Shown: positions 1-64,000 of the stretch, one piece after another
Position numbering within the stretch: position 1 is the stretch's first letter
Layout: each line of letters begins with the position of its first letter
DNA from: Oricola thermophila
Lineage (GTDB): Bacteria > Pseudomonadota > Alphaproteobacteria > Rhizobiales > Rhizobiaceae
DNA: 64,000 nucleotides
Assembly (NCBI RefSeq): GCF_013358405.1
Contig: NZ_CP054836.1
Location: 2,480,001-2,544,000, forward strand
Reading direction: 5' to 3'
Program-made: the position numbers and the translations under genes
Notes under the pieces: model-generated
The model's input: only the letters and a program-made list of their open reading frames with translations
What the model was told of the DNA's origin: nothing
Database searches by the model: none

Positions 1-236
1 TCGCGGCCAAGCGGATCGGTCCCCAAGATGTAGCGGGAGTCCTTGAAGGCCGGCTCAAGTGCCAACATCAGGTTCTGCTTCATTGGGTTGAAGGTGGGGA
101 GCAGGGGGACCACCACCACAAGCACCACGACAACCGCGAGCATGGCGAGGGCAACGAGGAGGGAAATGCCGCCGGTCGCGACCTTTCCCCTGGCCGGGCG
201 TATCCGGGAAACGATGGAGTTCGCGTCGTCGCTCAT
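1..236 (-). CDS. ABC transporter permease, DppC/OppC type (partial, N-terminus only)
   Basis: This is the N-terminal 78 residues of an inner-membrane permease of the dipeptide/oligopeptide/nickel ABC family; the rest lies beyond the left edge. A short cytoplasmic segment is followed by one hydrophobic helix (about residues 22-46). The visible end carries LGTDPLGRD, the motif that follows the first periplasmic segment in DppC/OppC proteins. The ATG overlaps the stop of the preceding DppB-like gene by 4 nt (ATGA), so the two are translationally coupled partners. The substrate cannot be told from a permease alone. Confidence 0.88.
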   Translation of the reverse strand, partial: MSDDANSIVSRIRPARGKVATGGISLLVALAMLAVVVVLVVVVPLLPTFNPMKQNLMLALEPAFKDSRYILGTDPLGR

Positions 237-1150
237 GCCAGCCTCACTCGTGGATCCAGTACCCGGTAGAGAATGTCGACACCCAGGTTGATGACGATGA
301 ACACGGTCGCCGTCACGACCACGCCGGCCTGGACGACGGGATAGTCGCGCTGCACGACACCCTGGACGATCAGGCGCCCGATACCCGGCCAGTTGAACAC
401 GATCTCGAGCACGACGATGCCTCCGACCAGCACGCCGAGATTGATGCCGGCCACGGTAATGACGGGCAGAAGGGCGTTGGGAAGCATGTGGCTCAGGACG
501 ACGCGGCGGCGCGTGACGCCCTTGGCGAGCGCCGTCTTGACCCAGTCGAGACTGCGCGTCTCGTCGAAGGAGGCGTTGAGCAGCCGCAGATAGAGCGCGA
601 TCTCGTAGGTCGAGATGGTCAGGATCGGAATGACATAACCCGCCAGCGTGTTCCGCCCCATCGCCGGCAAAAGCGAAAGATAGACGGAAAACAGCATGAT
701 CATCAGAACGCCGAACAGATATGGCGGGATCGCCTGGCGTATCGTCGCGGCCCAGAGCAGCGTGTTTCGCAACCTCCTGCTGCGCGATATCTCGCCCCAC
801 ACGGCCAGCCCGAGCGCGACCGCAAAGCCAATGGCAAATGAGGATACCGCGAGCTCCAGCGTGGCCGGCAGGCGCTCGAGGACAAGGTCAATGGCAGGCT
901 GACCATGCCGCAGGGACATCCCGAGATCCCCCTGGGCCGCATGAAATATGAAATCGGAATACTGGGCGAAGAGCGGGCGATTGAACCCCAGAGCTTCGCG
1001 CATGGCCTCGACATCGGCCTGCGTTGCCTGATCCGGCAGCATCAGCCTGACCGGATCGCCGGACAGGCGCGCAAGAAAGAACACGAAACTCACGACCATG
1101 AAAAGAGTCAGCAGGCTCCAGGAAATGCGATTGATAACAAAACGTACCAT
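233..1150 (-). CDS. ABC transporter permease, DppB/OppB type
   Basis: A 305-aa inner-membrane permease, normal DppB length. The N-terminus has the typical start (short basic segment, then a transmembrane helix ending near SGDPVRLMLP). Hydrophobic helices follow through the protein. The EAA-type coupling loop lies near residues 205-235, and the C-terminus has the family end VDILYRVLDPRVR. It pairs with the truncated DppC-like gene downstream. No substrate-binding protein gene precedes it on this strand; the nearest upstream gene is an SDR 393 bp away. The binding protein is therefore beyond the left edge or elsewhere, and the substrate (peptide, opine, nickel, sugar) is open. Confidence 0.88.
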   Translation of the reverse strand: MVRFVINRISWSLLTLFMVVSFVFFLARLSGDPVRLMLPDQATQADVEAMREALGFNRPLFAQYSDFIFHAAQGDLGMSLRHGQPAIDLVLERLPATLELAVSSFAIGFAVALGLAVWGEISRSRRLRNTLLWAATIRQAIPPYLFGVLMIMLFSVYLSLLPAMGRNTLAGYVIPILTISTYEIALYLRLLNASFDETRSLDWVKTALAKGVTRRRVVLSHMLPNALLPVITVAGINLGVLVGGIVVLEIVFNWPGIGRLIVQGVVQRDYPVVQAGVVVTATVFIVINLGVDILYRVLDPRVRLA

Positions 1151-1543
1151 TCGATTCTCAAATCCGCTTCGAGACTGAAGAAAAACCCGTCCAGCACCAA
1201 TCCCAATTCATCAGGCAGAACGGAAATCGGCCATTTATTCATCCGCCTCGACTGATGAGACGCAGAAAGTCCTTACAGCGCACGCAGGAATTTCCCTGTC
1301 AGCCAGCGACAATCCTGCAAGCCGCCCAAAAACATTTCAGAACCACCAAGTTCATTCAACAAAAGAAAGCTTCGCCACAGATGAGAAATTCTAGCCCGGC
1401 CATGCGAGCGCCCGGCGCAACGGCATCATCGCCGCCGGCCCGGGTCGCCGTCCCGACAGGACGGACACTGCGGCCGTCGCAATTCCTGCGTTTCGGTTAT
1501 CTGCCGCCCGCGGGAGGCGTTCGGGGCCGCGCGGCGCGAGGCG
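1151..1543. other. Intergenic stretch between SDR gene and dppB-like gene
   Basis: A 393-bp stretch with no convincing gene on either strand; the short reading frames here have no recognisable protein. The left part is relatively AT-rich and should hold the promoter of the dppB-like gene, but no clear -35/-10 pair or operator was found. The right part, just after the SDR stop, is very GC-rich with several short self-complementary runs and may end transcription of the SDR operon. The 14-bp LacI-type operator found elsewhere in the window is absent here. Confidence 0.4.
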
Positions 1544-2302
1544 CTAGCCGGCGGTCCAACCGCCGTCCAGCATCAGGGCGCTTCCCGTCATCAGGGATGA
1601 CGCATCCGAGGCGAGATAGATCGCTGCGCCGACAACATCGTCGACCTGTCCGAGGCGGCCCAACCTGATCTTCTGCAACACCGATGCCCGGAATGCCTCG
1701 TCGCGGAAATAGGACTCGGTCATGGGTGTCTCGATGAAGGTGGGACAGATCGTGTTCACGCGGATCCCGTGCGGACCGAGTTCGATCGCCAGAGCCTTCG
1801 TGAAGCCTTCCAGCGCCCATTTCGAGGCGCAGTAAAGTGTCCGGTTCGCCGCACCGACATGCCCCATCTGCGAGGACATGTTGATCACCGACCCGCCTGC
1901 CCCGGCCTCCAGCATGCGTTGCGTCACCGCCCTGGCCACGAAGATTGCCGCGCGGACATTGAGATCCATGACCGCCGCGTAATCCTCCACGGTAATCTCC
2001 CCCAGGGGTTTTGGCCTATTGGTGCCCGCATTGTTGACGAGGATATCGAATGGCGGCAGCGCCGCGATTGCCGCGGTCGTGGCCCCGGTGTCGAGGACGT
2101 CCTGCACCAGGACATCCGCCTGCCCGCCGGACTCCGCGATCTCGCGCGCCACGGCCCCGATTTCGTCGGCGGAGCGGGCGCACAGGGTGACCGAGGCGCC
2201 GCTGTCGGCGAGCGCTTTCGCGATCGCCTTGCCGATCCCCCGGCCAGCCCCGGTTACCAGTGCGCGCTTTCCGTCGAGCCGGAAAAGCCGGGCGACATTC
2301 AT
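1544..2302 (-). CDS. Short-chain dehydrogenase/reductase (SDR)
   Basis: A 252-aa classical SDR, presumably oxidising a secondary alcohol or polyol with NAD(P)+ in the cytoplasm. The Rossmann glycine motif TGAGRGIG is at about 17-24, NNAG at about 90-93, the catalytic serine at about 143-144, and the YxxxK pair is Y157/K161. The start was chosen at the ATG overlapping the stop of the upstream histidinol-dehydrogenase-like gene (ATGA); longer in-frame starts would run into that gene. Its place as last gene of the sugar-type ABC operon suggests it acts on the imported compound or on the product of its neighbour. The SDR fold does not define the substrate. Confidence 0.9.
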
Positions 2303-3609
2303 TCCGCGGCAGCCCCGTAGGCCACGTTGCGCCCGCCATAGCGCCGCACGCGGACATTGCACTGCTCGGCATGGCCCACGAAGCCTTCAAGCATGCAGAG
2401 CCTCGACCCGTATTCGCCGATCATGGCCGCGGCCTCGTCTGTCTCCACGCGCTGGTAGCTGTGCGTCTTCAGGAACTTTCCGACCCAGAGCCCGCCGGTA
2501 TAGCGACCCGCCTTCTTCGTCGGCAGCGTGTGATTGGTGCCGATCACCTTGTCGCCATTTGCCACGTTGGTGCGCGGGCCGAGAAACAGCGCCCCGTAGG
2601 AGTGCATGTTCTCCAGGAACCAGTCGTCCCGGTCCGTCATCACCTGCACGTGCTCCGACGCGATGTCATTCGCCACGGCGAGCATCTCGTCATAGGTGTC
2701 GCAAAGGATGACCTCGCCGTAATCGGCCCAGCTGACGCGCGCGGTCTCGGCGGTCGGCAGGATTGCGAGGAGGCGCTCGATCTCGGCGAGCGTGTCCTCG
2801 GCCAGCCTGCGCGAATTCGTCAGGAGGACCGCCGGCGAATTGTAGCCATGCTCGGCCTGGCCCAGAAGGTCGGTCGCGCACATCTCGGCATCCACGGTTT
2901 CGTCGGCAATCACCATCGTTTCCGTCGGGCCGGCGAACAGGTCGATGCCGACGCGGCCGAAGAGCTGCCGCTTGGCCTCGGCCACGAACGCGTTTCCGGG
3001 GCCGACGAGCATGTGCACGGGCTCGATCGTCTCGGTGCCGATGGCAAGCGCGCCAATGGCCTGGATACCGCCGAGAACGTAGATCTCGTGGGCGCCGCCC
3101 ATGTGCATGGCCGCGATCACCGCCGGATTCGGCGCCCCCTTGAAGGGCGGCGTGGCCGCCGCAATTCGCGGCACGCCGGCGACATTCGCGGTCAACACCG
3201 ACATGTGGGCGGAGGCGACCATCGGAAACTTGCCGCCGGGCACGTAGCAACCGACCGACTGGACCGGGATGTTCCGGTGCCCGAGAAAGACGCCGGGAAG
3301 GCTCTCGATCTCGATATCGGTCATCGATGCCCGCTGTGCCTCGGCGAAACGCCGCACCTGCGCCTGGGCGAAACGGATGTCCTCCATGTCGCGCGTCGAG
3401 ACCTTCTGCATGAGAGCCTCGATCTCGGAGGGCGACAGCCGGAAGGACGGCGGCGAGAACCTGTCGAACTTCTCGGACAATTCGCGTACCGCGACATCAC
3501 CGCGCGTCTCGATATCCGCGAGGGTCGTCTCCACGACCGAACGCACCTTGGCATCGTCGTCCGATCGTTCGGTCTCCGGCTTGCCCCGCTTCAGATAAGT
3601 GACTGTCAT
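2299..3609 (-). CDS. Histidinol dehydrogenase family enzyme (HpsN-like catabolic paralogue)
   Basis: A 436-aa zinc- and NAD-dependent dehydrogenase of the HisD family, which oxidises a primary alcohol through the aldehyde to a carboxylate. Residues matching the four Escherichia coli HisD zinc ligands are present (Q251, H254, D353, H413), as is the catalytic E319-H320 pair (SEHVQVM). It sits in a sugar-transport operon with an SDR and no his genes, so histidine synthesis is unlikely. Catabolic HisD paralogues such as sulfopropanediol dehydrogenase HpsN have similar context and an N-terminal YLKR-type start. The ATG at 3609 follows a clear GGAG box; an upstream extension is possible but lacks a ribosome site. 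The substrate (DHPS or another diol) is inference. Confidence 0.85.
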
Positions 3610-3690
3610 GTGTGCTCCATTCTCCTGTCCGGATGAACAAGATCGTTTGGGTTGAGGATGGATGGTGCCGGCGCCAGACGGCGCCGTCAT

Positions 3691-4692
3691 TCAGCCGATG
3701 TCCGGCGCTTCCCTGCCGCGCGTCAGCTGTGAGATCGTCACGGCCAGAATCAGCGCGCCACCGTTGAACACATTCGTCACCCATAGCGGGATGCCGAACA
3801 TGGTCAGGCCGGTAATGCCGGTGCCAAGGAAATAGACGGCGACGATCGTGCCCCAAGGGTTGAACCGGCCCGGCATGATCGTCGTCGAACCGAGAAAGGC
3901 CGCCGCGAAGGCAGGAAGAAGGTAGTTAAGGCCCGAATAGGGATCAGCGGAACCCAGCACGCCGGCGTAAAGAGCGCCGGCCGCAGACGCGACCACAGAG
4001 GACATCACGAGAGAGCCGACGCGCACGCGCTCGACGGCGATGCCATTGAGCCTCGCGACCTCCCGGCCCCGGCCGACGAAGAGAAGTCGTCTTCCGAGCG
4101 GGGTGAAGTCGAACACGTACCACATGACCACCGCAGCCGCCAAAGCATAGTAGAAGGCGTAGGGCACGCCCAACAGGCGCCCGCCGACCACCGCCATGAT
4201 CAGCGCATTGTCGATCCCGCCGATGGTCGAGGAATTGGTGAACCACTGCACGAGGCCGGACATCAGCGAAGTGCTTCCGAGCGTCACGACGAGCGACGGA
4301 ATCCGGAAATAAACAATGAAAAGGGCATGGAACAGCCCGACCGCAACGCCGGTCAGCAGCGCGAGCGCGATACACAGCTCGATCGGCACGCCCTGCCACG
4401 CATTCAGGACGGCGATCAGGCAGGACGACAATGTCATGGTCGCACCGACGGCCAGATCGTAGTCGCCGGAGGTCAGGGGAATGATGATCGCCAGCGCAAG
4501 CAAGGCGGCAGGCGCGTAGGAAGCGAAAAGTATCGAGAAGTTGCCCCATCGCATGAAGGAATCCGGCATGGCGACGGAAAAGCCGATGATGAGCAGAAGC
4601 CAGACCAGAAGCAACGCGTAGCGCTCGAAGATACGCGCGTAGTTCACGGACGGCTTGCCGCGCTCGGGGGTGGTGCTTTCGGAAACACTCAT
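3691..4692 (-). CDS. Sugar ABC transporter permease (RbsC/FrcC family)
   Basis: A 333-aa integral membrane protein of the ribose/xylose/fructose permease family, with about eight to ten hydrophobic segments. The family-typical stretch with SGDYDLAVGATM (about residues 90-105) is visible, as is the conserved AAAFLGSTTIMPGRFNPWGT region near the C-terminus. It would form the homodimeric channel served by the tandem ATPase encoded just upstream (9-bp gap) and the periplasmic protein before that. In this CUT2 class the usual substrates are monosaccharides or related polyols. Confidence 0.92.
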   Translation of the reverse strand: MSVSESTTPERGKPSVNYARIFERYALLLVWLLLIIGFSVAMPDSFMRWGNFSILFASYAPAALLALAIIIPLTSGDYDLAVGATMTLSSCLIAVLNAWQGVPIELCIALALLTGVAVGLFHALFIVYFRIPSLVVTLGSTSLMSGLVQWFTNSSTIGGIDNALIMAVVGGRLLGVPYAFYYALAAAVVMWYVFDFTPLGRRLLFVGRGREVARLNGIAVERVRVGSLVMSSVVASAAGALYAGVLGSADPYSGLNYLLPAFAAAFLGSTTIMPGRFNPWGTIVAVYFLGTGITGLTMFGIPLWVTNVFNGGALILAVTISQLTRGREAPDIG

Positions 4693-4701
4693 GGTTCTGT
4701 T

Positions 4702-6333
4702 CTATCCTGTCCTGTCCTTGCGCTCTTCGCCCGGCGCGTTCGCGGTGACCGCGTCGAGGGACGAGTAGCAGGCTTGTGTGATCCGGTCCTTTTCGACGCC
4801 TGCGCCGGTCAGTTCATCGACTATGCGCCCCCTGGCGAAGACGAGAACCCGGTCGCACAGTTCCGCAAGCTGCTCGGCATCGGAACTGGCGCAGACAACG
4901 GACATTCCTTCCGCGGCCGCCCTGCGGACGGCCTCGAATATGTTGGCGCGCGTTCCCACGTCGACACCTTGCGTCGGCTCGTCGAGAAGGAGGAGACGCG
5001 GCTTGCGCTTGAGCCATCTGGCGATCAGAACCTTCTGCGCGTTCCCGCCCGAGAGCGCCGCGAGGTTCAGGTCCGGGTCGTTCGGACGGACCTCGAATTC
5101 CTCTCCCAGCCTGCGCGCCTCGCGACGCATCCGGCCGTTGCGCAGGAAGCCGCCGCGAAAATAGCTGTCCAGATCCGGAAGCAGCATGTTCTCGAAGATC
5201 TTCATGCCTCCGACGCCGCTCTGTGTCGGACGATCCCCCGGCAGCAGCGCGAAGTTCTCCTGTATTGCCCTCGCCGGCGTCATGCCGCTCAGATCGAAGG
5301 CGTCACCGCCGGACAGTTTCAACATGCCCGACTTCGCCTGGCTGGCGCCGAAGAGCAGGTAGGGAACGCGCTCGTAACCCGACCCGATCAGCCCGGTGAG
5401 CCCGATGATCTCGCCGCGCCCCACGGAAATGTTGCATCGGGGTATCCCCTCGCCAACAAGGTCTTCCACCTCTGCGAAAGGCTCGAACCTTCGGGCCTCG
5501 TGAGCGACGGACGCCGACTGCCCCAGCGAGCGCCCGATGATCATCTCGATCATACGGTCGCGGCTGGCCTCGCGGGTTTCGATCTCGCCCGAGACCTTGC
5601 CATCCCGCAGGATCGTGACCCGGTCCGTGATCTCCATGACCTCGTCGATGTCATGGGAAATGAATGTCACGCTCGATCCGTGATCGGCGATCTGGCGCAT
5701 GAGCCGGAACAGGCGGTCTACCCCTTCCTTCGGCAGGAAGGGCGTCGGCTCGTCCAGCAGGACCAGTCCCGGCTGGCCGGTCCGCTCGCACTCCTCGCGA
5801 ATCTCCTCGAAGGCGCGGATGATCGCAATCAGCGCGCGGTTGACCGCGCTGATCTCGTCTATGCGGCGCCACTGCTCGACATCGACGCCGTAGCGATCGA
5901 GGGTCTGCTGCGCGGCGGCCCGCTCCTTGCGCCAGTTGATATGGCGGTTGTCCCCGAGCGCGATCTGCGAAAGACGGAGGTTTTCGAGCACAGTGAGGGA
6001 CGGGACCAGGCCGAGATTCTGATGAACGAAGCTCATTCCGAGCCGCCGGAAATCGGAGGCGGTCAAAGGCAGCGAAACCGGCTGCCCGTTGAAGCGCATG
6101 ACGCCGCCGGGATCGGGCGCATGGAATCCGGCAAGGATCTTGATCAGCGTGGATTTTCCCGAGCCGTTGGTGCCGAGCAGCCCGTGAACCTCTCCGGGCC
6201 GGACGGTCAGCGCCACATTGTCCAGCGCGCGCGTCGCCCGGAAAGTCTTTGAAACATTTTCCAGTTCAAGGGTCGGCGGCGCCCCGGGGGGCACCACCTT
6301 CCTTTCTCGCGAAGCCTGTTCCACGGTCTTCAC
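4702..6333 (-). CDS. Sugar ABC transporter ATP-binding protein (RbsA-type, two NBDs)
   Basis: A 543-aa protein with two fused nucleotide-binding domains, the CUT2 arrangement. The first Walker A is intact (GTNGSGKST, about 54-62), but the first signature motif is degenerate: ISAVNRALIAI stands where LSxGQ is expected, although its Walker B (LVLLDEPT) is kept. In the second half Walker A is degenerate (GLIGSGYERV, no lysine/threonine) while the signature (LSGGNAQKV) and Walker B (LLLLDEPTQGVD) are intact. The dimer would therefore have one complete composite ATP site and one dead site. It lies between the binding protein and permease genes with almost no spacing. Confidence 0.92.
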   Translation of the reverse strand: MKTVEQASRERKVVPPGAPPTLELENVSKTFRATRALDNVALTVRPGEVHGLLGTNGSGKSTLIKILAGFHAPDPGGVMRFNGQPVSLPLTASDFRRLGMSFVHQNLGLVPSLTVLENLRLSQIALGDNRHINWRKERAAAQQTLDRYGVDVEQWRRIDEISAVNRALIAIIRAFEEIREECERTGQPGLVLLDEPTPFLPKEGVDRLFRLMRQIADHGSSVTFISHDIDEVMEITDRVTILRDGKVSGEIETREASRDRMIEMIIGRSLGQSASVAHEARRFEPFAEVEDLVGEGIPRCNISVGRGEIIGLTGLIGSGYERVPYLLFGASQAKSGMLKLSGGDAFDLSGMTPARAIQENFALLPGDRPTQSGVGGMKIFENMLLPDLDSYFRGGFLRNGRMRREARRLGEEFEVRPNDPDLNLAALSGGNAQKVLIARWLKRKPRLLLLDEPTQGVDVGTRANIFEAVRRAAAEGMSVVCASSDAEQLAELCDRVLVFARGRIVDELTGAGVEKDRITQACYSSLDAVTANAPGEERKDRTG

Positions 6334-6338
6334 CGAAC

Positions 6339-7457
6339 TCAGTTCATTTTCCAGAGTTCACGGAAGCCGGAGACATAGGCATCGCCATAGCCGGTATCGA
6401 ACTGCGCCGGCGTGCCGGCCTCAGCCGCATTGTCCTTGTCGAAGATGTAGAACGGGACGTTGAGCTTGTCCGGAACCGGCAGGTCGCACAGGTCCCGCAT
6501 GTTCGCGTCCACCGTCGCGTAGGCGATCCAGTCGAGGCTCTCGCCGATATCCATGTCGACCGCACCCTGCTGGATGAAATCGATGACGAAGGGCGTGCCG
6601 TTGAAGGTCGGAACCTTGATCTGGCCGAGCTTGCCGGTCAGGCGAAGCGCCGGAACGACGAACTGCGACATAGAATCGTAGATCGGAACGATCACGTCGA
6701 TGTCGGGGTTGGCCTGGATCGTCGACTGGACGGAGGACTGGATCTTGGTGCCCCACTCCGCGACGCCGACATTGATTTCCTGGACGATCTCGCATTCAGG
6801 GCAGTTCTCGGCAAGCTCGCTCTCGAAACCGTCGACCAGCGGAATGGTCGGCGGAACCTCGCGGGAGACCACCAGCGCGATCTTGCCCTTGCCGCCGGTG
6901 TTCACCGTGATCCAGTTCGCGAGGATCTTGCCAATTTCGTTGAAGCCGACCGGAAGGGTGGAGGAAAGCAGCGGATTGGTCTCGTCGGACGGGTCGTAGA
7001 AATGCGACGTCGTCACCTTCACGCCCGCCTCGCTGGCGGCCTTGATCTGCGGCTCCACCGTATCAGGCGAAATGCCGGAGATCAGGTTGATGACGTCGTA
7101 GCCGTCGCGGACCGCAAAGTCGAAGCCCTGGACCCACTGGCTCGGCTGCCCCTGGTTTTCCCATTCGGTGACATCGAGCCCGATATCCTCGCCGACCGCC
7201 TTCATCCGGTCGATGATGCCCTTAAGAAACGGGTTAGCGCTGCTGTTGGGAATCGCCAACATCTTCTTGCCCGCCGCGCATGCCTTGATGTCGAACGGCT
7301 CACCCGGCGCGGTGAATACCGGTTTCTCCGAATAGACGGCCAGGCGTTCCTGAGCACGGGCTATCCCGTCCTCAACGCCTTGCGCGTTGGCCGCCGTTGC
7401 GGCGACCGACAGGGCAAGCACGGATGCAAGCCCGCTGATCTTTACTGTGTGCCTCAT
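6339..7457 (-). CDS. Sugar ABC transporter periplasmic substrate-binding protein
   Basis: A 372-aa type I periplasmic binding protein (RbsB-like, Peripla_BP_4 class), slightly longer than RbsB. The N-terminus is a Sec signal peptide, probably cut after ATAANA (about residue 25). The first beta-strand is KKMLAIPNSSANPF, similar to the ligand-site entry of sugar-binding family members. The reading frame stays open far upstream, but the ATG at 7457 is preceded by GGGAGTC and begins the signal peptide, so it was chosen. It is first gene of the five-gene minus-strand operon and lies just downstream of the 14-bp palindrome at 7515-7528. Confidence 0.93.
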   Translation of the reverse strand: MRHTVKISGLASVLALSVAATAANAQGVEDGIARAQERLAVYSEKPVFTAPGEPFDIKACAAGKKMLAIPNSSANPFLKGIIDRMKAVGEDIGLDVTEWENQGQPSQWVQGFDFAVRDGYDVINLISGISPDTVEPQIKAASEAGVKVTTSHFYDPSDETNPLLSSTLPVGFNEIGKILANWITVNTGGKGKIALVVSREVPPTIPLVDGFESELAENCPECEIVQEINVGVAEWGTKIQSSVQSTIQANPDIDVIVPIYDSMSQFVVPALRLTGKLGQIKVPTFNGTPFVIDFIQQGAVDMDIGESLDWIAYATVDANMRDLCDLPVPDKLNVPFYIFDKDNAAEAGTPAQFDTGYGDAYVSGFRELWKMN

Positions 7458-7514
7458 GATTGACTCCCGGTTTCCACGTTCAAGCGCACCCTCAGGCTTC
7501 CTCCACCTGTGTTT

Positions 7515-7528
7515 TGAATACGCATTCA
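7515..7528. promoter_or_regulatory. Putative LacI-family operator, copy 1
   Basis: The palindrome TGAATACGCATTCA has two 7-bp arms (one transition pair off perfect symmetry) around a central CG, the usual form of LacI-family operators. It is in the divergent region between the binding-protein gene (start 7457) and the LacI-family regulator (start 7755), about 58 bp from the former. The exact reverse complement occurs at 12704-12717. An identical 14-mer in two divergent promoter regions is unlikely by chance in 64 kb. Confidence 0.72.
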
Positions 7529-7754
7529 CATCTTTCCCGGTAATTTCCGGTCTGTCAATCATCGTTCGGGCCAAAGCGACTTGCCGGCGACTTTCCCCTG
7601 AGCAACCGGACGAGGCCGCAGACATACGCGACGGCATTCGATATTTGCACATCGTTCGGGATCGTGGCTTATGAAGCATCCTCCCCCCGGGGAAGGACAG
7701 CAACCGCAACCAGAAATCGGCAATGCCCGCGAGAACAGAAACCGTGTCCGCGCC

Positions 7755-8786
7755 ATGAAGAAGAAGAAATCGAGAGTTACGTCCTTCGAGGTCGCAAAGC
7801 TGGCCGGGGTCTCCCAGCCCACCGTGTCGAGAGCGTTCACGCCCGGCGCCAGCATCGCGAAGGAGAAACGCGACCGGATCCTGGCGGCAGCGAAGAAGCT
7901 CAACTATGTGCCGAACGTCTTTGCCTCCAGCCTGTCGTCGAAACGCAGCAACATGGTCGCCGTGATCAGCGGCAACCTGAACAATCCCTTCTACTCGGAA
8001 AGCCTCCAGGTCTTCGTCGAGAGCTTCCAGCGCTCGCACCGCCAGGTGCTGGCATTCTCGGTCCAGGACGGACACGACTGCGATGACGTGATGATGCAGG
8101 CGATGCGCTATCCGGTCGACGGGATCGTGGTCACATCCGCGCAGATGTCGTCGGAACTGGTTCGCATGAGCGAGGGGCTCGGCATCCCGATCGTTATGTT
8201 CAACCGCCGTGTCTCGGACTCCGAGCTGGCGGCCGTGCAGTGCGACAACACCGAGGGCAGCGCCGCGCTCGGCCGGCTCATGGTCGCGGCCGGCGCCCGG
8301 CGCATCCTGATCGTCAGGGGCGACCCGCAGGGATCCACCAGCGGCGACCGCGTCGCGGGTTTCCGGTCGGTCGTGGACAGGACCGAAGGGTGCGTGGTCG
8401 AGGAGATCGACGGCGGGTCCAGCTATTCGGGCGCCCGGAACGCGATGATCCGCCGCTTCGGCGGGCCGGCGCCACGCTTTCCCGACGCGATCTTCGCGGT
8501 AAACGACATCATGGCGATCGGCTGCGCAGATGCGCTGCGCGAGGTGCACGGGATCAGGATTCCGGAGGACGTCATGCTGGCCGGATTCGACGGCATCCGC
8601 GAGGGCCAGCGCGCGCCCTACCGGCTGACGACCGTGCGCCAGCCGATCGAGCGGATGGTGACGGAGACGCTGGAAATGCTGGACAAGGCTCCAGACGAAC
8701 AGATCCCCGCGGACGAAAGGCGGCGCGTCATTCCGGGCGACCTCATCCCGGGCCGCACCATTCCGGGCATGGAGCGGCAGGCGTAG
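7755..8786 (+). CDS. LacI-family transcriptional regulator
   Basis: A 343-aa repressor: an N-terminal LacI helix-turn-helix (about residues 9-31, VAKLAGVSQPTVSRAF) plus the hinge, then a periplasmic-binding-protein-like effector domain with the typical AVISGNLNNPFYSE entry and VMLAGFDGIREGQ near the end. The ATG at 7755 places the helix-turn-helix a few residues from the N-terminus as usual for the family; an in-frame ATG at 7671 would add 28 residues of unlikely sequence. It is divergent from the sugar-type ABC operon and faces the operator at 7515-7528. Its C-terminal codons and stop lie within a hairpin. Confidence 0.92.
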   Translation: MKKKKSRVTSFEVAKLAGVSQPTVSRAFTPGASIAKEKRDRILAAAKKLNYVPNVFASSLSSKRSNMVAVISGNLNNPFYSESLQVFVESFQRSHRQVLAFSVQDGHDCDDVMMQAMRYPVDGIVVTSAQMSSELVRMSEGLGIPIVMFNRRVSDSELAAVQCDNTEGSAALGRLMVAAGARRILIVRGDPQGSTSGDRVAGFRSVVDRTEGCVVEEIDGGSSYSGARNAMIRRFGGPAPRFPDAIFAVNDIMAIGCADALREVHGIRIPEDVMLAGFDGIREGQRAPYRLTTVRQPIERMVTETLEMLDKAPDEQIPADERRRVIPGDLIPGRTIPGMERQA

Positions 8787-8798
8787 AACGCCTGCCGC
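8774..8798. terminator. Perfect hairpin over the regulator stop codon, probable convergent terminator
   Basis: A 10-bp perfect stem (8774-8783 with 8789-8798) has a 5-nt loop, TAGAA, that contains the stop codon of the LacI-family gene. The gene on the other strand ends at 8806, so the hairpin sits between convergent genes and could stop transcription both ways. There is no T-run on either side. Confidence 0.55.
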
Positions 8799-8805
8799 GG
8801 GCATG

Positions 8806-10584
8806 TCACTCGGCCGCTTGGTGGACGCCGGGTATGAAGCCGAAATCGAACGGAGCCGGTTCGCCCCGGGTCGTCTTCATCTGCGCGCGCAGCGCGGTCG
8901 TTGCCGCCGTGTCGATCACCATGTCGTCGGAGATGACGACGCCGTAGTCGGCCTCCGCCTTCTCCTGCGATACGAGGCCGTCGTTGACATCGCGCAACAC
9001 CTTCTCGACGGGACGGTCCAGCGGATCTCCCCAGCCGCCCGAACCGGCGGTTATGAAGATGATCTTGTCGCCGGGCTCGACCTTCAGGTTGTCGAGCTTC
9101 GACTTGATGCGCTCGGGTTCGTCCGACCCCGCACGCACGAGCCACTTGCTCGAGGTGCCGCCGTGCAGGCCGCCATTGATGCCCCATGGCGGCACGACCT
9201 CGCGGTCGTCATGGATCGAGATCGAACCAGCCTCGAGAACCCGGTAGACCTTTTCGATTCCCGCACCGCCGCGATGAAGGCCGGCGCCGCCCGCGTCGCG
9301 CACCGGGCGGTAGCTTTCCACCAGGACCGGGTAATAGTTCTCGATGTACTCGATCGGCGTCGCGCTGAAGAGCGGCCACCAAGCATGGCCGTCCAGACCG
9401 TCGCCGCGCGGACGCCCGGGCACGCCGCCGAACAGCAGTTCCATGAGCTGGAAATATTTCCCGTTCTTGTCCTTGCCCGTGTAGATGAAGTGCGGGCTGG
9501 TGCCGTAACCCGCCGCCATCGACAGATGCGGCGCCCGCTGGCCGAGCGCGCCGGCTTGGCAGTCGAAGAAGCGCGTATGCGTGTTGAGACGGTTCGACAG
9601 GGCCGCCGGGAAGCGCGGATTGAGGAGGCTTCCCTCCGGAAGGATGATCTCGAAGAGATCGTAGAAGCCCTCGTTGAACATGATCTTCGGATCGAAGGCC
9701 ATGATCATGTAGACGCCGAAGAACAGCTTGCAGAGCCCTTCATGGATATGGAAGTTGATCGGGCCTTCCGCCTGGTCGTCCGTGCCTGTCCAGTCGATGA
9801 CGGCCACATCGCCGCGCCGATAGATCGAAAGATGGATCTTGAACGGACCGTTTCCCACACCGTCATCATCGACATAGTCCGTGAAGGTCACGGGTTCTTC
9901 CGGAATGTAATTGGTGATGAGAACGCGCATTGCCTCGCGCGTGCGGTCCATCAGCAGGTCACATGCGGAAAGATAGGTGTCCCGACCGAAGCGGTCGCAG
10001 ATCTCGCGAACGCGCTTTGCGGCCGTGCGACATCCCGCGACGAGCGCCATCAGGTCCGCCCGGTTCATGTCCGGCGTGCGGCTGTTGTTCAGCATGATCT
10101 GGAGAACGGCGTCGTTGAGCTTGCCCTTCTCGTAGATCTTCACCGGCGGCACGCGCAGGCCTTCTTCCCAGATCGAGTAGGCATCCGCCGGCATGGATCC
10201 CGGCACCTTGCCGCCAACATCGACCATGTGCCCGAAGATGGAACTGAAGCCGACATGCACCCCCTCGTGGAAGATCGGCATCATCACGCACCAATCGTTG
10301 TTGTGGGAGATCGAGCCCTTGCAGGCATAGGGATCGTTCCAGACGAAGATGTCGTCTTCGTGGATATTGTCCTTGTACTGCTCGACGATCGCGGGGATGT
10401 AGGAGCCGAACTGGCCGACAACCATCTGACCGTCCGGATTGCAGATCATCGGGAACTCGTCATGCTGTTCGCGGATGACCGGCGAAAGCGCGACGCGCAC
10501 CACGACACTGTCCATTTCGAAACGGGCATTGAGAAGCGCGTTCTCGATCAGGTCGAGGGTAATGGGATCAACTTGCTTCGTCAT
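8806..10584 (-). CDS. hyuB: Hydantoinase/oxoprolinase B subunit family protein
   Basis: A 592-aa HyuB-family protein, full length. The N-terminus has the family start (DPITLDLIENALLNARFEMD), then the IREQHDEFPMI and WNDPYACKGSISHNNDW blocks, and the glycine-rich C-terminal region (RDAGGAGLHRGGAGIEKVY, then a GGLHGG motif). With HyuA such proteins open cyclic amide or imide rings at the cost of ATP (N-methylhydantoinase, 5-oxoprolinase) or form acetone-carboxylase-like complexes. It lies 4 bp after hyuA. The substrate cannot be read from the sequence; the linked operon suggests a small cyclic amide or imide. Confidence 0.92.
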   Translation of the reverse strand: MTKQVDPITLDLIENALLNARFEMDSVVVRVALSPVIREQHDEFPMICNPDGQMVVGQFGSYIPAIVEQYKDNIHEDDIFVWNDPYACKGSISHNNDWCVMMPIFHEGVHVGFSSIFGHMVDVGGKVPGSMPADAYSIWEEGLRVPPVKIYEKGKLNDAVLQIMLNNSRTPDMNRADLMALVAGCRTAAKRVREICDRFGRDTYLSACDLLMDRTREAMRVLITNYIPEEPVTFTDYVDDDGVGNGPFKIHLSIYRRGDVAVIDWTGTDDQAEGPINFHIHEGLCKLFFGVYMIMAFDPKIMFNEGFYDLFEIILPEGSLLNPRFPAALSNRLNTHTRFFDCQAGALGQRAPHLSMAAGYGTSPHFIYTGKDKNGKYFQLMELLFGGVPGRPRGDGLDGHAWWPLFSATPIEYIENYYPVLVESYRPVRDAGGAGLHRGGAGIEKVYRVLEAGSISIHDDREVVPPWGINGGLHGGTSSKWLVRAGSDEPERIKSKLDNLKVEPGDKIIFITAGSGGWGDPLDRPVEKVLRDVNDGLVSQEKAEADYGVVISDDMVIDTAATTALRAQMKTTRGEPAPFDFGFIPGVHQAAE

Positions 10585-10588
10585 GATT

Positions 10589-12646
10589 TCATTCTCCCTT
10601 TGCGGTCGGCCAGATCATCAGGTTTCCGAGCGTGTCCACCTCGGCATAGTGATCGGGCAGCAGCACCGTCGTCGTATCGTATTGTCGGATGATTGCGGGC
10701 CCTTCGACACGCGCCCCGGCAGCGAGCCGATCACGGTCCACATGCGGGGTATCGACCCACTTGCCGTTGAAATAGCCCGGCTGCGTCTCGATGATGGCCT
10801 TGCTGACGTCGGTCGACCCCGAAGCCGGAGGCGCCTCGGCGACCGGCGGCGTCGCGCCCGTGGCGACAACGCGCAAGGCGACGAGCTCGATGGGCAGGTC
10901 GAAACGGACACCATAGAGGCGCTCGTGAGTGTCATGGAAATCGGCGAGCGCCGACTCGATACCGGATGCCTCCTCTATCTTGTCGGCAGGCACCTGGATC
11001 GTCACCTCGAAGCCCTGCTGCTCGTAGCGCAGATCGAGCGAATAGGTGATGCCGCGATCGGCTTCCGCAACTTCCTGCTCGTCGAGCCATTCGACGGCCT
11101 TCCGGCGAAGCTCGGCGAACTGTTCGAACACCTGCGTATCGTCCATGCCCGCGATCGAGCCGATCAGGGTACGCACGAACTCGTTCTTGAACTCGGCTTC
11201 GAGGAAACCCAGCGCCGACAGCACGCCCGGATTGTGCGGCACGACAACCGGATAGCAACCAAGGAGCGCCGCAATCGCGTTAGCATGAAGCGGACCGGCC
11301 CCGCCGAAGGCGACCATGCCGAAATCGCGCGGATCGAGACCACGCTGAACCGTGATCACCCGCAACGCGCCAAGCATTACCTCGTTGGCGATATCGAGAA
11401 TGCCCTGGGCGGCCGCTTCCGGACCGAGGCCGATGGCCTTTCCGATGCCGGCGACAGCCTCTCGGGCGCCCTCGACGTCAAGGCTCATGTCACCGCCAAG
11501 AAGGCGTGACGGAAGATAGCCGAGCACCACGTTGGCATCCGACACGGTCGGCTCCGTGCCACCGCGACCGTAGGCTACCGGGCCAGGCATCGCGCCGGCG
11601 CTGCGCGGTCCGACGCGCAGGGAACTGGTCAGCTCGGACACCTCGGCGATAGAGCCGCCGCCCGCGCCGACGCTTCGGACATCGAGCGTAGGAACCTTGG
11701 CGGGGAAAAAGCCCACTTCCGTGGAACGGGAGATCGTGGGTTCGCCGTCGATGATCACGGAGACGTCGGTCGAGGTGCCGCCCATGTCGAAAGCGAGAAG
11801 CTTGCTGAGGCCAGTGCGGCGCGCGACCATCGCCGTCGCGGTCACGCCACCGGCCGGTCCCGACAGGACGGTGTGCACCGGACGCGAAGCCGCCGCCTGC
11901 GCGCTCATCAGGCCGCCGTCGGAGCGCACGATGTGCAGCTTGGAGTCGACCCCCACCTCGGCCAGGCGCTTCTCGATCCGCGACAGATAACGGGTCATGA
12001 TCGGACGCACATAGTCGTTCATCACGGTCGTTATGGCGCGGTCATACTCGCGGAATTCCGGCAAGATGTCCGAGGAGAGCGACACGTGCATGTCCGGAAA
12101 ACGCTCGAGGACGAGTTCGCGAAGGCGCTGCTCATGCGCCGGATTGGCATAGGAGTGCATCAGCGAGATGGTAAGCGCCTCGATACCCGAGCCACAGAGG
12201 TCCTCGATCAGTTCGATCGCGCGGGCCTCGTCGAGTTCGCGAGTCACATTGCCCCGGGCATCGATACGCTCGGGAATGCCGCGCGTGTCCTTCAGCGCGG
12301 CGAGCGGGTCCGGCTTGTCCATGACGATCCAGCCGAAGAGCGGCCCCGGCGTCCAGGACTTTGCGAGATGCAGCGTGTACTCGAAACCCTCCGTAACAAG
12401 AAGGCCGACACGGGCACCCTTACCTTCCAGAACTGCGTTGGTGGCAACGGTGGTGCCATGAAGGACAAGCGATATGTCCGACGGCTTGACGCCTGCCTTT
12501 TCGCAAATCAGGCGAACGCCCTCCGAAACACCGATCGACTGGTCCTGCGGTGTGGACGGAGTCTTTGCCCGGTATGTCGTCTTGGTCGCATCGTCCTGAA
12601 GAAGCAGATCGGTGAACGTCCCGCCTACATCAACTCCTAGCCTCAT
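10589..12646 (-). CDS. hyuA: Hydantoinase/oxoprolinase A subunit family protein
   Basis: A 685-aa HyuA-family ATPase subunit. The actin-like phosphate-binding motif GVDVGGTFTD is at residues 4-13, with a second ATP-site block (AFDMGGTSTDVSVI) and the family motif VAFGGAGPLHA in the C-terminal half. HyuA normally pairs with HyuB for ATP-driven hydrolysis of hydantoins, 5-oxoproline or related rings. The gene is first in the hyuAB operon and divergent from a leuC-like gene. The shared divergent promoter holds the second copy of the LacI-type operator, 58 bp upstream of this start. Confidence 0.93.
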   Translation of the reverse strand: MRLGVDVGGTFTDLLLQDDATKTTYRAKTPSTPQDQSIGVSEGVRLICEKAGVKPSDISLVLHGTTVATNAVLEGKGARVGLLVTEGFEYTLHLAKSWTPGPLFGWIVMDKPDPLAALKDTRGIPERIDARGNVTRELDEARAIELIEDLCGSGIEALTISLMHSYANPAHEQRLRELVLERFPDMHVSLSSDILPEFREYDRAITTVMNDYVRPIMTRYLSRIEKRLAEVGVDSKLHIVRSDGGLMSAQAAASRPVHTVLSGPAGGVTATAMVARRTGLSKLLAFDMGGTSTDVSVIIDGEPTISRSTEVGFFPAKVPTLDVRSVGAGGGSIAEVSELTSSLRVGPRSAGAMPGPVAYGRGGTEPTVSDANVVLGYLPSRLLGGDMSLDVEGAREAVAGIGKAIGLGPEAAAQGILDIANEVMLGALRVITVQRGLDPRDFGMVAFGGAGPLHANAIAALLGCYPVVVPHNPGVLSALGFLEAEFKNEFVRTLIGSIAGMDDTQVFEQFAELRRKAVEWLDEQEVAEADRGITYSLDLRYEQQGFEVTIQVPADKIEEASGIESALADFHDTHERLYGVRFDLPIELVALRVVATGATPPVAEAPPASGSTDVSKAIIETQPGYFNGKWVDTPHVDRDRLAAGARVEGPAIIRQYDTTTVLLPDHYAEVDTLGNLMIWPTAKGE

Positions 12647-12703
12647 TGTCTGTCTCCAAATTCATTCGTTATCCACCGGCCCGGTCGATGGCGCGCTTGC
12701 TAT

Positions 12704-12717
12704 TGAATGCGTATTCA
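12704..12717. promoter_or_regulatory. Putative LacI-family operator, copy 2
   Basis: TGAATGCGTATTCA is the exact reverse complement of the palindrome at 7515-7528. It lies in the 183-bp divergent region between hyuA (start 12646) and the leuC-like gene (start 12830), 58 bp from the hyuA start, the same distance as copy 1 from the binding-protein start. This suggests that the regulator at 7755-8786 controls both flanking operons here. Confidence 0.72.
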
Positions 12718-12829
12718 TGAAATAGTATGGTGACGCCGAAATCAAGCGATATTTCACCCGAATCTTCCGAGCGAAATAGCGGCCCGGAGGAGCGACAAGT
12801 ATTTGTTTTAAAAGGAGAACCCCCCATAA

Positions 12830-14233
12830 ATGGCGGGACATACCCTGTATGAAAAGATATGGAGCAGGCATGTCGTGACCGATTTCGGGAACGACGAGGC
12901 ACTGCTCTACGTGGACCGCCACCTGGTGCAAGAGGTGTCCAGTCCGCAGGCATTCGCAGCCCTCGACAAGGCGGGACGCAAGGTGCGCCGGCCGGAGGCT
13001 CATATCGCGGTCGCGGACCACGCGGTCCCCACACTGCGAAACGGCGACACCTTCGCCGACGAGCTTGCCCGCAAACAGGTCGAGCGCCTCAATCAGAACG
13101 CCGCCAAGCACGGTATCACCTACATACCCATGGACGGTGCCGGGCATGGAATCGTCCACGTGATCGGACCCGAACTCGGCTTCACGCTGCCTGGAGCCGT
13201 GCTTGTATGCGGCGATAGCCATACCTGCACCCACGGTGCGTTCGGCTGCATTGCATTCGGCATCGGAGCAAGCGAATGCGCCAGCGTCTTCGCGACCCAG
13301 ACCCTCCGGCAACGCCGGCAGAAGACGATGCGCGTCAACCTGGAAGGCGGCCTGCCGCACGGCGTCACCATCAAGGATGTCATTCTCGCCCTGATCGCTG
13401 AGATCGGAACCGGCGGAGGCGTTGGCTACGCAATCGAATTTTCCGGCTCGACTGTCCGGGACCTGTCGATGGAAGCGCGCATGACGCTCTGCAACATGGC
13501 GATCGAGGCAGGCAGCCGCGTCGGCATGGTTGCCCCGGACGAAAAGACGATCTCATACCTGGAAGGCCGGCCGCTCGCGCCGTCGGGAGATGTCTGGCAG
13601 GCCGCGGTGAAGGACTGGCTCTCGCTCCGCAGCGACGAGGATGCGGTCTACGACCGGGAGATCACATTCGATACGTCCGCGCTCGCCCCGCAGGTATCCT
13701 GGGGCACGACCCCGGAACTGACGTCGCCCGTCACCGGCGTCGTGCCGGACCCGGACGCCGAGCCGAACGAAAACCGCAGCGAGAAGATCAGGAAGAGCCT
13801 CGCCTACATGGACCTCAGGCCGGGCACGGCACTCGCCGAAATCGCCATCGATCGGGTCTTCATCGGGTCCTGCACCAACGGCCGTATCGAGGACCTGCGC
13901 GCTGCCGCGGGAATTCTCGCCGGGAGGAAAGTCGCAAGCGGCGTGGCGGCGATCGCCGTCCCCGGCTCGGCATCCGTCAAGACGATGGCCGAGGCCGAAG
14001 GGCTGCACGAGATATTCCTCGCGGCCGGCTTCGAATGGCGCGATGCGGGCTGCTCGATGTGCGTCGGCATCAACGAGGATCGCCTGGCGGAGGGAGAGCG
14101 TTGCGCCTCCACCTCGAACCGGAACTTCGAAGGCCGGCAGGGAATTGGCGGTCGAACCCACCTGATGAGTCCGATCATGGCCGCCGCCGCGGCAATTGCA
14201 GGACACATCACCGACGTCAGGGAATTTCTTTGA
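12830..14233 (+). CDS. leuC: 3-isopropylmalate dehydratase large-subunit family (aconitase superfamily), probably catabolic
   Basis: A 467-aa LeuC-type large subunit of an iron-sulfur hydro-lyase. The three expected [4Fe-4S] cysteines are present (C348 in GSCTNGR; C408 and C411 in AGCSMCVG). The VCGDSHTCTHGAFG block is at about 126-139 and the active-site STSNRNFEGRQG block is near 430. The start follows an AAAAGGAG box. With the small subunit it would hydrate or dehydrate a branched malate/maleate. No other leucine-synthesis genes are near, and the linked hydantoinase, amidase and lyase genes point to catabolism. Relatives include maleate/citraconate hydratases and 2,3-dimethylmalate dehydratase DmdA; which applies is not decidable here. 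Confidence 0.9.
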   Translation: MAGHTLYEKIWSRHVVTDFGNDEALLYVDRHLVQEVSSPQAFAALDKAGRKVRRPEAHIAVADHAVPTLRNGDTFADELARKQVERLNQNAAKHGITYIPMDGAGHGIVHVIGPELGFTLPGAVLVCGDSHTCTHGAFGCIAFGIGASECASVFATQTLRQRRQKTMRVNLEGGLPHGVTIKDVILALIAEIGTGGGVGYAIEFSGSTVRDLSMEARMTLCNMAIEAGSRVGMVAPDEKTISYLEGRPLAPSGDVWQAAVKDWLSLRSDEDAVYDREITFDTSALAPQVSWGTTPELTSPVTGVVPDPDAEPNENRSEKIRKSLAYMDLRPGTALAEIAIDRVFIGSCTNGRIEDLRAAAGILAGRKVASGVAAIAVPGSASVKTMAEAEGLHEIFLAAGFEWRDAGCSMCVGINEDRLAEGERCASTSNRNFEGRQGIGGRTHLMSPIMAAAAAIAGHITDVREFL

Positions 14234-14237
14234 GACC

Positions 14238-14876
14238 ATGAAAAAGCTGTTGAAACTGCGAAGTGTCGCCGCGCCGCTGTTCGAGAACGCGGTCGACACG
14301 GATGTCATCTTCCCGGCGAGGTTCCTGCTCATCCTGGACCGCGACGGGCTCGGCAAATACGCCTTCAATGAAAGAAGGAGCGGCACTTCCCCATTCGTCC
14401 TGGACACACCGCCTTACGACAAGGCGGAGATTCTCGTGACCGGGGAAAACTTCGGCACGGGTTCGAGCCGCGAACAGGCCGTCTGGGCATTGGCGGATAT
14501 CGGCATCCGCTGCGTCATTGCCCGCAGCTTCGGCGAAATCTTCTTCGCCAACTGCTTCAAGAACGGCCTGCTGCCGATCCGCCTCGAAGGCAGCGACATG
14601 ACGGCCGTCGAACGAGCGGCAAGCGCCGCCGAGCCGGTCACCGTCGATCTCGAAAGCCAGCGCATCGAGCTGGCCGACGGCACGGTCATCCGCTTCGACA
14701 TCGAACCGAACCGCAAGCGCTCGCTGCTCTCCGGGCTGGACGAGGTAGGCATCATTCTCGCCGAGGAGGTGGCCGCGATCGAGGCTCATGAAGCGCGCCG
14801 TGCCGAGACGGCCCCATGGCTCGTGATCGCTTCGCGGCAGTTCGAAAACATACCCCCAAAAGAGGACGCAGCCTGA
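14238..14876 (+). CDS. leuD: 3-isopropylmalate dehydratase small-subunit family
   Basis: A 212-aa LeuD-type swivelling subunit, partner of the upstream LeuC-like protein. Near the N-terminus is the family motif NAVDTDVIFPARFL, followed by GTGSSREQAVWAL and the AxSFGEIFFANCFKNGLLPI block, all standard for small subunits. The ATG at 14238, 4 bp after the leuC-like stop, was chosen because it begins KKLLKLRSVAAPL, matching family starts; an upstream in-frame start would overlap leuC. It overlaps the next gene by one base. The substrate is as uncertain as for the large subunit. Confidence 0.9.
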   Translation: MKKLLKLRSVAAPLFENAVDTDVIFPARFLLILDRDGLGKYAFNERRSGTSPFVLDTPPYDKAEILVTGENFGTGSSREQAVWALADIGIRCVIARSFGEIFFANCFKNGLLPIRLEGSDMTAVERAASAAEPVTVDLESQRIELADGTVIRFDIEPNRKRSLLSGLDEVGIILAEEVAAIEAHEARRAETAPWLVIASRQFENIPPKEDAA

Positions 14877-15517
14877 TGAGTACCGAAAGCGATCTCCAGG
14901 AAAACTACCGCCGCGCATACGGAAACAGGATCGGTTTCGGCAAGAAGCCCGCGCTCATACTGATCGATTTCGTCGAAGCCTATTTCGATCCCGCATGCGA
15001 ACTTTACGCTGATGTCGAGGACGCCCTCGCCTCCGCCCTCCGTATACGCGACAAGGCACGCGAGATCGGGATTCCGGTCATTTACACGAATGTCGTCTAC
15101 CAGGCCGGCGGCGTCGATGGCGGGCGCTTCTTCCAGAAGGCCCTGCCGCTCAGAAACTTCGTTTCCGGGAACCCCATGGGTGCGTGGCCAAAAGGCATGG
15201 AAGTCGGCGAGCACGAACTCGTCGTCTCCAAGCAGTACCCGAGCGCCTTCTTCGGCACTTCCCTTGCTGCGACGCTCGCGACCCTGGGCGTGGACACGCT
15301 TGTCCATACGGGCCTGACCACGAGCGGCTGCGTGAGAGCCACCTGTGTCGATTGCTGCTCGCACGGCTTCATTCCGATCATCGCCCGCGAAGCGGTCGGA
15401 GATCGCCACAGCGCGCCCCATGAAGCGAACCTGTTCGACATGGACGCCAAATACGCCGACGTCGTCAGCGAGGCCGACGTCATCGAATATTTCAACAAGA
15501 CGGGAAAAAGCCAATGA
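14876..15517 (+). CDS. Isochorismatase-family cysteine amidohydrolase
   Basis: A 213-aa member of the isochorismatase-like cysteine hydrolases. The triad is visible: D31 (LILIDF), K119 (VVSKQYPSAFFGT) and nucleophile C152 (GLTTSGCVRATCVD), the last preceded by the family cis-peptide region. Such enzymes hydrolyse small amides: N-carbamoylsarcosine, maleamate, ureidoacrylate, nicotinamide. The start at 14876 overlaps the leuD-like stop (TGATG). Next to HyuAB it could hydrolyse the amide left after ring opening, giving the acid used by the LeuCD-type hydro-lyase. That order is inference. Confidence 0.9.
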   Translation: MSTESDLQENYRRAYGNRIGFGKKPALILIDFVEAYFDPACELYADVEDALASALRIRDKAREIGIPVIYTNVVYQAGGVDGGRFFQKALPLRNFVSGNPMGAWPKGMEVGEHELVVSKQYPSAFFGTSLAATLATLGVDTLVHTGLTTSGCVRATCVDCCSHGFIPIIAREAVGDRHSAPHEANLFDMDAKYADVVSEADVIEYFNKTGKSQ

Positions 15518-16398
15518 ACAAGCCGAGCCTGCGAGCCGCCCTAGAGACCGGGAACATCGTCGTCGCGCCGGGTATCCACGACATGATCGCAGCCGTGGTC
15601 AGCAACAAGATCGGCTTCGACTTCGTCTATTCCTCCGGCTACTGGGGCACGGCATCGGCGCAGGGTATCCCCGACGCCGGAATCGCCACCTACACGGAAA
15701 TGCTGGATCGGGTGGAAACCCTCTGCCGGACCGCCAATGCCAGCGTCATCGCGGATGCCGATACCGGCTATGGCGGCCTGCTGAATGTCGACCACACCGT
15801 TCGCGGCTACGAGCGCGCCGGCGCAGTGGCCATCCAGATCGAGGACCAGGAATTTCCGAAGAAGTGCGGCCACACGCCCAACAAGCGGGTCGTTCCGCGC
15901 GAGGACATGATGCGCAAGATCCAGGTGGCCTGCGAAGCGCGCGAGAAGAAGAGCGAAACGCTCATCATCGCCCGAACCGATGCGCGCCAGGTCGAGGGTT
16001 TCGATGGCGCGATCCAGCGCGGCCTCGCCTATCGCGACGCGGGCGCGGACATCGTCTTCGTCGAGGCGTTGGAAAGCGAGGAGGAGATGCGGCGCGCATG
16101 CGAGCTGATCCCCGCGCCAATGATGGCCAACATGGCCGATGGCGGAAAGACCCCCATTCGTCCCGCCTCGGAGCTCGCCGAAATAGGGTACGCTCTCGCC
16201 ATCTTCCCGTCGATGACCGGCCTTGCGGCCGCCGCGGCCGTGGAAAACGCGCTGAAGGTACTCAAGGTCGAGGGCACTTCGGCATCGGACAATATCGACC
16301 TGTTCGATTTTTCCGAGTTCAACCAGCTGATCGGCTTCCAGTCCGTCTGGGATTTCGAAGCGCGGTGGGCAGAGGTGGAGGATTCCGGTCATGGCTAA
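15514..16398 (+). CDS. Isocitrate lyase/PEP mutase superfamily lyase (2-methylisocitrate or dimethylmalate lyase-like)
   Basis: A 294-aa TIM-barrel lyase. The Mg2+-site block DADTGYG is at 81-87 and the superfamily catalytic motif KKCGH at 116-120; the retained cysteine fits a true C-C lyase such as methylisocitrate lyase or 2,3-dimethylmalate lyase rather than a phosphonate mutase. It starts at an ATGA overlap with the amidohydrolase stop. Placed right after a LeuCD-type hydro-lyase, it could cleave a branched malate to pyruvate (or glyoxylate) plus a short acid, as in the dimethylmalate branch of nicotinate fermentation. Oxaloacetate decarboxylase-like activity is an alternative. Confidence 0.88.
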   Translation: MNKPSLRAALETGNIVVAPGIHDMIAAVVSNKIGFDFVYSSGYWGTASAQGIPDAGIATYTEMLDRVETLCRTANASVIADADTGYGGLLNVDHTVRGYERAGAVAIQIEDQEFPKKCGHTPNKRVVPREDMMRKIQVACEAREKKSETLIIARTDARQVEGFDGAIQRGLAYRDAGADIVFVEALESEEEMRRACELIPAPMMANMADGGKTPIRPASELAEIGYALAIFPSMTGLAAAAAVENALKVLKVEGTSASDNIDLFDFSEFNQLIGFQSVWDFEARWAEVEDSGHG

Positions 16399-17344
16399 CG
16401 TGGCCTGCATCGGTGTCGGCACCGTGGGAAGCGGCTGGGCGGCCGTTTTCGCGCGGGCCGGACACACGGTGTCCCTGTTCGACGCGAAGGAGGACACGGT
16501 ATACTCATTCGCAATGCCACGCATCGAGGCGACGCTGCGCCAGCTCCATGAGGCAATGCCCGCAGCCGAGACTCCGGGCGAGATCCTCGACCGCGTCATT
16601 CCTTGCGGCAAACTTCGCCAGGCCGTCGAAAACGCCGACTACGTGCAGGAAAGCGTTCGCGAGGACATCGACGTCAAGCGCGCCCTGTTCGACGAGATCG
16701 GGCGGCTCGTCCCCGCGACCTGCCTTCTGCTGTCATCTACATCGGCACTGCCCGGTTCTCGCTTCCTGTCGGACATCCCCGCCCCGGAGCGCGCGCTCGT
16801 GGCGCATCCGGTCAACCCGCCATCGCACATTCCGCTCGTCGAGCTGTGCGGCACCGGATTGACGGCGCCCGAAAGCATAGAGGCGGCACGCGCCTTCTAT
16901 ATCGACGCCGGAATGGATCCCATCGTTGTGAGAAAGGAAATCGACGGCTTCATTCTCAACCGTCTGCAATACACGCTCGTCGCCGAGGCCATGCATCTTG
17001 TCGGCGAGGGCTATTGCACCGCGGAGGAAGTGGACCGCGTGATCACCAGCGGCCTCGCCCTGCGATGGGCATCCATCGGCCCGTTCATGACCGCACATCT
17101 CAATGCGCGGGACGGCTTTGCCGGCTTCGTCGGACAACTTGGCCCGATGATGAAGAAAATGGGACAGGACGCGCGCACAGACTACGACTGGGGCCCGGAG
17201 ATGGTCGAGACCATCCACGGGCAACTGTCGGCATCCCAGCCCGTCGAGACCATTCCCGCGGCCCAGGCATGGCGGGACCGGCGCATCCTCGCGACGCGGA
17301 AAATGCAGGCGGGAGACAGGATTCCGGACAAGTCCGACAACTGA
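16391..17344 (+). CDS. 3-hydroxyacyl-CoA dehydrogenase-like NAD-dependent dehydrogenase
   Basis: A 317-aa, two-domain dehydrogenase of the family that includes L-gulonate 3-dehydrogenase and L-carnitine dehydrogenase. The dinucleotide motif GVGTVGSG is at 8-15, the catalytic histidine is H139 (AHPVNPP) with E151 beyond it (VELCGTG), and the C-terminal helical domain begins with IDGFILNRLQYTLVAEA. It overlaps the lyase gene by 8 nt. It likely oxidises a 3-hydroxy acid or its reverse reaction product; it may not use CoA thioesters, as its non-CoA relatives do not. The substrate is not known. Confidence 0.88.
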   Translation: MANVACIGVGTVGSGWAAVFARAGHTVSLFDAKEDTVYSFAMPRIEATLRQLHEAMPAAETPGEILDRVIPCGKLRQAVENADYVQESVREDIDVKRALFDEIGRLVPATCLLLSSTSALPGSRFLSDIPAPERALVAHPVNPPSHIPLVELCGTGLTAPESIEAARAFYIDAGMDPIVVRKEIDGFILNRLQYTLVAEAMHLVGEGYCTAEEVDRVITSGLALRWASIGPFMTAHLNARDGFAGFVGQLGPMMKKMGQDARTDYDWGPEMVETIHGQLSASQPVETIPAAQAWRDRRILATRKMQAGDRIPDKSDN

Positions 17345-17388
17345 CGACACAGCAAGGGAGGAGGCCGGCACCGGATGCCGGCGACGCA

Positions 17389-18555
17389 ATGATGATCTCG
17401 CCATTTGCCTTTAACACCACCAGGTCGCTGGTCTTCGAGCCCGGCGCGGCCGCGAAGCTGGCGGAAGCCGCCGGCGCCATCGTCGGAACGGCATGCCTCT
17501 TCGTCACCGATCCCGGGTTGCGGAAGCTCGGCCTCTGCGACCCGGCGATCGCCTCCCTCGAGGCGGCCGGAATCGCCGTGACGGTATTCGACGCGGTCGA
17601 AGCGGATCCGAGCCTCGCCACGCTGATTGCCGCCGTCGACGTCGGCCGTTCGGCGAGGGCTAGCGGCGTTGTCGGTTTCGGCGGCGGATCGTCGCTCGAC
17701 GTGGCCAAGCTCGCGGCGCTCCTTATCGGTTCCGGGGAGGAACTCGACGAGGCCTGGGGCGTCGGCAACGCGAAGGGCCCTCGCCTGCCGCTCGTCCTGG
17801 TCCCGACCACGGCGGGAACCGGCTCCGAGGTCACCCCGGTCTCGATCATCACGGTCGGCGAGGAGGAAAAGCGCGGCGTGTCCTCGCCGGTCATCCTGCC
17901 GGACCTGGCGGTGCTCGATCCCGGCCTGACGCTCGGCCTGCCGCCCGCCATCACGGCGGCGACCGGCGTGGACGCGATGGTTCACGCGATCGAGGCCTAT
18001 GCCTCGAAAAGCGCCAACAACAACCCGTTGTCGAAACTGCTGGCCCGCGAGGCGCTTCGCCTCCTGGGCGCGAACATCGAGACTGCAGTCTTCGACGGGA
18101 AGAATGTCGACGCGCGCGGCGCCATGCTGCTCGGCTCGATGCTGGCGGGGCAGGCTTTCGCCAACTCGCCGGTGGCCGCCGTCCACGCGCTGGCCTATCC
18201 GATCGGTGGCACCTTCCACGTGCCGCACGGACTTTCCAACGCGCTGGTACTGCCTCACGTGCTGCGCTTCAACGCGCCGGAAGCCGCCTCGCTCTATGCC
18301 GAAATCGCCCATGACGCCTTCCCTCACCTGGAACGCGACAGCGGCGATCAGGCGATATGCGCCGCCTTCGTCGAGGAACTCGCAGACCTGTCGAAGAGGC
18401 TTGGCATGCAGACCCGGCTGCGCGATGTCGGCATCCCCGACACCGCACTGGAAAAGATGGCATCAGACGCAATGCTGCAACAGCGCCTTCTGGTGAACAA
18501 TCCGCGCGAGGTAAGCGAACGGGACGCTCTTGCGATATACAGGGCGGCCTGGTGA
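17389..18555 (+). CDS. Iron-containing alcohol dehydrogenase
   Basis: A 388-aa group III (Fe-dependent) alcohol dehydrogenase. NAD-binding GGGSSLDVAK is at 98-107, the PTTAGTGSE block at 139-147, and the metal ligands D195, H199, H266 and H280 are all present (GVDAMVHAIEAY; VHALAYPIGG; VPHG). The start at 17389 gives the usual family N-terminus; the frame is open upstream but overlaps the previous gene. It is last in the plus-strand operon. The family includes maleylacetate reductase, lactaldehyde reductase and 4-hydroxybutyrate dehydrogenase, so the role could be aldehyde reduction or hydroxy-acid oxidation in the same pathway. Confidence 0.92.
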   Translation: MMISPFAFNTTRSLVFEPGAAAKLAEAAGAIVGTACLFVTDPGLRKLGLCDPAIASLEAAGIAVTVFDAVEADPSLATLIAAVDVGRSARASGVVGFGGGSSLDVAKLAALLIGSGEELDEAWGVGNAKGPRLPLVLVPTTAGTGSEVTPVSIITVGEEEKRGVSSPVILPDLAVLDPGLTLGLPPAITAATGVDAMVHAIEAYASKSANNNPLSKLLAREALRLLGANIETAVFDGKNVDARGAMLLGSMLAGQAFANSPVAAVHALAYPIGGTFHVPHGLSNALVLPHVLRFNAPEAASLYAEIAHDAFPHLERDSGDQAICAAFVEELADLSKRLGMQTRLRDVGIPDTALEKMASDAMLQQRLLVNNPREVSERDALAIYRAAW

Positions 18556-19048
18556 CGCCAGCGCGCGAAGCCGACAACCCGCGGCGGCGGCACCAGTTCC
18601 GTGCCTATCGCGATCCTGCTTCTGTCATGTCCGGGCATGCATCGAAGGGCTGCCTTTCGAACTGAACCGATCCGCCTTGTCCCGGCGGCAGGAGCCGAAA
18701 GGGACCACCATGCCGCTCCGGGAAAGCCCGGCAAGGCAGCACTGAATGCCTCGACACACTCCCGGCAAATCAGCCGCGAACCCAGCTACGGTTTCGCACG
18801 GCCGCCGAACCGGCCCACTCTATGCTCGGTCACTCGTGGGCGCGCCCGAGAGACCGGAATGGAAGTACGCACCGTATTGCACCTGCCCGCCGGTTGACGC
18901 CCGGAAAAACTCGGGTCAATGTCTCGTTCCGCGCGCCACGCCAATCCGGGATGATGGCCGGTCTTGCAAAGGCTCTTTCGTCATCCAAGAGTTACACGAG
19001 GGGCTTAGTTGCTGCGCATGAAGCAACATCAAACGGGAGTATTGTGAC
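18556..19048. other. Intergenic stretch before the polyamine-type ABC operon
   Basis: A 493-bp stretch with no convincing gene. The few short reading frames lack a ribosome site, recognisable domains or coherent amino-acid usage. It should hold the end of the iron-ADH operon and the promoter of the downstream binding-protein gene, whose ribosome site (GGGAG) lies just left of 19049. A TGAATGC half-site occurs near 18743 but is unpaired. Confidence 0.4.
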
Positions 19049-20173
19049 ATGAGTCTGGTAACACGCCGCACGTTCACGAAGGGCATCACTTCCCTCGCGG
19101 GGGCATCACTGGCTGCGCCATTCATCTCGCGGGCCTATGCGCAGGGCTCCTCCGGCACGGTCAACATTTTTGCCTGGGCCGGCTACATCAATGACGAGAT
19201 GCTGGCCGCCTTCGAGAAGGCCACCGGCATCAAGGCCAATTTCACGCCGTACGGGACCAATGACGAGCTTCTGAACCAGCTTCGCGCCAACAATGGCGGC
19301 GGCTTCGACATCATCTGGCCAACGGTCGACCGCGTACCGAACTATGTCGAATTCGATCTCGTTCAGCCGATCGACGAGTCCAAGGTGGAGGTGGACCGGT
19401 GCCTGCCCAGCGCCTGGAAAAACTCCGAGAATCTCGGCGCCGTCATCGACGGCAAGCGCTATCAGGTGCCGACAGACTGGGGCACCGAGGCGATCAGCTA
19501 CGACAAGGATCAGGTGCCGCTCGAATATGGCTCGGCCTCTTATGGCGACATCTGGAAGCCCGAGATGCAGGGCAAGGCCACCGTGCGCGGTCATTCGGCT
19601 CTTGTCGGCCTCGGGCTCTGGCTGGAAGGCGAGGGCAAGTTGCCCATGCCCATGATCGAGGCCTTCAAGTCCGAAGAGAACATGGTGAAGATCTATGACG
19701 TGATCCTCGCCGAAGCGATCGCGCGCAAGGCCAACATCGCGCAATTCTGGTCGAATGAGAACGAGGCCCAGGGCGCCTTCCGCGTCAATGGCTGCGTGGT
19801 CGGCCAGACCTGGGATTCGACGGCAGCCGCGCTCGCCAAGGAAGGTTTGCCCATCGGGTTCATCGCCCCGAAGGAAGGCGCGCTCACATGGATGGAAGGC
19901 GTGTGCATCCCCAAGGGGGCGGAGAATATCGAGCAGGCCTATGCCTTCATCAACTGGTTCCTGACGCCCGAGGCAGGGGCAATGTACACCAACACCACCT
20001 CGATCAACTCCACCGCGGTCGGCGCGGCCGAACTCACGTCCGACGACGCCAAGGCGTTCTTCGCCGCCGCCTATCCGGACGACGCACTCGACAAGCTGTG
20101 GTGGTGGCCGATCCAGGAAAGCTGGTTCGTTGCCAAGCGCAACGAATATCAGGACCGGTTCCTCTCGGCCTGA
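19049..20173 (+). CDS. Polyamine-type ABC transporter substrate-binding protein (PotD/PotF family)
   Basis: A 374-aa periplasmic binding protein of the spermidine/putrescine family. The N-terminus looks like a twin-arginine signal (TRRTFTKG, then a hydrophobic stretch and a likely cut after RAYA), so it may be exported folded. The mature start VNIFAWAGYINDEMLAAFEK is typical of PotD/PotF relatives. It leads a four-gene operon with ATPase and two permeases, and is separated from the ATPase by a 226-bp region holding a strong hairpin. In rhizobia such proteins bind polyamines, opines or other amines; the ligand is not determined here. Confidence 0.93.
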   Translation: MSLVTRRTFTKGITSLAGASLAAPFISRAYAQGSSGTVNIFAWAGYINDEMLAAFEKATGIKANFTPYGTNDELLNQLRANNGGGFDIIWPTVDRVPNYVEFDLVQPIDESKVEVDRCLPSAWKNSENLGAVIDGKRYQVPTDWGTEAISYDKDQVPLEYGSASYGDIWKPEMQGKATVRGHSALVGLGLWLEGEGKLPMPMIEAFKSEENMVKIYDVILAEAIARKANIAQFWSNENEAQGAFRVNGCVVGQTWDSTAAALAKEGLPIGFIAPKEGALTWMEGVCIPKGAENIEQAYAFINWFLTPEAGAMYTNTTSINSTAVGAAELTSDDAKAFFAAAYPDDALDKLWWWPIQESWFVAKRNEYQDRFLSA

Positions 20174-20213
20174 TCCGGCCAACATTGCCGCATAACCGCC
20201 TTTCTGCTAAATC

Positions 20214-20245
20214 CCCGGGAGCCTGGGACCGCCCAGGCCCCCGGG
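20214..20245 (+). terminator. Strong intergenic hairpin after the binding-protein gene (attenuator or mRNA stabiliser)
   Basis: A 14-bp inverted repeat with one mismatch (20214-20227 against 20232-20245) and a 4-nt ACCG loop. It lies 41 nt after the binding-protein stop and has no T-run, so it is more likely to protect the upstream mRNA or cause partial termination than to end the operon fully. Confidence 0.55.
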
Positions 20246-20399
20246 CGATGTGCCGTTTTCCGCGCATGCGCGGAGAGTGCAGTCCCGGCCAACCGACAAT
20301 TGCCGACAACTTGACCGGGGAACGTCAACAGGGGGACATGGCTCAGGCAATTCACCATAATCACGCGAATCCCGTTTTTCTCACACCTTTCGATTGCCC

Positions 20400-21467
20400 A
20401 TGTCTCAGCCGGTAGATCTGCAAAACGTCAGCATGATTTTTGGCGATACCCGCGCCGTCAACGACGTGTCCTTCACGGTGGCTGCGGGAGAATTCTTCTC
20501 CATTCTCGGCCCCTCCGGCTGCGGAAAGACGACGCTCCTGCGCATCATCGCCGGTTTCCTTCAGCCGGCGGAGGGAAAGGTCCTAATCGGCGACAGCGAC
20601 ATGACGGGCCTCGGCCCCGACCAGCGCCCGACCGCCATGATCTTCCAGTCGCTCGCTCTCTTTCCGCTGATGAGCGTGTGGGAAAACATAGCATTCGGCC
20701 TCGAGGCGCGCGGCATGGCCAAGGCCGCCCGCCGGGCGAAGGCGGAGGAACTGCTGACGCTCGTGGCCCTGGAGGGCTATGGCGATCGCATGCCTGGCGA
20801 GCTTTCGGGCGGACAGCGCCAGCGCGTGGCCATTGCCCGCGCACTGGCGGTGGAACCGCAGGTGCTTCTTCTCGACGAACCGCTTTCCGCACTCGACCTC
20901 AAGCTGCGCCAGCACATGCGCTCGGAGTTGCGCGCGCTGCAGAAGCGCACGGGCGTCACGTTCATCTACATCACGCATGACCAGTCCGAGGCACTCGCCA
21001 TGTCGGACCGCGTCGCCGTCATGAGCGCAGGCATCCTGCAGCAGGTCGGCTCGCCGCGCGAACTCTATGACAACCCGGCCACGCCATTCGTTGCCCGGTT
21101 CGTCGGAGAGACAAACACGATCGCCGGCAAGGTCACGACGATCGAGAAGGGCATCGCGTCGCTTGATACGCCATACGGGGTGCTGCGCGGGCGCGTCGGC
21201 CACGGGCTTTCGACCGGCATGCCTGCCAGGCTTTACGTGCGCCCGGAAGCGCTGGCGCACGGGTCGAAGGACGAAAACAAACTCACCGCGACCATCGGGC
21301 GTATCGACTTTGAAGGCGCCTTTGCGCTGGCTCACGGGAAGCTGCCGGACGACAGTCCCCTGATCGCCTCTATCGCCAGCATCCAGCTCGGCAACTCGCC
21401 GACCGCCGGAAGCAGCGCGACATTCGGGTTCCGAGCCGAAAACGCAGTGGTGCTGCCCGATGTCTGA
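20400..21467 (+). CDS. Polyamine-type ABC transporter ATP-binding protein (PotA-like)
   Basis: A 355-aa ATPase with an N-terminal nucleotide-binding domain and a C-terminal TOBE-type domain, as in PotA. Walker A is GPSGCGKTT, the Q-loop MIFQSLALFP, the signature [16 protein letters not shown] and Walker B VLLLDEPLSALD. The ATG at 20400 was chosen over a TTG two codons earlier. It overlaps the following permease by 8 nt, which marks it as part of the operon energising uptake through the two downstream permeases. Confidence 0.93.
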   Translation: MSQPVDLQNVSMIFGDTRAVNDVSFTVAAGEFFSILGPSGCGKTTLLRIIAGFLQPAEGKVLIGDSDMTGLGPDQRPTAMIFQSLALFPLMSVWENIAFGLEARGMAKAARRAKAEELLTLVALEGYGDRMPGELSGGQRQRVAIARALAVEPQVLLLDEPLSALDLKLRQHMRSELRALQKRTGVTFIYITHDQSEALAMSDRVAVMSAGILQQVGSPRELYDNPATPFVARFVGETNTIAGKVTTIEKGIASLDTPYGVLRGRVGHGLSTGMPARLYVRPEALAHGSKDENKLTATIGRIDFEGAFALAHGKLPDDSPLIASIASIQLGNSPTAGSSATFGFRAENAVVLPDV

Positions 21468-22341
21468 TCTCTACCACCGCTTCGGCGGCGGACTCACCAC
21501 CATTTTCATCGGCCTGGTGCTCGCCTGGCTAGCGGGGATGGTGCTCGCGCCGAACCTGATGATGATCGACTACGCGCTGCGACCGAATCTGCCGCCGGCG
21601 GATATCGGCGGCCCGCGCGATGTCTACTCGCTCGACAACATCCTCTACCTGGCGAACGAAGGCGTCCACCGCGCCATCTTCTACAAGACGATCTGGGCGA
21701 GCGCGCTGGTTGCATTCCTCACCCTGATCGTTTGCTATCCGATTGCCTACTGGCTGGCACAGACGGCAAGCCCCAACCAGACAGTCATCGTCCTGATTGC
21801 CCTGACCATCCCCTTCTGGATCAACGAGGTTCTGAGAACCCTCGCATGGTACATCCTGCTCGCCTTCCGAGGGCCCCTCAATGCGCTGTTGCTTTTCCTT
21901 GGCGTCATCGATGAACCGGTGCGCTGGTACGGCAATGCCGGCGTGTTGGCGGGCATGGTCTATGCCTACATCCTGTTCATGCTGTTCCCGATCTACAATG
22001 CCATTGAATCCCTCGACAAGTCGCAGATCGAGGCGGCGAGGGATCTCGGTGCGTCCACCTGGCGCACGCACCTGCGCGTGGTCATCCCGCACGCCAAGGC
22101 CGGCATAGCGACAGGTTGCGTTTTCACATTCATGCTTGCGGCGGGCAGCTATGTTGCACCCGCTCTGCTCGGGGCCCCGGGCAGCCGCTGGTTCACCGAG
22201 ATCATTTACAACTGGTTCTTCGAGGGGGGCGACTGGAACCGGGGCGCGGCCTATGCGCTGGTGCTCCTGGTCCTGTGCCTGGTCGTGGTTCTGGCCACGC
22301 TCAAGCTTGCCCGCGTCAACCTGACGGATGTGGCGAAATGA
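21460..22341 (+). CDS. Polyamine-type ABC transporter permease (PotB-like)
   Basis: A 293-aa inner-membrane permease with about six hydrophobic helices. The coupling loop EAARDLGASTWRTHLRVVIPHAKAGI (about 190-215) has the EAA form used to contact the ATPase. It overlaps the ATPase gene upstream (8 nt) and the second permease downstream (ATGA), so all are co-translated. It forms a heterodimeric channel with the next gene product. Confidence 0.92.
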   Translation: MSDLYHRFGGGLTTIFIGLVLAWLAGMVLAPNLMMIDYALRPNLPPADIGGPRDVYSLDNILYLANEGVHRAIFYKTIWASALVAFLTLIVCYPIAYWLAQTASPNQTVIVLIALTIPFWINEVLRTLAWYILLAFRGPLNALLLFLGVIDEPVRWYGNAGVLAGMVYAYILFMLFPIYNAIESLDKSQIEAARDLGASTWRTHLRVVIPHAKAGIATGCVFTFMLAAGSYVAPALLGAPGSRWFTEIIYNWFFEGGDWNRGAAYALVLLVLCLVVVLATLKLARVNLTDVAK

Positions 22342-23135
22342 GCATGGCAGACCGTATACTGCGAGGGCTGTTCGGCTTTTATTTCGCGGCCTTCTTCGTT
22401 TACCTGTTCGCACCGCTCGTCATAATGGCGGCGGCCACCTTCAACACGAGCCGCTTTCCCACGGTCACGCCTTGGCGCGGCACAACGCTCGAGTGGTTCA
22501 ACCAGCTCGCCGCCGATACCGGCATGTGGCAGGCACTATGGACCTCGTTCATCGTCGCCGTTCTGGTGGTGCTCGTGTCGGTGCCCATCGGAACCGCAGC
22601 CGCGCTCGTGCTCACCAGCCTTCACGCCCGGGCCCGCAGCTTCATGTACGCGGTGATGGTCTCCCCGCTGCTGACCCCCGGTGTCGTCATCGGCATCTCG
22701 ACGCTCGTGCTATGGCGCCAGCTGGGCGTTGGCGGCGGGCTCTTCCTCATCGTGCTCGCGCAATCCACGTTCATCATCTGCTATGTGATGCTCATGGTGA
22801 TCGCCCGCCTGCAACGCTTCGATCGCACGCAGGAGGAAGCTGCCATCGGCCTCGGGGCCTCCCGCTTCATGGTATTCCGTCGTGTGCTGCTCCCCTTCCT
22901 GAAGCCTGCCCTCATAGCGGCCGGCTTTCTGGCCGTGCTGCAATCCATCGAGAATTACAACACCACGCTCTTTGTACGCGGCTTCGAGACACCGCTTACG
23001 GTGTTCATAGCCACCAAGGTGCGCACGGGGCTTACCCCTGCGGTCAACGCGCTTGCGCTTATCATGATCGCGGTCACCATCGTCGGTGCCGTAATCTATG
23101 AAGTTGTGCGACGACGCTCCGAACGACAGAGATGA
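22338..23135 (+). CDS. Polyamine-type ABC transporter permease (PotC-like)
   Basis: A 265-aa inner-membrane permease, the usual PotC length, with six hydrophobic helices and the coupling loop EEAAIGLGASRFMVFRRVLLP. The ATG at 22338 overlaps the PotB-like stop. The reading frame extends upstream within the previous gene, but that part is out of its real frame. It is the last gene of the operon; after it comes a 372-bp stretch and then a convergent TRAP operon. Confidence 0.92.
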   Translation: MSMADRILRGLFGFYFAAFFVYLFAPLVIMAAATFNTSRFPTVTPWRGTTLEWFNQLAADTGMWQALWTSFIVAVLVVLVSVPIGTAAALVLTSLHARARSFMYAVMVSPLLTPGVVIGISTLVLWRQLGVGGGLFLIVLAQSTFIICYVMLMVIARLQRFDRTQEEAAIGLGASRFMVFRRVLLPFLKPALIAAGFLAVLQSIENYNTTLFVRGFETPLTVFIATKVRTGLTPAVNALALIMIAVTIVGAVIYEVVRRRSERQR

Positions 23136-23507
23136 AGCCCGGATTTGCTCGGATCGCAAATCATCCCGTCTCGCCGGAGACTCTAGGAGGCGCAAGGCGG
23201 CTGTCGAGCAGATCGACGGCTTCCTCCGCAATCGGATAGGCTACATAGCTCAGCGCTGCGTTCAGCGAAATATGAAGCAGCACAGACTGCCGACCCGCAT
23301 CGTGAGCCAGATGTCACAGATCCAGCACCTCTCCGGCAATCAACGCCGAACCAAGATCCGCTCCCGGCATCAACGCCAACACCGAGGATGCCGCCAAGCG
23401 GAAAATCACGGCGTCGGCCAAGCGCAGGCATCGCCGTGTCCGACCACAAACAGAAGAGCCGCCCGGCCGGGCGGCTCTCCACTTCATCGACAATCAGGCG
23501 TCCGGCC
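23136..23507. other. Convergent intergenic stretch between ABC and TRAP operons
   Basis: A 372-bp region between two convergent operons. No gene was found; its only clear structure is the perfect 24-nt palindrome described separately. Confidence 0.45.
23455..23478 (-). terminator. Perfect 24-nt palindromic hairpin, probable terminator of the TRAP operon
   Basis: A perfect self-complementary sequence with stem AGAGCCGCCCGG and its complement. It lies 30 nt after the dctP-like stop on the minus strand and is followed there by the T-rich CTGTTTGT, fitting a rho-independent terminator for that strand. It could also stop readthrough from the plus-strand ABC operon. Confidence 0.65.
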
Positions 23508-24599
23508 TCAGTTGCCGGCACACTCGCGAATCTTCTCGATGTCCGGGCCGCTCGGCGTGCGGCCCAGGTTGAACGGCGCCGACGCTTCGCGCCAGTTCTT
23601 GTAGTCGTCGAGATATTCGAGCTGGCTGAGATACACCTTGGCCGAGGTCGGGTTCTCGCATGCGACTTCCACGATAACCTCGTTGGCCATGTTCTGGATA
23701 TTAGCCAGCGTCTCGTCATCGTAACGGGTGATTTCGATGCCCGCGTCCTTGAACTTCTGGTAAGCCTCGTTCGCCCGGTACTCGGTAAATGCGAGCGACC
23801 AGAGCATCGTCGCATTCGCGGCGATCTTGAGCTTCGCCTGCGTTTCCGGCGAGAGGGCATCCCATGCGGCCTTGTTGATCATCACGCCGAAAACCGAGGC
23901 CGATTGGTGCCAACCGGGAGTCGCCCAGTTGGTTGTCACCTGCTGAAAGCCGCCCGACCAGTCCACATTCGGGGTCGAAAATTCGGCACCATCGATCACG
24001 CCACGCTCAAGCGCCTGGTAGATCTCGCCACCGGCCATTGACACCTGGTTGCCGCCCAGCTTCTCAAGCAGGCGCCCCTGCTCCAGACCAGACAGGCGCA
24101 GGCGCATGCCCTGCAGGTCTTCAGTGGTCTCGATCTTCTTCTTCGTGCGGAAACCGGATTCGTTGTTGGTCACGCCATAGGGCAGGTAAACCATGCCGAA
24201 GCGACCATAGACCTCGTTGTATATTTCCGCGCCGCCCCATTCCTGAATCCAGTTCACGTAGTCCACCGCGTTGAACAGGCTGGGATGGGTCGCCAGCGGC
24301 GAGAATGCAGCATCGCGACCGGCCCAGTAACCCGGCCAATCAGCGCCGGCCTGCACGGTACCGGACTGAACGGCCCCGAAAACCTCGCCGGCGGGCACCA
24401 GACTGCCACCATCGAAGAACTCGATCGTCAACTCGCCCTTGGTCAGCACATTGGCCGTCTCGACGAACTTGCGGTCCATCTCGATAAGCTCGAGCGAGGA
24501 CGGCCAGACCGTGGTCATGGTCCAGCTCTCTTCCGCAGCTGCAGGCAGGGCCGAAACCAGCGCGACCGCCGCTGCGATCATGCCAGATGATAGCTTCAT
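23508..24599 (-). CDS. TRAP transporter substrate-binding protein (DctP/TakP-like)
   Basis: A 363-aa periplasmic binding protein of a TRAP system, with a Sec signal cut probably after PAAA (about residue 22). DctP-family features include LQGMRLRLSG near the middle, with the arginine expected to bind a carboxylate, and ALERGVIDGAEFSTP. The length and the WPGYWAGRD-type N-terminal domain resemble TakP-like proteins for 2-oxo or aromatic acids; this is only a family-level guess. The ATG at 24599 follows GGAGG. It is the last gene of the minus-strand dctQ-dctM-dctP operon. Confidence 0.92.
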   Translation of the reverse strand: MKLSSGMIAAAVALVSALPAAAEESWTMTTVWPSSLELIEMDRKFVETANVLTKGELTIEFFDGGSLVPAGEVFGAVQSGTVQAGADWPGYWAGRDAAFSPLATHPSLFNAVDYVNWIQEWGGAEIYNEVYGRFGMVYLPYGVTNNESGFRTKKKIETTEDLQGMRLRLSGLEQGRLLEKLGGNQVSMAGGEIYQALERGVIDGAEFSTPNVDWSGGFQQVTTNWATPGWHQSASVFGVMINKAAWDALSPETQAKLKIAANATMLWSLAFTEYRANEAYQKFKDAGIEITRYDDETLANIQNMANEVIVEVACENPTSAKVYLSQLEYLDDYKNWREASAPFNLGRTPSGPDIEKIRECAGN

Positions 24600-24615
24600 G
24601 GGTACCTCCACTTGG

Positions 24616-25941
24616 TTAGGACTGGGTGTAAAGAACTTCCGGCAACCAGGTCACCAGCCCAGGGAACACCGCGATCAGCACACACATCGCGATTATGAGC
24701 CCGATGAACGGCATGACGCCGACTATGATATCCGAAGTGCTCACGCTGCGCGGCGCAATGGCGCGCAGATAGAACAGCGCGTAGCCGAAAGGCGGAGACA
24801 GGAACGAGGTCTGAAGCACGACCGACATCAGCACGACAAACCACAGCAGGTTCACATCCATTTCGGACACAATGGGGAGGAAGATCGGGAACGACAGCAG
24901 GACGATTCCCGTCCAATCCAGGAACATGCCGAGGACGAACACGATGAACATCATCGTCGCGATCAGCATCCACGGTTCCATATCCAGACCACGGATCAGG
25001 TTTTGCGCAGCCGTCAGTCCACCGGTGATGTTGAACACGCCGGTAAACGCCGTTGCACCCACAACGATAAACAGGATCATCGCCGAGGTCCGCGCCGTCT
25101 CCCGCATCGCTCCGAAAAAGGTGTTCCAGGCGAACCTCCTGCGCGCGATGACTATGAACAGCGCCAGCGCCGCCCCAATGGCCGAGGCCTCGGTCGCGGT
25201 GGCAATGCCAAGGATCATCGAGCCGAGAATGCCGAAAATCAGTAGCAGCGGCGGCACTGCCTCGACCAGCAGCATGCGCACCAGGTCTCCACGACTCACC
25301 TTTTCCTCAAGCGACACGGCAGGCGCAAGCTCGGGCCGGAATATGGCCACCAGTGTCACGTAACCGGCATAGATCAGCCCAAGAACAACGCCCGGCAACA
25401 GGGCGCCGGCGAACAGTTCGCCGACGGACAGCGGCGAGTATGACGCCATCAGTATCAGCATGATCGAAGGCGGAATCAGGATGCCGAGACAGCCGGAGGC
25501 CGCGATCACGCCCGATGTAAGCCGACGGGAATAGCCATATTGCAACATGGGCTTCAGTGCCATCACGCCCATCACCGTGATCGATGCACCGATGATGCCG
25601 GTCGTCGCGGCCAGCAAGATCGAGATGAAGACCACCGCCAGCGCCAGTCCACCCTTGACCGGGGCCATCAGCAGACGCAACGCCTCGAACATGCGGTCGG
25701 TCACGCCCGAGTCCGACAGGAACCGCGCCATCAGCACGAAAAGGGGAATGGCGATCAGGGTATAGTTGTCGAGAACATCCCCGAAAATTCGGTTGATGAC
25801 AATGCCCAGCACCATCGGCTTGCCCGCTATGATCGCGCCCAGAACCGCAGTGCCGCCGAGCACGAACGCAAGCGGATGCCCCATGAACAGGCCGAGCAGC
25901 AACAGCCCGGCCATGATCAGGCCAATCGTCTCACCGCCCAT
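24616..25941 (-). CDS. TRAP transporter large permease (DctM-like)
   Basis: A 441-aa integral membrane protein with about 12 hydrophobic segments, normal DctM length. Family features visible are GHPLAFVLGG near the N-terminus, IPLFVLMARFLSDSG, and ASGCLGILIPPSIMLILMASYSP in the first half. It carries out sodium-coupled uptake of organic acids with DctQ and DctP. It overlaps dctQ upstream by 11 nt and is followed 16 bp later by dctP. Confidence 0.94.
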   Translation of the reverse strand: MGGETIGLIMAGLLLLGLFMGHPLAFVLGGTAVLGAIIAGKPMVLGIVINRIFGDVLDNYTLIAIPLFVLMARFLSDSGVTDRMFEALRLLMAPVKGGLALAVVFISILLAATTGIIGASITVMGVMALKPMLQYGYSRRLTSGVIAASGCLGILIPPSIMLILMASYSPLSVGELFAGALLPGVVLGLIYAGYVTLVAIFRPELAPAVSLEEKVSRGDLVRMLLVEAVPPLLLIFGILGSMILGIATATEASAIGAALALFIVIARRRFAWNTFFGAMRETARTSAMILFIVVGATAFTGVFNITGGLTAAQNLIRGLDMEPWMLIATMMFIVFVLGMFLDWTGIVLLSFPIFLPIVSEMDVNLLWFVVLMSVVLQTSFLSPPFGYALFYLRAIAPRSVSTSDIIVGVMPFIGLIIAMCVLIAVFPGLVTWLPEVLYTQS

Positions 25942-26434
25942 CAGGTGTCGGCTCCGTCTTGTCGAGAATGAGTTTCAGGACCTCGCTCACGCCCTGGATC
26001 AGCAGCAGTGCCGCCGCGACCGCCATGGCGATCTTGAGTGGGTAGACCGGAAGCTGAACCGCTCCATAGGTCGTTTCACCCTGCCGCCACGAGGTCATGG
26101 CAAACTTGTAGCTCCCGGACGCGAATATCCAGGCGAAGGGGAGGAAGAAGACCAGGTATCCGGCAAGATCAAGCATGCGGCGGGGCAGGCCCGACAGCCG
26201 GTCAAGCACGAGGTCAACCCTGACATGAGATTGATGCCGCAAGGCATAACCGCCAAGCATGACGAAATAGAATCCGAACAATTGCTTGGTAACGTCAAAC
26301 GCCCACCTGGTCGGCGCGCGAAAACCATAACGCAGAACTACATCATATATTATTATCGCAGCAAATATGACCGCAAATACAGCCACTATTCTTCCCACAA
26401 CCTCATTGAGGCCGTCGATCAAGCGGATAACCAA
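25931..26434 (-). CDS. TRAP transporter small permease (DctQ-like)
   Basis: A 167-aa membrane protein with four hydrophobic segments and the DctQ-type arrangement (YDVVLRYGFRAPTRWAFDVTK after helix 1; RVDLVLDRLSG after helix 2). It pairs with DctM in the membrane and starts the operon. Upstream is a divergent region shared with a RidA-family gene. Confidence 0.9.
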   Translation of the reverse strand: MVIRLIDGLNEVVGRIVAVFAVIFAAIIIYDVVLRYGFRAPTRWAFDVTKQLFGFYFVMLGGYALRHQSHVRVDLVLDRLSGLPRRMLDLAGYLVFFLPFAWIFASGSYKFAMTSWRQGETTYGAVQLPVYPLKIAMAVAAALLLIQGVSEVLKLILDKTEPTPDGR

Positions 26435-26823
26435 GCCCCTCCCCCTTAGTTATTGCGATCTTTCGAATATTGCCAGTTACGGAGAGGCGCCAAAAATGTC
26501 AATATCACTCGTGGATTACGCAGTATCGACCCCAGCCATCCCTGTTTCAGCGGCCGGTCCTGTCCCCGCAGGCGCAAAACACATTTCGCCTCCGCAATGT
26601 TCCCCCCTCTCGTCGAAACCCCGATGCCGGATCTCAACCATGACAATTTTTTGCAGCACAGCTTGACTTGATCACCAATCCCGACGATCCCCGCGGCATG
26701 GCGGAGCATGCCGCTCGGAACCGGGATAGACTCGGTCGGCACCGTGACGATCGGCATGTTCTCGCTTGCCGGAGTCACCGGGCTGAAGCCGGTCACCACA
26801 ACACTTGATACGGAGAGGGTCGA
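26435..26823. other. Divergent intergenic region with a possible gene remnant
   Basis: A 389-bp region between the TRAP operon (minus) and the RidA/OCD operon (plus). The left half is AT-richer and should hold the divergent promoters. The right part contains a short plus-strand frame with coding-like third-position GC that ends in a 4-nt overlap with the RidA start, described separately. No clear operator palindrome was found. Confidence 0.4.
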
Positions 26824-26827
26824 ATGA
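26708..26827 (+). pseudogene. Short ORF or C-terminal gene remnant coupled to the RidA gene
   Basis: A 39-codon frame beginning MPLGTGIDSVGTVTIG and ending TTTLDTERVE. It has mostly G or C in third positions and its stop overlaps the RidA start as ATGA, like true operon partners in this window. It is preceded in frame by a stop at 26669. It could be the tail of a gene whose front was deleted, a small coupled ORF, or chance. No family was recognised. Confidence 0.3.
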
Positions 26828-27177
26828 CCGAGACAGTCAAACGTCACCATACTGGCAAACGCATGTCCCAGATCGTGGTTCACGGCGACACGGTCTATCT
26901 GGCAGGCCAGGTCGGGCGTCCGGAGGGATCCGTCGCGCAACAGACCCGGGACTGTCTCGATGCGATCGAAAGGCTGCTCGACGAGGCGGGATCGGACAAG
27001 ACCCGCATTCTCCAGGCGATCATCTGGCTTGCCGACATGGCCGATTTCGAGGAGATGAACGCCGTATGGGATGCCTGGGTACCGGAAGGTCACGCACCCG
27101 TCCGCGCCTGCGGCGAGGCGAGGCTCGCGGCGCCCGAATACAAGGTCGAGATCATCATCACGGCGGCCAGCAGGTAG
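26824..27177 (+). CDS. RidA/YjgF/UK114 family protein
   Basis: A 117-aa protein of the Rid family, with the expected pattern: an N-terminal strand after the start, VHGDTVYLAGQVG at about 21-33, and the C-terminal VRACGEARLAAPEYKVEIIITA, where the arginine of the Rid active site is expected. RidA proteins hydrolyse reactive enamines/imines from amino-acid metabolism. The gene runs with an ornithine-cyclodeaminase-like gene 4 bp downstream, so imine handling in amino-acid catabolism is plausible. Confidence 0.9.
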   Translation: MTETVKRHHTGKRMSQIVVHGDTVYLAGQVGRPEGSVAQQTRDCLDAIERLLDEAGSDKTRILQAIIWLADMADFEEMNAVWDAWVPEGHAPVRACGEARLAAPEYKVEIIITAASR

Positions 27178-27181
27178 ATCC

Positions 27182-28135
27182 ATGGTCGCTCCCCTGCGCT
27201 ATATCGACAGCAGCGCCCTGCCTTCCGGTTTCGGCTGGAGACAGGTGGTGGACGCATTGGCAAGCGGCCACCGGCTTCCGCGCGCACAAATCCGCGACCA
27301 GTTCCTCGGTCGCGGAGACGATGCATGCGTCAACCGGGCCGCATGGATCGAGGGGCTCGGCATCGGCGTCAAGTCGTTCACGGTATTTCCAGGCAACCAG
27401 AGCGAAGGCAGGCCGTCTGTCCAGGGTGCGATGCTCGTCTTCGACGACCGGACCGGATCGCCGCTTGCGATAATCGACAGCGGGTTGATCACCTACTGGA
27501 AGACTGCAGCCGATTCTCTCCATGGCGCCATGCACCTGGCCCGGCCGGACAGCCGCACCCTTCTCATCGTCGGTACAGGCGTCGTGGCCGAAAGCCTGAT
27601 CGATGCATACCCGGCCTGTTTCCCCGGTCTCGAGCGCATCCTGCTATGGGGTCGCAATCCGGGAAAGAGCCGCGCGCTGGCGGCGCGCCACCGCAAAGGA
27701 GCGACCGTTGTCGAGCCCGTCGAAGATCTTGCCGCGGCCGCGGCAGAAGCCGACATCATCTCCACTGCCACGATGAGCAAAACGCCAATCCTGAAGGGCG
27801 ACTGGATCCGGCCGGGCACACACGTGGACCTGATCGGTGCCTTCAAGGCGGACATGCGGGAAGCCGACGACACCGTCCTCAGAAAGGCGCGCATCTTCGT
27901 GGACAGCTACGACACGACCATCGAGCATATCGGCGAACTCCTCATTCCCCTCGAAGAGGGCACGATCTCGCGCAAGGACGTTCTCGGGGACCTGTACGAT
28001 CTCGAGCAGGGCGGGACGGGCAGGCAGGGCCCCGGCGACATCACAGTGCTCAAGAATGGAGGCGGCGCTCATCTGGACCTGATGACCGCACGAGCTTTGA
28101 TGGACTGGACCGAGAACGCGGAAGCCGACTCCTAG
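27182..28135 (+). CDS. Ornithine cyclodeaminase/mu-crystallin family protein
   Basis: A 317-aa NAD(P)-dependent enzyme of the OCD/mu-crystallin family. The substrate-domain motif GIGVKSFTVFPGNQ is at about 61-74, the Rossmann glycine stretch (LLIVGTGVVAES) near 124-135, and HVDLIGAFKADMREAD near 217-232. Members include ornithine cyclodeaminase, 1-pyrroline-2-carboxylate/1-piperideine-2-carboxylate reductase and alanine dehydrogenase. The start at 27182 gives the normal length. Its pairing with RidA suggests a cyclic-imine or 2-imino-acid substrate, for example in proline or hydroxyproline breakdown; this is inference. Confidence 0.88.
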   Translation: MVAPLRYIDSSALPSGFGWRQVVDALASGHRLPRAQIRDQFLGRGDDACVNRAAWIEGLGIGVKSFTVFPGNQSEGRPSVQGAMLVFDDRTGSPLAIIDSGLITYWKTAADSLHGAMHLARPDSRTLLIVGTGVVAESLIDAYPACFPGLERILLWGRNPGKSRALAARHRKGATVVEPVEDLAAAAAEADIISTATMSKTPILKGDWIRPGTHVDLIGAFKADMREADDTVLRKARIFVDSYDTTIEHIGELLIPLEEGTISRKDVLGDLYDLEQGGTGRQGPGDITVLKNGGGAHLDLMTARALMDWTENAEADS

Positions 28136-28264
28136 CCGATGGGGCGGCAATGAAAGGTCGCCTTCATCGTCTCTGCCCGCGCCTGCGTACAGCAGCGTCC
28201 CGCCTACCCAGCTGCGCCGCAATGTACCGGCGGTTTGTACTTACCACGACTTCCGCGATCATCC

Positions 28265-29284
28265 CTATCGGGGAGCGCCTGTCGAACCGCGGACAACCAA
28301 CTCCACCGGTATCATTTCCCTGTAATCGCTAAGCACCGTACTGCTACCTTCGACGAGCCGGATCAGGAGACGTCCCGCAGCAACTCCCAATTCAGTTCGC
28401 GGCTGACGGATTGTCGTCAAAGTAGGTATGAAATGTCGGGCGATTTCGATATCGTCAAACCCGACGACGGAAACATCTTCCGGCACTTTCACACCGCTTT
28501 CATGCAGGCCCGAGATGAAGCCGAGGGCCATCTCGTCGCTTGAGCAGAATACTCCCGTCGGACGATCATCCAGCGCCAGCCACTGCTCGGCCACGCGGCG
28601 GCCGCTGGCAAGCGAGAAATCTCCGTCAAAGAACCAATCCGGCCGGACGGCAAGCCCATGGCCGATGATCGCATCCCGAGTTTCCGCCGAGCGCACTTGT
28701 GTAAGGATGTTGTCGGCAGGACCGCGAATATGACCGATACGCGTGTGCCCAAGCTCGACGAGATGGGAAACCGCCATTGATGCACCGGCGATATTGTCGG
28801 CACGGATGCTCGGCATGGGAACAGTATCGTTCCACTCGCAGGCATAGATTATCGGCGGCAATGCCCCTTCGGCTTGAGGAAAGGCCGATATTATCTCGGG
28901 CAACGCCCCGTCGAGCGATATGATACCGTCTGCCCTTCCGCGATGAAGATAGTCGAAAACGAGACCGGCCGGCACGGCCGAATGCTTTGTATCAGCGACC
29001 AGTACGCTAAGCCCCGCGGCGGCTAGCGTGACCTCGATACCCGACAAGATCTCCGAGAAGAACGGATTGCCGAGGTTCGGAACGAGTACGACGACAGCGC
29101 CGGTGCGCTGCCGCCTCAGATTGCGGGCGGCAAGATTGATGCGATAGCCAGTCCTGACGGCCGCTTCCACAACGGCCTTGCGCGTCGACTCTGCAACGGT
29201 ATCCGGCCGGTTCAGCGCGCGGCTGACGGTGGCCGTAGAGACGCCAGCGAGCCTGGCAACATCCTTGATCTTTGGCGCGCGCAT
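28265..29284 (-). CDS. LacI-family transcriptional regulator of the glycoside operon
   Basis: A 339-aa LacI-type repressor with an N-terminal helix-turn-helix (IKDVARLAGVSTATVSRALN, about 6-25), hinge, and effector-binding domain (VLVPNLGNPFFSE; GVFCSSDEMALGFI; VSVVGFDDIEIA). The ATG at 29284 was chosen because it lies just before the helix-turn-helix and follows GGAAAG; a TTG at 29329 would add 15 residues. It is divergent from the sugar ABC operon, and two LacI-type operators lie between them. The likely inducer is a sugar or glycoside from the adjacent operon. Confidence 0.92.
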   Translation of the reverse strand: MRAPKIKDVARLAGVSTATVSRALNRPDTVAESTRKAVVEAAVRTGYRINLAARNLRRQRTGAVVVLVPNLGNPFFSEILSGIEVTLAAAGLSVLVADTKHSAVPAGLVFDYLHRGRADGIISLDGALPEIISAFPQAEGALPPIIYACEWNDTVPMPSIRADNIAGASMAVSHLVELGHTRIGHIRGPADNILTQVRSAETRDAIIGHGLAVRPDWFFDGDFSLASGRRVAEQWLALDDRPTGVFCSSDEMALGFISGLHESGVKVPEDVSVVGFDDIEIARHFIPTLTTIRQPRTELGVAAGRLLIRLVEGSSTVLSDYREMIPVELVVRGSTGAPR

Positions 29285-29373
29285 CGTCGGCTTTCCGTCT
29301 AAGTTCCCGTCGAAATTCATTTTTTTCAAAGCTCAAAAAAAAGATTTGACTCAATCGAAATTCGCCAGCAACC

Positions 29374-29392
29374 TATAATGTAATCGATTGCA
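29374..29392 (+). promoter_or_regulatory. Promoter -10 element overlapping LacI-type operator 1
   Basis: A TATAAT hexamer at 29374-29379 is followed directly by the near-perfect palindrome TGTAATCGATTGCA (29379-29392). Binding of the LacI-type repressor here would block the -10 region of the divergent ABC operon promoter. No well-spaced -35 element was identified. Confidence 0.6.
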
Positions 29393-29414
29393 ACGGAATG
29401 GGGCAATCCCATTT

Positions 29415-29428
29415 TGTAATCGATTACA
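29415..29428. promoter_or_regulatory. LacI-type operator 2 (perfect palindrome)
   Basis: TGTAATCGATTACA is a perfect 14-bp palindrome with a central CG, 36 bp centre to centre from the similar site at 29379-29392. Both lie between the divergent regulator and the binding-protein gene. Two same-phase sites fit repression of the operon and of the regulator itself. Confidence 0.75.
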
Positions 29429-29511
29429 TCGGTGGGAGGCCGATGAATGGAGGTCGCCGGCGCGCTTGTCGCACTGACAACGCCGGCAAACAGGCAAAAC
29501 GGGAGGAAACC

Positions 29512-30747
29512 ATGAAGTTCATGAGGACGATGCTTGCGAGCGCGAGCGTACTTGGCTTGTCGGTGGTCAATGGCGGCGCCGCGGACCTGGAAGTGACCCA
29601 CTGGTGGACGTCGGGCGGCGAAGCTGCCGCAGTCGCGGAATTCGCGAAGGCCTTTAACGCCACAGGCCACAAATGGGTCGACGGTGCGATCGCGGGTTCC
29701 GGCGGTACGGCACGTCCGATCATCGTCAGCCGCATCATCGGTGGAGACCCAATGGGGGCCTTTCAGTTCAACCACGGTCGCCAGGCCGAAGAGCTGATCG
29801 AGGCCGGCTTGCTACGCGACATGACCGAAATCGCTGAGGCCGAGGGCTGGCGCGATGTGGTCAATCCGCCGTCGCTGCTTGACGCCTGCACCGTCGACGG
29901 CCGAATCTATTGTGCACCCGTCAACATCCATTCGTGGCAGTGGCTGTGGCTTTCCAACAAGGCATTCGAGGATGCCGGGGTTGCTGTTCCGACCAACTGG
30001 GACGAGTTTGTTGCTGCAGCGCCGGCACTTCGGGAAGCCGGCAAGCTGCCGCTTGCCCTCGGTGGTCAGCCCTGGCAAAGCTCCGGCCTTTTCAACGTGC
30101 TGATGGCCACGTTGGCCGGACCCGAAATTCTCGAGAAAATCTACGGCGAGGGAGATACCGAGCTGGCTGCGGGACCGGAAATGGCACGTGTCTTCCAGGC
30201 TGCTGCCGATGCCCGATCGATGGCCGATGGATCGAACGTCCAGGACTGGAACCAGGCCACGAACCTCGTGATCACCGACCAGGCCGGAGGACAGATCATG
30301 GGTGACTGGGCGCAGGGCGAATTTGCCGTTGCCGGTGAAAGTGCAGGTTCGGACTACAGCTGCCTGCCGGGCCTGGGCGTACACGAAGTCATTTCCACCG
30401 GCGGTGATGCCTTCTACTTCCCCGTCGTCGACGACCCGGAAATCACCGAGGCGCAGAATGTGCTGGCCAAGACCCTGCTGGCGCCGGAGACCCAGGTGAA
30501 CTTCAACCTCAAAAAGGGTTCGCTTCCGATCCGCGGCGACATCGACCTATCCGCAGCGAACGACTGCATGAAGAAGGGGCTGGAAATCCTCGCCGCCGGC
30601 AAAACGATGCCGGACGTGAACATGCTGAACACGGAAGACACCAACAACCAGCTGAACGACCTGTTCGTCCAGTTCTTCCAGGATTCGTCGATCACGCCCG
30701 AAGCGGCACAAGAGCGGTTCGTCGAAATCGTCAAGAACAAGGACTGA
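29512..30747 (+). CDS. Carbohydrate ABC transporter substrate-binding protein
   Basis: A 411-aa periplasmic protein of the extracellular solute-binding family 1 (CUT1 class). A Sec signal is cut probably after GGAA (about 24), and the mature protein starts with DLEVTHWWTSGGEAAAV, the common form in glucose/mannose- and oligosaccharide-binding rhizobial proteins. The ATG at 29512 follows GGGAGGAAAC; the frame is open upstream but covers the operators. It is the first gene of a long operon; a GC hairpin separates it from the permease. Confidence 0.93.
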   Translation: MKFMRTMLASASVLGLSVVNGGAADLEVTHWWTSGGEAAAVAEFAKAFNATGHKWVDGAIAGSGGTARPIIVSRIIGGDPMGAFQFNHGRQAEELIEAGLLRDMTEIAEAEGWRDVVNPPSLLDACTVDGRIYCAPVNIHSWQWLWLSNKAFEDAGVAVPTNWDEFVAAAPALREAGKLPLALGGQPWQSSGLFNVLMATLAGPEILEKIYGEGDTELAAGPEMARVFQAAADARSMADGSNVQDWNQATNLVITDQAGGQIMGDWAQGEFAVAGESAGSDYSCLPGLGVHEVISTGGDAFYFPVVDDPEITEAQNVLAKTLLAPETQVNFNLKKGSLPIRGDIDLSAANDCMKKGLEILAAGKTMPDVNMLNTEDTNNQLNDLFVQFFQDSSITPEAAQERFVEIVKNKD

Positions 30748-30774
30748 TCCTCTCCCGGGCATGACTTATGCCTT

Positions 30775-30804
30775 CCGCCGGCCCGTCTGCGGGCGGGTCG
30801 GCGG
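30775..30804 (+). terminator. Intergenic hairpin between binding protein and permease genes
   Basis: An 11-bp stem (30775-30785 against 30794-30804, with one G-T pair) and an 8-nt loop, 27 nt after the binding-protein stop. It has no T-run, so partial termination or 3'-end protection of the binding-protein mRNA is more likely than full termination. Confidence 0.5.
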
Positions 30805-30840
30805 TAGCCTCGAACAAGGTCAACAAGGAGACGACCGGTC

Positions 30841-31734
30841 ATGACGCTGCACCCGCGTCCTGTTCGGCTATTCCGCAACCTGAATGCGAAGATAGCCGCG
30901 ATCCCGATGATCCTGACGGCACTGTGCATCTTTCTCGGCGGCACGGTCTGGACCATCGTCTATTCCTTTACAGGCTCCAAGCTCCTGCCTCGCATGAAGT
31001 TTGTGGGCCTCGACCAATATGAGCGGCTCTGGAGCACGGAGCGCTGGATCGTATCGATCGAGAACCTTCTCATCTACGGAATATGTTCTCTCGTCTTCAG
31101 CCTCGTTATCGGTTTCCTGCTGGCGGCACTGCTCGACCAGAAGATCCGGTTCGAGAATACGTTCCGGACCATCCTTCTCTACCCCTTCGCGCTCAGCTTC
31201 ATCGTTACCGGTCTCGTCTGGCAATGGCTTCTCAACCCGGATTTCGGTGTTCAGAACATCATCCGCAAGTTGGGTTGGGAGAGCTTTTCGGTCGACCCAC
31301 TCTATGACGCGGACATCGTAATCTACGGCATTCTCATTGCAGGGCTGTGGCAGGGAACCGGCCTTATCATGTGCCTGATGCTGGCCGGTCTGCGAGGCAT
31401 CGACGAAGACGTGTGGAAAGCGGCCCGGGTCGACGGGATACCGACCTGGAAAACCTACCTCTTCATCATCATTCCGATGATGCGACCGGTCTTCATCACG
31501 ACGCTCGTGATCATCGCGTCCGGGATCGTGCGCGTCTATGACCTCGTCGTCGCGCAGACCAGCGGCGGACCCGGCATCGCTTCTGAAGTGCCGGCAAAAT
31601 ATGTCTACGACTACATGTTCCAGGGCCAGAACCTTGGCCAGGGCTTCGCTGCGTCGACAATGATGCTTCTTTCCGTGCTGATTGTCCTCGTACCGTGGGC
31701 ATATCTCGAATTCGGGAGCAAGAAACATGGCTAG
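30841..31734 (+). CDS. Carbohydrate ABC transporter permease (MalF/UgpA-like)
   Basis: A 297-aa CUT1-class permease with six hydrophobic helices. The coupling loop near residues 190-215 (EDVWKAARVDGIPTWKTYLF, then IIIPMMRP) is the expected EAA-type motif. It overlaps the second permease by 8 nt and forms a heterodimer with it. It follows the binding protein in the operon. Confidence 0.93.
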   Translation: MTLHPRPVRLFRNLNAKIAAIPMILTALCIFLGGTVWTIVYSFTGSKLLPRMKFVGLDQYERLWSTERWIVSIENLLIYGICSLVFSLVIGFLLAALLDQKIRFENTFRTILLYPFALSFIVTGLVWQWLLNPDFGVQNIIRKLGWESFSVDPLYDADIVIYGILIAGLWQGTGLIMCLMLAGLRGIDEDVWKAARVDGIPTWKTYLFIIIPMMRPVFITTLVIIASGIVRVYDLVVAQTSGGPGIASEVPAKYVYDYMFQGQNLGQGFAASTMMLLSVLIVLVPWAYLEFGSKKHG

Positions 31735-32671
31735 CCCGGCAACGATCGAGACGGCAGCGGCCGACAAGTCACCTTCCGACGCGCGCCTGCTCGACGGACC
31801 GCACGGACCAAGACCGCGTCCGCGGATCTCGAGACGAAACATCTTCCTCTACGGGACGCTCATCGTCGTTTCGCTCTACTACCTTTTGCCGCTCTATGTG
31901 ATGATCGTCACGTCGCTGAAGGGCATGCCGGAAATCCGTCTCGGCAACATCTTCGCGCCGCCATTGGAGATCACCTTCGAGCCATGGGTGAAGGCCTGGG
32001 CGGAGGCATGCACCGGCCTCAACTGCGACGGGCTTTCGCGCGGTTTCTGGAATTCCGTGCGGATCACCGTGCCTTCGGTATTCCTGTCGATCGCGGTGGC
32101 CTCGGTGAACGGATACGCACTGGCCAACTGGCGCTTCAAGGGCGCCGACGTGTTCTTCACCATCCTCATCTTCGGAGCGTTCATCCCCTACCAGGTAATG
32201 CTCTACCCGATCGTCATCATCCTGCGGGAAATCGGCCTCTACGGCACATTGTCGGGCCTCGTGCTCGTGCACACGATCTTCGGAATGCCGATCCTCACTT
32301 TGCTGTTCCGCAACTACTTCACTTCGCTGCCGGAAGAGCTGTTCAAGGCAGCGCGTGTCGATGGCGCTGGTTTCTGGGGAATCTATTTCCGGATCATGCT
32401 GCCGATGAGCCTTCCGATCTTCGTGGTCGCGATGATCCTGCAGGTCACGGGCATCTGGAACGATTTCCTGTTCGGCGTCGTCTACACCAAGCCCGACACC
32501 TATCCGATGACCGTGCAGCTCAACAACATCGTCAACTCGGTCCAGGGCGTGAAGGAATACAACGTCAACATGGCCGCAACGCTGCTCACCGGGCTCGTCC
32601 CGCTCTTCATCTACTTCGTATCCGGCAAACTGTTCGTGCGCGGCATCGCGGCCGGCGCCGTGAAAGGTTGA
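31727..32671 (+). CDS. Carbohydrate ABC transporter permease (MalG/UgpE-like)
   Basis: A 314-aa CUT1-class permease. About 35 extra polar residues precede the first helix, then six hydrophobic segments follow; the coupling loop is PEELFKAARVDGAGFWGIYF near 220. The ATG at 31727 overlaps the previous permease gene. The operon ATPase starts 6 bp after it. Confidence 0.93.
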   Translation: MASPATIETAAADKSPSDARLLDGPHGPRPRPRISRRNIFLYGTLIVVSLYYLLPLYVMIVTSLKGMPEIRLGNIFAPPLEITFEPWVKAWAEACTGLNCDGLSRGFWNSVRITVPSVFLSIAVASVNGYALANWRFKGADVFFTILIFGAFIPYQVMLYPIVIILREIGLYGTLSGLVLVHTIFGMPILTLLFRNYFTSLPEELFKAARVDGAGFWGIYFRIMLPMSLPIFVVAMILQVTGIWNDFLFGVVYTKPDTYPMTVQLNNIVNSVQGVKEYNVNMAATLLTGLVPLFIYFVSGKLFVRGIAAGAVKG

Positions 32672-32677
32672 ATACTC

Positions 32678-33766
<1,089 letters not shown>

Positions 33767-33846
33767 CCCTTCCCCGCCTCGCGCGGGAATTGGAATCCGA
33801 TAGCCCGGCGCCCGGGCAGCGCCAACATTGCGGAGCAAGCAAAGAC

Positions 33847-34605
33847 ATGACCGAAATCTCCTACCAGCTCTATTCCTCCCGGGAATTCCCGCCCCTTACC
33901 GACACGCTCGGAATGCTGAAACAGCTCGGCTACTCGCAGGTCGAAGGCTATGGTGGCCTTTACGATGATCTCGACTTGCTGAAGAACGCCATTTCTGAAA
34001 GCGGTCTTTCCATGCCGTCCGGCCATTTCGGCCTGGACCTGCTTGAGGACAACCCGGACGGGGCAATCGCCATTGCCAGGGCGGCGGGCATGCGGGCCGT
34101 GTACTGCCCACATCTGGCTACCAATTTGCGGCCGACAGACGCGGAGGGTTGGCGAGCGTTCGGCGGCCGGCTGGAGAAGATCGGCGAGCCTTTTCGCGCG
34201 GCGGGCCTGACCTTCGGCTGGCACAACCACGATTTCGAGTTCGCGCCGCTCCCCGACGGCACGGTGCCGATGGAACATATCCTCGAAGGCGGCCCGGGGC
34301 TTTCCTGGGAGGCGGATATCGCGTGGATCGTGCGAGGTGGTGCCGACCCTCTCGACTGGATCAGCCGCCACGGCAACCGCATCTCGGCTGTTCACGTGAA
34401 GGACATCGCGCCGGCCGGCGAATGCATTGACGAGGACGGCTGGGCCGATGTCGGACACGGAACGATGGACTGGAACGAGCTTTGGACGGCGCTCCGAGCC
34501 ACACCGGCAAACCTTTTCGTCATGGAGCACGACAAGCCGAATGACGACCGACGCTTCGCCAGCCGCTCGATCGAGGCGGTCCGCAAGATTGCAGGGGAGA
34601 CTTGA
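33847..34605 (+). CDS. Sugar phosphate isomerase/epimerase family TIM-barrel protein (first)
   Basis: A 252-aa xylose-isomerase-like TIM barrel. Metal- or substrate-site signatures appear in order: HNHDFEF (about residue 124), the WEADIAW strand (about 157), HVKD near 184, and a C-terminal VMEHD. Such proteins isomerise sugars or, in keto-glycoside pathways, eliminate or hydrate 3-keto sugars. The gene begins 80 bp after the ABC ATPase and ends 2 bp before a Gfo/Idh/MocA gene, a pairing seen again at the end of the operon. Confidence 0.85.
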   Translation: MTEISYQLYSSREFPPLTDTLGMLKQLGYSQVEGYGGLYDDLDLLKNAISESGLSMPSGHFGLDLLEDNPDGAIAIARAAGMRAVYCPHLATNLRPTDAEGWRAFGGRLEKIGEPFRAAGLTFGWHNHDFEFAPLPDGTVPMEHILEGGPGLSWEADIAWIVRGGADPLDWISRHGNRISAVHVKDIAPAGECIDEDGWADVGHGTMDWNELWTALRATPANLFVMEHDKPNDDRRFASRSIEAVRKIAGET

Positions 34606-34607
34606 AC

Positions 34608-35747
34608 ATGGCCGCTAAGCTTGGAGTGGGAATCGTCGGCTGCGGGAACATTTCGACCGCCTATCTGTCACTGGCGCCAATGTTCAGGGGAATCGAGATC
34701 CGGGCCTGCGCGGACATCAATGCAGCCGCGGCGCAAGCCAAGGCAACGGAGTTCGGAATCCGTGCGGAAACGGTGGATGGCCTCATGGCGGCCAGCGATA
34801 TCGACATCGTGGTCAATCTGACGATTCCGACCGCCCACTATGCCGTTTCGAGCATGGCGGTCGAGGCCGGAAAGCATGTTTATTCGGAAAAGCCCTTTAT
34901 ACTCTCGCTGGAGGAAGGCGCGGCGCTTCTGAAGGCGGCGGAGAACAAGGGCGTGCGCATCGGCTCCGCGCCGGACACATTTCTCGGTGGCGCACACCAG
35001 TTCGCGCGCCACATCATAGATGACGGAGCAGTGGGCAGGATCACGTCGGGCACGTGTTTCGTCATGAGCCACGGCATGGAGCACTGGCATCCAAATCCGG
35101 ACTTCTTCTTCAAACCCGGTGCAGGCCCGGTGCTCGATGTAGGACCATACTATGTCACCAACCTTATCCAGCTTATCGGGCCGGTGAAGCGCGTGGTCGC
35201 ACTCTCTTCCACGCCGGCCCCCGAGCGTACCATCACCTCAGAGCCGCGCCACGGGGAGAAGATCAAGGTCGAGACCCCGACCACCGTTCATTCGCTGCTC
35301 GAGTTCGAGAACGGGGCGACGGTCATGTTTGGGGCGAGCTGGGATGTGTGGCACCACACGCACAACAACATGGAGCTGTACGGCGAGGCGGGCACGATCC
35401 AGGTGCCGGATCCCAATTTCTTCGGCGGGGAGGTGTCGGTGACGAAGGGGGCCGAGCCGGTCGAGGCGCTGCCGGAATGGAACCACCCCTTCGCGGTGCC
35501 GAACGAGAAGCACGGCTCCGGCATGGCCGCGAACTACCGCGCCGCGGGCCTTGCCGACATGGCGCTCGCCATCCTGGACAACCGGCCACATCGCTGTTCC
35601 GCCGAACTTGCGCTACATGCGGTCGACGTCATGACCTCGATCCTCAAGGCAGGAGAAACCGGAAACTGCATTTCCATCTCTACACGCTGCGAGCGGCCGG
35701 CCCCGCTCGGGGTGGAAGAAGCGAAGGCCCTGCTGAAAACGACCTGA
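34608..35747 (+). CDS. Gfo/Idh/MocA family oxidoreductase (first)
   Basis: A 379-aa NAD(P)-dependent sugar dehydrogenase. The Rossmann motif GVGIVGCGNIS is near the N-terminus and the family motif SEKPFILSLEEG is at about 95-106, with the EKP lysine conserved. The C-terminal beta-sheet domain contains the substrate-site region DVGPYYVTNLIQLIGPV. The ATG at 34608 was preferred to a TTG two codons earlier. Members oxidise or reduce one hydroxyl of a cyclic sugar or inositol. Its neighbours suggest a role in a keto-sugar pathway. Confidence 0.9.
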   Translation: MAAKLGVGIVGCGNISTAYLSLAPMFRGIEIRACADINAAAAQAKATEFGIRAETVDGLMAASDIDIVVNLTIPTAHYAVSSMAVEAGKHVYSEKPFILSLEEGAALLKAAENKGVRIGSAPDTFLGGAHQFARHIIDDGAVGRITSGTCFVMSHGMEHWHPNPDFFFKPGAGPVLDVGPYYVTNLIQLIGPVKRVVALSSTPAPERTITSEPRHGEKIKVETPTTVHSLLEFENGATVMFGASWDVWHHTHNNMELYGEAGTIQVPDPNFFGGEVSVTKGAEPVEALPEWNHPFAVPNEKHGSGMAANYRAAGLADMALAILDNRPHRCSAELALHAVDVMTSILKAGETGNCISISTRCERPAPLGVEEAKALLKTT

Positions 35748-35758
35748 AAGGCAAGTCA

Positions 35759-36805
35759 ATGTGGATACCAGCCGAAAACCGATACGAACGAATGGTCTAT
35801 CGCCGCTGCGGCCGCTCCGGCCTCGACCTGCCGGCGATCTCGCTCGGCCTGTGGCACAATTTCGGCCACGACACGCCGCACGACACCAAGCGCGCCATCG
35901 TCAGAACGGCGTTCGATCACGGGATCACCCATTTCGACCTTGCCAACAATTACGGCCCGCCGCCCGGCAGCGCCGAGGAGGCGTTCGGCGAGATCCTGCG
36001 CACCGACCTGAAGGGCTACCGCGACGAGCTCATCATTTCCTCCAAGGCCGGCTACCTGATGTGGCCCGGACCCTACGGCGAGTGGGGCAGCCGGAAATAC
36101 CTGATCGCCTCGTGCGACCAGTCGTTGAAGCGGATGGGACTGGACTATGTGGACATATTCTACTCGCACCGGTTCGATCCCGACACGCCGCTGGAGGAGA
36201 CCATGGGCGCGCTCGACCAGATCGTCCGTTCCGGCAAGGCGCTGTATGCGGGCTTATCTTCCTACAATTCGCAGCGGACAAGGGAAGCGGTGAAGATCCT
36301 GAACGATCTCGGCACGCCGTGCCTGATCCACCAGCCCTCCTACAACATGCTCAACCGCTGGGTGGAGCGCGACGGCCTGAAGGAAACGCTCAAGGATCTC
36401 GGCATCGGCTCGATCGCGTTCACGCCGCTCGCCCAGGGCATGCTGACCAACAAGTACCTGAAGGGCGTTCCGCAGGACAGCCGCGCGGCGCAGGGCAAGT
36501 CCCTGAAAACCGAATTCCTGAACGAGAAGACGATCGAGCACATCAAGAAGCTCAACGAGATTGCGCAGCGTCGGGGCCAGTCGCTTGCCCAGATGGCGCT
36601 CGCCTGGGTGCTGCGCGAAAACGGCATCACATCCGCGCTTATCGGCGCATCGCGACCCGAGCAGGTGATCGACTGCGCCGGCGCCGTCGGGAACCTCGAA
36701 TTCACGCCGGAGGAACTGGCCGAAATCGACAAGTATGCCGACGAAGAGAACATAAACCTGTGGGCGCAATCCGCCGAACAACAGAAGGGAGCGGCGCAGC
36801 GATGA
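35759..36805 (+). CDS. Aldo/keto reductase (YghZ-like, AKR14 type)
   Basis: A 348-aa NADPH-dependent aldo/keto reductase. The tetrad D60, Y65, K96 and H137 is present (FDLANNYGPP; SSKAGY; YSHRFDP). The GPPPGSAEEAFG loop and the overall length match the YghZ/L-glyceraldehyde-3-phosphate reductase branch. It would reduce an aldehyde or keto sugar in the cytoplasm. Its stop overlaps the GH43 start (ATGA), so it is co-translated with that glycosidase. Confidence 0.9.
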   Translation: MWIPAENRYERMVYRRCGRSGLDLPAISLGLWHNFGHDTPHDTKRAIVRTAFDHGITHFDLANNYGPPPGSAEEAFGEILRTDLKGYRDELIISSKAGYLMWPGPYGEWGSRKYLIASCDQSLKRMGLDYVDIFYSHRFDPDTPLEETMGALDQIVRSGKALYAGLSSYNSQRTREAVKILNDLGTPCLIHQPSYNMLNRWVERDGLKETLKDLGIGSIAFTPLAQGMLTNKYLKGVPQDSRAAQGKSLKTEFLNEKTIEHIKKLNEIAQRRGQSLAQMALAWVLRENGITSALIGASRPEQVIDCAGAVGNLEFTPEELAEIDKYADEENINLWAQSAEQQKGAAQR

Positions 36806-38412
36806 TCCGCAATCCCATACTGCCCGGCTTCAACCCCGATCCCTCCTTCTGCCGGGCAGGCGAGGATTACTACATCGCGACCTCGACCTTCGAGTGGTAC
36901 CCCGGGGTGCAGATCTTCCATTCGCGCGACCTGGTGAACTGGACCCTTGTCGCACGACCGCTCGATCGCAAAGAACTACTCGACATGCGCGGCAATCCCG
37001 ACAGCTGCGGCATCTGGGCGCCGTGCCTTTCCCATGCCGACGGCAGGTTCTGGCTGGTTTACACGGACGTGAAGCGGCTCGACGGGAACTTCAAGGACGC
37101 CCACAACTACATCACCACCTGCGAGACGGTCGACGGCGAGTGGTCCGATCCTGTCCATGTGAACTCGTCCGGTTTCGACCCGTCACTGTTCCATGACGAC
37201 GACGGGCGGAAATGGTTCATGAACATGCAGTGGAACCATCGCGGGCCGGGCACCGGCGGAAACCCGAAACACGCCTCCTTCGACGGCATCCTGCTGCAGG
37301 AATGGCACCCGGAAAAGGGCCTGATCGGCCCCGTGACCAACATCTATCCCGGTACCGACAGGGGGCTGACAGAGGCGCCGCACATCTTCAAGCGCAACGG
37401 CTGGTACTATCTCACCACGGCGGAAGGCGGCACCGGCTACGGCCATGCCGTCACGATGGCGCGATCGCGCTCGATCACCGGCCCCTACGAGGACCATCCG
37501 AACAGGCACCTGATCTGCACCACGGACGCACCCGACCATCCGTTACAGCGCACCGGACATGGTCAGTATGTCGAGACCCACTGGGGCGACATCTATCACA
37601 CCTTCCTGATGGGCCGGCCCATTCCCGGACCGGACGGGACCGGACGTTTCTGCCCCCTGGGGCGCGAAACCGGCATCGAGCGCTGCGTATGGGGAGAAGA
37701 CGACTGGCTCTACCTGGAAGGCGGCGGATTGCTCCCGCGCGTCGAGGTGCCCTCCCCGACCGGCACCGTGCCAGCAGAACCGGAAGCGGTGCGCCGAAAA
37801 TTCGACGGCGACATGCTGCCCGACGAGTTCCAGTGGCTGCGAACGCCGGAAACCGACCGCATCTTCCGGCTCGGCAATGGCGTGCTGACCCTGATCGGGC
37901 GCGAAAGCATCGGCAGCTGGTTCGAGCAGGCGCTTGTCGCACGGCGGCAGGAACATCTCGCCTATGCGGCGGAAACGCAGGTCTCGTTCGAACCCGTCAC
38001 CTACCAGCAGGCCGCGGGACTGACGACCTACTACAACCGTTACAAGTTCCATGCGCTGCTCGTGACCCACGAACCGGGAACCGGTCGCGCGCTCACCATA
38101 CTCTCCTGCAACGGCGACTGGCCGGACGGTGCACTGACCCTGCCGCTCGACCAGCCGGTCCCGGTCGCCGAGGGGCCGATCGAGATGCGCGTCGAGGTCG
38201 ATCACGCGCGCCAGCAGTTTTTCTGGCGGCAGGAAGGCGGGGAATGGCGCCCCATCGGTCCCGTCCTCGATGCGGCGGTGATTTCCGACGAGGGCGGTCG
38301 CGGCGAGCATGCATCGTTCACCGGCGCCTTCACGGGCATGGTGTGTTTCGACACCAGCGGCTCGGGATTGCCCGCCGCATTCACCCATTTCAACTACCTG
38401 CCGCGACAATAG
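36802..38412 (+). CDS. Glycoside hydrolase family 43 protein (beta-xylosidase-like)
   Basis: A 536-aa GH43 enzyme: a five-bladed propeller at about 1-310 followed by a C-terminal beta-sandwich (about 325-535), the layout of GH43 subfamily 11/12 beta-xylosidases. The expected catalytic residues are D13 (FNPDPSF), D126 (SGFDPSLF, pKa modulator) and E191 (GLTEAPH, acid). No signal peptide is visible, so it should act in the cytoplasm on imported xylo- or arabino-oligosaccharides. It starts in an ATGA overlap with the aldo/keto reductase gene. Confidence 0.93.
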   Translation: MIRNPILPGFNPDPSFCRAGEDYYIATSTFEWYPGVQIFHSRDLVNWTLVARPLDRKELLDMRGNPDSCGIWAPCLSHADGRFWLVYTDVKRLDGNFKDAHNYITTCETVDGEWSDPVHVNSSGFDPSLFHDDDGRKWFMNMQWNHRGPGTGGNPKHASFDGILLQEWHPEKGLIGPVTNIYPGTDRGLTEAPHIFKRNGWYYLTTAEGGTGYGHAVTMARSRSITGPYEDHPNRHLICTTDAPDHPLQRTGHGQYVETHWGDIYHTFLMGRPIPGPDGTGRFCPLGRETGIERCVWGEDDWLYLEGGGLLPRVEVPSPTGTVPAEPEAVRRKFDGDMLPDEFQWLRTPETDRIFRLGNGVLTLIGRESIGSWFEQALVARRQEHLAYAAETQVSFEPVTYQQAAGLTTYYNRYKFHALLVTHEPGTGRALTILSCNGDWPDGALTLPLDQPVPVAEGPIEMRVEVDHARQQFFWRQEGGEWRPIGPVLDAAVISDEGGRGEHASFTGAFTGMVCFDTSGSGLPAAFTHFNYLPRQ

Positions 38413-38432
38413 AGCAGACGGAGACAGCATTC

Positions 38433-39491
38433 ATGGCAAAAACGATGAAGGGTGCCGGCATCTTCCTTGCGCAGTTCGCAGGCGACAGCGAACCGTTCAA
38501 CAGCCTGCCGTCGATCGCGAAATGGGCCGCAGGACTTGGATACGAGGGAATCCAGATACCGACCTGGGACACGCGCCTGTTCGACCTGCGCAAGGCGGCG
38601 GAATCGAAAACCTATGCCGACGAGGTCAACGGCATCGCGGCAGAGGCCGGCGTCGCGGTTACGGAACTCTCCACGCATCTGCAGGGCCAGCTCGTGGCCG
38701 TACACCCGGCCTATGACGAGCAATTCGACGGCTTCGCACCACCGGAGGTGCACAACAATCCCAAGGCACGCCAGGAATGGGCGGTCGAACAGGTCATGCT
38801 GGCAGCCAAGGCATCACGAAACATGGGGCTCGATGTCACGGTGTCGTTTACCGGCGCACTCGCCTTCCCCTATCTGTACCCGTGGCCGCAACGCCCGGCC
38901 GGCCTCGTCGAGGAGGCGTTCGGCGAGTTGGCGCGGCGGTGGAAGCCGATCCTCGACATCTACGAGGACAACGGCGTCGACATCGGCTACGAGATCCATC
39001 CCGGCGAGGACGTGTTCGACGGCATAACGTTCGAGATGTTCCTCGAACGGCTCGGCGGCCATCCCAGATGCACGATCAACTATGACCCGTCGCACTTCGT
39101 GCTCCAGCAGCTCGATTACCTCGCGTTCATCGACATCTACCACGAGCGGATTTCCGCGTTTCACGTCAAGGATGCGGAATTCAATCCGACAGGCCGGCAA
39201 GGCGTCTATTCCGGCTACCAGGACTGGACGAACCGGGCCGGACGCTTCCGGTCGCTCGGAGACGGCCAGGTCGATTTCGGCGGCATCTTCTCCAGGCTGG
39301 CGCAATACGACTATGACAGCTGGGCGGTTCTGGAATGGGAATGCTGCCTGAAGCACCCGGAAGACGGCGCAGCAGAAGGCGCGCCGTTCATCAAGAATCA
39401 CATCATTCGCGTCACCGAAACCGCCTTCGACGACTTCGCCGGCGGCGACACGGACCGTGACACGATCCGCAAGATGATGGGAATCTCGTAG
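38433..39491 (+). CDS. Sugar phosphate isomerase/epimerase family TIM-barrel protein (second)
   Basis: A 352-aa xylose-isomerase-like barrel, about 100 residues longer than the first one in this operon. It has clear metal-site blocks: YEIHPGED (about 186-193), YDPSHFVLQQLDY (about 216-228), AFHVKDAEF (about 241-249) and VLEWECCLKHPEDG near 295-308. Proteins of this form are nearly always beside a Gfo/Idh/MocA dehydrogenase, as here (8 bp downstream). They are candidates for isomerisation, elimination or hydration of keto-sugars. The ATG at 38433 was chosen from the family-like start. Confidence 0.87.
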   Translation: MAKTMKGAGIFLAQFAGDSEPFNSLPSIAKWAAGLGYEGIQIPTWDTRLFDLRKAAESKTYADEVNGIAAEAGVAVTELSTHLQGQLVAVHPAYDEQFDGFAPPEVHNNPKARQEWAVEQVMLAAKASRNMGLDVTVSFTGALAFPYLYPWPQRPAGLVEEAFGELARRWKPILDIYEDNGVDIGYEIHPGEDVFDGITFEMFLERLGGHPRCTINYDPSHFVLQQLDYLAFIDIYHERISAFHVKDAEFNPTGRQGVYSGYQDWTNRAGRFRSLGDGQVDFGGIFSRLAQYDYDSWAVLEWECCLKHPEDGAAEGAPFIKNHIIRVTETAFDDFAGGDTDRDTIRKMMGIS

Positions 39492-39499
39492 GAGCAGGC

Positions 39500-40693
39500 A
39501 TGGTCAGCGCGTCAAATACAGAAAATCACGCCGGGCCGATCAGACTCGGGATGGTCGGTGGCGGACAGGGCGCATTCATCGGCGCTGTCCACCGCTACGC
39601 CGCACGTCTCGACGGTCACTTCCAGCTTGTTGCGGGGGCATTGTCATCCGATCCCGACCGCGCGAGGGCATCGGGCGCCGAACTCGGTCTCTCACCCGAC
39701 CGCTGCTATGGGTCGTTCGAGGAAATGGCGAGGGCGGAAGCGGATCGCCCGGACGGCATCGAGGCCGTTTCCGTCGTGACCCCGAACAACATGCACTACC
39801 CCGTGGCCAAGGCGTTTCTGGAAGCGGGCATCCACGTCATTTGCGACAAGCCACTGACATCCACCCTCGACGACGCCCGCAAGCTGGTCGACCTCGTCGA
39901 GAAATCCGGAAAGCTCTTCGTCCTGACCCACAACTACACCGGATATCCCATGATCCGCCAGGCCCGCTCCATGGTGGAAGCCGGGGAACTCGGCAACATC
40001 CGCGTGGTGCAGGTCGAATATCCGCAGGACTGGCTGGCCGAACCCATCGAGCGCGAGGGCCAGAAACAGGCGGCATGGCGTACCGATCCCGAACGCTCCG
40101 GCGCCGGCGGCTGCATCGGAGACATCGGCACGCATGCATGGAACCTCGCCACTTTCGTGACCATGCTGAAAACAGACCGACTTTCCGCCGATCTCGACAC
40201 ATTCGTCCCGGGACGCCTGCTGGACGACAATGCCCATGTCATGCTGCGTTTCAGGCCGGAGGGCGGGGCACCGGCCGCGAAGGGGATGCTGTGGGCCAGC
40301 CAGGTTTCCCCGGGCAACGAAAACGGCCTGAAACTCAGGGTGTACGGCACGAAAGGCGGTATCGAATGGGCGCAGGAGGACCCGAACCGGTTGTGGTTCA
40401 CTCCGCTCGGTCAGCCGAAACGGCTCATCACCCGCGGCGGGACCGGCGCCAACGAGGCCGCCGCGCGCGTGACCCGGATTCCGGGAGGACACCCGGAGGG
40501 ATACCTGGAAGGCTTCGCCAACATCTATTCCGAGGCGGCTGCAGCCATCCGTGCAATGCGGGCAGAGAACGGCAAGGTGCCCGGCGAACTGCTGTTTCCC
40601 ACCGTGCATGACGGCCTGGACGGAATGCGCTTCATCGAGGCGTGCGTGAATTCCTCGAAGGCGAACGGGAAATGGACGGAGCTTCCGGCCTGA
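39500..40693 (+). CDS. Gfo/Idh/MocA family oxidoreductase (second)
   Basis: A 397-aa sugar dehydrogenase. The Rossmann motif GMVGGGQGAFIG is at about 16-27, VTPNNMHYPVA near 93-103, and CDKPLTSTLDDA near 116-127, with the conserved lysine-proline pair. The C-terminal domain includes GGCIGDIGTHAWNLA with the likely catalytic histidine. It is last in the operon and ends in a convergent hairpin. Its pairing with the second TIM-barrel protein mirrors the first pair, suggesting the two pairs act at opposite ends of one pathway. Confidence 0.9.
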   Translation: MVSASNTENHAGPIRLGMVGGGQGAFIGAVHRYAARLDGHFQLVAGALSSDPDRARASGAELGLSPDRCYGSFEEMARAEADRPDGIEAVSVVTPNNMHYPVAKAFLEAGIHVICDKPLTSTLDDARKLVDLVEKSGKLFVLTHNYTGYPMIRQARSMVEAGELGNIRVVQVEYPQDWLAEPIEREGQKQAAWRTDPERSGAGGCIGDIGTHAWNLATFVTMLKTDRLSADLDTFVPGRLLDDNAHVMLRFRPEGGAPAAKGMLWASQVSPGNENGLKLRVYGTKGGIEWAQEDPNRLWFTPLGQPKRLITRGGTGANEAAARVTRIPGGHPEGYLEGFANIYSEAAAAIRAMRAENGKVPGELLFPTVHDGLDGMRFIEACVNSSKANGKWTELPA

Positions 40694-40704
40694 CACGCGC
40701 AGCC

Positions 40705-40724
40705 GGCCGCCGGTTCAGGCGGCC
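40705..40724. terminator. Convergent hairpin between glycoside operon and ftsH
   Basis: A 7-bp perfect stem (GGCCGCC at 40705-40711 with GGCGGCC at 40718-40724) and a 6-nt loop that contains the ftsH stop codon. It lies between convergent genes and may stop transcription from both sides; no T-run is present. Confidence 0.45.
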
Positions 40725-42529
40725 TCGCGTTCGGGAAGAAACTGCCGCAAGTCGGCCTCGCCCAGCGTTTCGTTTTCGAGCAACAACCTGGCCGACGCTT
40801 CCAGAGCCTCGCGCCGGGATTCCAGTATGGCGACCGTGCGGTCGAAGGTTTCATCGACGATGCGCCGCACCTCCTCATCAATGGCCGCGGCAGTCTCGTC
40901 CGAATAGTCGCGGTCCCGGACGCCGTAATAGGGCTGGTCCGTGCCCAGATGCGAACGCTGCTCCTTCTCCAGCGCCACGTGACCAAGCCTTTCGGTCATG
41001 CCGTAGCGCGTGACGATCGCGCGGGCGATGTCCGTGACCTTCACAAGGTCGTCCGCAGCGCCCGTGGAAAGATGGCCGTAAACGATCCACTCCGCGGCTC
41101 GCCCGCCCAGGAGAACGGCCATCTTGTTCTCGAGTTCCTTGCGCGTCATCAGGAACCTGTCTTCCGTCGGTCGCTGAATGGTGTAGCCGAGTGCCCCGAT
41201 GCCACGCGGTATGATGGATACCTTGTGAACCGTATCCACGCCCGGAAGTGACATGGCGACCAAAGCATGGCCCATCTCGTGATGGGCCACGATCTCACGC
41301 TCCCTGGGATTCAGCAGCCGGTTGCGCTTCTCCAGCCCGGCGACGATACGCTCGACCGCGTTGTTGAAATCCTCCATGGTCACTGCATCGCCACCGCGAC
41401 GCGTGGCCAGCAGCGCCGCCTCGTTGACCAGGTTGGCGAGATCGGCGCCGGTGAAGCCGGGCGTGAGAGCGGCGACCTTTTCCGGGTCGACATTCGCGGC
41501 AAGCTTCACCTTCCTGAGATGCACGTTCAGGATCGCGACACGACCAGTCCTGTCCGGACGATCGACGAGCACCTGCCGGTCGAAACGCCCTGCCCTGAGC
41601 AAGGCCGGATCGAGGATTTCCGGCCTGTTGGTGGCCGCCAGGAGCACGAGACCGGCGGACGAGTCGAACCCGTCCAGCTCGACCAGCAACTGGTTGAGCG
41701 TCTGCTCCTTCTCGTCATGGCCGCCGGACAGCGGCCCGATCCCGCGCGCGCGGCCGAGCGCATCGAGCTCGTCGATGAAGATGATCGCGGGCGCACGCGA
41801 CCGCGCCTGCTCGAACAGGTCGCGCACACGCGCTGCCCCGACGCCGACGAACATCTCAACGAATTCCGAACCGGAGATGGAGAAGAAGGGCACGCCGGCC
41901 TCGCCCGCCACCGCCTTGGCAAGCAGCGTCTTGCCCGTGCCGGGAGGACCGACAAGCAGCACGCCCTTGGGCATGCGGCCGCCCAGCCTGCTGTAATCGG
42001 TCGGATTTTTCAGGAAATCGACGATTTCCTTCAACTCGTCCTTGGCCTCGTCAACGCCCGCGACATCCTCGAATGTCACGCCGGTATCGGACTCCACATA
42101 GACCTTGGCCTTGGACTTGCCGATCTGCATAAGCCCGCCGCCGGCCCCGCCCATGCGCTTGAGCATGAACATCCAGATGCCGACGAAAATCACGATCGGG
42201 ACGATCCAGGAAAGCAGATCGCGCAGGAAGGTGCTCTCGACCTGGCCGGTCACGACGACATCGTGCTTGCGCAAGTCTGCCGCGAACTCGGGCTCCACCC
42301 GCGTGGTGAAGAACATCGGCTTGCCGTCCTGCTCTTCCTTGAACCGCCCCTGGATGTAGCGGTCGGACACGGCAACCTCGGCGATCTTGCCCTCTTCCAG
42401 ATAAGCCTGGAACTCGCTGTAGGGTATCTGCGCAACCTGGGTCGCCGTGGTGTAGAAGTACTGGAACAGCGCCAGCGCAATGAAGGCTGCGATCCAGTAC
42501 CAGAAATTGAACTGCGTCTTGTTGTTCAT
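40715..42529 (-). CDS. ftsH: ATP-dependent zinc metalloprotease FtsH (secondary copy)
   Basis: A 604-aa membrane-anchored AAA+ protease. Two transmembrane helices (about 8-25 and 105-123) flank a periplasmic domain, then come Walker A GPPGTGKT (194-201), Walker B FIDELD (251-256), the SRH region ([21 protein letters not shown]) and the zinc site HEMGH (417-421). It lacks the long C-terminal tail of housekeeping FtsH. The start at 42529 begins the first helix. It follows a debranching-enzyme-like gene and a glycosyltransferase on the same strand, suggesting a stress cassette rather than the essential chromosomal copy. Confidence 0.94.
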
Positions 42530-42693
42530 CGTCCCTGTCCTTCGCGAGACGGCTGCCGGGTGATGGCAGGACCGATCACGGTTTCGGATTATGCGCATTC
42601 ACCCGATGCGCGCATGGCCACCCATCCCGGACGGAGAATGGCCCGCCAGCAGCCAGCTGCGGGCGAACGAGGCACTCCGGGTGCCCCGCGATC

Positions 42694-44886
42694 CTACATC
42701 TTCACATCTATCTCCACCCCCCTGGACCTGTGCGGCACATCTATCGCGACCGATCCGGCGGCCCGCGTGATGTATATGTCGGCGGTGCCGTCCCCGACCG
42801 GGATCCGGCGAACCATGACACGCTCCAGCCGTTCCGGCAGATGCGGTCGTGTCAGGCGTACGGTGCGCGCCCTCGCATCCACTTCGAGGCCGAGCGAGGC
42901 AGCAAGCATGCCGAAGGGCGCGGCTGCCGCCCATGCCTGCGGCGAGCAGGCGACCGGGTAGAGTGTCGGCGCGACACCGCGCCGACGCCGGAAACCGCAG
43001 AACAGCTCGGGCAGACGCTGAAGGTCCATGGTGGAGGCCGCATCGAGGATGGCCCCGAACAGGCGCGCTGCATCATCGGTATGCCCGTATCGTGCCATGC
43101 CCAGCGCAGCGAGCGCCGTGTCGTGCGGCCAGACCGAGCCGTTGTGGTAGCTCATCGGATTGTAGCGGGCCTCCGTCGTCGCCACCGTGCGGATGCCATA
43201 GCCGGAAAAGAAGGTGGGCGACATCATCGCGCGGACCACCTCGCCCACGCGGGCCGGCCGTGCCGCACCGGAAAACAGGAGGTGGCCGACATTGGAGCCG
43301 CGCACCGCGCAGGGACGTTTCTCCCCGTCGAGCGCCATGGCATAGAAGCCCATTTCGTCCTGCCAGAATGCGCGGTCGATGCGTTCGAGAAGCTCGTTCG
43401 CCCGGCTTGCCAGGCGATCGGCCCGCTCATGCTCGCCCATTATCCGGGCGAGCACGGAACCGGACCGAAGCGCGTCATACACGTAGCCCTGCACCTCCAC
43501 CAATGCGATCGGTCCCTCGGCCAGCCGACCGTCCGCGTGGAACGTCGAGTCGCTGCTGTCCTTCCAGCCCTGGTTCACGAGGCCATCGGGACGGCGGCGG
43601 AAATATTCCACGAAGCCGTCGCGGTCGCGGTCGCCGTCCCTCTCGATCCAGTCGAGGGCGCGGCTGACCGCCGGCCAGATCTCGTGGATGACATCGGCAT
43701 TGCCGGTGCGCCGCCAGTAGGCGCCGGCAAGCGCGACGAAGAGCGGCGTCGAGTCGACGGAACCGTAATAGCGCCTGAACGGAACAAGCCCGAGATTGGC
43801 CAGCTCGCCGTCGCGGGATTCGTGCAGGATCTTGCCCGGCTCGGCATCGCTCGCGGGATCGTCGGACGATGCCTGGGCGGCGGCGAGATAGCGCAGCACG
43901 CCGCGCGCGATATGCGGATCGGCCCACAGCATCAGCCATGCGGTGATGATCCCGTCACGGCCGAAGGGCGTCGAAAACCAGGGGACGCCGGCGAAGGGAT
44001 ACGCGCCCTGCGCCGTCTCGGTGGTCAGCATCGTGATGTCGGCGCGCGAACGGCTGAAGACCTGGTTGACCAGCTCGTCGCTGGTCTCCACCTGCGCGCC
44101 GCGGTGCGTCTGCGCCATGATGGAACGGCAGGCATGCCGCATCTGGCTGAAGAAGCGGCGCGGCGGCACCTTGGCCTCCGCCTGCGGATCGCATTGCAGG
44201 TCGACGAAAACCGTCCGGGATCCGCGGGCCGGCAGGTCCAGCCGCCACCGCGCCCGCCGCTCGGCGATCTCCGTCGGCCTCGGCCAGAAACGCAGCCGCG
44301 TCACGCGGCGCTCGCCGTCGGCGCTGGCATAGGTGAAGGTGACGGTGTCGCCGCCTTCCACCGAAACGGCGACATCACCCCTCTGCGCGCGCTCATAACC
44401 GCGCGCCTCGAAGATGTCGGCGAAATCGACATCGAAGGAGAGATCGAGATCGGTCTCGATAGCGTTCAGGTCGAAACTGCGGACGGCTATGCGCTCGTGA
44501 CAGCTGCCTTCCCAGAGATACTTGGTGCGGTAGACATGCAACGTGTCGCGCGGCAGGATCTTGTCGCCGTCGCGCCAAATGTCGGGGTTGGCGAGATCGG
44601 CAATCAGCGCTCCCGTCTCGAGGGTCACGTGGGAACTGAGCAGAAGGAGCGCCTCGCCGGCCAGCGTCAGGCGCATGCGCGACAGGCGCCGCGTGTCGCG
44701 CATATATATGCCCGCACCCATCAGGTCCGTCGGCTCGACATCGCCATGCGCGTTGAGCAGCGCGAACATGTCGCCATGCTTAAGGATGCGCGGGCTGGCA
44801 TCGAGCGGTGGCGCAAGCGGTGGCTCCGAGCCATCGTAGCCGCCATGCAACTGCGTGGTCTTCGAGCGTTGCAAATTGGAAGTCAT
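42694..44886 (-). CDS. Amylo-alpha-1,6-glucosidase/glycogen-debranching-like protein
   Basis: A 730-aa protein with an N-terminal debranching-type beta domain (about 30-270) and a C-terminal alpha/alpha barrel. The likely acid residues are in FGRDGIITAW (about 320) and GWKDSSDS (about 455), as in the GDE-type C-terminal domain. It is cytoplasmic; no signal peptide is seen. Such proteins occur in rhizobial stress clusters, where they may trim alpha-glucans. The start at 44886 was chosen because the residues before it do not fit the family. It is 164 bp upstream of ftsH and just after a glycosyltransferase gene. Confidence 0.88.
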   Translation of the reverse strand: MTSNLQRSKTTQLHGGYDGSEPPLAPPLDASPRILKHGDMFALLNAHGDVEPTDLMGAGIYMRDTRRLSRMRLTLAGEALLLLSSHVTLETGALIADLANPDIWRDGDKILPRDTLHVYRTKYLWEGSCHERIAVRSFDLNAIETDLDLSFDVDFADIFEARGYERAQRGDVAVSVEGGDTVTFTYASADGERRVTRLRFWPRPTEIAERRARWRLDLPARGSRTVFVDLQCDPQAEAKVPPRRFFSQMRHACRSIMAQTHRGAQVETSDELVNQVFSRSRADITMLTTETAQGAYPFAGVPWFSTPFGRDGIITAWLMLWADPHIARGVLRYLAAAQASSDDPASDAEPGKILHESRDGELANLGLVPFRRYYGSVDSTPLFVALAGAYWRRTGNADVIHEIWPAVSRALDWIERDGDRDRDGFVEYFRRRPDGLVNQGWKDSSDSTFHADGRLAEGPIALVEVQGYVYDALRSGSVLARIMGEHERADRLASRANELLERIDRAFWQDEMGFYAMALDGEKRPCAVRGSNVGHLLFSGAARPARVGEVVRAMMSPTFFSGYGIRTVATTEARYNPMSYHNGSVWPHDTALAALGMARYGHTDDAARLFGAILDAASTMDLQRLPELFCGFRRRRGVAPTLYPVACSPQAWAAAAPFGMLAASLGLEVDARARTVRLTRPHLPERLERVMVRRIPVGDGTADIYITRAAGSVAIDVPHRSRGVEIDVKM

Positions 44887-44964
44887 GCAAGCGTCCTCGC
44901 GATGAGCTCCGCGTGAGCCGTCGTGCGGCTCACGCTCCATTTCAAGGGAACCGGCACCACCGTG

Positions 44965-46098
44965 TCAGGTGGTGTTCTTTCCGTTCGCGCGGTCGGTCTT
45001 GACGACGTCGGCAGCAACATGCGGCGCAGGCATGCCCGACGAGCGAACACTCGTTTTCCCGCGATTTCTCGCCTTCGCGAGAAGCTGTTCATAGACTTCG
45101 ACATAAGCCTTCGCCATTGCAAGATCGGAAAACCTGCGCTCAAAGGTACGGCGTATCCTTGCACGATCGAGTTCGGCAGACCGGGAAATTGCGGCGACCG
45201 CGTCATCGACGCTGGTCACATGAAATCCGGTCACGCCGTCCTCGATCACCTCGGGCACCGACCCGTTCGGCCAAGCAATCACCGGCGTGCCCGCCGCCAT
45301 GGCCTCAATCATGACCAGGCCGAACGGCTCCGGCCACTGTATCGGGAACAGCACGGCACGCGCATTGCCAAGGAACTCGCTCTTCTGGGAATCGCCGATC
45401 TCGCCGATGAACTCGACATGGCCCTGCTTGATCAGGGGCTCCACCGTTTCAGTGTAGAAACCGCGATCGAGCGTATCGACCTTGGCCGCGATCCGGATCT
45501 TCCAACCCGCGCGCCGGGCGATGTCGATGGCAATGTCGGGGCCCTTCTCGGGCGAAATGCGTCCCAGGAAGGCCACATAGTCATCTGATGGCGATTCCAC
45601 CGGACGAATGACGTCCCGCTTCATGCCATGCGGAATCGTCGCCACGAAGTTGGCGAACCGGCACGGCGTCCGCTGGCTGTCGGAAACAGAAACCAGAGGA
45701 AACCGCCGATGCGTCGCGAGGAACGGCGTCAGATCCTTCATGTCGAGACGGCCATGCATGGTGGTGACGGTGCGCGCAGCCACGTCCTCGAACAGGAGCA
45801 TCTGAAAGCAATCCGTATGGAAATGCAGGATATCGAAACTGTCGATCCGCGACCGCACGTCTTCCATCATGGCCAAATGTGCAGGCAGGTCCCACGATCG
45901 TGCCGGGTCGAGGCGCAGCGCCTTGTCGCGGCAAGCCACGAGCCGGGCCTTTGTCCTGGAGTCGCCGCTGGCAAAGAGTGTCACATCGTGACCAAGTTCC
46001 ACCAGCGTATCGGCCAGCGTGGAAACGACACGCTCGGTTCCGCCATAGAGTGATGGCGGCACACTTTCATACAACGGAGAAATTTGAGCAATCCGCAT
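44965..46098 (-). CDS. Glycosyltransferase family 4 protein
   Basis: A 377-aa GT-B fold transferase. The N-terminus has the acceptor-domain start (PPSLYGGTERVVSTLADTL), then FLGRISPEKGPDIAI at the donor domain and the GT4 donor-site motif EPFGLVMIEAMAAGTPVIAW near 260, with the two glutamates seven residues apart. It presumably moves a sugar from a nucleotide donor to a glucan, lipid or other acceptor. It is first of the GT4-debranching-FtsH set on the minus strand; the acceptor is unknown. Confidence 0.9.
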   Translation of the reverse strand: MRIAQISPLYESVPPSLYGGTERVVSTLADTLVELGHDVTLFASGDSRTKARLVACRDKALRLDPARSWDLPAHLAMMEDVRSRIDSFDILHFHTDCFQMLLFEDVAARTVTTMHGRLDMKDLTPFLATHRRFPLVSVSDSQRTPCRFANFVATIPHGMKRDVIRPVESPSDDYVAFLGRISPEKGPDIAIDIARRAGWKIRIAAKVDTLDRGFYTETVEPLIKQGHVEFIGEIGDSQKSEFLGNARAVLFPIQWPEPFGLVMIEAMAAGTPVIAWPNGSVPEVIEDGVTGFHVTSVDDAVAAISRSAELDRARIRRTFERRFSDLAMAKAYVEVYEQLLAKARNRGKTSVRSSGMPAPHVAADVVKTDRANGKNTT

Positions 46099-46333
46099 CG
46101 ATCAACTCCCTTCGAAAAGAAAAGTCAAAAGCGTCGGATTTCCGGCGGATGACTGAAGCATCCCATTTTGGCAGCTACGAGCTAGGTACGGCTTTGCGCC
46201 TAATCAAGTGCGGACAAATTTGTATCTGCGGATGCGAGCGGCGGGCGGTTCCCAGGCGTTCCGGACGCCGGCCGCAACACTGCAACCCGCAAACGAGCAA
46301 ACAGCGGACAATCGCCCTTTCGGGGCCCAGCGG

Positions 46334-47800
46334 TTACCCGATATAGGCCGCCAGCGTCGCCCCGACACCATCCTTCCAGAGCGAACTCAACGCACTGGCG
46401 AAAGCAGCGGCAAAAACCGGATGCCGGCCCAGGTCGCCGAAAATGTCATGCATGGACAACCAAGCGGAAGGATCGGTGCGCGCGGCGAGCGCATTCCGTT
46501 TCAGCCGCCCCGCCGCGATGTCCTCGACAGTGATGACGTTGCCGCTCTCGTCCGTACCCGCACAATAGCGGCACCATAGCGCAACCTCCAGCGCGAGTCC
46601 GTCGACCGGCTGACCAGCGTCCAGTCGCGCTGTTATCGTCGGCAGGATGAATTTTGGCTGCCGGTTGGAACCGTCGAGACAAAGCCGCGGAATCGTGTCG
46701 CCGACCGCCTCGTTGGAAAAACGCTCGACGATCTTCTCGTAGTAGGCTTCGCGACTGGTTCCCGGGATATCCGGCACGGTCGGTATGATCTCGGTAAATT
46801 CCAGCTTTTCGAGAAAGCCGGTCACCAGAGGGTTGCGCATCGCTTCGTGCACGAAATGGATGCCGAGCAGGCCGGCAGGATAGGCGATGGTCGCGTGCCC
46901 ACCGTTGAGAATACGCAACTTCATCAGTTCGTATGGCGCCACATCATCCACGAATTCGACACCAACGGTCTCCAAGGCCGGACGCCCCTGCGGGAAATTG
47001 TCTTCCAGCACCCATTGACGAAACGGTTCGCAAATGACGGGAGCGGCATCCTCGATATCGAATTTCTCTGCCACGAGAGCGATTTCACGCCGGCCGGTTG
47101 CAGGCGTTATGCAATCGACCATGCCGCAGGGAAATGCGACATTGTCGGCGATCCAGTCATGCGTGTCGTCGGGCCGACCTTGAGCAAGCCCCAGAACGGC
47201 GTTGCGTGCGACATGACCGTTTTCCGGGAGATTGTCGCAGGACATCACGGTGAAGGGTGGAACGCCGGCCGCTCTTCGCCTCAGCAACGCGGCGATCAGA
47301 ATGCCGAATACCGTTTTCGGGTCGTCGGGATTGTCGCGGTCCGCAACGATTTCCGGATGCGATGCGTCGAACCCGCCAGTCTTCGCATCGACATAGTACC
47401 CACCCTCCGTCACCGTCAACGAGACTATACGTATCTCAGGCCGGGCCATGGTTTCGATCAGGACAGCCGGATCGACTTCGGCGAAATCGACCATCGAACC
47501 GCACACCGTCGCTGAAAATCCCTCGGGGTCCAGCTCCACCACCGTCGTCAGCCAGTCCTGCTCCTTCAGCCGGTCGCGCATCGACGCGTCATAGGACTTC
47601 ACGCCCGCCCCAACGATAGCCCAATCACGATCGCGGCCCGACTCGAAAAGCCGATGGAGATACATGGCCTGGTGAGCGCGGTGGAAGTTGCCTACTCCAA
47701 TGTGCACGATACCGGCGGAAAGATCCGCACGCCCGTAGGATGGCTTCGCTACCCGCGCAGGCAGAGACCGCATAGCGGCCAGAGATAACTTGATAGTCAT
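46334..47800 (-). CDS. mtlK: Mannitol 2-dehydrogenase family (polyol dehydrogenase/fructuronate reductase)
   Basis: A 488-aa long-chain NAD-dependent polyol dehydrogenase, normal length. The dinucleotide-site start IVHIGVGNFHRAHQAMYLHRL is at about 30-50, TVMSCDNLPENG near 193, the KLRILNGGHATIAY block with the catalytic lysine near 292, and the C-terminal helical domain follows. As the last gene of a Smo-type operon it most likely oxidises D-mannitol (and D-arabitol) to the ketose. Fructuronate reductase is an alternative within the family, but the operon contents do not support it. Confidence 0.92.
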   Translation of the reverse strand: MTIKLSLAAMRSLPARVAKPSYGRADLSAGIVHIGVGNFHRAHQAMYLHRLFESGRDRDWAIVGAGVKSYDASMRDRLKEQDWLTTVVELDPEGFSATVCGSMVDFAEVDPAVLIETMARPEIRIVSLTVTEGGYYVDAKTGGFDASHPEIVADRDNPDDPKTVFGILIAALLRRRAAGVPPFTVMSCDNLPENGHVARNAVLGLAQGRPDDTHDWIADNVAFPCGMVDCITPATGRREIALVAEKFDIEDAAPVICEPFRQWVLEDNFPQGRPALETVGVEFVDDVAPYELMKLRILNGGHATIAYPAGLLGIHFVHEAMRNPLVTGFLEKLEFTEIIPTVPDIPGTSREAYYEKIVERFSNEAVGDTIPRLCLDGSNRQPKFILPTITARLDAGQPVDGLALEVALWCRYCAGTDESGNVITVEDIAAGRLKRNALAARTDPSAWLSMHDIFGDLGRHPVFAAAFASALSSLWKDGVGATLAAYIG

Positions 47801-47804
47801 GGGA

Positions 47805-48571
47805 TCAACTCATCCAGTTGCCGCCGTCGACATTGTAGGTCTGGGCGACGATGTAGTTCGCTTCGTCCGAGGCCAGGAAAACCGCCATGCCGGTGAGATC
47901 CTCGGCACGTCCCATGCGCCCGAAGGGAACAGCCTCACCGACTTCCTTTTTCTTCTGGCCCGGCGCCTTGTTCTCGTACTTGGCAAAAAACGCGTCCACG
48001 CCATCCCAATGCTCACCGTCGACAACGCCAGGAGCGATGGCATTCACGTTGATGCCGTACCGGATCAGGTCGAGGCCGGCAGACTGGGTCAGACTGATGA
48101 CTGCCGCTTTCGTCGCACAATAGACCGCAACAAGCGGTTCACCGCGGCGACCGGCCTGGCTGGCCATGTTGATGATCTTTCCGCCGCCGCGCGCAATCAT
48201 GTGACGGGCCACGGCCTGCAGGGTGAACAAGGTTCCCCCGAAATTGATGTCGAAAACACGACGGCAATCCTCGCGGTCGATCTCTACAATCGGCGCCGCC
48301 GTGAAAACCGCCGCGTTGTTGACAAGAATATCGATCGCGCCGAAACGGCCAACCGTCTCGGCAATGGCGGCGTCTATGCTTTCCTGGCTGGTGACGTCCA
48401 TTTCCACCGCAATCGCGGTATAGCCGATTTCCGCCGCCGTCTCGCGTGCCCGGACAATATCGATGTCGGCCACGGCCACCCGCGCGCCCTCGCGCACATA
48501 GGCTTCGGCAAATGCCCTGCCAATGCCACGCGCCGCGCCAGTTATCAGTGCCGACTTGCCTTCCAGCCGCT

Positions 48572-48575
<4 letters not shown>
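47805..48575 (-). CDS. smoS: Sorbitol dehydrogenase, SDR type (SmoS-like)
   Basis: A 256-aa SDR, the length of Rhodobacter SmoS. TGAARGIG is at 12-19, NNAA at 86-89, and the catalytic S139, Y152 and K156 are present (NMASQ; YCATK). The C-terminal [17 protein letters not shown] is typical. It oxidises D-glucitol and galactitol in the family. The ATG overlaps the stop of the upstream ATPase gene (ATGA). Its position between smoK-like and mtlK-like genes matches the Rhodobacter polyol operon. Confidence 0.93.
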
Positions 48576-49570
<995 letters not shown>

Positions 49571-49582
49571 GAGTTCGTTCCC

Positions 49583-50413
49583 CTATTTCACCGCGCCAAA
49601 GGTCAGGCCGCGGACCAGTTGTTTCTGGCTGAACCAGCCGAGGATGAGGATCGGCGCAATCGCCATGGTCGATGCTGCCGAAAGCTTTGCGTAGAAGAGG
49701 CCTTCCGGGCTGGAATAGCTGGCGATGAAGGCGGTGAGCGGAGCAGCCTTGGCAGCCGTGAGGTTGAGCGTCCAGAATGCCTCGTTCCACGCCAGGATGA
49801 CATTGAGCAAAAGCGTGGAGGCAATGCCTGGCACGGCCATAGGTGTCAGCACATGGATGATCTCGGACCACAGCGTCGCGCCGTCCATTCGCGCCGCCTC
49901 GAGGATCTCTCCGGGGATTTCCTTGAAGTAGGTGTAGAGCATCCAGATGATGATCGGCAGGTTGATCAATGTCATCACGATGACGAGACCGAAGCGGGTA
50001 TCCAGCAATCCGGTATCGCGGAAGATCAGATAGATCGGGATCAGCACGCCCACCGGCGGCAGCATCTTCGTGGACAGCATCCACAGGAGCACGTCCTTGG
50101 TGCGCTTGCCGGGCACGAAGGCCATCGACCATGCTGCCGGGATGGCGATCAGAAGACCGAGTACCGTGGAACCGAGGGAGATGACGACCGAGTTCATGAA
50201 ATGGCGGAAATAGTTCGACCGCTCCTGGACCTCGGCGTAGTTTTCGGTCGTCCAGTCGAAGAACAGGAAGGACGGAGGCGATGCGATCGCCTCGGCCTCT
50301 GTCTTGAACCCGGTCAGGATCGTCCAGAGGATCGGAAAAAAGATCAGGAAGCCGATCAGCCAGGCAATGGCCGTGAAAAAGGCTTTCCGGCGGGGGGAGA
50401 CTGCGCGCGACAT
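49583..50413 (-). CDS. smoG: Polyol ABC transporter permease (SmoG-like)
   Basis: A 276-aa CUT1-class permease with six hydrophobic helices; the coupling loop is PGEILEAARMDGATLWSEIIH near 180-200. The ATG at 50413 starts a normal N-terminus (short basic segment, then helix 1); the frame is open upstream inside the previous gene. It partners the SmoF-like permease. Confidence 0.92.
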   Translation of the reverse strand: MSRAVSPRRKAFFTAIAWLIGFLIFFPILWTILTGFKTEAEAIASPPSFLFFDWTTENYAEVQERSNYFRHFMNSVVISLGSTVLGLLIAIPAAWSMAFVPGKRTKDVLLWMLSTKMLPPVGVLIPIYLIFRDTGLLDTRFGLVIVMTLINLPIIIWMLYTYFKEIPGEILEAARMDGATLWSEIIHVLTPMAVPGIASTLLLNVILAWNEAFWTLNLTAAKAAPLTAFIASYSSPEGLFYAKLSAASTMAIAPILILGWFSQKQLVRGLTFGAVK

Positions 50414-50421
50414 GATTGCTC

Positions 50422-51294
50422 CTAAGCCTCCAGATTCTTTCCGATCATCCTCATCAGGAAGATCGCGACAATGTTGGCCAGGATGACGGCAACGATGCCA
50501 CCGGCCGAGCCGCCGCCGACATCGAACTGAAGCAGCGACTGGGCGTAGACGAGATAGGTGATGTTCGTTGACGCATAGCCGGGGCCGCCATTGGTGGTGA
50601 CGAGGATTTCGGCAAAGACGGACAGCAGGAAGATGGTCTGGATCAGGATCACCACGGTGATCGCACGGGTCAGGTGGGGCATGACGATATGAATGAAACG
50701 GCTGACGACGCCGGCGCCGTCCATCTCCGCAGCCTCCAGCTGTTCCTGGTCGAGCGACTGCATCGCGGTCAGGAGAATGAGCGTTGCGAAGGGCAGCCAT
50801 TGCCATGCCACGATCAGGATGATGGAAAGGAGCGGTGCGTGGGACAGGAAATCGAAGGGCTGAAGACCGACGGCCTTGGCCAGATAGGCGAAAAGGCCGT
50901 TCACCGGGTTCATGAACATGTTCTTCCAGACAAGGGCCGAAACGGTCGGCATAACGAAGAACGGTGCAATGACGAGGATGCGAACTATCCCCTGCCCCCA
51001 GATCGGTTGGTCAAGCAGGACGGCGAGCGCGGTGCCGCCGATCACCGTGATCAACAGGACACCACCAACAAGGAGCAGCGTATTGGTCAGCGCCGCGAAG
51101 AAAGCGGGATCGGTCAGGAAGTAGCGGTAGTTGGTAAAACCGGTCCACTCCTCCATGCCGGGCATCAGCAGGTTGTATCGCAGCAACGAGAAATAGATGG
51201 TCATCGACAGGGGAATGATCATCCAGCCGAGCAGGAGGATCACTGCGGGTGAAATCATCAACCGACCCGCGAAACGTGAATGCTGGGTAGCCAT
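50422..51294 (-). CDS. smoF: Polyol ABC transporter permease (SmoF-like)
   Basis: A 290-aa CUT1-class permease with six hydrophobic segments; its coupling loop is DQEQLEAAEMDGAGVVSRFIH near 185-205. It lies 8 bp before the second permease and 88 bp after the binding protein, with a hairpin in that gap. It forms the membrane channel with the SmoG-like protein. Confidence 0.92.
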   Translation of the reverse strand: MATQHSRFAGRLMISPAVILLLGWMIIPLSMTIYFSLLRYNLLMPGMEEWTGFTNYRYFLTDPAFFAALTNTLLLVGGVLLITVIGGTALAVLLDQPIWGQGIVRILVIAPFFVMPTVSALVWKNMFMNPVNGLFAYLAKAVGLQPFDFLSHAPLLSIILIVAWQWLPFATLILLTAMQSLDQEQLEAAEMDGAGVVSRFIHIVMPHLTRAITVVILIQTIFLLSVFAEILVTTNGGPGYASTNITYLVYAQSLLQFDVGGGSAGGIVAVILANIVAIFLMRMIGKNLEA

Positions 51295-51339
51295 TGCAGC
51301 CTCCCCTATCGATGCGAACCAAAGGAATCAGGAACGACG

Positions 51340-51366
51340 GAGGCCGGCGGACGAACCACCGGCCTC
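51340..51366 (-). terminator. Hairpin between polyol binding-protein and permease genes
   Basis: An 8-bp perfect stem (GAGGCCGG at 51340-51347 with its complement at 51359-51366) and an 11-nt loop, 17 nt beyond the binding-protein stop on the minus strand. As in the two other ABC operons of the window, it has no T-run and is probably a stabiliser or partial terminator. Confidence 0.45.
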
Positions 51367-51382
51367 TGCCGGGAGGAGGCCG

Positions 51383-52693
51383 TTACTTGACGTAGCCGGC
51401 CTTCATCATCTCGCGCTCGGCGAGTTGCTGTGCACTCTGAAGCGCCTGATCGGCCGAAACAGTGCCCGCGAGCGCGGCTGAAAACTGCTGGCCGATGGCC
51501 GTCGCAATGCCCTGGAACTCAGGAATGGCAACGAACTGCACACCGGTATACGGAACCGGATCGACCGCAGGATTGGTCGGGTCGGCCGCATTGATCGACT
51601 CGAGTGTCATCTTGGCGAACGGCACCTTGGCATATTCCGGGTTCTCGTAGAGCGAAGTACGGGTTCCGGGCGGCACGTTGGCCCAGCCCTCGTTTTCGGC
51701 GACGAGAGCGAGATAGTCCTTCGAGGTCGCCCAGGCGATGAACGCCTTGGCCGCATCGACCTTCTGCGAACCGGCGGGGATCGCGAGGCTCCAGGCCCAG
51801 AGCCAGTTGCCGCGCTTGCCAAGCCCGTTGTCGGGCGCGAGGGCGAAGCCGACCTTGTCGGCCACGGTGGAATCATCCGGATTGGTCACGAAGGACGCGG
51901 CGACCGTCGCATCGATCCACATGCCGCACTTGCCGGTCTGGAACAGAGCAAGGTTCTCGTTGAAACCGTTGTTCGAGGCACCGGGCGGGCCGTAGTTGTT
52001 CATCAGGTCAAGATAGAAGGTCAGCGTGTCCTTCCAGGGCTGCTGGTCGAACTGCGGCTTCCAGTCCATGTCGAACCACTTGGCACCGAAGGAGTTGGAC
52101 ATGGCCGTCAGGAAGGCCATGTTCTCGCCCCAGCCGGCCTTGCCGCGCAGGCAAATTCCGTAAACCTCGTTGTCCTTGTCGGTCATCGCCGCCGCGGCTT
52201 CCTTGATGAAGTCCCAGGTCGGGGCTTCCGGCATTTCCAGGCCGGCCGCTTCCATCAGATCGGTACGGTACATCACCATGGAGGATTCGCCGTAGAACGG
52301 CGCCGCATAGAGTTCGCCGTCCACGGTCAAACCGCCCCGGATGGCCGGCAGCAGGTCGTCAACATCATATTCCGCCGGCAAGTCATTAAGCGAAACCAGC
52401 CATCCCTGCTTTCCCCAGATCGGGACCTCGTAGGTGCCAATGGTCATGACGTCGTACTGGCCACCCTTGGTGGCGACATCCGTGGTGACTCGCTGACGCA
52501 GAACGTTTTCCTCGAGGGTCACCCATTCGAGGTCGATGCCCGGATTCTTGGACGTGAAATCGTCGGTGAGTTTCTGCATGCGGATCATGTCGCCGTTGTT
52601 GACGGTGGCGATGGTCAGCGTTTCCGCGGAGACCCCGGTAACCGCAAGCGACAGGGCAGACGCACCCAAAAGGGCGCGGACTAAGATTTTCAT
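51383..52693 (-). CDS. smoE: Polyol ABC transporter substrate-binding protein (SmoE-like)
   Basis: A 436-aa extracellular solute-binding family 1 protein. The Sec signal is cut probably after GVSA (about 23); the mature start ETLTIATVNNGDMIRMQKL is characteristic of sorbitol/mannitol-binding members. It begins with an ATG after GGGAGGAAATC. It leads the operon smoE-F-G-K-S-mtlK and is downstream of a SorC-type regulator on the same strand. Confidence 0.93.
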   Translation of the reverse strand: MKILVRALLGASALSLAVTGVSAETLTIATVNNGDMIRMQKLTDDFTSKNPGIDLEWVTLEENVLRQRVTTDVATKGGQYDVMTIGTYEVPIWGKQGWLVSLNDLPAEYDVDDLLPAIRGGLTVDGELYAAPFYGESSMVMYRTDLMEAAGLEMPEAPTWDFIKEAAAAMTDKDNEVYGICLRGKAGWGENMAFLTAMSNSFGAKWFDMDWKPQFDQQPWKDTLTFYLDLMNNYGPPGASNNGFNENLALFQTGKCGMWIDATVAASFVTNPDDSTVADKVGFALAPDNGLGKRGNWLWAWSLAIPAGSQKVDAAKAFIAWATSKDYLALVAENEGWANVPPGTRTSLYENPEYAKVPFAKMTLESINAADPTNPAVDPVPYTGVQFVAIPEFQGIATAIGQQFSAALAGTVSADQALQSAQQLAEREMMKAGYVK

Positions 52694-52861
52694 GATTTCC
52701 TCCCAATGCCGACGATGGGCATTTGCTATAATAACGAGCAGATACTCACATCACGCAAGACAAGAGTCAAGGCTCCGGGCAAAGAAGCCAGCACCCAAAA
52801 CGCCACAATCCGGAAATATGTCATCTAAAACAGAGACTTAACAATATCGAGCAATCGCCCG

Positions 52862-53815
52862 TCACTTGAGCAATTGCTCTGCAGTGTACTCGTTCGTGAT
52901 CAGGCTGTTGATCAGCCGCCCCTTCATGGCACCACGAATGGCACCGACCTTCGCCTCTCCCGCCGCGATACCGACAACCGGATTCGGTGGATCAACAACC
53001 AGGGGCGCACTGTTGACGCGATCATTGATCAGCCCCTCGATGATCCTGCCTTCGCCGTCATATACCCAGCTTGTGATTTCCCCGACGGCGCCGGCACGGT
53101 TGAAGGCACGAATATCATCGCGGCTCAGGAAACCGTCGACGAGCAGCGGGGCATTCATGTCCATGTTGCCGATACCGACAAAGGTGACATCGGCCTGTCG
53201 TGCAAGCTCGAGAATGTTGTGAACGGGCTCCTGGTTATGGAGAAGTTTCTTCTCCTCGACAGAACGGGCATAGACCGGCAGCGGCATGGGGTAGTGTTTC
53301 GCATTCACGCGGTCGGCCATGCGTATGACGACGTTGTAAGCCGTCGCCGAACCGTCCGACATCATGTTGCCAAGCAGCGAAACGATGGAATGCTGCGGGC
53401 AGTCGAGCGGAGGCAGCTGCTCGACACAGGCGCGCAGGGCACGTCCGGTGCCTATGGCCATTATCTTTGGATGCTGCGATTTGAGATGACGCTCCATCTC
53501 CGCGGCACCTGCCTGGGCAATACCGACGATGGAGGAGGGCGCATCGGGGTCGCTGGGCACGACCTCGCAATCCCTCAACCCGAAGGTTTCAACGAGGCGC
53601 TTGCCCAGTTCCATGCAGTGGGCGATGGGGTGATCCAGACGCACCTTGATCAGGCGTTCGCTGACGGCCAGCGACACCAGTCGCTGGGCCGATTGACGAG
53701 AAACGCCGAGCTTGCGGGCGATCTCGTCCTGGGTGTTCCCGGCAACATAGTATAGCCAGCCTGCGCGGGCCGCATCGTCGAGACGGCTGGTTTCGTTTTC
53801 GCTTCTGCTAGCCAT
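52862..53815 (-). CDS. SorC/DeoR-type sugar-binding transcriptional regulator
   Basis: A 317-aa regulator with an N-terminal helix-turn-helix ([20 protein letters not shown], about 28-47) and a C-terminal sugar-binding domain of the SorC type ([51 protein letters not shown]). Such proteins respond to phosphorylated or free sugars and control polyol or sugar operons. It is transcribed toward smoE with a 168-bp gap that should hold the operon promoter. It overlaps the HAD gene by 8 nt. It is the likely regulator of the polyol operon. Confidence 0.9.
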
Positions 53816-54512
53816 GAGTCGCCGTCACCGCCCTGTTCGGGTTTTTGAGTTCCGGCGCCATTTCAAAGAATTGTGCCCATTTGTCAAAAATGGTGAGGGC
53901 CCCGTCCCTATCGAGTTCGTTGCGGGGAACGCCTTCCAGATGACTGCCACCGACGAAACGCCAGACCTCCATGCCTGCCGCCTGCGCCGCAAGAACACCG
54001 GGCATGGAGTCCTCGACAACGAGGCAACGATCCGGAGCAACACCCATGGCCTCGGCGGCAAGAAGGAACAGATCGGGCGCCGGCTTTCCGTTCGCAACCT
54101 GCGACGCCGTGAACAGGCGATCCCCGAATCGCGATTCCAGACCAGACAGGTAGAGCGAACGGCGCGCCCTCTTGGGGCTGGAACTGGTCGCGACACAAAA
54201 CCGGGTGTTCAGCGCGTCGATGACTTCCTTCACACCGGAAACGGCGCTGAGTTCCATCTCGAACGCAGCCAGAAGATCCGCGCGATAACGCTCCTCGAAA
54301 TCGGAATCGAGATCAAGGCCGTAGTTGATCCGCACCTCTGCGGCGACTTTCGTCCAGGAGCGGCCGAGGAAGTGTTTCTGCACGTAGGGGAAATCGACAT
54401 GCACGCCTACGCGGCCAAGCTGCTCGATCAGAATGCGCGCGCTGATGACCTCGCTGTCGATCAGGACGCCATCGCAGTCAAAAATTACTAGATCGATCGA
54501 TCGTTCACGCAT
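53808..54512 (-). CDS. HAD-family phosphatase (beta-phosphoglucomutase-like)
   Basis: A 234-aa HAD hydrolase, subfamily IA. Motif I is [12 protein letters not shown] (two catalytic aspartates), motif II the [12 protein letters not shown] serine/threonine region, motif III the KPAPD lysine, and motif [10 protein letters not shown] with the acidic residue for magnesium. It has the helical cap of sugar-phosphate phosphatases and beta-phosphoglucomutases. It is coupled to the SorC-type regulator. A role removing phosphate from a polyol- or sugar-phosphate is plausible, but the substrate is not determined. The ATG at 54512 gives motif I at a normal distance. Confidence 0.9.
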
Positions 54513-54634
54513 CGGGAAGCCGCACCCCTTCTTCGCCCGAGGACATTGGCATTGCCGCTCCAATACATCCATGGCGGATTTCGGCAAGACATGACAGATG
54601 CGAACACACCGCGCCGAGTTGTCTCGCGAGTCCC

Positions 54635-54658
54635 GTTTCCCCGGGCGCGCCCGGAAAC
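54635..54658 (-). terminator. GC-rich hairpin after the aromatic hydroxylase gene
   Basis: An imperfect 24-nt inverted repeat (GTTT...AAAC arms, CCGGGCG core, a 2-nt bulge) lies 68 nt beyond the hydroxylase stop on the minus strand. It is the only clear structure in the 213-bp gap before the HAD gene and may end that transcript; no T-run follows. Confidence 0.4.
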
Positions 54659-54725
54659 CAGGACACGTCCCGCGGCCCAGCCGAGGAACCGCAGGAGAAC
54701 GATCACGCTCGGCGAGCCGGAAAGC

Positions 54726-56687
54726 CTAGGCCGGAACCCTCTCAGGCTCTGTTGCGCCGACGATGCCTTCCTCGCCGGGCACCGGTACCATGAAGCGATC
54801 GAAGAAAGCGGCGATTTCGTCATGGGCGTCCAAGGGCAGAACATGCGCCACATACTGATCGGGCCGCACGATCAATACGCATCCCCGCTTGCGGTCAATT
54901 CTACGAATATCAAAGATATCCCTCCCGCTTTTCAAGTCGGGACAGAACATCTTCTCGTAATCGACGAGCCCCATCCGTCCTTTTCGCGGCAGCAGGAGAG
55001 CGGGCATTTTCTCGAGCGCCAGATCGTGTCTGTCCTGCTGGAATATCGCACGCACATCGATCACGGAGTCGATGTCTGCGCCGGCGGGAGTATATTTCCG
55101 CACCGGCGAGTTCGGTGCATCGGAAAGGTAGTTGCAAAAGCGTCCGATCGCGGCCCCATTCGCAGCAGGATCTTCATCGGGGCAGAACACGTAAAGATGC
55201 CAACGCGCATCCGCGGATACCGTATGGCCCAGCTCCAGGACCTTTGCGTCCGCAAGGCGGACTACCGGCGCCGAGTGAAACCGGGTCCCGATTTCGAAAC
55301 CGGTGGCCAGGGACTGCCATGTCGCATCCCCGGTCAGCACGGAGGGGTTGTACTTCACCGACATGCCGGCCGTGTAGCGTCCATGCTCGACGAAGTAACG
55401 CTGGAACCTCGGCGTTTCGACCGGTTCTACTCCAACCATTTCCGGCGGCTCGCTCATGATGCGCGACCACTCCCGATCGAATGAAATCAGGTCATGCGCG
55501 ACGGCCTGACGCTCGGCGGAATAGCTGTGAAGAATTTCCGGTCGGCATCGCCCTTTCAGAACCGAGACAAGCTTCCAGCCAAGGTTGAAAGTGTCACCCA
55601 TCGACACGTTCATCCCCTGCCCCGCCTTCGGGCTATGGGTGTGACAGGCATCGCCCGCGATGAATACGCATGGCAAAAGCGATTCAGCGTCTGCTTCCGG
55701 AACATCGTCGAACTTGTCGGTCAGGCGCTGGCCGATCTCGTAGACAGACCACCATGCCACCTCGTGAACCTCAATCGAATAAGGCCGAAATATGCGCTGT
55801 GCCGCCGCGATCAGCCGATCGACCGTAATATTCCGGTTCGCCACCCTCTCGCCCTCGGCGAGCTTGTCCAGCTCGATATAGAGGCGTGTCAGATAGCCAC
55901 CCTCGCGGGGAATGATGATGATGTTGCCTTCCCCGGCCGACTGGATCAGCGTCTTGCATCGAATGTCGGGGAAATCGGTGATCGCAAGCACGTCCATAAC
56001 GCCCCAGGCCTGATTGGCCGAGTCGCCAACGAGTTCGCGCCCGATCGCAGCTCGAACCCTGCTGCGGGCACCATCGCAGCCGACCACATATTTTGCCCGG
56101 ACCGCAACAAGCTCCCCTTCCCGCCCGGGTTCCAGGCGCTCGAGTGTTACAAATACAGGATAGTCCCCGGCCGCCCGATCCACTTCGAGTCCGACAAGCT
56201 GCATCGAATAGTCGGGTTCCAGGCGTGATGGAGAATTGCGCATGACTTCCAGGAACATGTCATGCACACGCGCCTGGTTGAGGATGATATGCGGCATTTC
56301 GGACAGTCCGTCCTCGACGTCCTGAACGCGACCATTGCGCGAAATGTGCTCAGGCCTGTTCGGGTCGGGTTTCCAGAAGGTTGTCTCGTTGACCCAGTAG
56401 CCCTGCTTCATCACCTTTTCGGCAAAGCCGAAGGCATTGAACATTTCCATCGACCTGCAGGAGATGCCGTCGGCCTGTCCCTTTTCCATCGGCCCGGGCT
56501 TGCGCTCCACGATCCGTGTCCTGATCTCGGGAAAGGCTGCAAGCTGCGCCGCAAGCGCAAGACCGGCCGGACCGGCGCCGACTATGAGTACATCCAGCAT
56601 TTCCGGCATTCCATCTTCCGGACGACCGGGCGCAGCATCGGAGACTTCCGGATCTCCCGGCCGGAAGCCGTTCAGATGGTACTGCAT
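54726..56687 (-). CDS. FAD-dependent aromatic monooxygenase (3-hydroxybenzoate 4-monooxygenase/phenol hydroxylase-like)
   Basis: A 653-aa class A flavoprotein hydroxylase. The FAD motif IVGAGPAGLALAAQLA is near 34-49, the DG motif GCDGARSRVRAA near 205, and the second FAD motif IAGDACHTHSPKAGQGMN near 350. A thioredoxin-like C-terminal domain (about 480-640) marks the long phenol-hydroxylase/MobA subgroup. It would hydroxylate a phenolic acid with NADPH and oxygen. The start at 56687 follows GGGAGGAAACA. It is divergent from a MarR-family gene, as MobA is from MobR; the exact substrate is unproven. Confidence 0.9.
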   Translation of the reverse strand: MQYHLNGFRPGDPEVSDAAPGRPEDGMPEMLDVLIVGAGPAGLALAAQLAAFPEIRTRIVERKPGPMEKGQADGISCRSMEMFNAFGFAEKVMKQGYWVNETTFWKPDPNRPEHISRNGRVQDVEDGLSEMPHIILNQARVHDMFLEVMRNSPSRLEPDYSMQLVGLEVDRAAGDYPVFVTLERLEPGREGELVAVRAKYVVGCDGARSRVRAAIGRELVGDSANQAWGVMDVLAITDFPDIRCKTLIQSAGEGNIIIIPREGGYLTRLYIELDKLAEGERVANRNITVDRLIAAAQRIFRPYSIEVHEVAWWSVYEIGQRLTDKFDDVPEADAESLLPCVFIAGDACHTHSPKAGQGMNVSMGDTFNLGWKLVSVLKGRCRPEILHSYSAERQAVAHDLISFDREWSRIMSEPPEMVGVEPVETPRFQRYFVEHGRYTAGMSVKYNPSVLTGDATWQSLATGFEIGTRFHSAPVVRLADAKVLELGHTVSADARWHLYVFCPDEDPAANGAAIGRFCNYLSDAPNSPVRKYTPAGADIDSVIDVRAIFQQDRHDLALEKMPALLLPRKGRMGLVDYEKMFCPDLKSGRDIFDIRRIDRKRGCVLIVRPDQYVAHVLPLDAHDEIAAFFDRFMVPVPGEEGIVGATEPERVPA

Positions 56688-56711
56688 TGTTTCCTCCCGA
56701 AAGCCATAATT

Positions 56712-56727
56712 AATAAGTGTACATATT
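56712..56727. promoter_or_regulatory. Candidate MarR operator in the hydroxylase/MarR divergent promoter
   Basis: AATAAGTGTACATATT is an imperfect 16-bp palindrome (12 of 16 symmetric) centred on TGTAC, lying 25 bp upstream of the hydroxylase start in an AT-rich 76-bp divergent region. A similar 16-mer (11 identities) is at 60386-60401. Confidence 0.45.
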
Positions 56728-56763
56728 ATATGCATCGATGATGTGGCTCGTCAACAAACAAGT

Positions 56764-57282
56764 ATGTTCAACTATCAACTTCGCATATTGACTCGTCCAT
56801 ATCTGTCGGAGAGACCGGCACCGAGTGGGAGGGGTACATTGAGAGTAAGCTTGAGGATGCCGGGGCACCTGATCCGGCGATTGCACCAGGTATCCACGCA
56901 ATTGTTCCTGCAACGGATGCGAGACGCGGGATACGATATCACACCGGTTCAGTTCGCTGCGCTCGATACGCTTCGGCACAGCGAGGGAATAGACCAGGCA
57001 GGCCTTGCACAAGCCATCGGCAAGGACCGTGCGACCGTGGGGGCAGTAGCCGATCGGCTGGAACAGAAGGGACTCGTGAAAAGGGTCATCAGCAGTCGCG
57101 ACAAACGGGCGCGCGAACTTAGCATCACGAGGGAAGGCGAAGCCGTCCTCGATGCGGTATCGCCAATGGTCGAACAGATGCAGAAAGAGATACTGGCAGG
57201 GCTCGACGACGAAGAATACGAACAGTTCATCGCCCTCGCCGCCAAGGCGGTGAAAGCCGCCGAAGCGGCTCTCGAGGAGTAA
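56764..57282 (+). CDS. MarR-family transcriptional regulator
   Basis: A 172-aa MarR-type regulator. The winged helix-turn-helix spans about 65-115 (GIDQAGLAQAIGKDRATVGAVADRLEQKGLVKRV) with the wing SSRDKRARELSITREG, followed by the C-terminal dimerisation helix. The ATG at 56764 (FNYQLRIL) was chosen over a GTG at 56743 because it gives a family-like N-terminus; neither has a strong ribosome site. It is divergent from the aromatic hydroxylase and likely represses it until an aromatic acid binds. The gene ends 9 bp before a convergent TRAP gene. Confidence 0.88.
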   Translation: MFNYQLRILTRPYLSERPAPSGRGTLRVSLRMPGHLIRRLHQVSTQLFLQRMRDAGYDITPVQFAALDTLRHSEGIDQAGLAQAIGKDRATVGAVADRLEQKGLVKRVISSRDKRARELSITREGEAVLDAVSPMVEQMQKEILAGLDDEEYEQFIALAAKAVKAAEAALEE

Positions 57283-57291
57283 GAACCCGCA

Positions 57292-58596
57292 CTAGCGGAA
57301 CATCGCCTGCGGAATCAGCAGCGCGATCTGCGGAAAGACCACGATCACCAGCAGGCACGCCGCCATCGCGAACCAGAACGGCAGAACGCCGCGGAAGATG
57401 GTCCCCATTGAAACATCTTCCGCAACACTCTTCACCACGAAGACATTCAGCCCCACGGGCGGCGTGATCATGCCCATCTCGATAACGATCACGGCAATCA
57501 CGCCGAACCAGATCGGATCGAAGCCGGCCGCAGTGACGATAGGAAAGAAGATGGGGATCGTCACGACGAGCATTGCCAGACCGTCCATGAACATGCCCAG
57601 AGCAAGATAGGCAAGCACGATCAGGAACAACAGGCCGTACGGACCGAAACCCGCTGCGGTCATGGTTTCGCCGAGCGTCGCTGGCAATTCGGTAAGCGCA
57701 AGGAATGGATTGAGAACGCTCGCGCCGATGATGATCAGATAGAGCATTGCCGTGGTGCGCACTGTGTCGGAAACGGCCTTCACGGCCTGCTCCCGGTTCA
57801 TGTTCCCGGAAATGCCGGCCATCAGGGCCACCATTCCCGCTCCCACGCCCGCGGCCTCTACCGGAGTGAATATCCCCAGATAGATGCCACCGATCGAGAC
57901 CACGATCACCAGAAGCAACGGCATTGCCCTGAGCAGTGCCTTGAACCGCTCTTCAAACGGCACGAATTCTCCACGCGGCCCGGCACCCGGGTTGCGCAAA
58001 GTCACGAACGCAATGGCCCCCATGAAGAATGCTGTCAGCAGAAGGCCGGGCAGGATACCTGCCATGAAAAGCTGCCCGATGCTCTCCTCGGTCAGAATCG
58101 CGTAGATCACGAAACCGGTCGAGGGCGGGATTAGGAAACCCAGCGTCCCCCCTGCCGCCACGGCACCTGTCGACAATGCATCGGAATAGCCGAAACGCTT
58201 CATCTCCGGCAGGGCGACCCGCCCGATCGTCACAGCAGTGGCCACAGACGACCCGCTGACGGCGGAGAAGGCGGCACAGCCAACAATCGATGCCGATGCC
58301 AGCCCCCCACGCAACCATCCAACCCAGGCAAAGGCAGCCTCGTAAAGCCGACTGCTGAAGCCTGCCGCGGAGGCTATGTTTCCCATCAGGACGAAGAGAG
58401 GAATCACCGTGAGCGAATAATTGGAAGCCGATGAAAAGGTCTCGGTCAGCAGCAGCGCATTGGCAGACCGGGTTCCGTTCAGGATCACCGTTCCGAAATA
58501 GCCTACCGCAAGCATCGCCATGCCCACGGGCATGCGCAAAATCATCAGTACGAACATTGCGCCGATGCCGCAGAGCCCAATTGCAAAATCACTCAT
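57292..58596 (-). CDS. TRAP transporter large permease (DctM-like), aromatic-acid locus
   Basis: A 434-aa membrane protein with about 12 hydrophobic segments. The family blocks NYSLTVIPLFVLMGN, SAVSGSSVATAVTIGRVALPEMKR and AAGGTLGFLIPPSTGFVIYA are present. It carries out sodium-driven uptake with the two genes upstream. The ATG at 58596 overlaps the dctQ-like stop by 8 nt; the frame is open further upstream but inside dctQ. The nearby hydroxylase and thioesterase suggest an aromatic or other organic acid as substrate. Confidence 0.93.
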   Translation of the reverse strand: MSDFAIGLCGIGAMFVLMILRMPVGMAMLAVGYFGTVILNGTRSANALLLTETFSSASNYSLTVIPLFVLMGNIASAAGFSSRLYEAAFAWVGWLRGGLASASIVGCAAFSAVSGSSVATAVTIGRVALPEMKRFGYSDALSTGAVAAGGTLGFLIPPSTGFVIYAILTEESIGQLFMAGILPGLLLTAFFMGAIAFVTLRNPGAGPRGEFVPFEERFKALLRAMPLLLVIVVSIGGIYLGIFTPVEAAGVGAGMVALMAGISGNMNREQAVKAVSDTVRTTAMLYLIIIGASVLNPFLALTELPATLGETMTAAGFGPYGLLFLIVLAYLALGMFMDGLAMLVVTIPIFFPIVTAAGFDPIWFGVIAVIVIEMGMITPPVGLNVFVVKSVAEDVSMGTIFRGVLPFWFAMAACLLVIVVFPQIALLIPQAMFR

Positions 58597-59116
58597 TGCG
58601 GTTCGCTCCGGTTCGAAGAACATCAACGAATTGCAGGACCAGCACGACTGCATAGAGGACGGACCCGAGCACGATCAGCCCGTAGAAAGGCCACAGCGGT
58701 ATGGCGAGCATATTGGTCGCATCGCCGAACTCGGCCGCATCCTTCAGCTTGGCCCAGGCACGCAAGGCAAGCCGATAGAGCAGGAAGGCAGCGATCGCGC
58801 GCGCAAGCAGGTCGCCAACGAATCTCCCCCACGCGCCGATCACGCCATCCATCACGTCAACACGGATATGGTCCTCGTGCTGCGCGGCCACGGGCATCGC
58901 AAGCATAACCAGCGCGACCGAAACAAGCTGGATGATCTCGTTGGAGCCCAAAATCGGCGTCCCGAAGACATAGCGCATGACGACCCCGGCAAAGGTTGCC
59001 ACGAGCAGCAAGACTAGCGAGACCGATGACAGCACCGTCAACACGCGAACGGCCCATCCGACGGTCGTCGAATGGGCCAGTCCGCGCGGCTTTTTCACCG
59101 CGGCTTCGTCAGTCAT
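58589..59116 (-). CDS. TRAP transporter small permease (DctQ-like), aromatic-acid locus
   Basis: A 175-aa membrane protein with four hydrophobic segments and the DctQ-type pattern (VMRYVFGTPILGSNEIIQL after helix 1; HEDHIRVDVMDG in the first loop). It overlaps both neighbours by 8 nt, so the operon dctP-dctQ-dctM is tightly coupled. Confidence 0.9.
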   Translation of the reverse strand: MTDEAAVKKPRGLAHSTTVGWAVRVLTVLSSVSLVLLLVATFAGVVMRYVFGTPILGSNEIIQLVSVALVMLAMPVAAQHEDHIRVDVMDGVIGAWGRFVGDLLARAIAAFLLYRLALRAWAKLKDAAEFGDATNMLAIPLWPFYGLIVLGSVLYAVVLVLQFVDVLRTGANRNE

Positions 59117-60098
59117 TTCGAAGGGCTTCTACATAGGCCCTGGCTTCGATGCCGTTGGCCTCCGCTTCTTCGACGATCCGTTCCACGGCCGCTGCCGAGG
59201 CCTCGTTGAATTTCGCGACTTCGTCGGCCGACAGTTGAATGTGCTCCTTGCCCTCGTCGGATGCAAAATCCGCGAGGATGCTGTCAGCCTTGCTCACCCA
59301 GGCCTTGCCGCCCCGGATTGCAGCCTCACGTCCCGCATCCAGCACGATCTTCTGCTGCTCATCAGACAGATCGCGGAAGCTGTCGCGATTCATCAGAAGG
59401 AAGAATTCCGAGATCGTCGTATCCATTCCCGTGGTGACGTATTTCGTCACTTCAGCCAACCGGAATGCCGTGAGCGCGGTCGCATCGATCAACGCACCAT
59501 CAAGCACTCCGGTCTGCATCGCATTGTAGATCTCGGAGGCGGGCATGGAAACCGGCGTTCCACCCCATGCCTCCACGACCACCCCGGCATTCCGCGAAGG
59601 CACGCGGATCTTCAGACCCTTGAGGTCTTCCATGGTGCGCACGGGCTTTTCCGCGGTGAAAAGCAGGTTCGGCGCATTGTTCCAGAGGCCAAGCAGAACC
59701 ACGCGGCGATACTCGTCGGAAAGCATGTCGATATTGGCAATGATCCGCTCGGTGCCCGTTTCGGGAGAGATCACGCCCGGAAGCTCGGTCAGCAGGGTCT
59801 TCGGGAAAATCGATGCCGTATAGCCCGGCAGACCGAACGCGATATCAGCCACGCCGTCGACCGCACGGTTGTACTGCTCGGCCGGGCCCGGTCCGAGTTC
59901 GCCGCCCATGAATATGCTCACGGTGATCTCGCCGCCGGTAGCCGTCTCGATCGCCTCCGCGAAAGGCTTGTAGACATCCTCCACGACGAAGTGAGACGGC
60001 GGCTGGAAGTCGGCCAGCTTCAAATCGCGCGCCGAGGCCAGCGGCGCCATCATAACCAGTGCGGCCGCAACGGCCGCAGTGAGTGTCCTTTTCAGCAT
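59109..60098 (-). CDS. TRAP transporter substrate-binding protein (DctP-like), aromatic-acid locus
   Basis: A 329-aa periplasmic protein. The Sec signal is cut probably after LASA (about 24). The DctP middle region KGLKIRVPSRNAGVVVEAWGGTPV (about 150-173) includes the arginine that binds a carboxylate, and SEIYNAMQTGVLDGALID follows. The ATG at 60098 was chosen because it begins the signal peptide; upstream in-frame residues do not. It leads the operon. The promoter is in the divergent region shared with a thioesterase gene. Confidence 0.92.
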   Translation of the reverse strand: MLKRTLTAAVAAALVMMAPLASARDLKLADFQPPSHFVVEDVYKPFAEAIETATGGEITVSIFMGGELGPGPAEQYNRAVDGVADIAFGLPGYTASIFPKTLLTELPGVISPETGTERIIANIDMLSDEYRRVVLLGLWNNAPNLLFTAEKPVRTMEDLKGLKIRVPSRNAGVVVEAWGGTPVSMPASEIYNAMQTGVLDGALIDATALTAFRLAEVTKYVTTGMDTTISEFFLLMNRDSFRDLSDEQQKIVLDAGREAAIRGGKAWVSKADSILADFASDEGKEHIQLSADEVAKFNEASAAAVERIVEEAEANGIEARAYVEALRND

Positions 60099-60577
60099 CT
60101 TCCTCTCTACTCCTGTTTCGGATGCTCGGGCGGCCCCGGAGGGATCGCCTTTCGCAGGCATTTCCGCGCGACGACGCAGCAACGCACGGCATTGCGAGCC
60201 GCCGTTGCCGGTGGCCGCGGAAAAGTTCAGGCTGTCCTAGTGGTGCTCTTCGAGCGGCTCCCGGTCTCCCGCAGCAGGCAGACGGAAACCGCAGGGATGA
60301 CATCGCATCGTCCGGTCTTCCATCGAGACTTGATTGATAAGTCGACGTACCATAAGCACGGATTTGCGAATGCGGTCAATCAAAAAGTAAGTGCATTTAC
60401 TAGTTTGCGAAGACGACTGGCCTGTAGAGGCGGTCAGCCGAACATTCCGGCCGCAATGCCGCCAATCGGGAGATCGTGGACGGATCCCGACCTGTCCCGC
60501 AACCCCGGTTCCAATTCCCGGGACCGCGACTAGTATTTCCCAATGACAACAGCCTTTTCAGGCATGGAGATGGGGGA
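60099..60577. other. Divergent promoter region between TRAP operon and thioesterase
   Basis: A 479-bp region without a convincing gene. It is GC-rich at the flanks and AT-richer between about 60330 and 60410, where two palindrome-like sequences lie (60336-60351 and 60386-60401, centres 50 bp apart). These are the best candidates for regulator sites of the divergent genes. Confidence 0.45.
60386..60401. promoter_or_regulatory. Candidate MarR operator in the TRAP/thioesterase divergent region
   Basis: AGTAAGTGCATTTACT is a 16-bp palindrome (14 of 16 symmetric) that shares 11 of 16 bases, including the TAAGTG core, with the sequence at 56712-56727 between the hydroxylase and the MarR gene. A weaker relative (GATAAGTCGACGTACC) lies at 60336-60351. 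The pattern suggests common control by the MarR protein. Confidence 0.5.
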
Positions 60578-61012
60578 ATGGAAATGGAATTCGAATGCTA
60601 TCGCGGCGTCGTGCATCCCTGGCTCTGCGATGCAATGGGGCACATGACGACTCGTCACTACACCGCGATGTTCGATGACGCCTCCTATCACATGTTCTCA
60701 ATGCTCGGTTTCACGCCCGAACACCTCGCTTCAGGCATCGGCCTCGCAGACGTGAAACTGACAACCTCGTTTCTCGCCGAACTGAATGCCGGGGCGCTCG
60801 TCATCATCCACGGCAAGGTGACACGCATCGGCACGAAATCGCTGACCGCCTTCTACCGGATGAGCAATCTGCACACCGGCGAGACAGCGGCGACCGTGGA
60901 AGCCGTGACGGCGCAGTTCAACCTGAAGACCCGACGGGCCATCCCGCTCCTGCCGGAAATCCGCGAGGGTGCCGCGCGGCATCTCGCGGAAGGGACCGCC
61001 CCGCCAGCCTGA
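60578..61012 (+). CDS. Hotdog-fold acyl-CoA thioesterase (4-hydroxybenzoyl-CoA thioesterase-like)
   Basis: A 144-aa single-hotdog protein. The family start and active-site helix are clear: HPWLCDAMGHMTTRHYTAMFDDASYHM (about 11-37), followed by LADVKLTTSFLAELNAG and the strand KSLTAFYRMSN. The aspartate-glycine-type catalytic loop is replaced by DAMGH, as in many bacterial relatives. The start at 60578 follows GGAGATGGGGG. It likely hydrolyses a short or aromatic acyl-CoA in the cytoplasm. It is divergent from the TRAP operon and convergent with the small protein gene downstream. Confidence 0.85.
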   Translation: MEMEFECYRGVVHPWLCDAMGHMTTRHYTAMFDDASYHMFSMLGFTPEHLASGIGLADVKLTTSFLAELNAGALVIIHGKVTRIGTKSLTAFYRMSNLHTGETAATVEAVTAQFNLKTRRAIPLLPEIREGAARHLAEGTAPPA

Positions 61013-61034
61013 TGCTCTCCTACGACAAGCGCGG

Positions 61035-61589
61035 TCAGCTCTTGAAGCCGTATTTGCGCATGATCGCCCAGATCGCCTTGTTCAGCGCCACAAGCTGCGC
61101 GATGCTGTCGCTGATGCGGTCGATTTCGCGGGCATCGAGCTGCTCGACCTTGCCGTACCGCACCGCATCCCGGCTTTCGACTATCCGCATCAGTTGCGTC
61201 GCCCCGCGACCGCTTTCCGGATCGAAGGAATAGATGCAGTGATTGTATTTGTTGCGCAGACGCAGTTCCCGCGTCAGCTTCCGGCTGACTTCGAGGACGG
61301 CATCCCTGCAATCCTTGGGAGTCTTCTCCATCTTCGCAAGTCTTTCGACCAGATCGATTCGCGCGCGCGGCGTGTTCAGCGTCAGGAAAATGATGATGGC
61401 GGTTTCCTTGTCCGTACGCGCCAGCCCCCCAATCAGGTAGATCAGAAGACTCTCCGTATTTGTCCACGTGTAATTGAGCTGCCCTATGAGAAGCAGTATG
61501 CGCTGCAATTCGGCAGCCGGGTCTTCGAAGGCTCGGCCCGATGATGCCGCAGCAGATGTTGGCTTCCCCGACTTCACGACCTGAGCCAT
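61035..61589 (-). CDS. Conserved-looking hypothetical protein downstream of LuxR-type regulator
   Basis: A 184-aa, mostly helical protein that I do not recognise. It has no signal peptide. A hydrophobic central part (LLLIGQLNYTWTNTESLLIYLIGGLARTD, about 33-61, then AIIIFLTLN) is followed by a basic helix region (SRKLTRELRLRNKYNHCIYSF) and an acidic C-terminal helix. The alternating hydrophobic pattern looks like a soluble helical bundle rather than a membrane protein. The ATG at 61589 is 8 bp past the LuxR-type stop (61597), which implies one transcript and possibly a functional partnership. Confidence 0.75.
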   Translation of the reverse strand: MAQVVKSGKPTSAAASSGRAFEDPAAELQRILLLIGQLNYTWTNTESLLIYLIGGLARTDKETAIIIFLTLNTPRARIDLVERLAKMEKTPKDCRDAVLEVSRKLTRELRLRNKYNHCIYSFDPESGRGATQLMRIVESRDAVRYGKVEQLDAREIDRISDSIAQLVALNKAIWAIMRKYGFKS

Positions 61590-61596
61590 CGGCAGA

Positions 61597-62379
61597 TCAC
61601 GCCTGCACGCCCGGCGTTTTCTCGTTCGCAAAGAAGAGCGCCGCGGCCTCGGTACGGTTGTGAACACCGAGCTTCTTGATGATGTTGTGAATGTGTATCT
61701 TGACCGTGTTCTCCGACAACTCCAGATCGGCCGCGATAACCTTGTTCTGGCAACCCTGCGCCACCATGCACAGGACTTCCTGTTCCCTGGTCGTCAGCTT
61801 CTCCAACATGCGCCGTGCAGCTTCCGGCCTGGCCGCGCTCGCCAGATCGGCCTGGATGCTTGCGGAATCCGCCACTCGGTGATGAGCGCCCTGCAGCTTG
61901 CGAATCAGGTTCGGCGGGATGTACTCGCCACCCTTCAGCATGATCTGCAGAATCGACAGCCAAATATCGAGATTCACATCCGTCGGCAGGATGCCCTTCA
62001 CCGCCCCCGACAAGATACGACTCACCAGGAAATCGTCCGGATCAAGATGCATCGGCGCCATAACAGCGACCGTGGATGCCGGATCCGGAAACCGGGCCTC
62101 GTCGTCGAGGCTCGCAAATTCCGCGTAACAGGCCAGGTCGATCAAAATCAGCTGTGTGTTCGATTGCGCCAGTTCCCGGGCCTGAGCGGCTTCGGGAATC
62201 AACCGAACATCGAGCCATGGAAATGCCCTCTCCACCGCCGCATGCAGGGCATCGGACATCGTATCCTGGCGTGCGATGATGAGAAGCATCCGTCGCGACC
62301 CGCCAGCCGGAGCGGGCCCGCCCGGTGTGGAAAAGATGCTGTTGGACAAGTTTTTGGGTAGAATAGCATTCTGGAACAT
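61597..62379 (-). CDS. LuxR/NarL-type response regulator, CsgD-like
   Basis: A 260-aa regulator with a degenerate N-terminal receiver-like domain (about 30-150) and a C-terminal LuxR helix-turn-helix (about 190-250): LTTREQEVLCMVAQG, then SENTVKIHIHNIIKKLGVHNRTEA. The recognition part resembles CsgD and VpsT, matrix and biofilm regulators. The acidic pair of a normal receiver is missing near the N-terminus, although an aspartate (LILIDLACY) is near the phosphorylation position. The ATG at 62379 follows GGGAGG. A divergent low-complexity protein gene 758 bp upstream is a possible target. Confidence 0.86.
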   Translation of the reverse strand: MFQNAILPKNLSNSIFSTPGGPAPAGGSRRMLLIIARQDTMSDALHAAVERAFPWLDVRLIPEAAQARELAQSNTQLILIDLACYAEFASLDDEARFPDPASTVAVMAPMHLDPDDFLVSRILSGAVKGILPTDVNLDIWLSILQIMLKGGEYIPPNLIRKLQGAHHRVADSASIQADLASAARPEAARRMLEKLTTREQEVLCMVAQGCQNKVIAADLELSENTVKIHIHNIIKKLGVHNRTEAAALFFANEKTPGVQA

Positions 62380-63137
62380 TCTGGCCCTCCCGACCCTGAA
62401 TTGAACAAGGGTTAACTCCCAGACATGCCCCTAGGGAAGAAAATCTAAACCATATCAATGGGAAGAGGAATAGCCCGATTGGTCTATGCCGATGAAATCC
62501 TACCCATTCGGGTTAATCATTTATCCTCCAAATTGACGCTTGGCCGAGCTTCCATTTCTTGGGAGCCGCCGACCAAATAATGCTCAATACCAAGATTTAA
62601 CAGTGAAATCTGGCCTGCTGATTCGCGAGTTTCGGGATGCGCGAATCAGCTTGGGGCCAAGCTTCTCGACTTCCCAAGCGTTCGTTCTTCACACAGCTTT
62701 TTTCGGCCAGGTCACTCGCCGCGACATTATCCCCAGCCGCATCACCGCCGCGAGTCCCGATATGGCACACATTCCTTCGCGGAAACCGCTGCCGGACGCC
62801 CGGAATAGACCTATGGGTGTAGCGCGAAATGTTGTCTTTAGCGCTGCCAAGGTCGGCGCGACACTCCCTCCGTTACATGGGGCGGGAATATCAGGACAAA
62901 GCGTTCGGCAGCTTCCCGATTCGTGCCTTGCCCCGATTGGCCCGCCTCCACCTGAAACATCAGGATGGGAGGACATCCACGACGACAATTCCAAACACGA
63001 TTCCGAGGTGCACGCCGCGTAGGCTCGCGTCCGCGCCCTCGAACACCAAGAAATCCTAGAAACAGACCGAACGGCAAAGACCCAAAACAGATGAATTGCG
63101 GTCACGCTGTCCCGGTCTTCCATAAAGGAAGAAGACA
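62380..63137. other. Long gene-poor region between the CsgD-like regulator and the low-complexity gene
   Basis: A 758-bp stretch without a recognised gene. Frames of 150-160 codons exist on both strands here, but their composition is not protein-like and they lack a ribosome site. The part next to the regulator (about 62400-62610) is AT-rich, unlike the rest of the window, and probably holds promoters. A perfect inverted repeat is at 62617-62650. A long upstream region is common for biofilm-matrix genes with complex control. Confidence 0.45.
62617..62650. repeat. Perfect 11-bp inverted repeat
   Basis: GCTGATTCGCG (62617-62627) and its exact complement CGCGAATCAGC (62640-62650) flank a 12-nt loop; outer TGGCC/GGCCA arms extend the pairing with small bulges. 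There is no T-run, so it may be a protein-binding site, part of an untranslated leader, or a small RNA element. Confidence 0.55.
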
Positions 63138-64000
63138 ATGAACAGACATTGGTTCCCATGGGACTGGCAGAGACAAGACCAGGATCAAGAGCAGGATCAG
63201 GATCAGTGGCAAGATCAGGATCAGTGGCAGGTTCAATTCGGCAAATCGATCAGTGAAGCCGATTCGGACTCTGATGCCGATGCCAAGTCCGAAAGCGAAT
63301 CCGAAGCGGATTCGGATGCCAAGTCGGAATCGGAAAGCGAAGCCGAGGCCGAAGCGAAGTCCGAAAGCGAATCCGATTCCGACGCCGACGCCAAGGCTGA
63401 CGCAAACGCAGACGCCGATGCTGACGTCGACGTGAAGGTCGAGAACGAAAACGAGAACAAGAATATCAACATCAACAAGGCGGAACTGGAGAGCAAAACC
63501 GATGTCGATGTTGATGTCGACGTGAACGCCGATCTCGACCCGTTCTCAGACATCGAACTCGAAGACTCCGATGTCGAGAACCTTATCGTCAACAAGAGCG
63601 GAACGGTCGACCTTGATCCCGGCGACGACATCGACGTCGCGATTTCCGGGCTCAACAACTCGCTCAACGGCGTCGGAAACGACAATGCCATCGTCATCAA
63701 CCAGGTCGCGACTCTCGAAGACAACGACAAGCTTGATGAAGCCAAGGTCGATAACGACGGCGGCTTCACGCAGCGCTTCGATGTCAGGGGTGGTACGGCC
63801 GAGGCATCCGAAGGCATCGAAGCCGGCGGAACGGGCGGCGACAGCGACGGCGATGCCAAGAGCGAAGGTGGCGAAGGCGACGATGCCGATGCCAAGGCCG
63901 ACGACGCCTATGCCTATGGCGGCGCCGGTGGCTACGGCGACGGTGGCGAAGCGACCGGAGGCGATGGCGCGATTGGCGGCGATGCCGGCGCTATCTCGGC
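63138..64000 (+). CDS. Acidic low-complexity protein with alternating dipeptides (partial, runs off window)
   Basis: An open frame of at least 287 codons, starting ATG after AAAGGAAG and still open at the window end. It has no signal peptide. Residues 1-35 are tryptophan-, glutamine- and aspartate-rich (Q/D alternating). Residues about 40-110 alternate D or E with S or A, broken by AK every few dipeptides. Then come V-D, E-N and I-N alternations, a more ordinary segment (about 130-210) containing GLNNSLNGVGNDNAIVINQ, and a glycine/alanine/aspartate-rich tail. Synonymous codons vary, so the pattern is kept at protein level. The function is unknown; an extracellular matrix, adhesin or calcium-binding role is a guess. 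Confidence 0.78.
   Translation, partial: MNRHWFPWDWQRQDQDQEQDQDQWQDQDQWQVQFGKSISEADSDSDADAKSESESEADSDAKSESESEAEAEAKSESESDSDADAKADANADADADVDVKVENENENKNININKAELESKTDVDVDVDVNADLDPFSDIELEDSDVENLIVNKSGTVDLDPGDDIDVAISGLNNSLNGVGNDNAIVINQVATLEDNDKLDEAKVDNDGGFTQRFDVRGGTAEASEGIEAGGTGGDSDGDAKSEGGEGDDADAKADDAYAYGGAGGYGDGGEATGGDGAIGGDAGAIS

Follow-up and report, generated by a model that had tools for sequence, protein, structure and literature searches.

The 64-kb stretch of Oricola thermophila DNA analysed here (contig NZ_CP054836.1; hereafter the window) carries at about 1544-18555 some 14 genes, apparently under one switch, that look like an import and breakdown line for a ring-shaped nitrogen compound ending in the splitting of a carbon-carbon bond. 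On the minus strand, hyuB (8806..10584) and hyuA (10589..12646) diverge from a plus-strand operon encoding LeuC (12830..14233), LeuD (14238..14876), an amidase (14876..15517), a lyase (15514..16398), a lambda-crystallin-like dehydrogenase of the 3HCDH type (HCDH; 16391..17344) and an iron-type alcohol dehydrogenase (Fe-ADH; 17389..18555). The intergenic distances from leuC through leuD, amidase and lyase to HCDH are 4, -1, -4 and -8 bases, and Fe-ADH starts 44 bases after HCDH. The initial annotation had described a gene set at 8806-18555, and all the genes that it named are intact open reading frames there with strong Pfam matches, including the two dehydrogenases said to follow the lyase (3HCDH_N 143 and 3HCDH 44 bits, best PDB match lambda-crystallin 3ado; Fe-ADH 153 and ADH_Fe_C 184 bits). 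While these genes do form one unit, its extent had been drawn too short, missing a transporter operon, a LacI gene and genes for HisD-like and SDR-family dehydrogenases.

This second minus-strand operon encodes a periplasmic substrate-binding protein (6339..7457; start at 7457, 372 residues), an ABC ATPase (4702..6333), a sugar-type ABC permease (3691..4692), the HisD-like dehydrogenase (2299..3690) and, as the last gene, the SDR enzyme (1544..2362), with the LacI-family regulator gene (7671..8786, plus strand) alongside. The binding protein bears little similarity to known sugar binders (LsrB scores best in NCBIfam, at 29.8 bits against a cut-off of 384, in a scan starting after residue 29), the best NCBIfam match of the permease is AraH (126 bits, below cut-off), and the sugar type of the ATPase was judged from its translation and neighbours. 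The HisD-like protein reaches 424 bits with TIGR00069, and its best PDB matches are (R)-DHPS dehydrogenase (8wwe) and sulfopropanediol 3-dehydrogenase (8v35); the SDR enzyme scores 216.1 bits with PRK07231 (cut-off 215). As listed, the SDR start overlaps the HisD-like gene by 64 bases, and the true start probably lies downstream. The regulator, scanned from 7761, scores 152 bits with RbsR, below cut-off, and its start may lie up to 90 bases downstream of 7671. Relatives occur in other loci for the binding protein (68-71%) and the ATPase (59-64%; both in L008, L009, L010, L012 and L072), the permease (66-82%; L010, L012, L014 and L072) and the HisD-like protein (68-84%; L008, L009, L012, L018, L019 and L093), while SDR relatives adjoin the pathway in L009 (51%) and L018 (64%) and LacI relatives (43-52%) adjoin the cluster in L008-L012, L014, L072 and L092. 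HisD-like, SDR, HCDH and Fe-ADH genes were not found in the stretch of every close relative.

Exact copies of the palindrome TGMATRCGYATKCA occur only twice in the whole 4.0-Mb genome, once between the binding-protein gene and lacI (7514..7529), upstream of the transporter operon, and once in the divergent hyuA-leuC region (12703..12718); the reversed pattern, as a control, has no match in the genome. The hyuA-leuC site overlaps the hexamer TTGAAT, which is followed 17 bases on by TATGGT, and this arrangement recurs in L008, L009, L010, L012, L014 and L092. No good -10 hexamer adjoins the other site on the plus strand. Across 12 related genomes, pathway genes adjoin 11 of 14 sites, one of which, in R. 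alvei, precedes the gene for a 58% Fe-ADH relative on a separate contig; the remaining three have no adjoining pathway gene, the palindrome sites in L133, L134 and L138 led to none, and three of the 12 genomes lack an exact site. The locus thus has the features of a LacI regulon, namely a regulator gene, a palindrome over promoter-like hexamers and a transporter behind the same palindrome. The LacI protein would bind TGMATRCGYATKCA, and the best reading is that hyuAB, the oppositely oriented leuCD-lyase unit and the transporter operon constitute one LacI-controlled regulon.

LeuC (P0003; PF00330 Aconitase, 562 bits) and LeuD (P0004; PF00694 Aconitase_C, 100 bits) pass the NCBIfam models for bacterial leuC and leuD, as would an ordinary leucine-type isopropylmalate isomerase copy that happens to have unrelated neighbours. 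However, we regard this explanation as barely credible, since the genome encodes another leuC, presumed biosynthetic, the pair shares its palindrome with the transporter operon, the LeuD loop is altered and the window LeuC clusters with pathway-linked LeuCs in a tree of 54 different rows (SH-aLRT 97), where an AU test speaks against its joining the presumed biosynthetic group (p = 2.9e-5). An earlier row set, with L003 (which duplicates the window row) in place of L107, gave the same result (p = 3.7e-6); its tree excluded duplicate loci (L094-L104, L117, L120 and L001), an aconitase (L002), near-copies (L076, L084 and L087), hits shorter than 400 residues (including L121) and hits below 40% identity (L079, L080 and L093). 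In the latter three loci a shorter LeuC of another type adjoins the lyase, and the pathway-linked LeuCs as a whole form more than one clade in the 54-row tree. Some LeuC alignment columns separate the groups. The initial annotation had considered that LeuCD might fall with leucine synthesis in a genome with no other leuC; instead, the tree, the AU test, the second leuC and the loop lead us to reject a role in leucine synthesis, and the window LeuCD is, judged from sequence, a second, non-leucine copy. LeuC retains the three cysteines of aconitase-family 4Fe-4S hydro-lyases in SCTNG and GCSMCVG (Cys348, Cys408 and Cys411, presumably those that bind the cluster).

The LeuD loop of the window, DTDVIFPARFL, differs from the biosynthetic-type DTDxIIPKQFL. 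A P[AG]R[FY]L loop is present in 24 of 24 pathway-clade LeuDs (all 24 loci encoding a LeuD) and in none of the five LeuDs obtained from 12 presumed biosynthetic loci, four of which have PKQFL and the fifth PAHWL; the second LeuD of O. thermophila lay outside this comparison. Lyase-linked LeuDs outside the pathway LeuC clade carry the same type of loop in L018, L019, L065, L078, L079, L080, L091 and L093. As a mark of a catabolic LeuD, P[AG]R[FY]L would be useful though not perfect: it is missing from L038 and L045 (PSREM), from L076, L084 and L090 (PKAHL) and from the second LeuD of L034, L036, L086 and L087 (PSREM), while L122 (PARFM) and L123 (PGRFI) have similar loops although they lack a pathway neighbour. 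In the records examined, the label given to LeuCD pairs next to lyases of this kind is 3-isopropylmalate dehydratase, and the lyases are called isocitrate lyase/PEP mutase family proteins. Since LeuCD and the lyase both look catabolic here and the loop is a readable sign, these annotations could be corrected.

The lyase, a member of the PEPM/ICL superfamily (PF13714 PEP_mutase 142 bits, ICL 47), has the K[KR]CGH loop in EDQEFPKKCGH (residues 110-120) and an acidic metal site in DADTGYG (residues 81-87), and alignment with petal death protein, dimethylmalate lyase and methylisocitrate lyase indicates that the catalytic 2-hydroxyacid C-C lyase motif is kept. It shares KKCGH and the neighbouring catalytic motifs with PrpB and petal death protein, but its best NCBIfam score, with prpB (TIGR02317), is 264.8 against a cut-off of 354.4, which none of the genome's three matches passes, and it lies in the operon described here; by this score, identity as a PrpB equivalog is rejected. 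Among 8000 candidates scored for each protein, at least 7850 are lyase-like at E <= 1e-60 and at least 6535 amidase-like at E <= 1e-40, and only some of these relatives stand in this gene setting. Among 289 sampled genomes of the class, 31 besides that of O. thermophila have lyase matches, 32 in all; seven of these matches have a LeuC-family gene no more than 5 kb away, and 25 do not. Since gene density predicts about 0.27, the association exceeds chance, and together with the overlapping leuD, amidase and lyase frames, which stay together in several lineages, and the recurrence of the gene set in related loci, this rules out chance neighbours. The absence of co-conservation, which the initial annotation named as evidence against its proposal, is thus not what we find.

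The window and five of seven close relatives (L008, L009, L010, L012 and L014) have HyuAB, and in each case it lies opposite leuC with the palindrome in between; the L011 and L092 stretches lack it. Three other loci, L018, L019 and L093, keep LacI, the HisD-like protein, HCDH, LeuC- and LeuD-type proteins and the lyase, with the palindrome before the HisD-like gene, and encode Bug/tricarboxylate-type binding proteins, but have no HyuAB. It is possible that the HisD-like, HCDH, LeuCD and lyase core is a route for a nitrogen-free, hydroxylated, branched carboxylic acid, with HyuAB and the amidase as a side entrance for the corresponding lactam, imide or amide. These three loci, and the two close relatives without HyuAB, are what such an arrangement would look like; yet the constant position of HyuAB wherever a close relative has it argues against a side role, and we consider this scenario rather unlikely. 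If the substrate is instead a cyclic imide, such loci would be entered at the diacid.

HyuB (PF02538 Hydantoinase_B, 486 bits) would be the metal-carrying and HyuA (PF01968 Hydantoinase_A, 319 bits; PF05378, 158 bits) the ATP-binding subunit of an ATP-dependent cyclic amide or imide hydrolase. The pair has the traits of the hydantoinase/oxoprolinase family: the Hydantoinase_A and B domains, two DxGGTxTD ATP motifs in HyuA (residues 6 and 287) and Asp-His-Asp-His candidate metal residues in HyuB (Asp42, His94, Asp97 and His119, assigned by spacing). The latter follow the metal tetrad of CapB in order and nearly in spacing (PMC8453981), and the window pair has domain make-up, metal residues and ATP motifs in common with caprolactamase CapAB, hydantoinase HyuAB and N-methylhydantoinase as described there. 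A CapAB caprolactamase identity was rejected, as HyuAB falls below the equivalog cut-offs (246 and 513 of 1000). Other loci encode a PuuE/imidase-family protein in place of HyuAB or together with it, which favours a cyclic amide or imide as substrate. Of 88 stretches, 20 encode such a protein, and seven of the 20 have LeuC but no HyuAB (two of the seven, L086 and L087, being near-identical plasmids); PuuE-type proteins of sister loci match 3cl6 and 3qbu in the PDB. PuuE opens allantoin, a hydantoin. The PuuE family is also related to HxnM, the imidase of nicotinate breakdown in Aspergillus, after which an amidase acts (PMC9304392).

The amidase is an isochorismatase-fold amidohydrolase (Pfam Isochorismatase, 106 bits) of the N-carbamoylsarcosine amidohydrolase (CSHase)/NicF type. 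Its best PDB match is CSHase (26st, 146 bits), followed by 3ot4/3uao (123 bits), which we take to be the maleamate amidohydrolase NicF; with both it shares the fold and the Asp-Lys-Cys residues (Asp32, Lys120 and Cys153), and it differs in standing with LeuCD and a lyase. The closer match to CSHase, like the hydantoin-opening activity of PuuE, speaks against the imide reading in that it leaves room for a hydantoin. HyuAB could open a hydantoin bearing a 5-substituent or an N-methyl group, after which the amidase would remove the carbamoyl group to yield an amino acid, with LeuCD and the lyase handling another acid that is merely co-regulated; the HyuAB family does take in hydantoinases (PMC8453981). 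However, the overlapping frames of LeuD, amidase and lyase, kept together across lineages, fit poorly with separate tasks, and none of the 18 window proteins scanned with NCBIfam is named as a creatinine or hydantoin-racemase enzyme. Moreover, we know of no amino acid among the substrate types of LeuCD or PEPM/ICL lyases. A hydantoin thus seems an unlikely substrate.

A more appealing scenario, to which we lean with some reserve, is that LacI controls a regulon for the catabolism of a cyclic imide, with a substituted maleimide as the simplest candidate. The order proposed in the initial annotation, from ring opener through amidase and hydro-lyase to C-C lyase, fits the protein families. The ABC transporter would import the compound and the HisD-like and SDR enzymes would oxidise a side-chain alcohol; HyuAB, spending ATP, would open the imide to a half-amide, from which the amidase would release ammonia and a cis-alkene diacid. 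LeuCD would hydrate this diacid to a substituted malate, and the lyase would cleave the malate into two carboxylic acids, one of them an alpha-keto acid (pyruvate from a methyl-bearing ring, otherwise glyoxylate), with the lambda-crystallin-like and Fe-ADH enzymes feeding product into central metabolism. A bare methylmaleimide hardly needs a sugar-type transporter, which speaks against the maleimide reading, as does the loose placement of the HisD-like, SDR, HCDH and Fe-ADH enzymes in the scheme, whose genes are moreover patchily distributed among the close relatives. Further points against it are the 25 lyase matches of the class sample with no LeuC-family gene nearby, the split of the pathway-linked LeuCs over more than one clade and, in the related genomes, the three palindrome sites away from pathway genes and the three genomes lacking an exact site.

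In nicotinate fermentation, dimethylmaleate hydratase (DmdAB) acts before 2,3-dimethylmalate lyase, the name borne by PDB chain 3fa3. The parallel drawn in the initial annotation stands as an analogy, an aconitase-family 4Fe-4S hydro-lyase being followed by a PEPM/ICL-superfamily lyase in each, but not as membership. The window LeuCD is of the bacterial LeuC/LeuD type and falls below the LEU2, hacA-family and LeuD/DmdB models (TIGR02083, 283.1 against 610.65; TIGR01343, 342.2 against 385.7; TIGR02087, which names DmdB, 94 against 108.95), so that DmdAB membership is rejected on these models, DmdA presumably belonging with the LEU2/hacA-type subunits. Nitrogen would leave through HyuAB and the amidase, and the NCBIfam scan of 18 window proteins shows no enamidase or B12 mutase. 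Another related system is the HxnM/HxnN pair of Aspergillus nidulans nicotinate breakdown, where a cyclic imidase related to PuuE, as in the sister loci, is followed by an amide hydrolase (PMC9304392); that route stops at hydroxyglutarate without a hydro-lyase or C-C lyase, whereas the window has HyuAB instead of HxnM. Related loci add PnpA/HspB-like FAD monooxygenases, a maleate-isomerase-like protein and a PuuE-type hydrolase, recalling this Hxn set (PMC9304392). Perhaps, then, the substrate is a six-membered imide of the glutaconimide or glutarimide type from a hydroxylated pyridine, with LeuCD and the lyase acting on aconitate- or methylaconitate-like acids, but the two monooxygenase clusters have no member in the first 30 kb of the window or in L008-L012 and L014, and we give this idea a low probability.

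We found no pathway of the proposed kind among the titles and abstract starts listed from an open-access library, in which no paper joins three or more of hydantoinase, isochorismatase, isopropylmalate dehydratase and methylisocitrate lyase, or two or more of isonicotinate, citrazinate and cis-aconitamide; the papers listed on maleimides and hematinic acid are chemical, geological or medical, others concern bacterial haem, and none of them has a maleimide catabolic pathway in its title or abstract start. With the set framed by a single regulator gene and a single palindrome, screening ligands against LacI or the binding protein can test the substrate directly, and such screens bear on the fate of tetrapyrrole-derived maleimides. 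It is conceivable, though decidedly improbable, that bacteria use the regulon to dispose of methylmaleimides that arise when chlorophyll, haem and bilins are oxidised. The sugar-type transporter would then take up a methylmaleimide whose two-carbon side chain bears an alcohol, and the HisD-like enzyme would oxidise this side chain to a carboxymethyl group, after which HyuAB and the amidase would yield 2-methyl-cis-aconitate, LeuCD would form 2-methylisocitrate and the PrpB-like lyase would release pyruvate and succinate. Hematinic acid, treated in the same way, would give pyruvate and glutarate.

The gene set that the initial annotation had listed from the sequence (HyuAB, LeuCD, amidase, lyase and two dehydrogenases) is in place with clear Pfam assignments, within a window that covers bases 2480001-2544000 of a single contig of 3,998,539 bases. 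On the minus strand lie HyuB (8806-10584) and, 4 bases from it, HyuA (10589-12646), and on the plus strand LeuC (12830-14233), LeuD (14238-14876), an isochorismatase-fold amidohydrolase (amidase, 14876-15517), a PEPM/ICL-type lyase (15514-16398), a 3HCDH-type dehydrogenase (HCDH, P0007, 16391-17344) and an iron-type alcohol dehydrogenase (Fe-ADH, P0008, 17389-18555), each called as an ORF and by Pfam. Since the intergenic distances from LeuC to Fe-ADH are 4, -1, -4, -8 and 44 bases, the plus-strand genes look like one operon. The extent first proposed, 8806-18555, had to be enlarged, as the unit also takes in a minus-strand transporter operon (1544-7457), which encodes the binding protein, an ABC ATPase, a permease of sugar type, a HisD-like dehydrogenase and an SDR, and the adjoining LacI gene (7671-8786). 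Beyond the plus-strand operon, genes for a spermidine/putrescine-type binding protein and an ABC transporter (19049-23101) carry no palindrome copy, and TRAP transporter genes of the DctP and DctM type follow on the minus strand (23508-25941).

The palindrome TTGAATGCGTATTCA sits in the 183-base hyuA-leuC gap, and a second of like kind (7514-7529) adjoins the LacI gene and precedes the minus-strand transporter operon, whose first gene encodes the 372-residue substrate-binding protein (start 7457). In a whole-genome search the pattern TGMATRCGYATKCA matched exactly at these two places only and its reversed control nowhere, with about 0.24 sites expected by chance (our own arithmetic, even base composition). 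On the leuC side, in the window and six relatives (L008, L009, L010, L012, L014 and L092, loci of other genomes), the palindrome overlaps a TTGAAT or TTGCAT hexamer, and 16-17 bases further on a hexamer matches TATAAT at 3 to 5 of 6 positions; because of this overlap, putative binding there would block a promoter. Three transporter-side sites, read on one strand only, match TATAAT at 0, 1 and 3 positions.

A search of 12 further genomes yielded 14 sites, the exact pattern being absent from three of these genomes. Five sites lie in the hyuA-leuC gap, three between lacI and the binding-protein gene, two before the HisD-like gene and one before a Rhizobium alvei Fe-ADH gene, and three have no pathway gene in their 3-kb stretch. 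The R. alvei product is 58% identical to P0008 and is encoded on another contig than the cluster of that genome (L009), whose stretch contains no Fe-ADH, so that the palindrome independently signals Fe-ADH membership. In the genome of L065, whose LeuCD-lyase cluster is on a different contig, the sole exact site (L134:1501-1514) lies near a gene that by eye resembles a TRAP DctP-type binding protein. LacI, LeuC (66-70%), LeuD and lyase (67-76%) are present in each of the seven close relatives (L008-L012, L014 and L092); HyuAB (72-82%), an amidase adjoining LeuD and HCDH (48-62%) are each found in five, the binding protein (68-71%) in four (L008, L009, L010, L012), Fe-ADH in three (L010, L014, L092) and the HisD-like protein (70-84%) in three (L008, L009, L012), absences not being firm because the stretches end within 10 kb of the lyase (15 kb in L092). 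Gene order and strand differ among them.

Co-conservation extends beyond close relatives. A scan of genome contigs gave 543 confirmed candidates, the best 80 of which fall into 79 loci, often truncated where a contig ends; among these best candidates LeuC occurs in 35 loci, an amidase of the window's family in 33, HyuA or HyuB in 19 (two near 30% identity), LeuC with HyuAB in 12, and at least one of LeuC, amidase and HyuA/HyuB in 51. These loci are selected, and a class sample of 289 genomes, 32 of which (our own included) have the lyase at E <= 1e-80, is the less biased test. A LeuC-family gene lies within 5 kb of seven of the 32 lyase matches in the 31 other genomes, against about 0.27 expected, and an amidase within 5 kb of six, which bears out the grouping of these genes in the initial annotation. 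The remaining matches, mostly at about 50% identity and some at contig ends, have neither LeuC nor amidase near, and thus not every lyase relative belongs to the pathway.

Judged by its sequence, the window LeuCD is not for leucine. A quick IQ-TREE phylogeny with SH-aLRT support, built from 54 different LeuC rows, places the window LeuC in a set of 26 from Alpha- and Betaproteobacteria (support 97); a lyase lies no more than 3 kb from 21 of these, three have only an amidase or HyuAB that close, and two have none. The genome's second LeuC (gene at 3451043) falls into a separate set of 14 (support 97), together with one pathway-neighbour-free copy from each of 12 other genomes and one copy with HyuB nearby, and since there is one copy per genome we infer that this set is biosynthetic. 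Forcing the window LeuC into that set, a group defined after the tree was seen, costs 77.4 log units (p-AU 2.9e-5). The genome also encodes an aconitase, as judged by length and model. Pathway-linked LeuCs do not form one clade, as those of L032, L018/L019, L065/L078/L091 and L090 lie elsewhere in the tree and a further group (L034, L036, L038, L045, L086) lies outside the window clade.

The LeuD loop that touches the substrate, as known from isopropylmalate and homoaconitate isomerases, reads P[AG]R[FY]L after DTDxxx in 24 of 24 pathway-clade rows, and PKQFL in four of five presumed biosynthetic rows (PAHWL in the fifth). Across every locus with a LeuD match, the P[AG]R[FY]L loop recurs in eight lyase-linked LeuDs outside the clade, among which are the subunits of another type in L079, L080 and L093; five loci (L038, L045, L076, L084, L090) lack it, and three more PKQ-type loops occur in L107, L119 and L121. 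In L079, L080 and L093 a shorter, other-type LeuC of about 32-34% identity adjoins the lyase, the small subunit loop being PGRYL; this arrangement comes close to the expected look of a DmdAB-plus-lyase pair. The L093 record names that LeuC an aconitase/3-isopropylmalate dehydratase large subunit family protein.

The amidase keeps Asp32, Lys120 and Cys153, and its highest-scoring alignment is to N-carbamoylsarcosine amidohydrolase (146 bits), followed by 3ot4/3uao (123 bits), 3uao being NicF. The lyase aligns with a chain named CPEP mutase, petal death protein, a dimethylmalate lyase and methylisocitrate lyases, and its motif PKKCGH, in which the KKCGH reported initially is recovered, is like that of the first two. 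Neither the lyase nor the genome's other two matches reach the prpB model cut-off; the second PEPM-family gene of the genome (G000:C1:1827952-1828800) scores 262.6 of 354.4 bits. The best structural-database matches of the HisD-like protein are (R)-DHPS and sulfopropanediol dehydrogenases, both of which have a small polar alcohol as substrate for oxidation; that of P0007 is lambda-crystallin. A substrate bearing alcohol groups is suggested by the sugar-type transporter together with the HisD-like, SDR, HCDH and Fe-ADH enzymes. HyuB residues Asp42, His94, Asp97 and His119 have the same order and nearly the same spacing as the CapB metal ligands Asp41, His99, Asp102 and His124, which extracts of the caprolactamase report describe as conserved in the family, ATP and bicarbonate being required by that enzyme (PMC8453981).

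From family knowledge, opening of an imide ring would leave a primary amide that an isochorismatase-type amidase could hydrolyse to a diacid; derived from a maleimide, this diacid would be a cis-alkene that an aconitase-type enzyme could hydrate, and the resulting malate would be of the type used by PEPM/ICL lyases. That the substrate is a hydantoin appears unlikely, and a six-membered imide equally so. Part of the route may serve nitrogen-free acids, since L018, L019 and L093, which have Bug-type binding proteins and lack HyuAB, keep LacI, HisD-like, HCDH, LeuC-type, LeuD-type and lyase genes; that the core of the route is one for such acids is improbable. The cyclic imide reading draws independent support from the recurrence of PuuE-family proteins with LeuC in stretches without HyuAB. 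Among 88 clustered stretches (87 loci and the window's first 30 kb), 20 encode a PuuE-family protein, 17 HyuB and 17 HyuA; PuuE and HyuAB kinds coincide in six, and the PuuE type accompanies LeuC without HyuAB in seven (L036, L045, L056, L062, L069 and two plasmids, L086 and L087, that are nearly identical). One sister-locus PuuE-family protein matches TIGR03212 below cut-off, and among solved structures PuuE (3cl6) and, with a weaker match, 3qbu. According to extracts of one study, the imidase HxnM acts before the amide hydrolase HxnN, shares 64% identity with a cyclic imide hydrolase homologue of P. putida and structurally resembles 3qbu (PMC9304392).

A route that starts from a methylmaleimide formed when tetrapyrroles are oxidised, and that yields pyruvate together with succinate or glutarate, would be consistent with the enzyme families and is, as a specific proposal, very doubtful. 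According to extracts of one paper, earlier work had found both maleimides and hematinic acid in lake sediments and in senescent leaves, and the paper's own analysis found hematinic acid with maleimides undetected (PMC7318184). None of the window proteins scanned against Pfam/NCBIfam families received the name of a tetrapyrrole gene product. The enzyme kinds are already known; the titles and abstract starts listed from an open-access library gave no description of their combination, the regulon or the LeuCD subfamily.

Further genes in loci of sphingomonads and rhizobia encode FAD monooxygenases (best PDB matches PnpA and HspB), a maleate-isomerase-like protein, aldehyde dehydrogenases, CaiB and HMG-CoA-lyase-like proteins. 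CaiB with an HMG-CoA-lyase-like lyase recalls (R)-citramalyl-CoA cleavage, and by this analogy the pair would again mean methyl-branched C5 acid chemistry. A PnpA/HspB-like FAD monooxygenase, a maleate-isomerase-like protein, a PuuE-type hydrolase and the lyase recur, mostly with an aldehyde dehydrogenase, in L026, L027, L030, L033, L046, L056, L059, L061, L064, L081 and L088, perhaps as a separate, related pathway for an N-heterocycle. The near-identical plasmid cluster of L086 (Sphingomonas JE1) and L087 (Sphingobium TomTYG65) contains two LeuCD pairs, two PuuE/polysaccharide-deacetylase-type proteins, CaiB, an HMG-CoA-lyase-like protein, amidase and lyase; a VapC toxin-antitoxin pair is close by, as is an integrase in JE1 or a transfer gene in TomTYG65.
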